A DNA stretch of 38,824 nucleotides from a virus: the IMG/VR virus record IMGVR_UViG_3300043410_000709, positions 1 to 38,824 of that record; one strand, 5' to 3'. Position numbers and translations under genes: made by a program. Numbering within the stretch: position 1 is the first letter of the stretch; each line of letters starts with the position of its first letter. Below are positions 1 through 38,824 of the stretch, one piece after another. The notes below the pieces were generated by a model. The model was not told where the DNA came from. It ran no database searches and was given only the letters and a program-made list of their open reading frames with translations.

Positions 1-588
1 GTTAACACCTAGATTAGCAAGGAATAAGGATTTACCTGCACCAGAGCCGCCAGCAAAGATATTAAGTTCGCCTCGATTAAAACCACCAAACAACTTCTTG
101 TCCATTGTGGCCCAGCCGGTACTTACCTGTCCGTTTTTATCTTTAAGACCTAACAAACGTCCGCGAGGATCAGCAAAGTAATCTGTACCCATGTCGCGGG
201 CAAGACCAATCTGCACAGCTTCTTTAATTAGTGCTTCTACTTCACCGTAGTTGTGATTTTCTAGTAAGTCACCACTTTTAATAATTGCACGTTCCAGGGC
301 CTTGTGTCTAGTAAAGTTTTCAAACTCATCTAGCAGCCAATCCATGTGTCCTTCTTTGATATCCTCGGGCTTTTTTAAGTCTGTTCTACAACTTGCATTG
401 ACCATTTCGAAGTCTGGCAATACATTGTAGCCCTTAGCATATTCGTTAATGAACTCTGCGGCGTCCTGTAATTTTCTATCAAATAATGTATGGTCGAAGA
501 TACCCTGACAACGAACAAACACTTCTGCGTCTGCCATCATTAATTCAAGATATAACTTCTGTACCTCGTATCCGTAATCTTTAATCAT
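1..588 (-). CDS. 41: replicative DNA helicase, gp41/DnaB-like (N-terminal 196 codons, cut by window edge)
   Basis: The reading frame is open from the ATG at 588 to the left edge (196 codons) and continues outside the window. It ends inside a P-loop reading GGSGAGKS, preceded by a segment with STGW and GGFNRGEL, the usual DnaB-family approach to Walker A. An N-terminal helical domain of about 150 residues comes first, as in T4 gp41 (475 aa). By family knowledge this is the hexameric 5'-3' helicase that unwinds the lagging-strand template and partners the gp61 primase, which lies just upstream here. No Shine-Dalgarno sequence precedes the ATG; a TATAAT box ends 7 bp before it, so the mRNA may have almost no leader. 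The domain assignment is firm; the exact start rests on the absence of alternative ATGs. Confidence 0.9.
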   Translation of the reverse strand, partial: MIKDYGYEVQKLYLELMMADAEVFVRCQGIFDHTLFDRKLQDAAEFINEYAKGYNVLPDFEMVNASCRTDLKKPEDIKEGHMDWLLDEFENFTRHKALERAIIKSGDLLENHNYGEVEALIKEAVQIGLARDMGTDYFADPRGRLLGLKDKNGQVSTGWATMDKKLFGGFNRGELNIFAGGSGAGKSLFLANLGVN

Positions 589-595
589 ATTAACT

Positions 596-625
596 ATTAT
601 ACACTAATCTGTATGTGTTTTACAA
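596..625 (-). promoter_or_regulatory. probable sigma70 promoter for helicase gene
   Basis: On the minus strand TTGTAA (620-625) and a perfect TATAAT (596-601) are separated by 18 bp. The -10 box overlaps the stop codon of the carbamoyltransferase gene and ends 7 bp before the helicase ATG. The -35 box is imperfect. The predicted start of transcription falls one base or less before the ATG. Confidence 0.5.
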
Positions 626-1541
626 CACCTAGATCCTTTGTCCACACTCGATGTTGCGTGTGATACAGCACTGCGCCGATACTACTGCTAGGATCTCCAG
701 GCTGAGGTAAACTCCAGGTATATTTGAACTTTGATTCTACTACACGCTTGTTAGCCAAACTGTTCATTGCGCAACCGCCCATGTATACTAGGCAATCTGC
801 GCCAGTTAGATTTTTAGCTATTCGCATAATCATGTCCACTTGTTCTTCGAACACTTCCTGAACAGCGGCGGCGACATCGGCACGATTCTCGTCTGTAATT
901 TCAAATGGAAAATCCCATATGCCCTGATGCATATTTTTATTTGCAACAAGAACACTGCCCATGTATTCTTTTATAAGAAGGTAATATTTGTCAGGATTTC
1001 CTTGTTCGCTTAACTGCTGTAGGAGAAACTCATCCTGCACTGGTTTAAAACCTAACAGTTCAGTAAATGCACTGTAGAATAACCCTAGACTGTTGGGATA
1101 GCTCTTTGACCACACCTTTTTGATTTCGTTGTGCTTGCCTTCCCATATACTAGCACATTCCCATTCGCCTATGGCGTCAAGTACAACAATAGCACAATGA
1201 TTAAATGGGCTTGTGTAGTATCCGGCGGCAGCGTGACTACCATGATGTGGTGTGTAGGTTACTGGTGCGTAACCGAGGCGTGCCTTTTTAAGATATCTAC
1301 TAGGTATTGCATCTAGGTCAAAGACACGATTCCATTGGCCTGCATACAATTGTCTTGATTTTTTAAGCCAAGGTTGTTCGTACCAGAATATCTTATCCGG
1401 AGCTCCGAAGTGCAATCCATCATAGATCATTGCTGATGTAAGTGAATCAGCCTTGTTAAATTTGTTAAAAATAAGTTCCTGGTCTTTAAAAACGGCTAGG
1501 CTACTTCCGTGATTAAGAGCGTTGATTCCCCAATGTATCAT
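597..1541 (-). CDS. carbamoyltransferase, NodU/CmcH family, N-terminal domain only
   Basis: This 314-aa protein starts MIHWGINALNHGSS, the beta-strand opening of the ASKHA-fold N-terminal domain of O-carbamoyltransferases. It has the conserved HHGSHAAAGY stretch (about residues 99-108), a VVLDAIGEWE strand (about 119-128) and the MGGCAMNSLANKRV motif (about 255-268), followed by GDPSSSIGA. Family members transfer carbamoyl phosphate groups to sugars, nodulation factors or antibiotics. Cellular relatives usually run to about 550-600 aa with a YrdC-like C-terminal domain; here the protein stops right after the first domain, so activity may depend on a partner or be altered. The start overlaps the stop of the 38-aa gene by ATGA, implying translational coupling. 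It lies between primase and helicase, although its likely substrate (surface or virion glycans, or DNA) is not indicated. Confidence 0.8.
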   Translation of the reverse strand: MIHWGINALNHGSSLAVFKDQELIFNKFNKADSLTSAMIYDGLHFGAPDKIFWYEQPWLKKSRQLYAGQWNRVFDLDAIPSRYLKKARLGYAPVTYTPHHGSHAAAGYYTSPFNHCAIVVLDAIGEWECASIWEGKHNEIKKVWSKSYPNSLGLFYSAFTELLGFKPVQDEFLLQQLSEQGNPDKYYLLIKEYMGSVLVANKNMHQGIWDFPFEITDENRADVAAAVQEVFEEQVDMIMRIAKNLTGADCLVYMGGCAMNSLANKRVVESKFKYTWSLPQPGDPSSSIGAVLYHTQHRVWTKDLGVVKHIQISV

Positions 1542-1654
1542 TTGTAGATAAACGGATCACGCTTCTTTAATTCTGCTAGTCGTTTCTTAAAACGTTTGTG
1601 TTCCTGATACTTATACCAGGGAGATAATATAACATTCAATATTCTTCTAAGCAC
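1538..1654 (-). CDS. small basic protein ending KRDPFIYK (38 aa)
   Basis: A 38-codon frame fills the otherwise empty gap between the primase and carbamoyltransferase genes. It starts with GTG at 1654, 8 bp inside the primase gene, and GGAGA lies about 6 bases upstream. It ends in an ATGA overlap with the next gene. The product is basic, with an amphipathic start (RRILNVILSPWYKYQ), a K/R-rich helix (KRFKKRLAELKK) and the C-terminal RDPFIYK. From memory, similar tiny proteins ending in DPFIYK occur beside the helicase and primase genes of aquatic T4-like phages, which supports it being real. Function unknown; a link to the primosome is only suggested by position. Confidence 0.6.
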   Translation of the reverse strand: MLRRILNVILSPWYKYQEHKRFKKRLAELKKRDPFIYK

Positions 1655-2660
1655 TATCTTTCTCCGTTTTATTCAGTAATCGAATTCGCTCTATTTCGAT
1701 CTTACCTAAATTAGTTGTAGCTGTCTTTATAGCATCAACGATAACAAATAGTTTACCGTATTTCTTTACAGCATCTGCACAGTCTTTAACAGTCGGTTCC
1801 CAGGTAGGAAACGCCACTGCCCAGCCTAATGCGGCTGCTTGTTCCATTAACACTGTACCTGCTTTGTCCTGATCGGGAATTACTATTACTTTCTTCCCCA
1901 TGCTATTAATTATCCTAGCCTGTTGCTCTGATACTTCATTGGTGAGTAGTCCAACCCCGCCTACAGACAACGCATCGAACTGTCCTTCAACAACAAATAC
2001 AAATTGGTTATCTTCGTCTTGTGCATCTACATTATAAACAAAGAATGGATGCTGATCCGAAATATACTTTGGCATTCCGTTTGTAATTTTACGTGCGGTA
2101 TTGCCTACAATCCTGCCTTCGTAGTAATAGGGCAGTATAACTCTGTCAGCATATCCAGGAGCAGGAGTCCAAAAGAAGTTTTTACTTAAAGGATCAAACC
2201 CACGCCCTACAACATATTCTACTACCTTCGCTAGACGTTCTTCTTCATCGGCTGTTAACTCAACATCTAGCCATTCAACTAAAGACATTGCGTCTTCTGG
2301 TAGTTCTTTGTTTGTAAATTCTACTTTGGCTTTAAATTCTTCGGGCTTGTATTCTGGACTTTCAGTCTTCATTGCCTCAAAGATCATTGCGTTAACTTCA
2401 TCATCGGCTGCGCCTAGCCATCTACAAAGATTTTTGAATTTTTCTGTTAGACTTCTGCCAGGTTGCCAACTTGCTGTGTATTTGCAATTGAAACAGTTAT
2501 AGACTACGCCGTCACTGAACATAACACCTGCACGTTTTCTAGTATCTCGTGCGTGTCCGCGATGGTGACAACAAGGGGCGTTAAAGCTCATCCAGCCGCT
2601 CGGGCTAGTTTTAGTTTTAGGTGGTAATAGAGATCGAAACTTATCAAGAACCAAGGTCAT
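1647..2660 (-). CDS. 61: DNA primase, gp61/DnaG-like
   Basis: The 337-aa product matches T4 gp61 (342 aa) in length and layout. The N-terminal zinc-binding domain has CC-x-H around residues 30-33 and CFNC at 56-59. The TOPRIM core has VVEGQFDAL around residue 220 (the catalytic Glu) and IPDQDKAG about 35 residues later (the metal-binding Asp pair). Primase makes the pentaribonucleotide primers for lagging-strand synthesis and works in a complex with gp41. The ATG at 2660 lacks a Shine-Dalgarno sequence but sits exactly 6 bp after a consensus TATAAT, so the message is predicted to be leaderless. Downstream genes are packed with overlaps (38-aa gene, carbamoyltransferase, then helicase), forming one early unit. 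Confidence 0.93.
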   Translation of the reverse strand: MTLVLDKFRSLLPPKTKTSPSGWMSFNAPCCHHRGHARDTRKRAGVMFSDGVVYNCFNCKYTASWQPGRSLTEKFKNLCRWLGAADDEVNAMIFEAMKTESPEYKPEEFKAKVEFTNKELPEDAMSLVEWLDVELTADEEERLAKVVEYVVGRGFDPLSKNFFWTPAPGYADRVILPYYYEGRIVGNTARKITNGMPKYISDQHPFFVYNVDAQDEDNQFVFVVEGQFDALSVGGVGLLTNEVSEQQARIINSMGKKVIVIPDQDKAGTVLMEQAAALGWAVAFPTWEPTVKDCADAVKKYGKLFVIVDAIKTATTNLGKIEIERIRLLNKTEKDSA

Positions 2661-2666
2661 ACAACT

Positions 2667-2695
2667 ATTATACTATCGGTATAATACGCTGTCAA
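2667..2695 (-). promoter_or_regulatory. perfect-consensus sigma70 promoter for primase-helicase unit
   Basis: On the minus strand TTGACA (2690-2695), a 17-bp spacer and TATAAT (2667-2672) match the consensus completely. The promoter lies within and just past the last codons of the upstream structural gene. The -10 box is one arm of the inverted repeat ATTATAC-TATCG-GTATAAT (2667-2685), which could be an operator. The spacing to the primase ATG at 2660 is 6 bp. Confidence 0.9.
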
Positions 2696-3488
2696 CGGTT
2701 CCTGTGTTTCCTATGGTGTCCGGAGTATGTTTAATTCTAAACCAATTATATTTTCCGGTAACATTCCTATAAGCGATATTCTCGTCTGTGGGTGTAAACG
2801 TTATTAGGTCAGTCCAAATCTGAGGATTACCGCCCTCGCTTAGACTACCTTGAATAACTACGCTGCCGGAATATGAACTAAAATTAAATTGGAATGTATG
2901 TGTAGTTTGTGGTGCAGATAGTTCCGGTTTAGCATCAATAATGCTGCTGAGATAATATGTAGCAAATGGTTCGCCAAACGACTCGTGCTTATTAAATGCT
3001 ATAACCTTGTTGCTATCTAAAGGTTCTCCAATAATGCCATTTCCGATTTCAATGGTTGATACAACACCATATTGGCTGTCTATGTACATAGGTGTTCTTT
3101 CAGTAACAGTGTATTGCTCGCCTAGATCAGTTCTTGCTTCTTTAATTACAGAGTATTGGTAATTTCCCGGTTCAAGATTTCTTAGTTCAGATTCTGTTAA
3201 GGTAACATAGTATCTACCGTTTTCTTCGCTAACAACGGTGCAATCTTTTTGCAATAACAACTCTTGTGTTTCACGAGCTATTAGATTAAACACTAATGAA
3301 TAGCCTGTTAGATCTTGCTTCTTCTCGTCAGAGTTCTTAGCCTGTAGATCTACTCTGTTATCAACACCTCTAAATATTTTTACGTTTCTGTTATACACTC
3401 TGCGATACCTCTCTTGAAGCCATTCGTTAGGCAAATTTGTAAATACATCGAGTTTGTTTGGATATAAATAAACTGAAATTGCTTGCAT
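2673..3488 (-). CDS. putative virion appendage/baseplate protein with beta-sandwich domains
   Basis: The product is 271 aa and I do not recognise a named orthologue. The first 140 residues look like the Ig-like, BppU-type N-terminal domain of phage fibres and baseplate wheels: an exposed beta-rich region with RGVDNRVDLQAKN, DLTGYSLVFNLIA, a YYVTLTESELRNLEPGNY turn and a YTVTERTPMYID strand. The C-terminal half (FQFNFSSYSGSVVIQGSL, ITFTPTDENIAYRNVTGKYNWFRIK) reads as a second jelly-roll or F5/8-like beta domain. A late-type promoter (GATAAATA at 3508-3515) and an AAAGG ribosome site precede it, consistent with a structural role, although it sits alone among replication genes. Assignment as a virion protein is inference from fold-like patterns and the promoter class. 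Confidence 0.55.
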   Translation of the reverse strand: MQAISVYLYPNKLDVFTNLPNEWLQERYRRVYNRNVKIFRGVDNRVDLQAKNSDEKKQDLTGYSLVFNLIARETQELLLQKDCTVVSEENGRYYVTLTESELRNLEPGNYQYSVIKEARTDLGEQYTVTERTPMYIDSQYGVVSTIEIGNGIIGEPLDSNKVIAFNKHESFGEPFATYYLSSIIDAKPELSAPQTTHTFQFNFSSYSGSVVIQGSLSEGGNPQIWTDLITFTPTDENIAYRNVTGKYNWFRIKHTPDTIGNTGTVDSVLYR

Positions 3489-3507
3489 ACATATGGACCT
3501 TTAGCAA

Positions 3508-3515
3508 TATTTATC
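3508..3515 (-). promoter_or_regulatory. T4-type late promoter octamer GATAAATA
   Basis: GATAAATA on the minus strand lies 19 bp before the ATG at 3488, leaving a short leader that contains AAAGG. It differs from the T4 late consensus TATAAATA only at its first base. It also lies immediately before the ATG of the divergent plus-strand gene at 3517, so the two starts share a very short intergenic region. Confidence 0.65.
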
Positions 3516-3516
3516 T

Positions 3517-3888
3517 ATGAGAATAACAGAAAACTTACAACATAACTTTCCATTTATTAGTGTATTAAACCACGTAGACCAGGAGTACGTAGGCATTATT
3601 ATTAACCAGGATGCACAGGTCACTAGTATGTATGATTATAGCTTAATTAAGTCCGATCTAGACAAAGCTAGATTTATCGAATTGGGCGAAACCTGGTGGT
3701 GGGAAAGTAATAGACAAATACCTATTAACATTTTTCTACTAAGAGAAATTGTAGATTTTCGATATGCTATACGAAATTTTTCCACTAAAGATGTTAAGGT
3801 ATTATTAGGCCCGTGTACAAGCCTAAATGATATTATAGTAAAGCGTATCAAACGAAAGTCGATTACACTGGTTAGAAAACCTACTTAA
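3517..3888 (+). CDS. conserved hypothetical protein with WWWESNR motif (123 aa)
   Basis: This 123-aa protein has the distinctive segment LGETWWWESNRQIPINIFL (about residues 57-75) and a basic tail (VKRIKRKSITLVRKP). From memory a protein with the same Trp-rich core is common in aquatic T4-like phages; no function is known to me. It has no signal peptide or membrane segment. It is a lone plus-strand gene between minus-strand genes: its start is 28 bp from the divergent start at 3488 and its last 8 bases overlap the end of the convergent methyltransferase gene. No ribosome site is visible before ATG 3517, and only a weak -35/-10 pair (TTGCAT-16-CAATAT) can be suggested. Confidence 0.75.
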   Translation: MRITENLQHNFPFISVLNHVDQEYVGIIINQDAQVTSMYDYSLIKSDLDKARFIELGETWWWESNRQIPINIFLLREIVDFRYAIRNFSTKDVKVLLGPCTSLNDIIVKRIKRKSITLVRKPT

Positions 3889-4453
3889 ATCCAATAATCA
3901 TGTAACGATTAAAAGCATAATCGTCGTATTGAAATCTCTTAGTTCCTTCGTATAAACATTCCCGTAATTGATATTTTTCTAGCATCTGCCTAGTGTTAGA
4001 AAATACATTAGAATGATCATCGTGATCCATGTTACTGGCTTGTAAGCAAACAATTGTTTTGCTAGGAATATTATTCCACCATTCGTCGGAATCCATGTGT
4101 TCTACAGCACTGTTAATCACAACATCCGGTCTAGGCTTGTATTCTAGTTTATTAACATCACAAGTATGTGCCTTGAATTGCCAGGCTTGCCACACCCACA
4201 AATTATTAATTGCATCAGCAATTGGTTCACAGGTTGGGTCAATATCAAAACTTCTAACTTCGGAAATTGGAATATTATTTCTTGTTCTAATTAGCAGATT
4301 TGTTAAACCATACCATCCACCTAAAATCCATACTCGATAACCGTTCGCACTGTCAGTAGGTAAGCTATCATTTAGGCAAAATTCAAGGTTTTGTACCATC
4401 CACAACTTGCTCTGCATCTGCGAAGAACTAAATGCGTCACTATTGAAATCCAT
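3881..4453 (-). CDS. class I SAM-dependent methyltransferase-like protein
   Basis: The 190-aa protein shows a Rossmann-type methyltransferase layout: motif I-like VWILGGWYGLTNLLI (about residues 41-55), an acidic strand end SFDIDP (about 68-73, for adenosyl ribose binding) and DVVINSAVEHMDSDEW (about 110-125), with a later C-L-Q-A-S-N strand. The GGWYG glycine motif is atypical (usually GxGxG), so cofactor binding is likely but not certain; substrate unknown. I choose ATG 4453 over the upstream GTG at 4468 because AAGGA lies 7 bases before it. The gene overlaps the upstream DnaE-like gene by 14 bp and converges with the 3517-3888 gene. Confidence 0.65.
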   Translation of the reverse strand: MDFNSDAFSSSQMQSKLWMVQNLEFCLNDSLPTDSANGYRVWILGGWYGLTNLLIRTRNNIPISEVRSFDIDPTCEPIADAINNLWVWQAWQFKAHTCDVNKLEYKPRPDVVINSAVEHMDSDEWWNNIPSKTIVCLQASNMDHDDHSNVFSNTRQMLEKYQLRECLYEGTKRFQYDDYAFNRYMIIGFK

Positions 4454-5015
4454 ACGATATTCCTTCACAAATAAGATTCATTTGTACAACAATGGCAACA
4501 GCATAAGCAGTGGCATGACTCTTCTTAAAGTAGTAGTCACCATTCTCTGGCTTTGTCCACACTTCCTTCATAATCGTCGTCCAGTCCTTCCCAATCAGAT
4601 AACGTTTTGCCGGGCGAATCATTGCAAGGACGGCAGATAATTGTTCCACGGAAGTGGGGCAAGTCTTCTTCAGAATATCCCCGTGCCCGTTCAAATGAAA
4701 TAACAGATTTACAAATTCGTCTTGTTGCAATAGGTCCCATAGAGGTTCTGTGTTCATTAATTGTACAAGGTGTTCTTCATCTCGAACTCCTTTGTATATT
4801 CCAACATTAAGAAAATCTATTTTAAAATACTGGTCTTCTGATTCATTGTACGGTACTGCACATACTCCAGATACAGGATCGACAGGGACTTCGTGTAAGT
4901 ATACACCTGTGTTGTGTTTGACAAGTTTATTATCTTCTTTCCTACTTGCAGGAGTATGTTTAAAGAGAGATAATGCTTGTTCCCTGTCTACAAAGTCAAT
5001 ATCGATATCTGGCAT
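4440..5015 (-). CDS. miniature DnaE-like (DNA polymerase III alpha palm-derived) protein
   Basis: The 191-aa product carries a series of motifs in the same order as bacterial DNA polymerase III alpha. PDIDIDF (residues 2-8) matches PDFDVDF with its catalytic Asp pair. KHNTGVYL (34-41) matches the KHAGGVVI region, YFKIDFLN (63-70) matches VKFDFLG with the third catalytic Asp, LSAVLAMIRPAKR (126-138) matches the IALVALFRPGPL segment, and FKKSHATAYA (163-172) matches FNKSHSAAYA. The roughly 1,160-aa enzyme is thus reduced to palm-like pieces, with PHP, most of the fingers and C-terminal domains missing. Whether it polymerises is unknown; a structural or regulatory role is equally possible. Its TAATG start is coupled to the 74-aa gene, in a cluster of replication-linked genes. 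Confidence 0.65.
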   Translation of the reverse strand: MPDIDIDFVDREQALSLFKHTPASRKEDNKLVKHNTGVYLHEVPVDPVSGVCAVPYNESEDQYFKIDFLNVGIYKGVRDEEHLVQLMNTEPLWDLLQQDEFVNLLFHLNGHGDILKKTCPTSVEQLSAVLAMIRPAKRYLIGKDWTTIMKEVWTKPENGDYYFKKSHATAYAVAIVVQMNLICEGISYGFQ

Positions 5016-5239
5016 TAGTGTAATCGCGTAGTTTCAAAAAGTAATAATGGTAATGTTTCTGCTAAAAACTGTGCGTATTCTTCCGCATCTTCAAGGTCTT
5101 CAAATCCTGAAAACTTGACATAGACATCGGGTGATTCGTTACCTACTACAACTTCGATATCTATGTCATCTCTCGAGATAAATTCCTCGTTATCTTTTAA
5201 TTCTTCTTCAACAATCTCTGGTACTGGTCTTTTTGGCAT
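5015..5239 (-). CDS. small acidic hypothetical protein (74 aa)
   Basis: A 74-aa strongly acidic protein (many Glu/Asp in the first 60 residues) with a central strand VVVGNESPDVYVKFSGF and a helix DAEEYAQFLAETLPLLLFE. No family recognised. Both ends use TAATG one-base overlaps (with the zinc-finger gene upstream and the DnaE-like gene downstream), so it is firmly embedded in an operon and probably co-translated with the DnaE-like protein. A partner or adaptor role is possible but not shown. Confidence 0.7.
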   Translation of the reverse strand: MPKRPVPEIVEEELKDNEEFISRDDIDIEVVVGNESPDVYVKFSGFEDLEDAEEYAQFLAETLPLLLFETTRLH

Positions 5240-5922
5240 TAAAGTATCTTAGCCTCCTTGATGACATCCTTTACTAGCTCTACATCTGCAGGCAATGATT
5301 TAAATCTACGAGCCCAAAACTGGGGATCTATCACCGTTCCTACGATATGCAATTGCTCATCATTCATGCGCTTTAGCATATCTCGTCCTGACTTGCTATT
5401 TAATATAACCCAAGGGCTAACAAGTCCTTCTTTTATATCGTGTGTGGCTCTGTTTAAATTCACATATTGAAAATAATGCTCCCAGGGAGCTTTGTTTGCT
5501 TCGCCCCATTCGATCATTTGTTTAATAGTGCGTTGTATAGCACCATCTGCCGGTTCAATCTTTATTAGCTCACTAATGTATTGATCGTATAACTCGTCTC
5601 TACACCAATGGTCTAACTTAACACCGCTCTTAATTACAAAATCTATAAACCTATCAGGGTAGATAGGATTTACATTAGACATAAAGCTACCAAACTTTAC
5701 AAATGCTGTATAGTAAGGACTCGATGCAAATTCATCAAATGTTTTAGGCTTGGATGCCTTTTGTGTTAATTCATAAAAGCGTTGATATGTTAGTAACCCA
5801 AACTGAACGTGTCTTTCATTCTTACCTAAATGTCTGCGTTTTTGTTCACAGAGATGCACTACCAAAGTTTTTTCTTTGGCAAACAGTTTGCTACAAAACT
5901 CACACTTATAGTTTAATTTCAT
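5239..5922 (-). CDS. C2H2-type zinc-finger protein, probably replication-associated
   Basis: The 227-aa protein opens MKLNYKCEFCSKLFAKEKT, a classical C-x2-C finger completed by VVHLCEQKRRH (His and Cys/His ligands within residues 21-31). The rest is alpha-helical with no recognised domain; conserved-looking stretches include VKFGSFMSNVNPIYPDRFIDF and APWEHYFQYVNLNRATHDI. From memory a homologue is widespread in aquatic T4-like phages with no assigned role. ATG 5922 is chosen over the long upstream extension because the finger begins right there; the extension would only overlap the neighbouring gene further. It overlaps the upstream gene by 17 bp and is coupled to the 74-aa gene downstream. 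Confidence 0.8.
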   Translation of the reverse strand: MKLNYKCEFCSKLFAKEKTLVVHLCEQKRRHLGKNERHVQFGLLTYQRFYELTQKASKPKTFDEFASSPYYTAFVKFGSFMSNVNPIYPDRFIDFVIKSGVKLDHWCRDELYDQYISELIKIEPADGAIQRTIKQMIEWGEANKAPWEHYFQYVNLNRATHDIKEGLVSPWVILNSKSGRDMLKRMNDEQLHIVGTVIDPQFWARRFKSLPADVELVKDVIKEAKIL

Positions 5923-6385
5923 TGATTTGCTTTTTGTCCCAACCAAGGTCCTTAGCATATTCTTTGATCTCTTTGTCTGTTGTAATAGCGGCCAATGTTT
6001 CAACATCTGCCATTTTCATGTTTGGGAATAGTTCAGATAAAAATTCAGTCTTTTTATCTTTCTGTTTCTTTAACGGAAGCCATTCGTGAAAGTATGTCTT
6101 CTTGGTATCGTGACTGCAAAGGCACAATGTCTGCCAAACTAACTTAGGATGCTTTTGAATCAAAGCCCAGTTCTTATTATAGAATTCGTTAGTGGTTAAT
6201 ACAAAGTGTTCTTGCAAATCTCTATTGGTAGATTTAACGTTACTGATGTAACGATTAAGAGTCCAGAAATCACCTTTGATTTCTTTACGACCTTCGTCTG
6301 TGGCAGCGTCCCACAATTCTTTGAGTCCCATGTCTACTGCTGGGATCATGTCGTTAAAAAGGTCTACGTGTTTATTCTTGCCCAT
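5906..6385 (-). CDS. conserved hypothetical protein, helical (159 aa)
   Basis: The 159-aa product begins MGKNKHVDLFNDMIPAVDMG and is predicted helical, with a Trp-rich middle (KNWALIQKHPKLVWQTLCLC) and a lysine-rich stretch (LKKQKDKKTEF). No motif for a known enzyme. From memory it pairs with the zinc-finger gene in other aquatic T4-like phages. The longer reading frame from 6418 lies within the upstream gene; ATG 6385 overlaps that gene by only 14 bp and gives a plausible N-terminus. The block 5239-6656 lies between UvsW and primase, so a replication accessory role is a reasonable guess only. Confidence 0.75.
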   Translation of the reverse strand: MGKNKHVDLFNDMIPAVDMGLKELWDAATDEGRKEIKGDFWTLNRYISNVKSTNRDLQEHFVLTTNEFYNKNWALIQKHPKLVWQTLCLCSHDTKKTYFHEWLPLKKQKDKKTEFLSELFPNMKMADVETLAAITTDKEIKEYAKDLGWDKKQINEIKL

Positions 6386-6656
6386 CGTGTTTGCCCAGGT
6401 AATATAACATTTTAGCACGTTCTAGGGCATCATTCAACACAGGATCAACCAATGCCGCTTCTCTGATTTTGTGCCAAAGCTGCGTTTCTCGGATGCTGTC
6501 AATACTTGCTCCGCGAACTCTCGCTGGATTATTCTCAGGCTCCCAATCCCAACCTATAGCAATCCTAGTGTCAGCAGCAGCGCCGAATTCACGAGCATAA
6601 ACGGTACCGCCCTGACGTTCATAAACGTATTTGGTATTTGGTTTTAGATTTCCCAT
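6372..6656 (-). CDS. conserved hypothetical protein (94 aa)
   Basis: The 94-aa protein starts MGNLKPNTKYVYERQGGTVYAR, which looks like a small beta-hairpin module, then IGWDWEPEN and a helical C-terminus (ETQLWHKIREAALVDPVLNDALERAKMLYYL). No enzymatic motif. The start has GGAG 6 bases upstream, right after the stop of the preceding gene, and its end overlaps the next gene by 14 bp. It belongs to the UvsW-to-primase operon. Function unknown. Confidence 0.75.
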   Translation of the reverse strand: MGNLKPNTKYVYERQGGTVYAREFGAAADTRIAIGWDWEPENNPARVRGASIDSIRETQLWHKIREAALVDPVLNDALERAKMLYYLGKHDGQE

Positions 6657-6664
6657 ATAGCTCC

Positions 6665-7171
6665 TTAAACAATTTTATCTAGGTGCAATATTTCGCTCTG
6701 TCTAGAAATTTCTTTAACAAAAAATACACACGGCGGATTTGGCCCATCGTGCAATGGTACCGTTAATAACTGTCCGTTTTTCATCTTTGGAAAATACCAA
6801 CGAACGTCTTGATAGATATTTACAATTTCAATAGGAAAGTATTCACATCTAAAACCATTAACAGGATTAAACGACAATGCATCAAAGCCACGTTCATTCA
6901 AACTAGTTAGTGGTAACACTTCCGGATCTAACCCGCAGTCCTTGTCTCCTACTACCATGCACCAATCCAATGGCATTTGTACTTCATATCCGCCGATATT
7001 TAATAGGATAGCAGGGCTATTAAACGACTCAAGAAAGATCAGTGGCATAAAATAGAAATCCGGTTCGTTGGGATTACTATTATCAAGTACACTAAATCGT
7101 GTGTCTTCATCTACTTCATCTGGTAGGTCATTTAGATCAAACGATCTGTTGTTTAGGGTTAAAATTTTCAT
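6665..7171 (-). CDS. conserved hypothetical protein downstream of UvsW (168 aa)
   Basis: A 168-aa acidic protein with conserved-looking stretches FSVLDNSNPNEPDFYFMPL, VQMPLDWCMVVGD, VLPLTSLNERGF and IYQDVRWYFPKMKNGQLL. The composition suggests a compact beta-rich fold. From memory a close relative follows uvsW in several aquatic T4-like phages, but no activity is established. The ATG overlaps the UvsW stop as ATGA, so the two are translated together and may act together in recombination-dependent replication; this is inference from coupling only. Confidence 0.8.
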   Translation of the reverse strand: MKILTLNNRSFDLNDLPDEVDEDTRFSVLDNSNPNEPDFYFMPLIFLESFNSPAILLNIGGYEVQMPLDWCMVVGDKDCGLDPEVLPLTSLNERGFDALSFNPVNGFRCEYFPIEIVNIYQDVRWYFPKMKNGQLLTVPLHDGPNPPCVFFVKEISRQSEILHLDKIV

Positions 7172-8622
7172 ATGTTCACTTTTGTTATTGTAAAGGGGTA
7201 CTTGGCCTCTTTATAGTACTTCTTTCTTTCAGTAAGATGTCGTTTAGAATATTTGCAAGCAGACGTAATATCCCAAATCTCTACATGGTCTTTGTCTTGT
7301 GCTTTTCTAATGCCGCGCCCAATGCTTTGTATAACCCGGACAAAGCTCTTTCCGGGCTCCACAAGAACCAGATTAAAAATACGAGGGATATTAATACCCA
7401 CAGCGGCCACACCATAAGTCGCCACAATAATCTTGTTATCAGCAGTTTTAATTTCATCATATTCTTCTTTCCGATCGTTAAGCTTCATTCCGCCACTAAC
7501 AAACACAGCGTCTGGAATACGTTCAATTAGTTTGTTGCCAGTGTCAATCCTGTTAATTAATACTAATGTATTTCCAGTAAGCGCAAGCTCTTTAATTTTA
7601 TTTGCCATCCAGGTTAGTCGACTATCGTCTGTTACAAGGAAAGCATACTCGTCGGAGAAGCTTCTAAATACCTGCACTTCGTTAGTTTGCAAGATGTTAA
7701 TTTGCAACTGTGCAAGCACACCTTTTTCTTGTAGATCGTTAGCAGATACCTGATTAATAACAGGACCAATGCTGGCTAAGATGCCTTGAAACTCCCAGGC
7801 TTCCTTAGGCACAGTACCCGTTAAACCCCACCTAATAGCGCAGTTTCTAAAGTTCTGGGTCAGTAGCTTAGTTAGAACATCTGCTTTAGCTTGGTGTACT
7901 TCGTCGACGATAATTGCCGCAACACCCTCTGTAAATTCTGCAAGAGATAGAGCATCGTCGTCGTAACTATTCTTGTCTAATACGTTAAGACTTTGCCAGG
8001 TACAGATTGTATGTGTCTTGCCTAGTTCTTTTCTATCACCAAAATAGACACCAACATCGAGGCCTAAGTTCCTATAATCTTCTTCGGTTTGAACCACAAG
8101 ACTTTTGTTAGGAACAATGACCATTGTTCTCCCGTATTTCTCGCAAAGATGACTTAGTGTGGCTGTAGTAATAGTTTTGCCCGCACCTGTTGCAACTTCT
8201 TGTAATGCCTGTGGATTGTCTGTGAACTTGTTGACTACATCATATTGATAGTCTCGTAGTACAATTGGTTTGCCTGCGTCCGGATGGCCTTTGGGCCAGG
8301 TCTTGCCTTTGTCGGCCCAATAGTTTTCTGTTATGTGTTCAAATTCAATTGAACTATGTTGACGCAAATCTTCAATGTCAATTTCATATCCGGCTTCAGT
8401 TATAATAGGAAGGATGACTTCTAGATGTGCTAGATATCCATTGCCACCAATACCAAAATATGTTTTTGTACCATCCCATCTGCCTAGTTTATAAGCAGGC
8501 ATGTGGCGGGCGTAAGGTAAGTCAAACTTTAATTTGTTGACAATCTTACGCCTAGTCTCAACACTTAGTCCGTCACATTTAATGTTTACTTCGTCTTTTA
8601 TTATTAATTTACAAACTGACAA
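7168..8622 (-). CDS. uvsW: UvsW recombination helicase (SF2)
   Basis: The 484-aa product matches T4 UvsW (about 500 aa). After a small N-terminal domain of about 110 residues containing GRWDGT and GYLAHLE come the helicase motifs: Q-motif LRDYQYD (about 122-128), Walker A ATGAGKT (144-150), DEVH (240-243), GLTGT (266-270), a motif around GGMKLNDRKEE and motif VI QSIGRGIRK (about 434). UvsW unwinds branched DNA and R-loops, promotes branch migration and helps switch T4 from origin-dependent to recombination-dependent replication. The start appears to be TTG at 8622, with AAGGA 7 bases upstream and a 14-bp overlap with the upstream gene; no in-frame ATG precedes the conserved N-terminal domain. 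Confidence 0.93.
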   Translation of the reverse strand: MSVCKLIIKDEVNIKCDGLSVETRRKIVNKLKFDLPYARHMPAYKLGRWDGTKTYFGIGGNGYLAHLEVILPIITEAGYEIDIEDLRQHSSIEFEHITENYWADKGKTWPKGHPDAGKPIVLRDYQYDVVNKFTDNPQALQEVATGAGKTITTATLSHLCEKYGRTMVIVPNKSLVVQTEEDYRNLGLDVGVYFGDRKELGKTHTICTWQSLNVLDKNSYDDDALSLAEFTEGVAAIIVDEVHQAKADVLTKLLTQNFRNCAIRWGLTGTVPKEAWEFQGILASIGPVINQVSANDLQEKGVLAQLQINILQTNEVQVFRSFSDEYAFLVTDDSRLTWMANKIKELALTGNTLVLINRIDTGNKLIERIPDAVFVSGGMKLNDRKEEYDEIKTADNKIIVATYGVAAVGINIPRIFNLVLVEPGKSFVRVIQSIGRGIRKAQDKDHVEIWDITSACKYSKRHLTERKKYYKEAKYPFTITKVNI

Positions 8623-9787
8623 TTTTCGTATTCCTTGGCGGCGTAGGCTTTATTTCTCCTACATAGCAAACACAAGGATGGCTGGATAACCAGGCTGTTG
8701 AAATCGGTTCATTATGCGGAGTGTAACTATTTGTTACTATAATATTAACATCTACGTTCTTTTTAAACAACCACTTAGGCGGCTTATGGAGGAAGATAAG
8801 GATCTTTCCTTCGTCAACTTTTCCACCCAAATCATTGTCTTTGATCCAGGCATTCAACTGAGAATTTTTGTCTGATTCGTCTCTAAAACAAACTCTAATC
8901 AAATGTCTCATAGAATGCTTTTCTGCTGTCTTGGCAAAGTTGTCAAGCCATTCGATAACATTTTTTGTGTTTCTATCTAGGAGTACTCCGGCAATACCGC
9001 CTATGTCTCTGTATAGCTCAAAGAAGTTATCAACAGACGGCATCCAGAAAGATTTCTCTTTAGAAACGGCAATTTGTTCAACTGTAGTTTCGGCAGCAAA
9101 AGGCAAGCGCAACGGAAAGCCCATTGTCTTGGCTAGGTACATATTGTGATTTATTGAAGAACTCTTTCGATCATTCCAGTAGTCAACAGAAGAGCCAACG
9201 GCATTTTTCAAGACAACATTATTGTCTTCAATTACGCTGTGACATAGTACTTTATCTTGTGATTGCCAGATTTCTTCCACTTGACTTACCGCATCTAAAA
9301 ATGAGTTATCGATTTCAAAGTTATGCTTTTGGCAGAACTCGTGTATTTGAATTAAGTTGTGTTGGTAGGCGCTCAGTACCCGCAGTTTTCTGTCATGGTC
9401 CCATCGACTAGCAGAGTCAACTTTGTTATTTTCTATGTCTGTTTCGAATTCTTTCTTCAAAGCGTATGGAAATTTCATACATACACTAATTCCAGAATCT
9501 GTACTTTCAACAAAGACAGAACGTGACATATCTAGAGTCCTAAACGGATTCTTCCATACAAGTGCTGACAAGTTGTCTGCGTGTTCGACACCGCTACGAA
9601 TGCCAAGGTGCTTGTATTTTTCCAAGATTTTCAAGAGAAAATTACCCTGACTAGCAGTTAGCGGTTTGTTCAAAATAACCAGTTCGTAGAAACTGTGACA
9701 AGCAGTCATATCCTTATCTTGCAATAGGGATATGCAATTGTCATAAAATTGAATGAACGTGTCTTCGATGTATAAAGATGATGCCAT
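8609..9787 (-). CDS. uncharacterised 392-aa protein, first gene of the UvsW early unit
   Basis: I do not recognise a named family. The 392-aa protein has an N-terminal helical part (FYDNCISLLQDKDMTACHSF, then ILNKPLTASQGNFLLKILE), a middle part with KFPYALKKEFE and a C-terminal alpha/beta region with regular strands (HLIRVCFRDE, KILIFLHKPPKW, NIIVTNSY, PCVCYVGEI) like a degenerate Rossmann or helicase-like domain, without a P-loop. It begins a transcription unit with a strong sigma70 promoter whose -10 box ends 6 bp before its ATG. It overlaps and precedes uvsW, so a partner of UvsW in replication or recombination is plausible but unproven. Confidence 0.85.
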   Translation of the reverse strand: MASSLYIEDTFIQFYDNCISLLQDKDMTACHSFYELVILNKPLTASQGNFLLKILEKYKHLGIRSGVEHADNLSALVWKNPFRTLDMSRSVFVESTDSGISVCMKFPYALKKEFETDIENNKVDSASRWDHDRKLRVLSAYQHNLIQIHEFCQKHNFEIDNSFLDAVSQVEEIWQSQDKVLCHSVIEDNNVVLKNAVGSSVDYWNDRKSSSINHNMYLAKTMGFPLRLPFAAETTVEQIAVSKEKSFWMPSVDNFFELYRDIGGIAGVLLDRNTKNVIEWLDNFAKTAEKHSMRHLIRVCFRDESDKNSQLNAWIKDNDLGGKVDEGKILIFLHKPPKWLFKKNVDVNIIVTNSYTPHNEPISTAWLSSHPCVCYVGEIKPTPPRNTKIVSL

Positions 9788-9793
9788 ACTATT

Positions 9794-9822
9794 ATTCTAA
9801 CAGATTTTACCGGCAGAGTCAA
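9794..9822 (-). promoter_or_regulatory. sigma70 promoter of the UvsW unit
   Basis: TTGACT (9817-9822), 17-bp spacer and TAGAAT (9794-9799) on the minus strand. The -10 box ends exactly 6 bp before the ATG at 9787 and no ribosome-binding site exists, so a leaderless transcript is predicted. The -35 region and following bases (TTGACTCTGC) are identical to those of the gp32 promoter. Confidence 0.85.
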
Positions 9823-10658
9823 GTACTTTTTAAGGCATTTACCAAAATTCTAATCGGCTCACCTGTTGCTATTTCTTCAACAGTCCATTCGGTGTGGCAC
9901 AATTTCAAAAACCATTCTTCTCTCGGTTTAAGAATTGGCTCTTCAATATTTTCAATTAAGTCGCTGACTGGATATGCCAAGCTACTACTGTCAGTTATTA
10001 CAGGTATACCAGAAATTGCTGCCTTAACAGCAGGTCCGCTATTAAAATTTACAACACAATGATAATTGGAATCAAAATTAAAATCATCGTAGGTGTTTGG
10101 TAATTGTCTTGGAGTGTCTACCTTCACTCCGGAAATATTTAAAATAAATGGCGAGCGTGGGTGTGGTCTTACAATTATGTTTCTTGACGAAAATTTCCGA
10201 ATTTCGCTGATTTTTTGTCGAACCCAATCAGCCATTGGAGGTTGGCCTTTCCATTGTAAACTTTGTTGGTGTTGGCCAGCTATTAAGATTTCTTCTCTGC
10301 GGTTTAGATTTTCAGGCAACAAATTTATTCCTAATTTATTAATTCTGCTTTTGTCTAAATTTTCAGAATTTGCGAAAATTCCCAGGCCATTTATGTGGTT
10401 TAGTGACAACCTCCATGTACGACCTCTTAGAAGATTTCCAACCTCGACAATCATAACAGGTGTGCCGTTGGCAATGGCTCTTTCGTAGACCTGTTGGTTA
10501 TTTTTCATTCGACCTTGCCACAACACTGACCAAATAATTTCCACATCCTGGCCAGAATCCACCACCGAAAAACCGAGATTTTTCAGGCCTTGTTCAACTG
10601 CGGCGAAAACAGGTACGCTGTTCAATGCACCGTACTCTTTATAAATTTTGAATTTCAT
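9819..10658 (-). CDS. GT-B-like glycosyltransferase/capsule-type protein, paralogue A
   Basis: The 279-aa protein has a Rossmann-like arrangement resembling polysaccharide-export or KDO-transferase-like proteins: NIIVRPHPRS (about residues 160-169), then CVVNFNSGPAVKAAISGIPVI (nucleotide-sugar-binding style loop, about 202-222). The C-terminal signature is IEEP-x4-REEW...EW..EEI..GEP. The same mid-loop and tail recur in three neighbours (13082-13882, 13879-14814, 14811-15611), so these are paralogues. The likely role is transferring a sugar to a surface or virion glycan in the cytoplasm; substrate unknown. It has no signal peptide. Its start faces the divergent plus-strand island with only 36 bp between them, which contain late-promoter-like octamers. 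Confidence 0.7.
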   Translation of the reverse strand: MKFKIYKEYGALNSVPVFAAVEQGLKNLGFSVVDSGQDVEIIWSVLWQGRMKNNQQVYERAIANGTPVMIVEVGNLLRGRTWRLSLNHINGLGIFANSENLDKSRINKLGINLLPENLNRREEILIAGQHQQSLQWKGQPPMADWVRQKISEIRKFSSRNIIVRPHPRSPFILNISGVKVDTPRQLPNTYDDFNFDSNYHCVVNFNSGPAVKAAISGIPVITDSSSLAYPVSDLIENIEEPILKPREEWFLKLCHTEWTVEEIATGEPIRILVNALKST

Positions 10659-10664
10659 TAAGGA

Positions 10665-10686
10665 AATAAATATATGAGTATTTAAT
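10665..10686. promoter_or_regulatory. divergent region with two late-promoter-like octamers
   Basis: AATAAATA on the plus strand (10665-10672) lies 22 bp before ATG 10695, and ATTAAATA on the minus strand (10679-10686) lies 20 bp before ATG 10658. Both match the NWTAAATA pattern. The region is very AT-rich, so chance matches are possible. Neither gene has an evident Shine-Dalgarno sequence. Confidence 0.35.
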
Positions 10687-10694
10687 GATATAAC

Positions 10695-11087
10695 ATGGGT
10701 AAATTTTCAAAAAGATTAAAAAAACTTAACAAGAATTACCGAAATATTTTAGTTATAGGTTCTGCTTTTGGAAATTTAGTTGAGTTGTTAGAAGAAGCGC
10801 CGACGGTGTTTATTCTTTACGCCAAAGACGAAACGCTGAGGTATAAAAATTTGATTTATCGTGAAAATTTAGAAAGTGTTAATCACTTGCCCGACGTAGA
10901 TTTTGTAATAATCGACCGAGAGTATGTGCATACACTTCCAAATATCTTATTTTTACTCAGATCTCGATTTCCGCAGATATTAATTGAAGGCGAACCGATG
11001 TCTTCAGTTGAGCAACATAAGTTTTTAAAATCTCATGGCTACAAAGTTGTAGACATACATAATACACACCACCTCTGGAAGAATTAA
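10695..11087 (+). CDS. Rossmann-like small protein of glycan cassette (130 aa)
   Basis: The 130-aa protein starts with a basic segment (KFSKRLKKLNKNYRN) followed by NILVIGSAFGNLVELL (about residues 17-32), DFVIIDREYVHTL (about 69-81) and a C-terminal ILIEGEPMSSVEQHKFLKSH. The strand-loop-helix pattern and the acidic strand ends resemble a truncated SAM-methyltransferase or other Rossmann fold, but the glycine motif is poor and I cannot name a family. It is the first gene of the plus-strand island; its stop overlaps the next start (TAATG), linking it to the glycosyltransferase that follows. Confidence 0.65.
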   Translation: MGKFSKRLKKLNKNYRNILVIGSAFGNLVELLEEAPTVFILYAKDETLRYKNLIYRENLESVNHLPDVDFVIIDREYVHTLPNILFLLRSRFPQILIEGEPMSSVEQHKFLKSHGYKVVDIHNTHHLWKN

Positions 11088-11893
11088 TGACAAAAATTGC
11101 GGTAGTAACAACGTTTCATCCTAATGGATTAAAGCAATACGGTCAAAGAATGATCAATACTTTTTGCGAAACATGGCCTAAAGAAGTAACCTTACATTTA
11201 TATCCAGAGGAATGCAATCCAGCAGTCCCAGACCATGACAGGATCACACTCAAGCGTCTAGAAGAGATTCCAGAATTACAAGCCTTCAAAGAAAAATGGA
11301 GGGATGTACCAAAAGCTAACGGCAATGTGACTGACGATCCTATCCGCAGCAGAAGAAAAGATGCCGGCAAAGGGTTTAAATGGGACGCTGTGAGATTTGC
11401 TCACAAAGTCTATGCTATTTTTCATTGCGCCAAGGAAACTGATGCAGATATCTTATTGTGGATGGATGCTGACACTGTTTGTCATAGCAAGATTGACCTT
11501 GAAACCATTTTACGGTTGTGTCCAACTGACAAAGATCTATGTTTCCTTGGAAGAAAAGGAAAATATTCAGAGTGTGGACTGTATGCGATGAATCTTAGAA
11601 GTCCTATGATGAAATTATTCTTAGAAAGATTTCAACATATGTACGATCAGGCCGAGGAAGGGATTTTTAAACTGGAAGAATGGCATGACAGCTTTGTATT
11701 TGACGCTGTCAGAACATCTATGCAGTTACAAGAGTTAGACTGGAGTGGACATATTGTTACCGGAGAAGGGCATCCGTTGATTAATAGTGAATGGGGGGCA
11801 TTTTTAGATCATTTGAAAGGTGATAGAAAGAGCACAGGCAAGAGTCACGCAAAAGATTTAAAAATAAAAAGAACGGAGGCCTATTGGAAATGA
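11087..11893 (+). CDS. GT-A glycosyltransferase with DxD motif
   Basis: The 268-aa protein starts MTKIAVVTTFHPNGLKQYG, then has a long N-terminal part and the strand ILLWMDADTVCH (about residues 124-135) with the metal-binding DxD motif of GT-A enzymes. CFLGRKGKYSECGLYAMNL (about 151-169) and DSFVFDAV (about 203-210) would form the acceptor site. It probably transfers a hexose from a nucleotide sugar; donor and acceptor are unknown. The start overlaps the previous stop (TAATG) and the end overlaps the GT25-like gene (ATGA), so three genes are co-translated on the plus strand. Cytoplasmic; no signal peptide. Confidence 0.75.
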   Translation: MTKIAVVTTFHPNGLKQYGQRMINTFCETWPKEVTLHLYPEECNPAVPDHDRITLKRLEEIPELQAFKEKWRDVPKANGNVTDDPIRSRRKDAGKGFKWDAVRFAHKVYAIFHCAKETDADILLWMDADTVCHSKIDLETILRLCPTDKDLCFLGRKGKYSECGLYAMNLRSPMMKLFLERFQHMYDQAEEGIFKLEEWHDSFVFDAVRTSMQLQELDWSGHIVTGEGHPLINSEWGAFLDHLKGDRKSTGKSHAKDLKIKRTEAYWK

Positions 11894-12582
11894 AAAATTA
11901 CATTATTTGCTTGTCTAAAATTCCAGCATCAATTGAAACTGCAACAAAATTAAAAGATAAGCTATTAGAACTCGGCGTAACAGCAGAATTGTTTGAAGGC
12001 ACGTATGGCAGCGATTCTATCAAAATGATGGAAGAGGAAAACAGAACGATTCACCCCTGGGGTATTAAAGGACCAGACCATCCTATAAGTCCAGAATGGG
12101 TAAATGAGAATGCTAAGGCATTTAGTCCCGGAGTTCGAGGTTGTTTTTATAGCCATTATAGATTATGGCAAAAATGTGTAGAACTCAACGAACCTATCAT
12201 TATATGGGAAGATGATATTGTGATAGCAAGACCATATATTCCTGTAGACTGGGAGGACGTTTTAGTCTTAGCATTAGGTCATCCTACCAAAAGCGGAAAG
12301 TACATGAAATATCTTGAAACACCAGCAGGAGAACCAAAGGCTGAAGATTACTGGCAAGCATCTATGCCAGGATGCTGTGGTTATGCTCTAAAACCACATG
12401 CTGCTAAAAAACTAGTAGATACCTACCAACATACATTTTTACCTGCCGATAACGCTATAAATCAATATCTTGTAAAAATTCAAGTTCATAACTACGTAAT
12501 GGGAATTGCATTAGTTAAGAAAGACGGAAAAAGAAGTTTAACAAGAACAACATTTTGGGATGATTACAATGCCCAGAAGTGA
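11890..12582 (+). CDS. glycosyltransferase family 25-like (LPS-type galactosyltransferase)
   Basis: The 230-aa product has the marks of GT25/LgtB enzymes: an N-terminal YIICLSKIPAS, the SPGVRGCFYSHYRLWQKC block (about residues 80-97, equivalent to the G-C-x-x-SH segment), PIIIWEDDIVIA (about 103-114, the E-D-D metal motif), and a C-terminal LPADNAINQYL (about 181-191). Such enzymes add galactose or glucose to lipooligosaccharide. I choose ATG 11890 (ATGA overlap with the previous gene, GGAGG 10 bases upstream) over a TTG at 11884. In this phage it would act on host surface sugars or a virion glycan. Confidence 0.8.
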   Translation: MKNYIICLSKIPASIETATKLKDKLLELGVTAELFEGTYGSDSIKMMEEENRTIHPWGIKGPDHPISPEWVNENAKAFSPGVRGCFYSHYRLWQKCVELNEPIIIWEDDIVIARPYIPVDWEDVLVLALGHPTKSGKYMKYLETPAGEPKAEDYWQASMPGCCGYALKPHAAKKLVDTYQHTFLPADNAINQYLVKIQVHNYVMGIALVKKDGKRSLTRTTFWDDYNAQK

Positions 12583-13096
12583 TAAAGAAGGAAAGAACGA
12601 AATAGCCGAATGGTGCAGAGAACTCGAAGGCATTAATAAGATTGTTGACATAGGTGCAGGCAGTGGAACTTATGCAAAAATGTTTAGAAAATTAAGACTA
12701 TTCCGTGATGCAACATTAATAGGGATAGAAGCTTGGGAACCTTACATAGAAGAATATGCACTTAAAGAAAGGTACCACGAAGTAATTCTTTCTGATGTTA
12801 GAAAGGTTGATTTTTCAACAATTGCTCCGTTTGACTTAGTGATTATGGGCGACGTATTAGAGCATATAACTAAAGAAGAAGCAATCGAAGTAGTTAATGC
12901 TGTTTCTAAATTTACAAGATACGCTATTATCAGCATTCCTATTATACATTATCCACAAGACGAATACGAAGGCAATCCGTACGAAGTTCACGTTAAAGAT
13001 GATTGGTCGCACGAAGAAGTACTAGCAACATTTTCAAACTTTGAAAAAATGTTTAAAGGCGAACGTATCGGTTGTTATTTGTTAAGATTTAAATGA
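12569..13096 (+). CDS. class I SAM-dependent methyltransferase of glycan cassette
   Basis: The 175-aa protein has a textbook motif I, IVDIGAGSGTYAKMF (about residues 28-42), an acidic ribose-binding strand end LIGIEAWEP (about 53-61), and post-motif VIMGDVLEHI (about 94-103), typical of methyltransferases acting on small molecules or sugars. Likely role: O- or N-methylation of a sugar in the glycan built by its neighbours. It overlaps the GT25-like gene at its start (ATG 12569 preferred to ATG 12560, whose GGG is directly adjacent) and converges with the minus-strand gene at 13082, overlapping by 15 bp with no terminator between. Confidence 0.85.
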   Translation: MPRSDKEGKNEIAEWCRELEGINKIVDIGAGSGTYAKMFRKLRLFRDATLIGIEAWEPYIEEYALKERYHEVILSDVRKVDFSTIAPFDLVIMGDVLEHITKEEAIEVVNAVSKFTRYAIISIPIIHYPQDEYEGNPYEVHVKDDWSHEEVLATFSNFEKMFKGERIGCYLLRFK

Positions 13097-13882
13097 ATAT
13101 GCGTGTGTAGAGACATACGATTTTAAATCCCCAATATACATATTCATCAACTCCCAAGCCCGGCCAGAAGTCCATTCGTCTGTTGTAAATTGATTCCAGG
13201 CAACGTGTTCGTGCCATTCGTCTCTGCCTGTGGGCTCTGCAGGATTCTGCCAATCGTTCATTTCAGTTTTTCCTGCTAACCATGTAATGCAGGGTTCTGT
13301 ACTAATAACTTTTTTACCGTACCAGAACGCTTCTACAGTTATAGCAGAACTTTGAGAAACCACTAAGTCAGCCCAATCAAAGTCTTTCCACAGCGAATCA
13401 TATCTGATGCCTGGCTTGCCTAATTTTCTTCTAATTCTTACATTTGCACCTGGGAATTGTTCGGCCATGTGTTCTGCCCACTTATAGCCTAACTCAGGAG
13501 TCCATACTACAGAAGTCATTTTACTAGGAGCAATTAACACATTCTTTACGTGTTTTACTTTCCAGGGATGTTTTGGCAAATTTAATACACCCCAACGACT
13601 ATATGGTATTGGTCGGTTAACAATGTTTGCCCAACTGTTAACACTATATCTCCAAAAGTTTCTTCGTTTTAGTGGATGGTTTCCAAGGCAACCTCTAGCA
13701 AAATACACAGCTAAGTAATTGTTGGTTAACCAATGCCTAACTGATTCGTGTAATAAATTACCTTCACAGAATATAGGAATATCCTTATTAGCAGCTTTCC
13801 AGTCGTCTAACAGAATTACGTTTTTTAAATTTTCTAAGACCCAAGGCGATGAGCCAAAGTCTGATTTTAAAACCTGAATCAT
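13082..13882 (-). CDS. GT-B-like glycosyltransferase, paralogue B
   Basis: The 266-aa product shares the paralogue pattern: an early GNHPLKRRNFWRYSVN region, NVLIAPSKMTSVVW, a basic PGANVRIRRKLGKP segment, DLVVSQSSAITVEAFWYGKKVIS (nucleotide-sugar-type loop) and the tail NPAEPTGRDEWHEHVAWNQF..DEW..GRAW. I choose the ATG at 13882 (ATGA overlap with the upstream paralogue) rather than the frame's upstream codon at 13912. Probable cytoplasmic sugar transferase; substrate unknown. It is the last gene of a chain of tightly overlapping minus-strand genes running from 17049 to 13082. Confidence 0.7.
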   Translation of the reverse strand: MIQVLKSDFGSSPWVLENLKNVILLDDWKAANKDIPIFCEGNLLHESVRHWLTNNYLAVYFARGCLGNHPLKRRNFWRYSVNSWANIVNRPIPYSRWGVLNLPKHPWKVKHVKNVLIAPSKMTSVVWTPELGYKWAEHMAEQFPGANVRIRRKLGKPGIRYDSLWKDFDWADLVVSQSSAITVEAFWYGKKVISTEPCITWLAGKTEMNDWQNPAEPTGRDEWHEHVAWNQFTTDEWTSGRAWELMNMYIGDLKSYVSTHAYSFKS

Positions 13883-14814
13883 AGAATAAACTTTTTCATA
13901 TGACTCCAGCACTCGCCAGATTTTAATTCATCAAATTTCCAGTGAGACATTGCAAGCCTTTCGATCCACTGTTGTCTATCAAATAGTGAAGGATTTTCAA
14001 TTTGTGAAAAATCTGTATTAGCAATCTCTTTGCATTGGCTGTTATTTGGATCGGAAACAAATACAGGATAGCCTTCAATTGCAGCGCCAACTACTGGGCT
14101 AGAATTATGATTTACAACAGCCCAGCAGTTTTTTAAATCATCAATTAAATTTTCGTTATGGCTTAATTCAACACCGTAATTGAAATTTATTTTACATAAC
14201 GGTTTTCCGGCTTTAAAAATTCGTTTAGTTTCTTTGTCACCGGGGTGTAATCTAATAACAATTGGCCTATTGCTGTGTTTCCTGATTTCAGCAATAGTTC
14301 TTAAAGCCCAATCCTGATTATCTAAATTGCCCATAGACCAACCGCCGTTACGTTGCATACATAACAATATATGATTTCCGTTAGTGCGATAATCTTTTAA
14401 TTGTAAATTAAGATCTTTACTAACTTTTTTCCATCGTTGTGGATCTACAGAAGTATCGCAATAGATTCCAGTACTTGGGAATACACCGTTGAAACTATAA
14501 CGAAGATAATGAAGTCGATTACTAGTATCAGCATATAAAAATAAATTACTGTCAACACCTACTACATATTTAGAATTTTGTAATTGATTCTGTATTACTC
14601 GTGTCCTAAGATCACCGTGCGGTGTTACTACTTGCCCTGGAGCTATCCAACCCTGAATTACAGCAACATCAGATTCTCTAATAGTGTAATCGTTGATGTC
14701 TGTAACTGGGTCTCCTATTGTTCTTGCTCCTTGCGCAAAGAATCGCAAGATATCTATTTTCTCCTGATTCTTTTTATTAGGCACAGATTTATGATAGACC
14801 GCAACAGTTGTCAT
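13879..14814 (-). CDS. GT-B-like glycosyltransferase, paralogue C
   Basis: The 311-aa protein starts MTTVAVYHKSVPNKKNQEK. It has a KSDVAVIQGW-like strand (VAVIQGWIAPGQ), HILLCMQRNGGWSM, RPIVIRLHPGDKET (basic RLHPGD loop), WAVVNHNSSPVVGAAIEGYP (the shared NxSx donor loop) and the family tail IENPSLFDRQQWIERLAMSHW. Together these resemble capsule polysaccharide or KDO transferase-like GT-B domains. The IVIRLHPGD motif parallels IIVRPHPRS of paralogue A, reinforcing paralogy. ATGA overlaps at both ends tie it to paralogues B and D. Substrate unknown; no membrane segments. Confidence 0.75.
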   Translation of the reverse strand: MTTVAVYHKSVPNKKNQEKIDILRFFAQGARTIGDPVTDINDYTIRESDVAVIQGWIAPGQVVTPHGDLRTRVIQNQLQNSKYVVGVDSNLFLYADTSNRLHYLRYSFNGVFPSTGIYCDTSVDPQRWKKVSKDLNLQLKDYRTNGNHILLCMQRNGGWSMGNLDNQDWALRTIAEIRKHSNRPIVIRLHPGDKETKRIFKAGKPLCKINFNYGVELSHNENLIDDLKNCWAVVNHNSSPVVGAAIEGYPVFVSDPNNSQCKEIANTDFSQIENPSLFDRQQWIERLAMSHWKFDELKSGECWSHMKKFIL

Positions 14815-15611
14815 TCTTCTAACATCCTTTTTGCAGTACCATTTCTGAGTTCGTTATTGTGGAATTGTCCGTAAGCTAAATGGCAGGCCCAGGCGTATAC
14901 TTTATCCTTATCTGGATAATACGGGGATTCAATTTGACCTATATCCTGACTGCTTACCGGACCTGCTGCATTACACGGTGCTAATGTAAAAGCAGGGATT
15001 CCGTACAGTACAGATTCTGTTGCAGCCACGCTATTGTACGTTACAAGCGCATGAACATCGTCGTCTAAGGCCTGCTTCAGTGTATTGTGTTCGACACGTT
15101 CTAAGCGTGATTTAGCACGATCTCGAACTATAATTTCTCGGTCAGTAAATTGTTTTAATTTTGCAACAGTCTCTGCTACCCAGGTATCTTTGTCAATACC
15201 ATAGAACTTGCAGGGCTTTTCGTCAGGCGCAGCAACAATGATTTTCCTACCACCCTTCTTCCAGTTTTCAATAGGTAACTGTAATGCTTCCCATCGATCA
15301 GCAGGACGATTAATTATTTCTCCGTGCTGTAAATTATTCTTAACAATCCTATGCCAAACTTTCCAACCGTTGGGGTTTAAGGGATTCTTTTGATTACCAA
15401 GGTAACCAGTGTCCATGTAATAGAAAGTTCTGTTGTCTTCCCAACACTGCTGCATTATTTTATACTTGAGTATTCCTCTAAGTATAATAGGATCAGTACT
15501 GTCTGAGTAGACAAAATCTTCTGTGCGTATCATTCGACAATCGGTTCCTAGTGCAAACCTATTGATGTATTCGTCTTCTCCGCCTTTGCTTAAACAGATC
15601 CAATTATTCAT
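14811..15611 (-). CDS. GT-B-like glycosyltransferase, paralogue D
   Basis: The 266-aa product starts MNNWICLSKGGEDEYINRF. It includes a KIIVAAPDEKPCKFYG segment, the basic REIIVRDRAKSRLERVEHNT region, ALVTYNSVAATESVLYGIP (shared donor-type loop) and tail IESPYYPDKDKVYAWACHLAYGQF..NEL..GTAKRM, a slightly diverged version of the paralogue signature. ATGA overlaps link it to paralogue C downstream and the GT8-like gene upstream. Likely one of several successive transferases in the glycan pathway. Confidence 0.7.
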   Translation of the reverse strand: MNNWICLSKGGEDEYINRFALGTDCRMIRTEDFVYSDSTDPIILRGILKYKIMQQCWEDNRTFYYMDTGYLGNQKNPLNPNGWKVWHRIVKNNLQHGEIINRPADRWEALQLPIENWKKGGRKIIVAAPDEKPCKFYGIDKDTWVAETVAKLKQFTDREIIVRDRAKSRLERVEHNTLKQALDDDVHALVTYNSVAATESVLYGIPAFTLAPCNAAGPVSSQDIGQIESPYYPDKDKVYAWACHLAYGQFHNNELRNGTAKRMLEE

Positions 15612-16285
15612 ATGTTACGCTGTTGACAATACTCTGTAAAGATGCGTTCACGATGCCACTCGTCTCCCATTGGAGTTGTAGCAAATTCGTGAAAGCTAGG
15701 GGTGCCTAATGTATAATGTAAAAGTTTAGCATCGGAATTTGGCCCAAACTCATCCGGTAACCAATTCCATTCAATAGGCAATTCACCTATACGACTATCG
15801 TCTATCCACGAGAAGCGGTGGAGGAAACTGCCTGTGGATTGTTGGATGAATTGGGGAGTAAGTTGCCTGTTAGGAAAGCTACTACAATTCCACAAAATAA
15901 CACTAGACCAATTCTTGCGAGGGTAATCTTCATTCTTTGCTCCTAAATATTTTTCTGTCATTCTTGTTTTGTAGTTGTGTTTAACTACTTGTACGTCTTT
16001 GCTAAAGTCTCTCATCTCCCACAACTTAACAATGTCGTCTCTAACAATCATGTCACCGTCTATAAAGATAGCGTGTCCGCTAAAGTCCATTAGATGTGGA
16101 ACTAAAAATCTACTGTAGATAAATTGATTGCTACCGTCAGTGTGCGTTTCTGTGTAATCCTTAAACAAATTTAAAGCCAACGGAATAATACTAACCGGTC
16201 GACTAGCGTGTCTAATAATACTATTTGCACACACGTGAAATGCTATTGCTTCTCGTGGGTCGTATCCTACAAATATTGGAATCAT
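15608..16285 (-). CDS. glycosyltransferase family 8-like (GT-A)
   Basis: The 225-aa protein opens MIPIFVGYDPREAIAFHVCANSI (written here in part), the start typical of glycogenin/galactosyltransferase-like GT8 enzymes. The metal-binding DxD lies in HAIFIDGDMIV (about residues 71-81) and a late WNWLPDEFGP plus LLHYTLGTPSF (His ligand) completes the fold. GT8 enzymes are retaining transferases using UDP-glucose or UDP-galactose. It overlaps its neighbours by ATGA at both ends. Likely cytoplasmic; acceptor unknown. Confidence 0.82.
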   Translation of the reverse strand: MIPIFVGYDPREAIAFHVCANSIIRHASRPVSIIPLALNLFKDYTETHTDGSNQFIYSRFLVPHLMDFSGHAIFIDGDMIVRDDIVKLWEMRDFSKDVQVVKHNYKTRMTEKYLGAKNEDYPRKNWSSVILWNCSSFPNRQLTPQFIQQSTGSFLHRFSWIDDSRIGELPIEWNWLPDEFGPNSDAKLLHYTLGTPSFHEFATTPMGDEWHRERIFTEYCQQRNI

Positions 16286-17049
16286 TTGCGCTCAATGTCC
16301 TCTTCGACACACTCTAATCCGTACTGGATTTCAACAATCCTAACAGGACTATCATAAGGGTTAGTTAATTGATGCCATTCGCCGACTGGCACTCTGTATT
16401 GTTCGTGTGGGGCAAGTTCAGTAGTTGGAAGGGCATAGCCACCAGCCATCATGCTGTTAACATTGGCTCTGCCATCGCTAACAATCCAATACTCTGCTCT
16501 GTGATTATGGCGTTGCATACTTAAACTGCAACCGGGATTAACAGTTAATTCTTTGACCTTCATTCCTTGCACTTCGTGTAATACACGATAGTATCCCCAA
16601 GGGCGTTCAGTCTTAGGTGCTTTCCACTCTTGCAAAATCCAAGAACTAGAATTCTTTTTATCTTCGCCTCCTACACCAAAGGCAAATTCTAGATGTAACA
16701 TTTCATCTAGTAAGTCCATTTCAGGGATGTTGTCTTTTGTCCTATCGCCACCGTTGGCAAATACTATTTGTGCAGAAGGTCTAATTGCCCTTACTTTTTT
16801 AATAGCATCTTTTGCACTATTGTCGCTATCGTCAAAGTTAATAACTCTGTCGACATTATGCAAGGCCGCAATGATAGTTGCACGTTCTTCCCAGGACATA
16901 AATGCTTGTCCTTTCTTTCTACGTAACCATTCGTCTGAGTTTACTCCGACTATTAGTGAATCACCTAATTCCCTAGCTGCGTTTATATAGGCTATGTGCC
17001 CAGAATGAAGGGGATCGAAACCCCCTGTGATTAGTACAATGCGTTTCAT
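16282..17049 (-). CDS. cytidylyltransferase-cupin fusion (nucleotidyltransferase plus mannose-6-P isomerase type II-like)
   Basis: The 255-aa protein has two domains. Residues 1-137 are a nucleotidyltransferase: GGFDPLHSGH (9-18) is the HxGH motif of the HldE/TagD group and VFANGGDR (96-103) is its later substrate loop. Residues 144-255 are a cupin of the phosphomannose isomerase/GDP-mannose pyrophosphorylase C-terminal type: ERPWGYYRVL, NPGCSLSMQRHNHRAEYWIVSDGRA (Gln/His/His/Glu metal ligands, split here at MQRHNHRAEYW) and GEWHQLTN. It could activate a sugar phosphate as CDP- or ADP-sugar and isomerise or epimerise it. It is the first gene of the minus-strand glycan operon and has a late-type promoter 5 bp before its ATG. 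The fusion itself is unusual in my experience. Confidence 0.8.
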   Translation of the reverse strand: MKRIVLITGGFDPLHSGHIAYINAARELGDSLIVGVNSDEWLRRKKGQAFMSWEERATIIAALHNVDRVINFDDSDNSAKDAIKKVRAIRPSAQIVFANGGDRTKDNIPEMDLLDEMLHLEFAFGVGGEDKKNSSSWILQEWKAPKTERPWGYYRVLHEVQGMKVKELTVNPGCSLSMQRHNHRAEYWIVSDGRANVNSMMAGGYALPTTELAPHEQYRVPVGEWHQLTNPYDSPVRIVEIQYGLECVEEDIERK

Positions 17050-17054
17050 GCAGA

Positions 17055-17062
17055 TATTTATC
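17055..17062 (-). promoter_or_regulatory. late-type promoter octamer GATAAATA with 5-bp spacer to ATG
   Basis: GATAAATA on the minus strand is followed by TCTGC and then the ATG at 17049. In T4 late promoters the octamer covers -13 to -6, so +1 would be the A of the ATG. The octamer lies inside a near-palindrome GCAGATA-TT-TATCTGC (17050-17065). No Shine-Dalgarno sequence is present. Confidence 0.6.
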
Positions 17063-17081
17063 TGCGCATATTACTGTATTT

Positions 17082-18047
17082 TTATAAATGAGCCTGCCAA
17101 TAATGAGAATTCTTAATCCAGTTATAGTAGATTTCAAAACCTTCGTCGACGTCAACTTTTGGATTAAAATTAAAATCTCTTCGAGCTTTAGTAATGTCTA
17201 ATGCTCCCCTACTAGGGAAATCAGCATCTTTATCTCGAACTTCTATTTTACCAGAACCGGCTAACTTAACAGCAAGTTCGGCAGCAGATAGCAATGTTTT
17301 GCTGTGGCTCTTAGTAATGTTGTAGGTGTTGTTAGCAGCCTTGTCTGATAGAGTGGCTGCAACAAAACCTTCGGCTGCATCGTCAACATAAGTGAAGTCT
17401 AATGTTTCGTTACGGCCGTTTACTTTGAGAGTTTCTCCTCGCATTGCTGTGAGCAAGAATTTTGAAATGACGCGGTCTTCCACGTCGAGTGGACCATATA
17501 CAGCAGAGGGACGTATAATAGTATGCTCAATACCATGCTTACGAGAGTAATCTTTAACAAGCCATTCTCCTGCTAATTTAAGAATGCCATATTGCCCTTG
17601 CGGACGACAAATAGCATCTTCAGTTACAAAATCTTCAAAGTCGCCGTATACCATGCTTGAACTAGCATAGGTAAATCTTTTCACACCGTGTTTAGCAGCA
17701 GCTTCTAATAATACAAGAAGTCCTGTGCTCATAACAGTGCTGCCTAACACTGGATTAGCGTTAACAACTTTTTGTCTTGGGAAACTAGCAAGATGAATAA
17801 TAGTATCTATCTTGTTATGCTTTATAACATGGTTTACAGTAGCTTCTTCACAGATGTCACTGTTGTAACAAGGAATATTGCCGATTATTTGTTTGCGCTC
17901 ATTAATAAGATAGTCAATTTCAGATTGCGGAATGATTCCGTAATTTGTACAATTGTCATAAATTACAACATTGTGGTTTAACTGAATTAACTTACGAACG
18001 ATGTTATGGCCAATTAAGCCCAATCCACCTGTAACTAAAATGTTCAT
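17082..18047 (-). CDS. NAD-dependent nucleotide-sugar epimerase/dehydratase (extended SDR)
   Basis: The 321-aa product starts MNILVTGGLGLIGHNIV, the TGGxGxIG dinucleotide-binding motif of extended short-chain dehydrogenases. It continues with IIHLASFPRQKV, a catalytic Ser region (TYASSSMVYGD, about residues 125-135), YGILKLAGE (catalytic Tyr-x3-Lys, about 153-161), RPSAVYGPLD and DFTYVDDAAEGF. Such enzymes (UDP-glucose 4-epimerase and relatives) make the nucleotide sugars used by transferases. It overlaps the upstream uvsY-like gene by ATGA, so it is attached to the recombination operon rather than to the glycan operon's own promoter. Confidence 0.9.
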   Translation of the reverse strand: MNILVTGGLGLIGHNIVRKLIQLNHNVVIYDNCTNYGIIPQSEIDYLINERKQIIGNIPCYNSDICEEATVNHVIKHNKIDTIIHLASFPRQKVVNANPVLGSTVMSTGLLVLLEAAAKHGVKRFTYASSSMVYGDFEDFVTEDAICRPQGQYGILKLAGEWLVKDYSRKHGIEHTIIRPSAVYGPLDVEDRVISKFLLTAMRGETLKVNGRNETLDFTYVDDAAEGFVAATLSDKAANNTYNITKSHSKTLLSAAELAVKLAGSGKIEVRDKDADFPSRGALDITKARRDFNFNPKVDVDEGFEIYYNWIKNSHYWQAHL

Positions 18048-18502
18048 AGCGTTGCGTCTTCTAGCCCTGCCGTTCTTAACTTAACAATATTTGACACTTG
18101 CCATTGTTTAATGTCTAAGGCTTTGATAATACCTAACCATTTGTTACGCAACAATGCAAAGTCGTTGATAATTTTTTCAAAGTCTACAACGTCAGCTTCG
18201 CCTTCTATAAACTTTTCACAGTCTCTAGAAGACAAAGCCCGTTGATAGTTTTCGAGATACCTGCGAAAATGTTGACTACGCAGTCTACGAAGTTCGATAT
18301 TTAGGTACTCAAGGATACCTTCAACTTCTTGAAGTTGGTTAAATCTATTCTCAACAATGCCGGGCATACTGGCAGCGGCCCTTTCAATATTTCCCGCTAC
18401 GCGGACATCATTCTTTGCTGCCAATAATTCAGCCTCATAATATGCCACAGCATCTGGGATGTTGCTAATATCTTTTGTAACCTTGTCGTACCAATTTGTC
18501 AT
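18044..18502 (-). CDS. possible UvsY-like recombination mediator (uncertain)
   Basis: The 152-aa protein is almost wholly alpha-helical, with a coiled-coil-like middle (VENRFNQLQEVEGILEYLNIELRRL, shown split) and a conserved-looking end NKWLGIIKALDIKQWQV followed by RTAGLED. T4 UvsY (137 aa) is also helical, ends in a similar Arg/Lys and Ile-rich helix, and is functionally tied to UvsX. The position, two genes from uvsX in the same operon, fits a UvsY role (loading UvsX on gp32-coated ssDNA). Sequence similarity to T4 UvsY is weak by eye, so the name is a hypothesis. ATGA overlaps on both sides. Confidence 0.5.
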   Translation of the reverse strand: MTNWYDKVTKDISNIPDAVAYYEAELLAAKNDVRVAGNIERAAASMPGIVENRFNQLQEVEGILEYLNIELRRLRSQHFRRYLENYQRALSSRDCEKFIEGEADVVDFEKIINDFALLRNKWLGIIKALDIKQWQVSNIVKLRTAGLEDATL

Positions 18503-18732
18503 TCTTCGTCTTCGTAATAATCACAATCTTCGTCAATATCTTCACCATCGATTGCATAATCAATAGCATCATCGAGATATCCGTCTACGCCTTGTAGACT
18601 TTGCAATACACTTTCTTTAATACCGTAATCTAATAAAGTATTAACAAAGTCCGCCGCTAGGTCTTTTCTGTGCTTTTCAGGAATATGTTCGATTACCAAT
18701 GTCCAGATGTCTGCAATTAAATCTTCTTTCAT
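18499..18732 (-). CDS. small acidic protein of UvsX operon (77 aa)
   Basis: The 77-aa protein starts MKEDLIADIWTLVIEHIPEK and ends in an extremely acidic tail (GEDIDEDCDYYEDEE). No known motif; similar small acidic proteins follow uvsX in aquatic T4-like phages, from memory. It is coupled by ATGA overlaps to uvsX and the uvsY-like gene. A DNA-mimic or protein-interaction role could be imagined from the charge, but nothing shows it. Confidence 0.8.
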   Translation of the reverse strand: MKEDLIADIWTLVIEHIPEKHRKDLAADFVNTLLDYGIKESVLQSLQGVDGYLDDAIDYAIDGEDIDEDCDYYEDEE

Positions 18733-19808
18733 TCTACAATCTCCGTTTCGGGTTCAACATTTGTAGTTATCTCAGAAACGGAATTTTCACCGTGTTTTGA
18801 AATGTCAGACATAATAGCATCTAAGCCACCATTCTCATTTCTTTCCCACGCTTTGCGGAATTGTTTGATGATTTCGCCATCTTTGGTTGTGTAAACAAGA
18901 CTGTTACCTTCTTTCTTTAGAAGACCTTTTTCTTCTGCCAGGTCTACCATTCCGCTATACGGATTCATACCTGTTTCATAAGGGATCTTAACTTGTACAC
19001 TCTCAAATGGTTTTGCGTAACGAGTTTTCATAATCTTACATGCGGCACGAATACCACGGACTTCTGAAATCTTGTTGCCATCTTCGTCTTCTTTAAGTTT
19101 CAATTTGCGCATTGCTACAACAATTGAACTTGCATAGATAAAGCCTTGACCGCCTGAAATCTTGTCATCTGGATCAAACATATCTTGTGAAGCGTATGTG
19201 TGATTTGTAGCGACTAGACCAATGTTTAGCGAACCAAACATGTTTACACAGTTACGAACAAGTGCTGTAAGTGCTTTAGGTTTACGGCCCATGTCGCCCT
19301 TTAAATCACCTGCTTCAAACTGATTAACATCTGTCGGTGTTAGCAACATACCCAAGCTGTCAAGTACAAACAAGACTTTAGGACGAGTTTCTTCTGGCAT
19401 TGCTTTGTATTCTGCAACAAACTCTGTAATAGTTTTTGCTACATCATCAATCATAGCCATGTTAAGTTTTAGTAACTTATCTTCGCTAGTATCCACACCC
19501 AATGCCTTTAACCAATCTTCGTCGAGTGCGTTTTCTGTATCAACTAGAATAGGATAAATGCCTTGTGCTTGTGCTGCCTTAATAAGGTTACCAGAACAAA
19601 TATATGACTTGCCTGCACCAGATTCACCTGCAAACACAGTAACTTTACCTAGCGGAACACCTTTGTGGAAGTCACCGCTGATTAGATAATTCAATGCGTA
19701 ATTACCTGTGCTGACCCAATCTGTTGGATCATTAAAACCAATTGACAAGCCTTCGATGGATTTTGTAATTGACTTTCTAAATTTACTAATATCAAATGCT
19801 TTTGCCAT
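18729..19808 (-). CDS. uvsX: UvsX RecA-like recombinase
   Basis: The 359-aa product is the RecA homologue of T4-like phages (T4 UvsX 391 aa). Walker A GESGAGKS lies at residues 61-68 and Walker B VLFVLDSLG at about 145-153. The L2-like region FDPDDKISGGQGFIY (about 211-225) and the strand NIGLVATNHTY (about 195-205) follow. It forms filaments on ssDNA and drives strand invasion for recombination-dependent replication with gp32, UvsY and UvsW. I place the start at ATG 19808, which overlaps the stop of the upstream 63-aa gene by one base (TAATG) and has GGAGGT about 9 bases upstream; the longer frame from 19835 lies inside that gene. Confidence 0.95.
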   Translation of the reverse strand: MAKAFDISKFRKSITKSIEGLSIGFNDPTDWVSTGNYALNYLISGDFHKGVPLGKVTVFAGESGAGKSYICSGNLIKAAQAQGIYPILVDTENALDEDWLKALGVDTSEDKLLKLNMAMIDDVAKTITEFVAEYKAMPEETRPKVLFVLDSLGMLLTPTDVNQFEAGDLKGDMGRKPKALTALVRNCVNMFGSLNIGLVATNHTYASQDMFDPDDKISGGQGFIYASSIVVAMRKLKLKEDEDGNKISEVRGIRAACKIMKTRYAKPFESVQVKIPYETGMNPYSGMVDLAEEKGLLKKEGNSLVYTTKDGEIIKQFRKAWERNENGGLDAIMSDISKHGENSVSEITTNVEPETEIVE

Positions 19809-19999
19809 TAGTTGTCGACCTCCATTGTATTCCACTCTTTAATAACGTCGAGCAGTTCTTCTTCTGTATTACACATGACTTTTGCGGTCTTCCAGTCATC
19901 TTTTTTATCTTTGCCGCCTACTTCGACCATCCAACCGTTGTCATAACGATTGATGGTGATGCTTTCGTTAACTTTCGTTAACTTAGTTAATTTTGTCAT
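19808..19999 (-). CDS. small conserved protein upstream of UvsX (63 aa)
   Basis: The 63-aa product contains ESITINRYDNGWMVEVGGKD and a helical end CNTEEELLDVIKEWNT, suggesting a small alpha/beta domain. The start has a good AGGGG site about 7 bases upstream. From memory a protein with the NRYDNGWMVEV core is widely found just ahead of uvsX in aquatic T4-like phages. It lies between gp32 and UvsX in the recombination operon; function unknown. Confidence 0.82.
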   Translation of the reverse strand: MTKLTKLTKVNESITINRYDNGWMVEVGGKDKKDDWKTAKVMCNTEEELLDVIKEWNTMEVDN

Positions 20000-20018
20000 T
20001 CTTATTCCCCTATAGTGA

Positions 20019-20047
20019 ATAGAGTGCGAGATTGCCCCGCACTCTAT
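20019..20047 (-). other. intergenic hairpin between gp32 and UvsX operon genes
   Basis: A perfect 10-bp inverted repeat (ATAGAGTGCG / CGCACTCTAT) with a 9-base loop lies 10 bp after the gp32 stop. No U-tract follows on the minus strand, so it is not a standard terminator. It may protect or process gp32 mRNA, or attenuate read-through into the uvsX genes, which have no promoter of their own that I can see. Confidence 0.65.
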
Positions 20048-20056
20048 GTTTAGCTA

Positions 20057-21061
20057 TTACTGCTTTTGACGGTTACGAATCATGGCAAGGATATCTTGCG
20101 CACGACTTGCACCTTCACCTGCCGCAGGGGTTGCGGCGTCTGCTAAGTTAACACCCTTAACTGGTGCTACTACAGCTGGTTCTTCCCAAGGAGCTTCTTC
20201 TTCAGTTGAGACTGCTGGGGCACTAGTTGCACGAGCAGATGCCTTGTTAGGATCACCTGTTGCGGCACCCATGCCTGCTGGCTTGAAGTATTGTCCCCAA
20301 CGTTCCATGTCATATGGTTCGCCGTCAACTGATGCTTCAAACATTTCCTTCATTACCTTAAGCTCAACATCAGTTGGCTTCTTAGGTAGGAAGTCGCTTA
20401 GGTTGAATAGTTGATGTGATTCTAATGCTGCCTTTTCAACATCGCTTAGAGCACGTTCACGACGACTCCACTTTGATGTAGAGTAATCAGCAAAACCACC
20501 CTTAGATGTTTTGGCAATACGGAAGTCTACGCCACGCAAGAAATCTGTTGGCAATTCTTCCAACTCAGGATCCATCAACGCACTGCGAATGATTTGATAG
20601 ATTTGAGGACCGATGATGAATCGGCGGATTGGGTTCTCTGGAACCTTGTCTTCCTTGATTGGGTCTTCAACAACAAAACCTTGGAAGATGTAACTACGCT
20701 TCTTCCAATACTTACGACCCATTTCTTCTAGCGATTTATCCTTAAACCAACCACGCACTTCAGATAGGATTGGGCAAACTGAACCGTCGTTATACATTTC
20801 GACGCAAGGAACTTGCACCTGTACTGGACGTGAATCTGCTTCGCCTTTGATACCTGCAAACGGCAATTTGATCATTGCACGTTCTACCCAGAAAAATGTG
20901 TTGTTGGGATTACCGTCGGGTAGCAAGCGAATTACTGCTTCCTTACCTTCTTGCATGTTCCAATGTGGGTAAATTGCGTTGTCTCCACCGCCGGTGGATT
21001 GTCCTGTGGACTTTGATTGTGCTTCTTGAAGTTTCGCACGGATTTCTGCTAATGTAGCCAT
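20057..21061 (-). CDS. 32: single-stranded DNA-binding protein gp32
   Basis: The 334-aa product (T4 gp32 301 aa) has the basic N-terminal cooperativity domain (LAEIRAKLQEAQSK), the OB-fold core with KEAVIRLLPD (about residues 40-49), the loop with FFWVERAMIKLPFAG and KYWKKRSYIFQGFVVED, and an acidic linker (STEEEAPWEEP). It ends QDILAMIRNRQKQ rather than in a purely acidic tail. Of the T4 zinc ligands (His-x12-Cys-x9-Cys-x2-Cys) only Cys86-x9-Cys96 remain. It coats ssDNA and recruits replication and recombination proteins. AGGAGG lies 8 bases before the ATG, and a strong sigma70 promoter plus a short upstream ORF precede it. Confidence 0.94.
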   Translation of the reverse strand: MATLAEIRAKLQEAQSKSTGQSTGGGDNAIYPHWNMQEGKEAVIRLLPDGNPNNTFFWVERAMIKLPFAGIKGEADSRPVQVQVPCVEMYNDGSVCPILSEVRGWFKDKSLEEMGRKYWKKRSYIFQGFVVEDPIKEDKVPENPIRRFIIGPQIYQIIRSALMDPELEELPTDFLRGVDFRIAKTSKGGFADYSTSKWSRRERALSDVEKAALESHQLFNLSDFLPKKPTDVELKVMKEMFEASVDGEPYDMERWGQYFKPAGMGAATGDPNKASARATSAPAVSTEEEAPWEEPAVVAPVKGVNLADAATPAAGEGASRAQDILAMIRNRQKQ

Positions 21062-21062
21062 T

Positions 21063-21113
21063 TTATATGCCTCCTATATATGCCTTAAAATGCTTGTATG
21101 CCTTAATGTGCAT
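21063..21113 (-). CDS. possible 16-codon leader peptide ahead of gp32
   Basis: An ATG 7 bp after the gp32 promoter -10 box opens a 16-codon frame (MHIKAYKHFKAYIGGI) that stops one base before the gp32 ATG. Its 3' end contains the gp32 AGGAGG, so translating it would cover that site. The sequence repeats AAGGCATA twice and GAGGCATA once. It may be a leaderless regulatory uORF or just the gp32 leader; no direct evidence of translation. Confidence 0.35.
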   Translation of the reverse strand: MHIKAYKHFKAYIGGI

Positions 21114-21129
21114 AGTAACTATTATGCAC
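21108..21129. promoter_or_regulatory. inverted repeat over gp32 promoter -10 region
   Basis: GTGCATA and TATGCAC arms separated by 8 bp overlap the -10 box and the predicted transcription start. This could be an operator for a phage or host repressor, or an RNA hairpin at the 5' end of the message. Confidence 0.45.
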
Positions 21130-21149
21130 TTTTTATTTAGCAGAGTCAA
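21121..21149 (-). promoter_or_regulatory. sigma70 promoter of gp32-UvsX operon
   Basis: TTGACT (21144-21149), 17-bp spacer and CATAAT (21121-21126) on the minus strand. It is the only clear promoter upstream of gp32, the 63-aa gene, uvsX, the 77-aa gene, the uvsY-like gene and the epimerase, so these are probably one early transcript. Confidence 0.85.
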
Positions 21150-21184
21150 CAAAAAGCCACACTTTTTCTGAACAATATAGCCAA

Positions 21185-21202
21185 TAAAAAAGCCCAGGGC
21201 TT
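21185..21202 (-). terminator. rho-independent terminator after the exported-protein genes
   Basis: On the minus strand AAGCC-CTG-GGCTT (5-bp stem, 3-base loop) is followed by a run of T. It overlaps the TAA stop of the 21201 frame. The stem is short but GC-rich, and it isolates the gp32 promoter from upstream transcription. Confidence 0.55.
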
Positions 21203-21443
21203 AACCGTGGACTTCTTTATATTTTTCCAGTGCCAGGGCTCTTATGTGAGCCAATCTGTCTGTGATGTGTGTTGGTAAGTCGTCGTCAAAGAGATTGTAT
21301 TCTTCAGTGACTACTTGCGGACGGCGATATGAAACGTGAACGTCGAGCTCATCGGATCCGACATCGTCGTCCGATTCGTTTACATCACTTCGCTGCTGGC
21401 TTAGTAGCTGGTGCTGCTGCCTTTTCGTCCTTGGCAGGACCAC
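21201..21443 (-). CDS. small acidic protein of uncertain start (about 60-80 aa)
   Basis: The C-terminal part looks like real protein: an acidic stretch ESDDDVGSDELDVHVSY, then EEYNLFDDDLPTHITDRLAHIRALALEKYKE (given here in pieces), which resembles small T4-like phage proteins. It ends at a terminator. The start is unclear: the frame extends upstream inside the exported-protein gene in another frame and has no ATG there; GTG at 21443 is the first plausible start but has no ribosome site. The genuine N-terminus may be near residue S-D-V-N, just past the 21385 stop. A sequencing error or non-standard start cannot be excluded. Confidence 0.45.
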   Translation of the reverse strand: MVLPRTKRQQHQLLSQQRSDVNESDDDVGSDELDVHVSYRRPQVVTEEYNLFDDDLPTHITDRLAHIRALALEKYKEVHG

Positions 21444-21630
21444 TTTTGGCAGGCGTTTTTGCCGGGTCAATGACTGCTGGTTTGGCAGCGTCTTTAACAA
21501 CTGCTGGCTTAACTTCAGCTTTTGCTGGTGCAGATGCTGTAGCTGTTGGTGCTACTGCGGTCTTAGCAGGTTCTGCTGCGAATGCTGTTACTGCGAAAGC
21601 AGAAGCGATTAGAGTTGCAAATAGTTTCAT
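21385..21630 (-). CDS. exported Ala/Lys/Pro-rich protein with signal peptide (81 aa)
   Basis: The 81-aa product begins MKLFATLIASAFAVTAFA, a typical Sec signal peptide with an A-F-A cleavage site, followed by AEPAKT and a low-complexity mature part of Ala, Pro, Lys and Thr. ATG 21630 has AAAGGA 7 bases upstream; the frame extends further to 21678 but the signal peptide fixes the start. Such extended, positively charged chains in the periplasm may bind peptidoglycan or outer-membrane components, as seen in many proteobacterial envelope proteins. Role in phage biology unknown. It is the middle gene of a three-gene unit. Confidence 0.75.
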   Translation of the reverse strand: MKLFATLIASAFAVTAFAAEPAKTAVAPTATASAPAKAEVKPAVVKDAAKPAVIDPAKTPAKSGPAKDEKAAAPATKPAAK

Positions 21631-21647
21631 TTTAATTTCCTTTAAGG

Positions 21648-21947
21648 TTAGTTTGAAACAAGAACCAGCCTGTAACAATTACAGTTAGCGTCCAATACAT
21701 TTTCGTAATGGAAACCGTATGGTGCTGGTGGTATGTTAGGATACACTTGCTGAGGTTGTTGAACTATTACTGGCTGAGGTGCAGGTCTTGTTAGAGCATA
21801 CGTTACTACGCTTCCTATCACAAGCGGAGCAATCCACTCTGCATGATGAGCACCGTGATGGTGTCCATGATGAAATCTCGGATTTGCCTGGCTTGTACCA
21901 GTTACTAATATCAGACTCGCAATCGCTGTCACAGCTAAACGTTTCAT
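21648..21947 (-). CDS. exported His-rich small protein with signal peptide (99 aa)
   Basis: The 99-aa protein starts MKRLAVTAIASLILVTGTSQA (a Sec signal peptide, cleavage after SQA; shown here in 21 letters split as MKRLAVTAIA SLILVTGTSQA). A His-rich stretch RFHHGHHHGAHHAEW follows, then a hydrophobic segment WIAPLVIGSVVTYAL that could be a membrane anchor, and a Pro/Gln-rich linker PAPQPVIVQQPQQVYP ending in DANCNCYRLVLV. AGGAGG sits 8 bases before the ATG, a strong ribosome site. The His cluster suggests metal binding. It resembles small envelope proteins of Gram-negative bacteria, so it may be host-derived. No clear promoter was found between it and the terminator upstream. Confidence 0.78.
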   Translation of the reverse strand: MKRLAVTAIASLILVTGTSQANPRFHHGHHHGAHHAEWIAPLVIGSVVTYALTRPAPQPVIVQQPQQVYPNIPPAPYGFHYENVLDANCNCYRLVLVSN

Positions 21948-22008
21948 ACATAATGCCTCCTAGCATATACATATAACGCATTACCTAGACATAAAGTTTA
22001 CACGTAAT

Positions 22009-22033
22009 CAAAAGAAAGGGCACCTAAGTGCCC
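22009..22033 (-). terminator. rho-independent terminator after the 737-aa gene
   Basis: On the minus strand GGGCAC-TTAG-GTGCCC (6-bp GC-rich stem, tetraloop) is followed by TTTCTTTT. It lies 43 bp past the stop of the 737-aa gene and separates it from the exported-protein genes. Confidence 0.85.
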
Positions 22034-22075
22034 AATCTAACAGAGTTCTTAATCAACTCTAACTGCGACGAAATC

Positions 22076-24289
22076 TTAAAAACCTAGACCTTTGCTAATG
22101 CCGGATAGTTGTTTAATTCTAGCCAATTCGGTAGCCTCTTGAGTTACTTGTGTAACTTGTTGTGGAGCCATTCTTTCTACAAATTTACGAGCAACGTGTT
22201 CTGCCTGTTCACCAAACTTCTTACCTACCATGATTGCTACGCCTTCCGGGCCTTTAGGGAATGTGTTTGTGTTACGGTCATAGAATGTGTGAATAAACTC
22301 AGCTAGTTCTTGTACGTTAATACTTTGTTGTTTTTGTTTAGTTGGTTCTTCAGTGCTTTCGTAATCTGGTTCTGGACCATCATAGTAGTCATTGCCGCCA
22401 CCAGAATCAGCATCATCCCAAATCTGCTCATCAACCCAATCACTAGCGCCTTTGCCTAAGTCATCGGCATCAATTGCGACCTTGTGTCCGTTGCCTGTAA
22501 CGTAGACGTTGGCATCGTCAATCTCGGGATATTCTGCAGGAGAACCACCATGGTAACCCCAAGTTGCATCTCTATACTCACCGGAAATTTCATACTCAAT
22601 AGTTAATGGTAACATTAGATATTGATTTTGTACAACTTTCTGGGGTGCATCTCCGCCATCTGCTGGGTCAATTTCAGAAGCAATATCGGCAATATAATCG
22701 CCTAGTGTTGCTGTAATATCTGCCTTGCCTAACAATACTTTGTTAACTACAACTTCACCGTTTTCACCTACAGTGAATACAACAGTTCCATTTTCAGTTT
22801 CGTATTCTGTGTCGAATTCGTTTGGTAAGCTGCCGGCTTCGGCAACATTAGCTGCTTCAGTTTCTGGAGCCACTGGTTCTGCTTGTGCAGGCGCTGCTTG
22901 GAAATCACCAAAGTCTAAATTCTGCATAGACTCTGGAGTATTTTGTTGCAACCATTCTGCAACAACTCCACGAACGTCTGTAGACGGATCTTGTTTTGCC
23001 TGCTCTTTAATTTGTTTGAATAATTGAGGATCTTCGATAATGCCTTTGAGGCTTTCGATAGCATTTGCACCATCTACACCAGCAGGGAAATTTTCTTTAA
23101 CTAGGGTTTGTAAATTTTGTAAAGCAAGTTGTTGTTCTTCTGGATCTTTGCTGATAATAGCACTAGATTCACCTAGTCCCATTACCCAGGATTCAAAGCG
23201 ATCAAACTCGTCTTCACTTTCAGCAATCTCTACTTCACCTTTTACAGGAGTAGATGTCATGTCGACTATGTCGTTGTAGCCTAGTTCTGATTCCTTCATT
23301 AGTCTATATAGGACCGGGAATACAGATTTAATGTCTTCTTTAAAATTGCGAACTGTAAACTGATCAGTAAACTGTTCTACTACGTCTTCTGGGACCTCTA
23401 ATGGTGATTGTGCCTGGAACGACTCTCTGTATGCCTCATAGTGGCCTTGCTTTGCTAGTTTGGCCATTTGTTCTCTTAGGTTTTGTAACTGTTGTTGACT
23501 TTGTTCAACAATGCCGTTGTTGCCGCTATTCATTAAATCGTTACGAACAACATAGTTACCAAAACTTTTTAGTTGAGCAATTTCTTCACTCATCTGGATA
23601 ATGCTTTTGCCAATGTCGTCATATGGTACACCGCCGTTAGCTACGTGACGTTGCATTGCACGAGCTCCGCTCAGGTGAATGAACGGATACTTAAAACGCT
23701 CACCGTCCTGATTCTCAACAAACAATGCTGAAATGTTTCTGCTTCTTGCACCAGGTGCAGTATCATCTGTTAGTGCATGACTATGCTTAATGATTAATCT
23801 GGTGTCCATTAATTTCTGGTAGCTCATTGTTCTGCTACCATACAATGCACTTTCGTTCATAACTGATTCTCCAACTGGGTTTACAACTGTATTAGGGGTT
23901 TGTTTCTGTGGTTGATTATGTTGACTTAAAAACGCATAATCTCTTTTATCTAAATTATCTTTGGCAATGTCCCTAGTGTCAAATGCCATAAGTCTACGCT
24001 TTGCAAACATTCTTAATTCTTTTAAGAATCCATACCAGTTATTCTTTTGTCCAGAATCCATAGATTCTGTGATGCCAGAACTAAAGTATACTTTCATTGA
24101 ATTTTGTTCTGCTAGGCTAATGCTAACGTGCCCGATTGGATTTTCACCTTCCATGTAATCAAAATCAAAGAATCGTGCTTCTTCTGGATTGATTGTAATC
24201 TCTCCAGTTTCGTTACCAAGTTTTAGGCCTTTAAATCTGCTTCTAACTTTGTAGAATAAATCGGTGGCTATATTGTTTGTTGCGTCCAT
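22076..24289 (-). CDS. large uncharacterised, probably virion-associated protein (737 aa)
   Basis: Not a family I can name. The 737-aa acidic protein has an N-terminal globular part (SRFKGLKLGNE, VSISLAEQNSMKVYFSSG, LRMFAKRRLMAFDTRD), a long region with LIIKHSHALTDDTAPGAR and IHLSGARAMQRHVANGG, a Gln-rich coiled-coil (QSQQQLQNLREQMAKLAKQ), an Ala/Pro/Glu linker (APAQAEPVAPETEAA) and a C-terminal helical part. From memory, similar proteins with the SHALTDDTAPGAR core occur in aquatic T4-like phages. A late promoter lies 5 bp before ATG 24289; the reading frame's TTG at 24304 lies inside the promoter. The context between terminase and gp32 and the late promoter suggest a head or internal protein. 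Confidence 0.75.
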   Translation of the reverse strand: MDATNNIATDLFYKVRSRFKGLKLGNETGEITINPEEARFFDFDYMEGENPIGHVSISLAEQNSMKVYFSSGITESMDSGQKNNWYGFLKELRMFAKRRLMAFDTRDIAKDNLDKRDYAFLSQHNQPQKQTPNTVVNPVGESVMNESALYGSRTMSYQKLMDTRLIIKHSHALTDDTAPGARSRNISALFVENQDGERFKYPFIHLSGARAMQRHVANGGVPYDDIGKSIIQMSEEIAQLKSFGNYVVRNDLMNSGNNGIVEQSQQQLQNLREQMAKLAKQGHYEAYRESFQAQSPLEVPEDVVEQFTDQFTVRNFKEDIKSVFPVLYRLMKESELGYNDIVDMTSTPVKGEVEIAESEDEFDRFESWVMGLGESSAIISKDPEEQQLALQNLQTLVKENFPAGVDGANAIESLKGIIEDPQLFKQIKEQAKQDPSTDVRGVVAEWLQQNTPESMQNLDFGDFQAAPAQAEPVAPETEAANVAEAGSLPNEFDTEYETENGTVVFTVGENGEVVVNKVLLGKADITATLGDYIADIASEIDPADGGDAPQKVVQNQYLMLPLTIEYEISGEYRDATWGYHGGSPAEYPEIDDANVYVTGNGHKVAIDADDLGKGASDWVDEQIWDDADSGGGNDYYDGPEPDYESTEEPTKQKQQSINVQELAEFIHTFYDRNTNTFPKGPEGVAIMVGKKFGEQAEHVARKFVERMAPQQVTQVTQEATELARIKQLSGISKGLGF

Positions 24290-24294
24290 AGTTA

Positions 24295-24302
24295 TATTTA
24301 TC
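24295..24302 (-). promoter_or_regulatory. late-type promoter GATAAATA, 5 bp before ATG
   Basis: GATAAATA then TAACT then the ATG at 24289. The octamer overlaps the stop codon of the terminase gene. Predicted transcription start is the A of the ATG; no ribosome site. Confidence 0.65.
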
Positions 24303-25887
24303 AAAAACCGCTGCTGACAAAAATCGGCATAGGTAGCTGATCTTCTGTCATTTTCTCTGTCATTTTTTCGTATATTTTAGGATCCCAATCTGCTAGGATC
24401 TCTGCCATTCTTATAATTAACAACGATGCAGAAACTAAGTCATCGTGTTCGCCCGTTTTAGCGCCAAACCCTACACCGTGTGCAATAAACGTTTTTAGTT
24501 CGGATACCAAGGGCTTTGAATGTATTTTCATTTTTCCAGTTTCTAACATATGTTTAAACTGGCTACAAGACGATATTTTAGTCTTGTGAGTTGTGTTAAA
24601 TCCTTTACGGAATCTTCTAACGTGTCCTTTACGTATTGGTTCACTTAGGAACAAACCGGGTATTGTTTCTTCACCCATGTTTTCAATACATATTAGAGCA
24701 CTTTCGCCTACTGTGTTATTTTCAACACTATAGTAGACCTGCGGAACTCCGCCCTTTTCTTTACCTCTATCCTGGATATACTTGCACAAATCTCGTAAAT
24801 GTTTAACTTGTATTTGGATTGGAGTTAAGTTATGATGCCATTCTGCTACCTGGATCATTGCAGGCATTTCATATACCTGAATAGCACCGTAGTCTCCGCC
24901 TGTACCTAGGCTAGGATCAAGCGCAACAAGATAAGTTGATTTTGGATCTATGTCTTTGTAGAATCGTGTTTGACCCATTGTCATTGTTGGCTCAACACCT
25001 TTAAGCTCTGCTAGTTTTACTGCGTTGATTAGCGTTTCATCAAAGATCAGGAATTCGCAATCAAATTCACGACGGAAACGTTCATCGCCAATTTTAGCAC
25101 GTTCTGTAGCAGCCCATTTTTCATCACGGTCTGGGTGTTCGTTCCAATGTGCAAAGAAGCTATGGAATCCATTGCTACCTAATGCTTGTTCGTTACCGAA
25201 CTCGTCAAAACGTTTTTGTGCTTCTGTCCAGATTAACGCAAATTGGTCTTCGTCTGAGTTTGGAGTTGATGTAATAATACACTTACCACCGGTTGATAGT
25301 GTTGGAGACAAAGCAGTCCAAAATTCTTTGGCTTTTTCCGGTGGTTGAACAAACGCAAACTCGTCACAATAAATTAAAGAAAGAGATTTACCACGACCGG
25401 TATTTTCTGTTGTTGTTACTGCTTGAATACGTGCGCCGTTATCGTATTCAATTGTGTTTCTGTTATATGAATAAACACCAGCACGAATAAAGTCTGGCAA
25501 GTTCTCGTAACCAAAACGATAACGGTTCATAATATCCTGCGCACCTTCGTATTTGTGAGCAGCGATAAGCACTTGTGCTTCTGGCACAAACATTGTGTAC
25601 CAGAGTAAGTAAGCACAAGCACAAGTTGTTTTACCCATCTGACGAGGCAACATAGCAATACATTGCTTGTTCTCGTGATAGGCTTGAATCAGTCTTAATT
25701 GATAATCGTACGGTTCAAAAGGAATACTGCCCTTAACTGGGTGTTGAATTTTTAAGAAATGAGTTGCAAAGTAAATGGGTCCGTTTACAGGATCCATACA
25801 CTTTTCAAGATGCTCTACTTCCTCAAGAGTATACCTTTGCTGGGCGTGAGCTTTCTTAATTAAATTACCGTCTAATGATTTTGCCAT
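24301..25887 (-). CDS. 17: terminase large subunit gp17 (packaging ATPase/nuclease)
   Basis: The 528-aa protein has the ATPase domain with Walker A LPRQMGKTT (80-88), Walker B LIYCDEFAF (171-179) and the coupling motif TSTPN (206-210). The RNase H-like nuclease domain has ALDPSLGTGGD (322-332, first Asp), YYSVENN (385-391, Glu) and HDDLVSA near residue 490 (last Asp). T4 gp17 is 610 aa; aquatic relatives are shorter. It cuts concatemeric DNA and drives it into proheads through the portal. The ATG at 25887 has no ribosome site and a late-type octamer GTTAAATA 5 bp upstream; a strong terminator ends the preceding unit. Confidence 0.95.
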   Translation of the reverse strand: MAKSLDGNLIKKAHAQQRYTLEEVEHLEKCMDPVNGPIYFATHFLKIQHPVKGSIPFEPYDYQLRLIQAYHENKQCIAMLPRQMGKTTCACAYLLWYTMFVPEAQVLIAAHKYEGAQDIMNRYRFGYENLPDFIRAGVYSYNRNTIEYDNGARIQAVTTTENTGRGKSLSLIYCDEFAFVQPPEKAKEFWTALSPTLSTGGKCIITSTPNSDEDQFALIWTEAQKRFDEFGNEQALGSNGFHSFFAHWNEHPDRDEKWAATERAKIGDERFRREFDCEFLIFDETLINAVKLAELKGVEPTMTMGQTRFYKDIDPKSTYLVALDPSLGTGGDYGAIQVYEMPAMIQVAEWHHNLTPIQIQVKHLRDLCKYIQDRGKEKGGVPQVYYSVENNTVGESALICIENMGEETIPGLFLSEPIRKGHVRRFRKGFNTTHKTKISSCSQFKHMLETGKMKIHSKPLVSELKTFIAHGVGFGAKTGEHDDLVSASLLIIRMAEILADWDPKIYEKMTEKMTEDQLPMPIFVSSGF

Positions 25888-25892
25888 ACTTT

Positions 25893-25900
25893 TATTTAAC
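25893..25900 (-). promoter_or_regulatory. late-type promoter GTTAAATA, 5 bp before ATG
   Basis: GTTAAATA then AAAGT then the terminase ATG. It begins 1 bp past the terminator's T-run, a very compact terminator-promoter-start arrangement. Confidence 0.6.
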
Positions 25901-25901
25901 G

Positions 25902-25929
25902 AAAAAAATAGGCTCCGAAGAGCCTATTT
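25902..25929 (-). terminator. rho-independent terminator with UUCG tetraloop
   Basis: On the minus strand AAATAGGCTC-TTCG-GAGCCTATTT (10-bp stem) followed by TTTT. It ends the unit containing the 118-aa gene, right before the terminase promoter. Confidence 0.92.
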
Positions 25930-25945
25930 GGTTTTTAATAAATTA

Positions 25946-26302
25946 TCAAGCCAATGTTAATGCAGTAGCTAACGTAACGTCTGTACCGGTTACATCAATG
26001 CTGTTTGCACCAACTGCTGTGCCCATGTTACGAATTCTTGTCTGTAATTCGCTAGCACTGCTGATATTCTTATCCATTACGACATAGATAAGGCCTGTGG
26101 CAGCGTCTACAACAAAGAATGCTAACGGGTTTAATTCTTTAACAATATATTCTACTGCTTCATCAACTGCATCATCTTCTGCACGTAGATCTCTATTGCT
26201 GTTAGCAGCATTTTGAACCTGGATTACAAACATATTGCAGTTGTCTGTATATAGCGTTCCAACGGTATTACGTAAACCGTTAACTCTTGTTACTGATGCC
26301 AT
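25946..26302 (-). CDS. hypothetical protein (118 aa), probably virion-related
   Basis: The 118-aa protein has alternating strands and short helices (MFVIQVQNAANSNRD, AVDEAVEYIVKELNPLAFFVVD, LIYVVMDKN) and a low-complexity end TGTDVTLATALTLA. No family recognised. AAAGGAG precedes the ATG, and it directly follows the acidic repeat protein whose stop it overlaps by one base (TAATG). A terminator follows 17 bp after the stop. It is probably co-expressed with structural and packaging genes. Confidence 0.72.
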   Translation of the reverse strand: MASVTRVNGLRNTVGTLYTDNCNMFVIQVQNAANSNRDLRAEDDAVDEAVEYIVKELNPLAFFVVDAATGLIYVVMDKNISSASELQTRIRNMGTAVGANSIDVTGTDVTLATALTLA

Positions 26303-27126
26303 TATTTCGCTCCTTTAGCTTCGTTTAGTCTGCTTAGAAGTTCTGCACGAATACTTGCACGTAGGGCTTCTTTGCTTTCATTGCGTTGCATAGGATTGTC
26401 GCCGCCTGCAACTTTAGGGAATGTTTTCTTAGGTTTGTTTAAATCGTCACCCGTTGCATCAAAAGGACTGCCTTTGCTGCTTGGCTCTGAACGACCTAGT
26501 GAATTACCGTAAGCTTCTTTTTCTTCTTTGTCATCTTTCTTTTCAATTTCGTGATCGCGCATATCATGATCACCATCACCGTCATTGTCGCCCATTGACT
26601 TCTGGATCATGTCAACACTGTTGTCTGAATCACCGTCGCTAGGACCACCAAAGTTGTCTGCATCTGGCTCATCGTGATCTAGGTCACCAACTGGTGGCAT
26701 GTTGTCAGCATCGTTGTCGCTAGGACCACCGAAGTTGTCTGCATCTGGCTCATCGTGATCACCTTCTGGTTCTTTATCAAAGTCGGGAAGCATTTTCAAT
26801 GGAGGAAGTTCTGGTTTAATAGAACTAATGCTTGGACCAGGACCAGTAATTACAGGTAATGTTGCATCAGTACCACCTGGTTGATTAATCATGTCTGGAT
26901 TTACTTTAGTCATTAACTTTAGTAAACTTTCGATATTGTCCATTCCTTGAGCATTTAAGTTAACACTCATGCTAGGATGTGCAGGCGGTTGCTGTTGTTG
27001 CATAGCCATGCCTGGCATTGGAGGGGTGCCCATCATTGGGTCGCCACATTCTTGAACTGCTGCTTGCTGAGATTGTACGGGTGTATCAAGCTCACGCATT
27101 TTTGCCATTAATTGATTGAAATCCAT
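26302..27126 (-). CDS. acidic repeat protein, possible prohead/scaffold or internal protein
   Basis: The 274-aa protein is low in complexity. It starts MDFNQLMAKMRELDTP, has a Met/Gln/Pro-rich part, then two copies of DHDEPDADNFGGPSD (81 bp apart in the DNA), an Asp/Gly/Asn-rich segment and a Lys/Glu helix (EIEKKDDKEEKEAYG), ending ASIRAELLSRLNEAK. Such acidic, disordered proteins next to packaging genes often act as scaffolds or DNA mimics, but there is no direct evidence here. The start has AGGGAG about 8 bases upstream. The 27-codon repeat is described separately. Confidence 0.7.
   Translation of the reverse strand: MDFNQLMAKMRELDTPVQSQQAAVQECGDPMMGTPPMPGMAMQQQQPPAHPSMSVNLNAQGMDNIESLLKLMTKVNPDMINQPGGTDATLPVITGPGPSISSIKPELPPLKMLPDFDKEPEGDHDEPDADNFGGPSDNDADNMPPVGDLDHDEPDADNFGGPSDGDSDNSVDMIQKSMGDNDGDGDHDMRDHEIEKKDDKEEKEAYGNSLGRSEPSSKGSPFDATGDDLNKPKKTFPKVAGGDNPMQRNESKEALRASIRAELLSRLNEAKGAK
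26635..26760. repeat. 45-bp direct repeat (two copies, 81-bp period) inside acidic repeat gene
   Basis: Copies at 26635-26679 and 26716-26760 differ at a single position (A at 26650, G at 26731). The period of 81 bp keeps the frame and encodes a 27-residue unit, indicating a recent in-frame duplication. Confidence 0.9.
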
Positions 27127-27129
27127 TGT

Positions 27130-27687
27130 TTAACTCCCTAGGGCACTCTTGGTGCCTGCTTTGTCAATTTTGCCCTTAGGCAGTTTATATTCGCCTTGCT
27201 CGTTTTCTTTTGCACGAGCCTTAGCTGCTTTACTTAAATCTTTTAAGAAACTTTTGTTAAAATCTGCACCAAAATATTCTTTGTGTTTAGCATTAGGTGC
27301 TTCTTTATATTGAGCATCAGTTAGCAACACATCGCCACTAGGATCCATTGTTGAAATTTCAAGTTCAAGATCTTCGCCGAGACCTCTAACTCTAAAACAG
27401 TCTTCGTCTAATCCTAATGCTTTAACATCAGTAGCAATTTCTGGAGCAGTTACAGGATAATCGCATACTACTTCAAAAATGCTAACTTCAGCATTTGTGT
27501 GATTTGGGAAATCTAAAGGATTTGCTTGAATAGGTGTTGTTGCAACTTTTTCTAATTTAGAAACGCCACAACGGCCTAAACTTGCCTTTAGGTTTTCCTG
27601 GAAAGATTCCGGTAGTTCACCCGCTACTTTAATCTTAAAGTTATAGACTTTTTTACTTTCGGTGAGATATTCTTTAAAAGTTTTCAT
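27130..27687 (-). CDS. conserved hypothetical protein with MKTFKEYLTES start (185 aa)
   Basis: The 185-aa protein begins MKTFKEYLTESKKVYNFKIK. Similar starts are common in aquatic T4-like phage structural or core proteins, from memory. A ferredoxin-like pattern follows (VYNFKIKVAGELPESF, EVSIFEVVCDYPV, ATDVKALGL) and a Lys-rich C-terminus (KDLSKAAKARAKENE). No enzymatic motif. The ATG has a late octamer AATAAATA exactly 5 bp upstream and no ribosome site. It heads a unit with the acidic repeat protein, two late genes probably in the head/packaging module. Confidence 0.75.
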   Translation of the reverse strand: MKTFKEYLTESKKVYNFKIKVAGELPESFQENLKASLGRCGVSKLEKVATTPIQANPLDFPNHTNAEVSIFEVVCDYPVTAPEIATDVKALGLDEDCFRVRGLGEDLELEISTMDPSGDVLLTDAQYKEAPNAKHKEYFGADFNKSFLKDLSKAAKARAKENEQGEYKLPKGKIDKAGTKSALGS

Positions 27688-27692
27688 ACGTA

Positions 27693-27700
27693 TATTTATT
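27693..27700 (-). promoter_or_regulatory. late-type promoter AATAAATA, 5 bp before ATG
   Basis: AATAAATA then TACGT then the ATG at 27687. It overlaps the last codons of the terminase small subunit gene. Confidence 0.55.
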
Positions 27701-28175
27701 CTTTTTTGCCCAATCTCTTAAGTAACTCATTGCGGTCTGTAACAATGTATCCTTGTCCGTTTAAGACATCGTTTGGATCTTCGTTGTTATCTTTATCTAT
27801 CTTGTACTTTTTAAGCTGTATGTCGATAGCTTTGAGCTTCTTTTCGATTTTATTGGATTTTGCTGTAATTGCGTGTCCTAGCATAGTGCCCGCAACTTCA
27901 AAAATGCGGCCGCTATATCGAACTTCAACATTCATGCCTAGATCCATTAGGTTATCGTAGGCTTCTTCTGCTTTGCTGGCTAGGTTGTCTAGTTCAACTT
28001 CATCTAAGTTGTCTAGCTCTTGAATTTGTGGTAATGATTTAGTAATAGCTTCAACAGCTTCGTAACTTGCATCTAACTCGTCGGTTTCTCTAGCAGGCTT
28101 GATTGCTGGTTTAGGAGCTTCTTCTTTTTTGGGCTTATCGTCCAAATTGAACAATTCTTCAAGTTTTTTAGTCAT
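27696..28175 (-). CDS. 16: probable terminase small subunit gp16
   Basis: The 159-aa protein has an acidic, charged N-terminus (LEELFNLDDKPKKEE), a helical core with SGRIFEVAGTMLGHAITAK (about residues 88-106) and a long Lys-rich coiled-coil IEKKLKAIDIQLKKYKIDK. T4 gp16 (164 aa) is likewise a short, coiled-coil-forming protein that assembles on DNA and stimulates gp17. The EVAG/ML-H-AK core resembles gp16 of aquatic T4-like phages from memory. It is separated from gp17 by three genes, unlike T4. A late octamer variant GATAAGTA lies 5 bp before the ATG. Confidence 0.65.
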   Translation of the reverse strand: MTKKLEELFNLDDKPKKEEAPKPAIKPARETDELDASYEAVEAITKSLPQIQELDNLDEVELDNLASKAEEAYDNLMDLGMNVEVRYSGRIFEVAGTMLGHAITAKSNKIEKKLKAIDIQLKKYKIDKDNNEDPNDVLNGQGYIVTDRNELLKRLGKKE

Positions 28176-28180
28176 ACGTT

Positions 28181-28188
28181 TACTTATC
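28181..28188 (-). promoter_or_regulatory. late-type promoter variant GATAAGTA, 5 bp before ATG
   Basis: GATAAGTA then AACGT then the ATG at 28175. One base differs from the A-rich core (G for A), so it may be weaker. Confidence 0.4.
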
Positions 28189-28624
28189 TACGTTTTGAGC
28201 CCTGATGAAAAATATCACCTTCGTTGATTACTCGAAATCTAACACCTTGTTGTTTGCACCAGGCGTTAGCTGCTTCCCATTTTGCCATGTTCTTGATGTA
28301 CTGGGCTTGATTAAATTGACTCTTACCTACTTGTTCGATAAACGTTTGATTGGCTGGTTTTACTTCTACAACTTCTGCGTGTTTGCTACCGTTTTTGTCT
28401 ACATACGTAATAAAAAAATCCGGAACGTAAATTGTATACTTTCCTGTTAATGGATCCCTGTAGGGGATCTGTATACTTTCACTTGCCCAATTTTGCACAC
28501 CCGGATGTTCATCGAGCATTCGCATAAAAACAAATTCCCAACTACTCCTAGCCAGTGGTATTTTTTTCCCAACATATTTGTCGGGGTTTTTCATTTCAAA
28601 TCTACCCTGTGCGAATTTTGCCAT
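28184..28624 (-). CDS. 4: head completion nuclease gp4 (gp50/gp4 family)
   Basis: The 146-aa product matches T4 gp4 (150 aa). It has a TnsA/restriction-endonuclease-like core: SSWEFVFMRMLDEH (about residues 27-40, acidic), IYVPDFFITYV (about 65-75, catalytic Asp) and VVEVKP (about 85-90, E-x-K). The fold is that of a small endonuclease that finishes packaged heads before tail joining. The start overlaps the preceding gene's stop (TAATG). The name relies on motif order and size. Confidence 0.8.
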   Translation of the reverse strand: MAKFAQGRFEMKNPDKYVGKKIPLARSSWEFVFMRMLDEHPGVQNWASESIQIPYRDPLTGKYTIYVPDFFITYVDKNGSKHAEVVEVKPANQTFIEQVGKSQFNQAQYIKNMAKWEAANAWCKQQGVRFRVINEGDIFHQGSKRR

Positions 28625-28992
28625 TATGCAAATATGTTTCTAGTTTGGTTTTCTTTCTCAACACTAACCAATCTAAAGCCTAACGTGCTGATAGGGCTTC
28701 GGTTGTTGTTAAGAATCTCGCCTACCAATGCACTTAGTTGTATGCCTGTAAGCATTTTAAGGGTATCTAGCAGCTTAAAAACCGGGACGGCATCGGTCTT
28801 AGCTTGTTTTAACAAAACTGCTGCTGTAGCAGAAGCAGCGTCTGAATCAAATCCTCGAGAGGTAAAGAATCCAATTGCTGCATCGACTTCGTTGGCATTA
28901 AATTGCAACGGATCTTTTCCGTAGGTATCGAAGAATAACTTAGTAGCAGCGCCACTATCTTCTACAGGTGGGGTTGGCAAATTGGTAGACAT
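28624..28992 (-). CDS. conserved hypothetical protein between gp54-like and gp4 (122 aa)
   Basis: The 122-aa protein is helical: KLFFDTYGKDPLQFNANEVDAA, GFFTSRGFDSDAASATAAVLL and FKLLDTLKMLTGIQLSALVGEILN. From memory it resembles a protein always found at this position in aquatic T4-like phages; no known function. Position between baseplate/tube and head-completion genes suggests a virion or assembly role. The start lies a few bases after the stop of the gp54-like gene. Confidence 0.78.
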   Translation of the reverse strand: MSTNLPTPPVEDSGAATKLFFDTYGKDPLQFNANEVDAAIGFFTSRGFDSDAASATAAVLLKQAKTDAVPVFKLLDTLKMLTGIQLSALVGEILNNNRSPISTLGFRLVSVEKENQTRNIFA

Positions 28993-28993
28993 A

Positions 28994-30082
28994 TTATGGT
29001 CCCGATCCTGGTACTAGAGTTTTTTGGGTAGCTTCAGTGTTTGAATTGCCACCATTGTTTTTAGGGAATGCTGCTCCAACAATACCGCCGACTGTATTTA
29101 CAATTCCAGAAACTGCTGCCGGACTAGTAATTAATCCTGTAAGTTCTGCCCTAATTCCTGCACCACTCAATTTACCGATATTTTTAGCTGTATTAACTGC
29201 TTTAATTGCTGTTCCTAAGAATCCACCGACACTATCAAATGCTGCACCGCTAGCAATGTCACCGAATACACTTTCAACGCCGTCTAGAACGCCGCCCTCG
29301 CCGAACACGTTAGCAACGCCGCCGCCAGCAACAGTTAACGGGCTAGGCACACTGTCATAATAAAGAGTTGCAAATCCCTTCGGCGTGCCTTGTTTAACTT
29401 CACCTGCTGAATAAACCACAGATTCGTACTCAACGCCCATTGTCATTTCGTTGAAGTCACTAGCTGAATAATCAACTCCGCCGTGTGACCAGTTTGTGAT
29501 TTTAGGATTAACCAAGGTGTATCCAACAAATCTACGACGACTCATTGTATAGATACTAATAGATTTAAAGAAGTCCGCTGACTTTCCTGCCTTATCTAAA
29601 CCGTATCTAAATGCATCTCTACTTTCACCCGACTGCCTTAGGTTAGTTTTAGAGAATGCTAGCTCTGGATTTAATCTATCTTGTACGTAAGTGCTCATGT
29701 ATAATGCCCACATAGCATTCATAATGCCCGCACTATCGTCTCTAAATGTCATAGACAAGCCTTCATATTGAAAGTTCTTGTAAATGATGTGTTTTCTGTT
29801 GTATTGATTCTTGGTTACTGAATCAAATTTATATTTTGGTAAATCAGTACTTTTGATTAAGTACCCAACTTCGTCGGCGTGTCTGTTAGTAAAGACATTT
29901 GACGTTAAAACAGATTTGTCAATTTCAAACCTGACATAGAACATAAACTTGGTTCTAGGAGCAAGTCTGTAATAGTTAGGTAAGAATATCTTTGAAGCGT
30001 GGCGCCAATCGGCTACACCGCCCTTGGGGTTTGTTAATCCGCTACCTACGCCGCTGAGGAATCTTGTGAATTTATCTGCCAT
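28994..30082 (-). CDS. baseplate tail-tube initiator-like protein (gp54/gp48 type)
   Basis: The 362-aa product has the tube-protein-like domain found in gp19/gp54/gp48: LAPRTKFMFYVRFEID (about residues 41-56), EVGYLIKSTDLPKYKFDS (about 71-88), IIYKNFQYEGLSMTFRDDSAG (about 99-119, shown in shortened form as YKNFQYEGLSMTFRDD). The C-terminal third is Gly/Ala/Val-rich and hydrophobic, like gp54. T4 gp54 is 320 aa and starts tail-tube polymerisation on the baseplate. I prefer gp54 but gp48 cannot be excluded. A late octamer (CATAAATA) lies 4 bp before the ATG, right after a strong terminator. Confidence 0.65.
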   Translation of the reverse strand: MADKFTRFLSGVGSGLTNPKGGVADWRHASKIFLPNYYRLAPRTKFMFYVRFEIDKSVLTSNVFTNRHADEVGYLIKSTDLPKYKFDSVTKNQYNRKHIIYKNFQYEGLSMTFRDDSAGIMNAMWALYMSTYVQDRLNPELAFSKTNLRQSGESRDAFRYGLDKAGKSADFFKSISIYTMSRRRFVGYTLVNPKITNWSHGGVDYSASDFNEMTMGVEYESVVYSAGEVKQGTPKGFATLYYDSVPSPLTVAGGGVANVFGEGGVLDGVESVFGDIASGAAFDSVGGFLGTAIKAVNTAKNIGKLSGAGIRAELTGLITSPAAVSGIVNTVGGIVGAAFPKNNGGNSNTEATQKTLVPGSGP

Positions 30083-30086
30083 ATAA

Positions 30087-30094
30087 TATTTATG
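30087..30094 (-). promoter_or_regulatory. late-type promoter CATAAATA, 4 bp before ATG
   Basis: CATAAATA then TTAT then the ATG at 30082; only one base different from the usual 5-bp spacing. The terminator of the gp19 unit ends 10 bp upstream. Confidence 0.6.
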
Positions 30095-30098
30095 TCAC

Positions 30099-30124
30099 AA
30101 AAAAACCCAAGTTAAACTTGGGTT
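30099..30124 (-). terminator. rho-independent terminator after gp19
   Basis: On the minus strand AACCCAAGTT-T-AACTTGGGTT, effectively a 7-bp stem with a GTTTAAC loop, followed by a run of T. It ends the sheath-tube transcription unit. Confidence 0.92.
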
Positions 30125-30144
30125 CTTTTGAATTACTTTTGTAA

Positions 30145-30777
30145 TTAACTGCGGCCTGTTACTGCTTCGCCGATTGTTCTACCAACCAATGCACCAACAC
30201 CACGCTCAATACCAGTACCGTTAGCACCAGCAAATTGAACTGCGTTATCGTATGTGATTGATAATGCAACAGTCATTGGCTCGTTTGTACCGTAGTTAGC
30301 TTCACCGTAGTCTGCACTCTTTAAGAAGCAGCCGTATAGTTCCCACTTTTCTAGTACGCTTGGCTCTAAAGCACCGTTACCACCGTCTAACACTTCAATG
30401 TTAGTTTGGAATTTATAGTCAATACCAGAACGTGCAGAAGCTTGTTCCATGAAGTCAAATTGCTTCTGGATTTGCTGTCCGACTAAACGCTGGATTTGAC
30501 CGTTAGCGTCATCTCTTAGGTTGATAGTAATATCTTCCCAAGCAGGCTTTCCAGCTAGCTTTACTTTCGAGTTGTAAATGTCAATGGCCATTTCTTCGAA
30601 AGTTACAACTGGACGCTTAACGTCAGCAACTTGCTTAGTTAGTTCAGTACTAGCTTCAACACCAAAGCCTAAAAGTACCACTCTAAAGCGATACTTGAGC
30701 TTAGGCATTAGCAGAGCAGTACCCGAGTTACCGCCTGCTGGCGGAACTGAAATCCTATTTAATGAGGTTAATGCCAT
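30145..30777 (-). CDS. 19: tail tube protein gp19
   Basis: The 210-aa protein carries the typical start MALTSLNRISVPPAGG, the tube strand pattern KYRFRVVLLGFG (about residues 27-38), VADVKRPVVTFEEMAIDIYNS (about 49-69, shortened as VKRPVVTFEEMAIDIYNS), WEDITINLRDDANGQ (about 79-93) and a late EVLDG and WELYGCFLKSADYGE (about 144-158). T4 gp19 is 163 aa; aquatic relatives are often near 200. It polymerises as the inner tube of the contractile tail. GGAGAG lies upstream of the ATG as a normal ribosome site; it follows gp18 immediately, and a terminator follows its stop. Confidence 0.93.
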   Translation of the reverse strand: MALTSLNRISVPPAGGNSGTALLMPKLKYRFRVVLLGFGVEASTELTKQVADVKRPVVTFEEMAIDIYNSKVKLAGKPAWEDITINLRDDANGQIQRLVGQQIQKQFDFMEQASARSGIDYKFQTNIEVLDGGNGALEPSVLEKWELYGCFLKSADYGEANYGTNEPMTVALSITYDNAVQFAGANGTGIERGVGALVGRTIGEAVTGRS

Positions 30778-30779
30778 TT

Positions 30780-33700
30780 TTAAATCTCTCCTGTATTCTT
30801 GATACGCAATGGAATGTAGATGAATTCAACTGCTTTAGTTGGTTCAATCGCAATGTCTACATACAATTCATTACGATCAATTCTAGAGTTAGTGTTGTTA
30901 GACTCATCGCATACAACTGCAAAGTCGTACAACGCTCTTAAACCTACCAACTCTAGTAATAGACTTTCTACAGCACCCTTGATCTCATCACGTGTGATCT
31001 TGTCGTTTGGTTCGAAGATGTATGGACGAGCTAGTTTGTTCAACTGGCTACGTAGATATACAACTAAACGAGCTACGTTAATACGATCTAATGCGCTAGC
31101 ATTTCTTGCACGAGTCTTCTGACCGTATGCAACTAAACCTACTCCAACAAAGAATGGAATTGGGTTAATCTTCTGATCATACAATGTATCACGTTGACCT
31201 TCATTCAATGCAACTGACTGGAATTCGCCACTGTCTGCATCAATGTAACCAACTGCTGTTGCGTTAGTAATACCGCCACGACGTGTACCAGCTGGAGCAA
31301 ACCAAGGATAAGAAACCTGATCGCTTAAAGCAATTGTACGTAACATCATGTGTGATGCTGGAACAACTGCGTTTGCACCGCCTAGGTCTGTTGTAAATCC
31401 GTTTGGATAGTAAACAGCACTATATTCGTCATAGCTAACAATACCTGCATCGCCGTTGTCTAATGCGCCATTTGCGTTTGTACCGTAAGCCAACAACGAT
31501 GTTGAGTCGCTTGGTAAACGTAATGGCGTATCACCAACTACGAATGCTGTTAAACCTCTGTCTAGGTTTAAGTTAATTAAGTTGCTGAATGCTTCTGGAT
31601 AACCAGGTGCAGCAATTAGGTTGAAGTTTCTACGCTCTTCATCTCTTGCTTCTGCACTTGTATCAATTGCACTCTTAAGTTTTTGTACAACTAATGCACG
31701 TTGAGCTTTACGTCCAAAGCTACCAGAACCGTCTTCGTTGTTTGGAGAAGCTGTTACCCAACGATCTGGGTTGTATAAGCTCTGTCCTTCACCGGAAACA
31801 TATGCGTCACCTGCTGGTGAATTAGATGAGTCAAATCTTGCGTTGTCAGCTGCTAGATCAACATAGTTGTTAGCATAACGCTTAACGTTACCACCGCTTC
31901 TACGTAGGTTCCATAGTAACATGCCTTTTGGATATAACACTGGATCTGGAGCATCTGTATCTAAGAAGTTGCTTAACGCTAGTTCAGCAATTGTTGCATC
32001 GCCGGCTGCACCGTCGGTATTCCAACGTGCATCAGCAAATAAAACACCTTCTTCGGATGTTTGATCGGTTTTGTCGATCAATTGCCATTCCATCATGTCG
32101 CCGTTCCAGCGGTACATTGTTGGGAAGTTTTCTAAGTCTGCTGTGCTAATCCATAGCTGACCGTTAATTTCATATGTGTCATCTGGTTGACTTGCGGATA
32201 CCACTGGGCCACCTGCATCAGTGTCAGGGAACGCAGAAGCGTGTCTATATCCTACCCAAGTGTTACCGTTATGGTACATAATGTCAACTTCACCAAAGTT
32301 AGGATTGTACCATAGCTGCCCGTCTTGTGCTTCTGCTAATGGAGCATCGTTAGACGCTGTAAATCCGTCAACTGCTAGTGGTTCCCAGTTACTTGCTAGG
32401 TATAGATCTGTGTCTAACTCATAGAAGTTTGCTGTTGTGTTAACATTAAACAATGCAGCAATTGTATCACCGGTGTTGTCTGTTAATCTAATGTCACCAC
32501 CAGTTTTGTGAACTAGTTGAATTCTGTTATCAGCAGTAACTGAAGCTTCAACGTGGTGTAAGCCTAATCCGTTAATTGCTGCTGCAAATAAATCAGCATC
32601 TGTAGCTTCTTCGTCGGCAGCAAATGAAACTTCAACATTGCCGTGTAATGCTAATGCGCCTTTATCAAATTCGTTGATAAAGAATGTATTGTTTACAGCA
32701 AATGTACCTGCTGTTACAATTGCAGAAGTAATAACAGTATTACCTGCTGCTGCTCTTCTCCAAGCTCTAAACGAAGCTGTTGCTGGATTTGCAGGAGTAT
32801 TTGCTTCGGTAGAATTGCTCTGAACAAATAGTGAATCAACAGCAATGTTTACACCACCGCCACTGCGGTCTAGATAATATAAAGCTGCGTGTGTTGAATC
32901 ATAAATTGGAGCACTGTATTCTAACCATGATTTTGTAGCAGAATTCCAACGCTTAACTCTCCAACGAGCACCCTGATTTGGTTCAGTTGTCTTGATCCAT
33001 ACAGAGCCTGTTGGACGAGGTGTTGGTCCTGTAGACTTGTAGTTAGGAACGTTTGTATGAGGAGTTTGCTGTAATGCTGGGCAATAGTATGTTCCAGCAG
33101 TTAATCCTAGTGCTGCTAAGTTAGCAGTATCTGTGTCGATATTTACAGCACCATCAGCATCTGCACCGTTAGATTCAGATGTTTGATCTGCATAAATGTA
33201 TAGATATTTGCCGTTTGTACTAGTCTTTGCAATAATACCGGTAATGTTTAAACCGTTAATTGTATCAGCAACATCACTTAATGTATCGTTCTCTGCAACA
33301 GATACCGGAGTACTGTTAACATACATTGTACCTGCAGAAGCTAACGGAACTGCTACTTCAATTTTGCCGCCGGAAATTGTAGGGTTGCTTAAAGCCCACT
33401 CATTGCTACCAACTTCTACCCAAGCTGCTTGTGCTCCTAAGAATACCTGATCAATTTTATAGTAAACTTTAGCAGCTTCGTAGTTAGTGTTACCTGTTTC
33501 TAATACAACAGCATAATCACCGATAACACCAACGGAATCCTTTGGTCTGTTATTAACAATTTTAGATGTGTTGTCGTTTGTTAGAACGATAGGAGTCTTG
33601 GATGCAAATTTCTGTCCACCAGTTGTAGTTGCAGAAGCTGCGTTCCACTCTTGGATACCCCAAGCTGAAGACTGAGTATCAACCCACCAAGTACCGTCTG

Positions 33701-34091
33701 TTGGTTCTGCTCCCGGGGCGGTTGTTTGAGGTTCAAGTTCGTTTAAGTCAACGTCGGCTCTCATAATGAAAGCAGAGTTACTTACGCCTAAGAAGCTGTA
33801 TGCTGCTAGTAGACCGTACTCATTTCGTTCGCTACCGTGAATCGGTGTTGAACTTGCTGTCTTTTCAAAGAATGGAACACCAAAGGTATCAACCAATTCT
33901 CTTTGACTTGTGACTTTAAACACTTTGCCTGCATTGGCTTGTGTTGTTCCAGCAGCAGTGCCTGTGCCTGCTGCATTAGATTTATTCTCAGCGGTTGCAA
34001 TTACGATTAACGGAGTAGTGCCAGGTTCAGCTGGTGTATAAAAACTCTCGTCGATTACCGTAACTTGTACGCCTGGTGATGTTAGTGCCAT
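30780..34091 (-). CDS. 18: tail sheath protein gp18, greatly enlarged by an insertion
   Basis: The 1,103-aa product starts MALTSPGVQVTVIDESFYT, the usual sheath N-terminus, and ends in the sheath C-terminal domain (INVARLVVYLRSQLNKLARP, then RDEIKGAVESLL and LYVDIAIEPTKAVEFIYIPL). T4 gp18 is 659 aa, so about 450 residues are extra. These lie in the middle (about residues 120-680) and include four Trp-rich units of the form GxLW...W: DGTWWVDTQSSAW (132-144), TGSVWIKTT (361-369) with RWRVKRWNSATKSW, DGQLWYNPN (590-598) with YHNGNTWV, and NGQLWIST (643-650) with YRWNGDMMEW. They probably form surface-exposed beta modules on the contracted or extended sheath. AGGAG precedes the ATG and a late promoter lies 31 bp upstream. 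Confidence 0.9.
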   Translation of the reverse strand: MALTSPGVQVTVIDESFYTPAEPGTTPLIVIATAENKSNAAGTGTAAGTTQANAGKVFKVTSQRELVDTFGVPFFEKTASSTPIHGSERNEYGLLAAYSFLGVSNSAFIMRADVDLNELEPQTTAPGAEPTDGTWWVDTQSSAWGIQEWNAASATTTGGQKFASKTPIVLTNDNTSKIVNNRPKDSVGVIGDYAVVLETGNTNYEAAKVYYKIDQVFLGAQAAWVEVGSNEWALSNPTISGGKIEVAVPLASAGTMYVNSTPVSVAENDTLSDVADTINGLNITGIIAKTSTNGKYLYIYADQTSESNGADADGAVNIDTDTANLAALGLTAGTYYCPALQQTPHTNVPNYKSTGPTPRPTGSVWIKTTEPNQGARWRVKRWNSATKSWLEYSAPIYDSTHAALYYLDRSGGGVNIAVDSLFVQSNSTEANTPANPATASFRAWRRAAAGNTVITSAIVTAGTFAVNNTFFINEFDKGALALHGNVEVSFAADEEATDADLFAAAINGLGLHHVEASVTADNRIQLVHKTGGDIRLTDNTGDTIAALFNVNTTANFYELDTDLYLASNWEPLAVDGFTASNDAPLAEAQDGQLWYNPNFGEVDIMYHNGNTWVGYRHASAFPDTDAGGPVVSASQPDDTYEINGQLWISTADLENFPTMYRWNGDMMEWQLIDKTDQTSEEGVLFADARWNTDGAAGDATIAELALSNFLDTDAPDPVLYPKGMLLWNLRRSGGNVKRYANNYVDLAADNARFDSSNSPAGDAYVSGEGQSLYNPDRWVTASPNNEDGSGSFGRKAQRALVVQKLKSAIDTSAEARDEERRNFNLIAAPGYPEAFSNLINLNLDRGLTAFVVGDTPLRLPSDSTSLLAYGTNANGALDNGDAGIVSYDEYSAVYYPNGFTTDLGGANAVVPASHMMLRTIALSDQVSYPWFAPAGTRRGGITNATAVGYIDADSGEFQSVALNEGQRDTLYDQKINPIPFFVGVGLVAYGQKTRARNASALDRINVARLVVYLRSQLNKLARPYIFEPNDKITRDEIKGAVESLLLELVGLRALYDFAVVCDESNNTNSRIDRNELYVDIAIEPTKAVEFIYIPLRIKNTGEI

Positions 34092-34122
34092 TCCCTAATC
34101 TCCTGGTAATAGTTGCTCATAT

Positions 34123-34130
34123 TATTTAGC
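34123..34130 (-). promoter_or_regulatory. late-type promoter GCTAAATA for gp18 (normal leader)
   Basis: GCTAAATA lies 31 bp before the gp18 ATG and the leader contains AGGAGAT. This is a conventional leadered late gene, unlike its neighbours. Confidence 0.6.
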
Positions 34131-34182
34131 GGTATCTGCTAAAATTGGCTTGTTATACCAGATGAAAAAGGGAACAAAAAGG

Positions 34183-34190
34183 TTTAAATA
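34183..34190 (+). promoter_or_regulatory. late-type promoter TTTAAATA, 5 bp before ATG (plus strand)
   Basis: TTTAAATA then CTACT then ATG 34196. Same geometry as several minus-strand genes. Confidence 0.5.
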
Positions 34191-34195
34191 CTACT

Positions 34196-34531
34196 ATGAG
34201 ACCACTTTGTAAGTGCGGGCAACGACCCAAAGCTGTAAATTACAAGAAAAATGGAAGGACTTATTATAGGAGTCTTTGTGAGATCTGCCTAGCTCAGGGA
34301 TTATACGCTGGAATTCCTAGATGGGCCAGGGCAGGATATAAGATAAAGAATCAGTGCGACAAATGCGGATTTAAAAGTCCGCATCTGGAAGTATTCAAAG
34401 TATTCCATGTAGACGGCGATTTAAATAATTGCCGTGCTACCAATCTAAAAACAGTTTGCGCTAACTGTGCTCAAATACTAGGTAAAGAAGGTATTACTTG
34501 GCGACAAGGAGATCTTGTTGCTGATTACTGA
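34196..34531 (+). CDS. HNH-like double zinc-ribbon protein (111 aa)
   Basis: The 111-aa protein has two pairs of zinc-ligand-like motifs: C5-x-C7 with CEIC (28-31), and CDKC (54-57) with CANC (88-91). Between the second pairs lies FHVDGDLNNC with NLKTVC, the H-x-D/N...N pattern of HNH endonucleases (like T4 gp49, where the core is also flanked by Cys pairs). It could be a small HNH nuclease or a DNA-binding zinc protein; the catalytic residues are only partly convincing. From memory a homologue sits beside gp18 in other aquatic T4-like phages. It converges with the gp1 gene, overlapping by 38 bp. Confidence 0.7.
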   Translation: MRPLCKCGQRPKAVNYKKNGRTYYRSLCEICLAQGLYAGIPRWARAGYKIKNQCDKCGFKSPHLEVFKVFHVDGDLNNCRATNLKTVCANCAQILGKEGITWRQGDLVADY

Positions 34532-35147
34532 ACGTTTTTACTAGTTCTTCCATGTTCATATAGAGTTGACTAATTAGTCCGTTGTTATCAATAACTGCAT
34601 CAAACGTTGTACCTACCCAGGCTGTTTCACTTGCGTGAATTTTACGCATTTTTAAATCTTGTACAGCCCAATTATGCCCGTCATTTGCGGCTACAGCAGT
34701 GTCATACCAGTCGGGCAATTCGCCACGCTGTACCCAAACAATTTTGCCACCTGCTTTGCGTATAGCTTCAATTTCGTTAGGGAATCTGCAATCGCTAATA
34801 ACAACGCTATCTTTGCTGTTACGGATTTTATTTTCCAAACTAGCAATCCAAATATCGTCGTGAAATGCTTTACGACAAACTTCTGTACCCCAGTATTGTA
34901 AGACCCAACGTGGTGTAAGTGTAGGCATATCTAAACGTTCTGCCCACCAAGGGTCTACTTGTTCTCGCCATTCGCGGGCTTCTTTTGTACGCCCTTCTAG
35001 CATAGTTCTATCCCACCCGAACACTGCTGCAACTGCATCTTTTAAAGTTGATGCAAAACTTTCTCTACGGAATTCGTGGAAGTTTTGAAGGTAATCTGCT
35101 ACTGTATCCTTTCCGCTTCCTATAAAGCCACATACACCTATAATCAT
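34494..35147 (-). CDS. 1: deoxynucleoside monophosphate kinase gp1
   Basis: The 217-aa product has the P-loop GFIGSGKDTVAD (7-18), typical of T4 gp1 dNMP kinase (241 aa), followed by REFFAST-like RRESFASTLKDAVAAVFGWDR (shortened; about 28-47), VLQYWGTEVCRKAFHDDIW (about 82-100) and VVISDCRFPNEIEAI (about 113-127). It phosphorylates dTMP, dGMP and, in T4, hydroxymethyl-dCMP, supplying DNA precursors. A sigma70 promoter (TTGACC-18-TATAAT) lies upstream with a leader containing AGAGGA about 7 bases before the ATG, so here the leader is ordinary. It converges with the HNH-like gene. Confidence 0.92.
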   Translation of the reverse strand: MIIGVCGFIGSGKDTVADYLQNFHEFRRESFASTLKDAVAAVFGWDRTMLEGRTKEAREWREQVDPWWAERLDMPTLTPRWVLQYWGTEVCRKAFHDDIWIASLENKIRNSKDSVVISDCRFPNEIEAIRKAGGKIVWVQRGELPDWYDTAVAANDGHNWAVQDLKMRKIHASETAWVGTTFDAVIDNNGLISQLYMNMEELVKTFSNQQQDLLVAK

Positions 35148-35168
35148 AAATTGTCCTCTAGTAGAACA

Positions 35169-35198
35169 ATTATAACAAAAGTGTTATAGAAAGGTCAA
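35169..35198 (-). promoter_or_regulatory. sigma70 promoter of gp1
   Basis: TTGACC (35193-35198), 18-bp spacer and perfect TATAAT (35169-35174) on the minus strand. The -10 and spacer contain an inverted repeat TATAAC-AAAAGT-GTTATA (35171-35188), possibly an operator. Confidence 0.82.
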
Positions 35199-35207
35199 CC
35201 TAGATGT

Positions 35208-35966
35208 TTAACCAATTACAAATGTGTAGCCCTGGCCGCCGGATACTAGAGTTTCTAGTTCTTTAGTTAGACGCTCAATATCTGCAACTGCTTCGCTCTT
35301 CATAGCAGCACCGTTTAAGCTACTTCCGCCCTGTGGTCCTGCAAGTTGTGTAAACTTTTCACGGGCTTGTCCTAGCATCATTTTACAGTTTGCAAGGGTG
35401 TAATCTTTGATCCAAATACCTGCATACGTGTCTTCGATAATAGCAAAGTCAGGTTTTGTATTGTAAACCCAAAGTAAAATCTCTTCACCGCCTCTAGGAC
35501 GCTGTTGAATCATTAACTTACGGCTTTGTGGTTGCCAGGTAAAGTTAATGAAACTACCAAACATTTTGCCCACTAATTCCTGATATTGTGAAAACAATTC
35601 ATAAGTTAGTAGACCACCCATGTTTGTACTGCTTAAAAGATAGGTGTTTGTATAGGCTAAATTAAACGGTTCAAAAACTGTGCCGCCTGACCCATTGCCT
35701 GTACGTGAACCAATGCTACGTCTAAAAATCTGTCGAACTTGTTGGATTTCTTTAGGAAGAATATACTCATTTTGGTCCGCTTGTAACGTCAAAAATGCGT
35801 AACTTTCTTCTACAGCATTATCACTACGCTGGCGAAAAACTGCTAACGCTCTGTTTAGGGCAGTTTCGTAATGTGTAGGGTCTAATTCTACATCAATCAT
35901 GCCATCACCTAGCATGGTTTTGCAGTAGTCGTACACGGCTTGTTTAGATTGATCAATTTGGCTCAT
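35208..35966 (-). CDS. 13: neck protein gp13 (head-tail connector)
   Basis: The 252-aa protein resembles gp13 of aquatic T4-like phages: a helical N-terminus AVYDYCKTMLGDGMIDVEL with ALNRALAVFRQRSDNAVEESY, then a beta region LTLQADQNEYILPKEIQQV and a long middle beta part with FTWQPQSRKLMIQQRPRGGEEILL, and a helical end DYTLANCKMMLGQAREKF. T4 gp13 is 309 aa and, with gp14, closes the portal and receives the tail. Its promoter (GATAAATA) is 5 bp before the ATG with no ribosome site. In T4 genes 13 and 14 are co-directional; here they are divergent. Confidence 0.75.
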   Translation of the reverse strand: MSQIDQSKQAVYDYCKTMLGDGMIDVELDPTHYETALNRALAVFRQRSDNAVEESYAFLTLQADQNEYILPKEIQQVRQIFRRSIGSRTGNGSGGTVFEPFNLAYTNTYLLSSTNMGGLLTYELFSQYQELVGKMFGSFINFTWQPQSRKLMIQQRPRGGEEILLWVYNTKPDFAIIEDTYAGIWIKDYTLANCKMMLGQAREKFTQLAGPQGGSSLNGAAMKSEAVADIERLTKELETLVSGGQGYTFVIG

Positions 35967-35971
35967 AATGT

Positions 35972-35979
35972 TATTTATC
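35972..35979 (-). promoter_or_regulatory. late-type promoter GATAAATA for gp13, 5 bp before ATG
   Basis: GATAAATA then ACATT then the ATG at 35966. Only 5 bp separate it from the divergent plus-strand octamer at 35985-35992. Confidence 0.65.
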
Positions 35980-35984
35980 GTACC

Positions 35985-35992
35985 GCTAAATA
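35985..35992 (+). promoter_or_regulatory. late-type promoter GCTAAATA for gp14, 7 bp before ATG
   Basis: GCTAAATA then TACTACT then ATG 36000. Two bases longer than the usual 5-bp spacing. No ribosome site before the ATG. Confidence 0.6.
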
Positions 35993-35999
35993 TACTACT

Positions 36000-37379
36000 A
36001 TGCCAAGATTAAGCCTTTACCGCCCGCAAAAGGGCAACGACTTTAAATTCATCGACAAAGCTGTTTGGGAAATGTTCCAAATTGGCGGGACTGATGTGTT
36101 TGTTCACAAGTACCTAGGACCCGGTGCTGCGGTTCAAGGCGACACTCCTACCACTCCTACATATAACACCACAGATCCGTTCCAAATACAGGATATGTTG
36201 TTTTTAGAAAATCGTGATAGAAAATACGATTCGGATGTTTACTTGTTACGTGGGGTTTACAGCTTAACAGATATCGACTTTAACCTAAGTCAGTTTGGTT
36301 TATTTTTGCAAAACGACACAATTTTTATAACTTTCCACATTAATGACACCGTAGAAAAAATTGGTAGAAAATTAATGAGTGGTGATGTTATTGAATTACC
36401 GCACCTAAAAGACGAGTATGCTTACAATGATTTACAGTATGCTTTAAAAAGATATTATGTAATTGAAGAAGTTAACCGTGCTGCGGAAGGATTCTCTGTA
36501 ACCTGGTATCCACACCTTTACAGAGCAAAGTGTAAACCGCTAGTAGATAGCCAAGAATTTAAAGATATTCTTGATCAGGTACAAACAGATGCAAATGGTG
36601 ATCCAGATCCAAACGGAACAACGTTAAGAGATATTATGTCAACGTATGAAAAAGAAATGCAGATTACTCAAGCAGTTCTTGATCAGGCCGAGGCTGATGC
36701 ACCAAAGAGTGGCTATAGCACTGTAAATCAATACATTCTGCAAAAGGATAGTAACGGCGATGTAGAACTAGTTACGGCTGACAGTTCAGTAATAGATGCA
36801 TCTGTTCAAACACAAGCAACAGACAGCGGTGGAAATCCATTAGTGGATAGCAACGGTGATCCGATTTATGTTGGAGCTACAGCATCAACTATCTATCAAA
36901 GCCCCGCATACGACGGTCCAATAAACGGAGAAGGCGACGGTGTTCCTCCTAATGGTGCGCCGTTTACTGCTGGGATTGCATTCCCATTACAACCGACCGA
37001 AGGCCAATACCACTTACGTACAGATTATTTGCCAAGGCGATTATTTAGATTCAACGGCAGTAGATGGATAAAGATAGAAGATGTGACTAGAATGACAATG
37101 AGCAACAACGAAGGTTACGATCAATCACTCAATAGAGGAACCTGGTCTTCGGCTACTGAATATGCAGTGAATGATCGAGTACAGTTCGGCGGTATCGAAT
37201 ACATTGCTAGATCTACTAACACTAACAGTAGTCCAGAAACCAACCCAACTGTATGGGGTGAAATTAGAATGACTCACAAGACTTCGTTTATTAATAACAA
37301 TAATTCTAATGTTATTAACGGGCATACTGTGAAAGAAAAACAGAGCTTGAGTAAAGCTCTTAGACCAGAGGCAGATTAA
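36000..37379 (+). CDS. 14: neck protein gp14 with carbohydrate-binding-like C-terminal insertions
   Basis: The 459-aa protein has a gp14-type N-terminal region (about residues 15-190): FKFIDKAVWEMFQIGG, QIQDMLFLENRDRKYDSDV, DIDFNLSQFGLFLQNDTIF and VTWYPHLYRAKCKPLVDSQEF, and a familiar C-terminus VKEKQSLSKALRPEAD. T4 gp14 is 256 aa, so about 200 residues are inserted. The insert has GQYHLRTDYLPRRLFRFNGSRW (335-356; GxLW-like unit) and GTWSSATEYAVNDRVQFGG with IEYIARSTN (380-407), ending PTVWGEI (416-422). This matches the W...Y..ND.V...G..Y.A...W pattern of CBM5/12 chitin-binding modules. The start is ATG 36000 because the longer frame runs into the divergent gp13 gene and promoter. Confidence 0.72.
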   Translation: MPRLSLYRPQKGNDFKFIDKAVWEMFQIGGTDVFVHKYLGPGAAVQGDTPTTPTYNTTDPFQIQDMLFLENRDRKYDSDVYLLRGVYSLTDIDFNLSQFGLFLQNDTIFITFHINDTVEKIGRKLMSGDVIELPHLKDEYAYNDLQYALKRYYVIEEVNRAAEGFSVTWYPHLYRAKCKPLVDSQEFKDILDQVQTDANGDPDPNGTTLRDIMSTYEKEMQITQAVLDQAEADAPKSGYSTVNQYILQKDSNGDVELVTADSSVIDASVQTQATDSGGNPLVDSNGDPIYVGATASTIYQSPAYDGPINGEGDGVPPNGAPFTAGIAFPLQPTEGQYHLRTDYLPRRLFRFNGSRWIKIEDVTRMTMSNNEGYDQSLNRGTWSSATEYAVNDRVQFGGIEYIARSTNTNSSPETNPTVWGEIRMTHKTSFINNNNSNVINGHTVKEKQSLSKALRPEAD

Positions 37380-37381
37380 TA

Positions 37382-38824
37382 ATGGATTTCTTTTATGATG
37401 GACAGATTAGACGCTATGTAACACAGTTTATGCGTGTGTTTATAGGGTTTAAGTACCAAGCAGGCGACGGAACTCTTAAAACAGTTCCTGTAATGTATGG
37501 TGACATGACTAGACAAGTGGCTAGTATTATTAGAGAAAACTCTGAGAATAAAATGCCAACTGTGCCAAGGATCAGTTGTTATATCACAGGACTCGAATTG
37601 GATACTAACAGGCTTGCAGATGCTAGTTTTGTTAGCAAATTAAATATCAGAGAACGTGCCTGGGAAGAAACCAACGACGGAATAGAATATAAGAATTATC
37701 AAGGCGGCGGTTATACAGTTGAACGTTTAATGCCAACTCCTTTTAAACTTAAGATGAAAGCAGACATATGGACTAGTAACACAGATCAAAAGTTACAGCT
37801 AACAGAGCAGATCCTGGTGTTGTTTAATCCTAGTCTCGAAATTCAGACCACAGACAATTATATTGATTGGACTAGCCTTAGCGTATTAAATCTTTCCTCA
37901 TTGAACTTTAGCTCTAGAACTATTCCTGTGGGAACTGAAAGCGAGATAGACATCTGTTCTTTAGAATTCGACATGCCTATCTACATCAGTCCTCCTACTA
38001 AAGTTAAGAAACTCGGAGTTATTCGTAACCTTGTTATGAATGTATTCTCAGAGTCAGGCGACGTTATGAATATCGACGACTTAGTATATGGCGGCGACCC
38101 TAACGCAAAATTACCGAACGTTGAAGGTAACTGGAGAGTGCTGCTACTCAAGAGTGCAAACGGCGAATCAAATGACTTTGATTTATCCGTAGTAAGCCCC
38201 GGAGAAGTAATCGAAGCCACAGGACTAAGTGCTCCTTCTAAAATGGGAGACCGTGTAGACTGGGCCAAGGTCTTAGACTTGTATGGCGGATATGTTTCGG
38301 GAGTTAGCAAAATTTATTTCTTACAACCAGACGGAAGTGAGATAGGTGGTACCTTTACAGTGAACGAACTTGACCCTTCGTTTATGTTGGTTACAATTGA
38401 AGACAAGCCATCTAATACAGTTATTGTTAGTGAAACATACCCTGCAGGTCGAACAACAATAGATGCAATTGTTGACCCTTACAAGTTTAATCCTAAGCGT
38501 CCGAATCAGGAAACAACAGATCAAACAGTTGTTGCAGGCACTAGATTCCTAGTATTAGATGACGTTAATAACAGTTCTAATGTTGGAACAACTATTGATA
38601 GACCGTCGTATTACAATTATGACGGGCCAGACGCTTGGAAAAACAGTAATAACTCTGATCCGGTAATCCGTGCTAATACTATTATCGAGTGGAACGGTAG
38701 TGCCTGGATTGATTTATTACCAGAGTGGGTATTATCTACATATCCTGTTGGCAGTGGAATTGTTTATAGTACTGGGCAAATAGTAATTTATGATGGTGTT
38801 GCTTATAAAGCCATTGCTGATATT
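37382..38824 (+). CDS. 15: tail sheath stabiliser/completion protein gp15 with insertions (cut by right edge)
   Basis: The frame is open from ATG 37382 (two bases after the gp14 stop) to the window edge, 481 codons. The first 230 residues match gp15 (T4 272 aa): FFYDGQIRRYVTQFMRVFIG, ...MPTVPRISCYITGLELD, GGYTVERLMPTPFKLKMKADIW, TEQILVLFNPSLEIQTTDN and LEFDMPIYISPPTK. gp15 caps the finished tail and joins it to the neck. After the gp15-like part come long extra regions with IIEWNGSAWIDL (a GxLW/W-type unit) and at the edge YPVGSGIVYSTGQIVIYD with GVAYKAI, a CBM5/12-like repeat start. The 3' end lies outside the window. Confidence 0.8.
   Translation, partial: MDFFYDGQIRRYVTQFMRVFIGFKYQAGDGTLKTVPVMYGDMTRQVASIIRENSENKMPTVPRISCYITGLELDTNRLADASFVSKLNIRERAWEETNDGIEYKNYQGGGYTVERLMPTPFKLKMKADIWTSNTDQKLQLTEQILVLFNPSLEIQTTDNYIDWTSLSVLNLSSLNFSSRTIPVGTESEIDICSLEFDMPIYISPPTKVKKLGVIRNLVMNVFSESGDVMNIDDLVYGGDPNAKLPNVEGNWRVLLLKSANGESNDFDLSVVSPGEVIEATGLSAPSKMGDRVDWAKVLDLYGGYVSGVSKIYFLQPDGSEIGGTFTVNELDPSFMLVTIEDKPSNTVIVSETYPAGRTTIDAIVDPYKFNPKRPNQETTDQTVVAGTRFLVLDDVNNSSNVGTTIDRPSYYNYDGPDAWKNSNNSDPVIRANTIIEWNGSAWIDLLPEWVLSTYPVGSGIVYSTGQIVIYDGVAYKAIADI

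Follow-up and report, generated by a model that had tools for sequence, protein, structure and literature searches.

The sheath gene of the window (i.e., the whole stretch of 38,824 nucleotides of virus DNA that was analysed) probably encodes a multidomain jumbo-phage sheath protein in which a core bears an outward arm, with Trp-containing units as a constant scaffold and flagellin-type domains as its exchangeable outer parts. If true, this plan explains how sheath length can vary from about 785 to 1367 aa around a constant core, and it turns the impression of Trp-rich decoration conveyed by the initial annotation into a testable plan for the outer surface of the largest contractile tails.

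A gp18-type tail sheath with a split core

The sheath protein was assigned to the phrog_10581 tail sheath family (E = 1.2e-222 via PHROG search), and its C-terminal sheath domain passed the PF17482 cut-off (56 bits vs. 26.9; E=4.6e-15). The full-length AlphaFold model, obtained with a diverse alignment (mean pLDDT 87.6), superposed on 9f4a over 359 residues (VIA Z 36.4, rmsd 3.4) and on many other solved sheaths with a Z of about 30, the superposed span running from residue 20 to 1103 and comprising about 350–366 residues. The predicted model thus has a split alpha/beta core that is superposable on solved sheaths. A sequence search found no experimental structure for the sheath of this clade. 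The sheath gene and its core parts are located as follows, next to the gene for the tail tube, as is the case for gp18-like sheaths:

30780..34091, (-) strand: gp18-type tail sheath gene, 1103 aa (ORF; phrog_10581; PF17482; fold)
33738..34091, (-) strand: N-terminal core part, residues 1–118 (mean column entropy 1.22 bits and occupancy 0.99 in 59 relatives)
30783..31721, (-) strand: C-terminal core part, residues 791–1103 (PF17482 at 999–1097; entropy 1.24 bits)
30145..30777, (-) strand: tail tube protein adjoining the sheath (phrog_4542, E=4.5e-48)

The nearest named relatives of the sheath belong to Sinorhizobium phage Phosso (43%), Atu_ph07 (40%), PA5oct-like Pseudomonas phages (40%) and SCTP-2 (33%), relative to whose genomes the window (a 38.8 kb virus contig) is a fragment. 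By analogy with phAPEC6 (PMC7247149), the protein would assemble into a contractile sheath. Beside the 210-aa tube protein, the window also encodes a 362-aa protein (28994-30082) that weakly resembles tail tube proteins (phrog_4542, E=1.8e-9) and constitutes a second tube-like paralogue, extended at its C-terminus; several tube genes are annotated in RaK2 as well.

The insertion and its Trp units

As initially annotated, the N- and C-terminal core parts flank a large insertion, with conserved core sequence on either side in the relatives and a matching fold. Its proposed size of ~450 residues was too low: the non-core part begins near residue 119 and reaches residue 680 or beyond (about 560 residues), and only about 350 sheath residues superpose on solved sheaths. 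The four Trp motifs were found at residues 132–136 (DGTWW), 361–365 (TGSVW), 590–594 (DGQLW) and 643–647 (NGQLW), and the further Trp/aromatic strands said to follow each motif appear as strands in the model, which predicts a meander of three strands for every Trp unit. An earlier model, made for the insertion by itself, was of low confidence in units U3 and U4, both of which were resolved by the full-length model with its diverse alignment. The possibility that modelling would reveal no independent domains was not borne out, in view of the predicted strand units and flagellin/FliD-type domains. The units, and one possible further unit, are:

33582..33728, (-) strand: Trp unit U1, residues 122–170 (DGTWW; HMM matches 83/84 sheaths; strands 135–138/146–150/161–165)
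33402..33542, (-) strand: Trp unit U1b, residues 184–230 (GDYAVV...WVEVGS; HMM match to U4; strands 193–196/207–213/223–226)
32892..33053, (-) strand: Trp unit U2, residues 347–400 (TGSVW; strands 364–367/376–383/388–394; HMM cross-match with U4, 16.5–18.6 bits)
32751..32840, (-) strand: first and second strands of Trp unit U2b, residues 418–447 (strands 421–424 and 440–446)
32364..32396, (-) strand: third strand of Trp unit U2b with W569, residues 566–576 (strand 569–571)
32232..32360, (-) strand: Trp unit U3, residues 578–620 (DGQLW; HMM match to U1; strands 593–595/604–607/612–614)
32052..32210, (-) strand: Trp unit U4, residues 628–680 (NGQLW; W647 and W669 conserved; strands 646–649/658–663/668–671)
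31722..31952, (-) strand: possible divergent unit U5, residues 714–790 (GMLLWN...RWVT; strands 725–728/736–740/777–780; pattern only)

Across 59 divergent sheaths, the Trp residues of the units were as conserved as those of the core, with Trp shares of 100% (W136), 97% (W365), 98% (W594), 98% (W612), 100% (W647) and 97% (W669). In U1b, W224 is Trp in 89% of the relatives, while W569 of U2b is Trp in 75% and aromatic in 100% of them. Moreover, essentially all of 83 sheaths (785–1367 aa) had a single copy of each of the four units, in the order U1-U2-U3-U4, the exception being L142, where U2 was marginal only; since these relatives were gathered with sheath queries from this family, universality of the units is meant within the family. 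The units are absent from the 714-aa sheath of the outgroup XacN1.

Flagellin/FliD-type domains inserted between and within the units

Two domains of ~110 residues each within the insertion, both of flagellin/FliD D2 type, had been overlooked in the initial annotation:

33072..33398, (-) strand: IN1, flagellin/FliD D2-type domain, residues 232–340 (VIA Z 9.2 over 88 residues, 2.5 A, to FliD 5h5v)
32397..32744, (-) strand: IN2, flagellin/FliD D2-type domain, residues 450–565 (VIA Z 9.6 over 96 residues, 3.0 A, to Vibrio flagellin 9n8h)

Both IN1 and IN2 match the flagellin/FliD D2 (FD) fold, and in their VIA lists the entries down to Z 4 are flagellar or phage proteins, with T7-like nozzles (Z 5–6) and a Bas63 baseplate protein lower down. 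Antibodies, which also appeared among the Foldseek matches, were set aside as generic beta-sandwich noise. At the sequence level, Pfam Flagellin_IN (PF07196) scored 15.4–18.1 bits on the window sheath (IN1 E=0.003), below the cut-off of 22.7, which is passed by relative L148 (24.7 bits). The window sheath is not assigned to this Pfam family. With two IN domains and several Trp units, i.e., at least three domains with the extra ones inserted in the core chain, the protein is a Type 3 multidomain sheath.

In the window sheath, IN2 sits in the hairpin of U2b, thereby splitting it, while U2b is unbroken in relatives without IN2 (e.g., TGSVYVGYDVATGAQELRRWSGTQWESLSY). Mean occupancy in the 59 relatives was 0.35 for IN1 and 0.54 for IN2. 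Among the 83 sheaths, 0–3 IN copies were detected (none in 26/83), as counted by HMM, so that diverged copies may be missed; the detected copies occupy the U1–U2 or the U2–U3 interval and, in a single case, the U3–U4 interval. The suggestion to compare sheath lengths across relatives proved rewarding: length (785–1367 aa) tracked IN copy number, with medians of 858, 955, 1103 and 1288 aa for 0, 1, 2 and 3 copies, respectively (r = 0.83), while the core part stayed at 481–566 aa. A core tree (quickly searched and with long branches) required no fewer than 4, 5 and 1 changes at the three IN slots, and no fewer than 10 for the combined architecture. Judging from the 26 sheaths in which no copy was detected, the IN domains appear to be dispensable.

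In two relatives, L196 (1131 aa, between U1 and U2) and L139 (1292 aa, between U2 and U3), roughly 280–400 extra residues were seen beyond the matches to the IN-domain HMMs, possibly representing other inserted domains.

Probable presence of the insertion in the virion

The related phAPEC6 sheath (97 kDa) has been detected with 68% mass-spectrometric peptide coverage and forms 25 hexameric rings, corresponding to 150 copies (PMC7247149). By analogy with this relative, the expectation that the insertion is present in many copies per tail is likely correct for the window sheath as well. Its loss by processing, raised earlier as a way in which the proposal could fail, is judged unlikely: by our own arithmetic, the residues outside U1–U4 make up about 55% of the 887-aa phAPEC6 homologue (L104), and since the 68% coverage exceeds what the core alone could provide, the insertion seems to be kept in the mature virion, at least in that phage.

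A probable scaffold with exchangeable decoration

With single copies in a fixed order and near-invariant Trp residues, the units constitute a constant framework rather than variable decorations: they have the look of a fixed scaffold, which the flagellin-like domains would decorate. In the proposed mechanism, the canonical core (residues 1–118 and roughly 690–1103) would provide ring and tube contacts, assembly and contraction, while the segment between the core parts would form an arm pointing away from the tube, as deduced from solved or modelled multidomain sheaths (PMC9230969, PMC9700779). The constant part of this arm would consist of six or more diverged three-stranded beta units in series, held by near-invariant Trp residues that, given their invariance, may act as packing residues, and the units would together make up a framework with permissive insertion sites. 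FD-type domains could then be gained or lost between units, or in the hairpin turn of a unit, with the core left undisturbed. These exchangeable domains would form the outer surface, where their most likely role is to stabilise a very long tail by lateral contacts, perhaps along with weak adhesion.

The insertion presumably lies on the outer face of the sheath, by analogy with other sheaths. The picture of small beta modules coating the tail can thus be retained as far as outer-face beta modules are presumed, but the Trp units are constant and are not its variable decoration. In a wider and decidedly tentative version of this proposal, the Trp unit would be an undescribed repeated three-stranded module serving as a socket of jumbo-phage virion proteins; in the sheath, it would make up a conserved outer framework having several permissive sites (including its own beta-turn) at which flagellin-type display domains are exchanged.

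It is quite possible, though we would not favour it, that the insertion is mainly mechanical, with ring-to-ring or lateral contacts setting the stiffness and stability of the tail and no contact with the host. Near-invariant units combined with variable but folded domains fit such a role, as do the contacts between domains of neighbouring subunits in phage 812, which are cited by Evseev et al. 2022 (PMC9230969). However, the apparent dispensability of the IN domains speaks against it, and the extra domains of T4 gp18 are considered non-essential.

If right, the scaffold-plus-decoration reading shows the sites where nature has added domains to a sheath, names conserved Trp residues with a resolvable role, and implies that the exchangeable sheath domains share the fold used by bacteria on flagella.

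Possible glycan contact and the neck proteins

We regard it as unlikely that the Trp units serve in glycan contact, coating the tail with modules that help the phage adhere to host or matrix polysaccharide. Small aromatic-rich beta units resemble carbohydrate-binding modules (CBMs) in size and strand number, which counts in favour of such contact. Weak CBM5/12-like matches moreover lie beside Trp hairpins in gp14 and gp15:

36999..37079, (+) strand: Trp hairpin in the gp14-like neck protein (EGQYHLRTDYLPRRLFRFNGSRWIKIE; conserved in gp14 relatives)
37140..37256, (+) strand: CBM5/12-like module close to the C-terminus of the gp14-like protein (PF02839, 21.9–24.7 bits, cut-off 26.2)
38672..38707, (+) strand: Trp hairpin in the gp15 tail sheath stabiliser (ANTIIEWNGSAW; conserved in gp15 relatives)
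38753..38815, (+) strand: CBM5/12-like module in gp15, truncated where the window ends (PF02839, 20.5 bits, cut-off 26.2)

The gp14-like neck protein is encoded by ORF 35943-37379 (+), probably starting at ATG 36000, and the tail sheath stabiliser gp15 by 37382-38824 (+; PF16724, E = 1.7e-24). Their CBM5/12-like modules, with E = 2e-5 to 5e-4, did not reach the PF02839 cut-off, but lend some indirect help to the hint of glycan contact, and adhesion by extra sheath domains is also among the proposals of Evseev et al. 2022 (PMC9230969). On the other hand, no U4 member matches PF02839 or any other CBM, and the modules are sporadic among the gp14 and gp15 relatives, which suggests mobile carbohydrate-binding-like add-ons at the neck. 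The earlier assignment of the Trp residues to glycan contact found no support: they hardly vary among phages that infect Agrobacterium, Pseudomonas, Klebsiella, Vibrio and Salicola, unlike host-tuned binding sites, and such invariance across very different hosts argues for a role in folding rather than in glycan contact.

The initial annotation had moreover seen GDLW-like units in gp14 and gp15, and suggested a family shared with the sheath. A Trp motif is indeed present in both proteins, but as a hairpin of YRWNG type rather than GDLW. There is a likeness at the motif level, and hhalign places the U4 profile precisely over the hairpin of gp14 (probability 11%), but reciprocal HMMs scored at noise level, not above controls, and so lent a sheath–gp14/gp15 family no support. 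From these sequence comparisons, a Trp-unit family common to sheath, gp14 and gp15 is suggestive only.

It is improbable that the outer domains anchor the hairy whiskers of related jumbo phages. Atu_ph07 bears whiskers, and tail appendages are suggested by Evseev et al. 2022 (PMC9230969), but the whiskers of Atu_ph07 are mostly capsid-borne, and the same sheath is present in every ring while fibres occur at three levels only (phAPEC6, PMC7247149).

The Trp units are diverged repeats

The Trp framework has a repetitive make-up: its units are diverged repeats of one small beta unit with three strands, which is present at least six times. HMMs built on a single unit from the diverse set matched other units with scores above 8 bits, i.e., U3 to U1 in 54 sheaths (at up to 30.4 bits), U2 to U4 in 14 (up to 16.5), U4 to U2 in 7 (up to 18.6) and U1 to U4 in 8 (up to 14.9), whereas a fivefold number of reversed and shuffled controls reached at most 7.7 bits. 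The U1b HMM scored up to 15.9 bits against U4 (null max 5.0). It is these cross-unit matches above the controls that identify the units as diverged repeats. All four units originally recognised were found, but the count was too low, since HMM cross-matching revealed U1b and U2b (whose boundaries were set after model inspection) as further copies. Residues 714–790 were rejected as another main unit because an HMM cross-match was absent, and were retained as a pattern only.

When restricted to close relatives (Neff about 2.5), hhalign between units gave probabilities <13% and hence no support, indicating that a diverse set is needed. Searches with the U4 profile yielded no Pfam family (scattered Kelch-like matches at E 0.03 or worse) and no accepted match among solved structures (the best, T4 RNase H at E = 0.84, being taken as chance), with weak matches to several virion PHROGs. 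That the four Trp motifs would be independent Trp-rich loops, alike by chance or composition, can draw on the low hhalign probabilities of these low-diversity profiles but is highly improbable, given that the 572-residue insert holds four G-x-hydrophobic-W motifs vs. 0.41 expected from shuffling (P = 0.0002), that HMMs from the diverse set match across units in dozens of sheaths while none of the controls exceeds 8 bits, and that the units share a predicted three-strand layout.

Other genes of the window

Between the sheath gene and a P-loop kinase-like gene lies a small cysteine-rich ORF (34196-34531, +) on the strand opposite to its neighbours, which by eye looks like a zinc-finger/HNH-type small protein, and for which family searches gave no match. 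Elsewhere, positions 9819-18047 hold a sugar-metabolism cluster with GT2- and GT8-like glycosyltransferases, a methyltransferase and a cytidylyltransferase fused to a mannose-6-phosphate isomerase/cupin domain, together with what by eye is a sugar epimerase-like protein. A protein with a carbamoyltransferase N-terminal domain is encoded at 597-1541 (PF02543, 106 bits; phrog_1601, Nol-like carbamoyltransferase).

Comparison with known systems

The type of sheath is already known, being spread over a broad clade of jumbo myophages, while its internal plan is apparently undescribed: in the open-licence literature searched, no description was found of Trp-unit repeats or of slot-wise gain and loss. 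In Evseev 2022 (PMC9230969), the sheaths of Atu_ph07, RaK2 and SCTP-2 are modelled as type 3, that of Atu_ph07 (1086 aa) is listed with 5+ domains, and adhesion, appendage anchoring and stability are proposed as roles of the extra domains. The window sheath shares with these type 3 jumbo sheaths its family (40% identity to Atu_ph07), a core with extra domains and all four Trp units, but Evseev et al. present mostly Ig-like extra domains and, in the text consulted, neither Trp-unit repeats nor variable flagellin-type insertions.

With T4 gp18 (659 aa), the window sheath has in common the core fold, C-terminal sequence (E=1e-25) and the placement of extra domains between N- and C-terminal core parts. 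In contrast, the non-core part yields no sequence match and little superposition, with 359/649 residues aligned in the case of the KP1-variant homologue. CBM5/12 (PF02839) is matched by the C-terminal modules of the gp14-like protein and gp15, albeit below the curated cut-off, and is not matched by sheath U4.

The fold of IN1 and IN2 is also that of the FD domain of crassvirus gp36, named in the crassvirus atlas (PMC10172136), and of the T7-like nozzle domain, and a FliD-like beta-sandwich has been described in sheaths, nozzles and auxiliary capsid proteins (Adele paper 2025, PMC12846349). Specifically, the FliD-like lateral domain of type 2 sheaths (Adele, phiTE 9khy and Sf14; PMC12846349) is a beta-sandwich plus helix, as are IN1 and IN2. 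Type 2 sheaths, however, have one FliD-like copy, whereas in the present family 0–3 copies are detected, at several sites in a Trp-unit framework and with one of these sites inside a hairpin.
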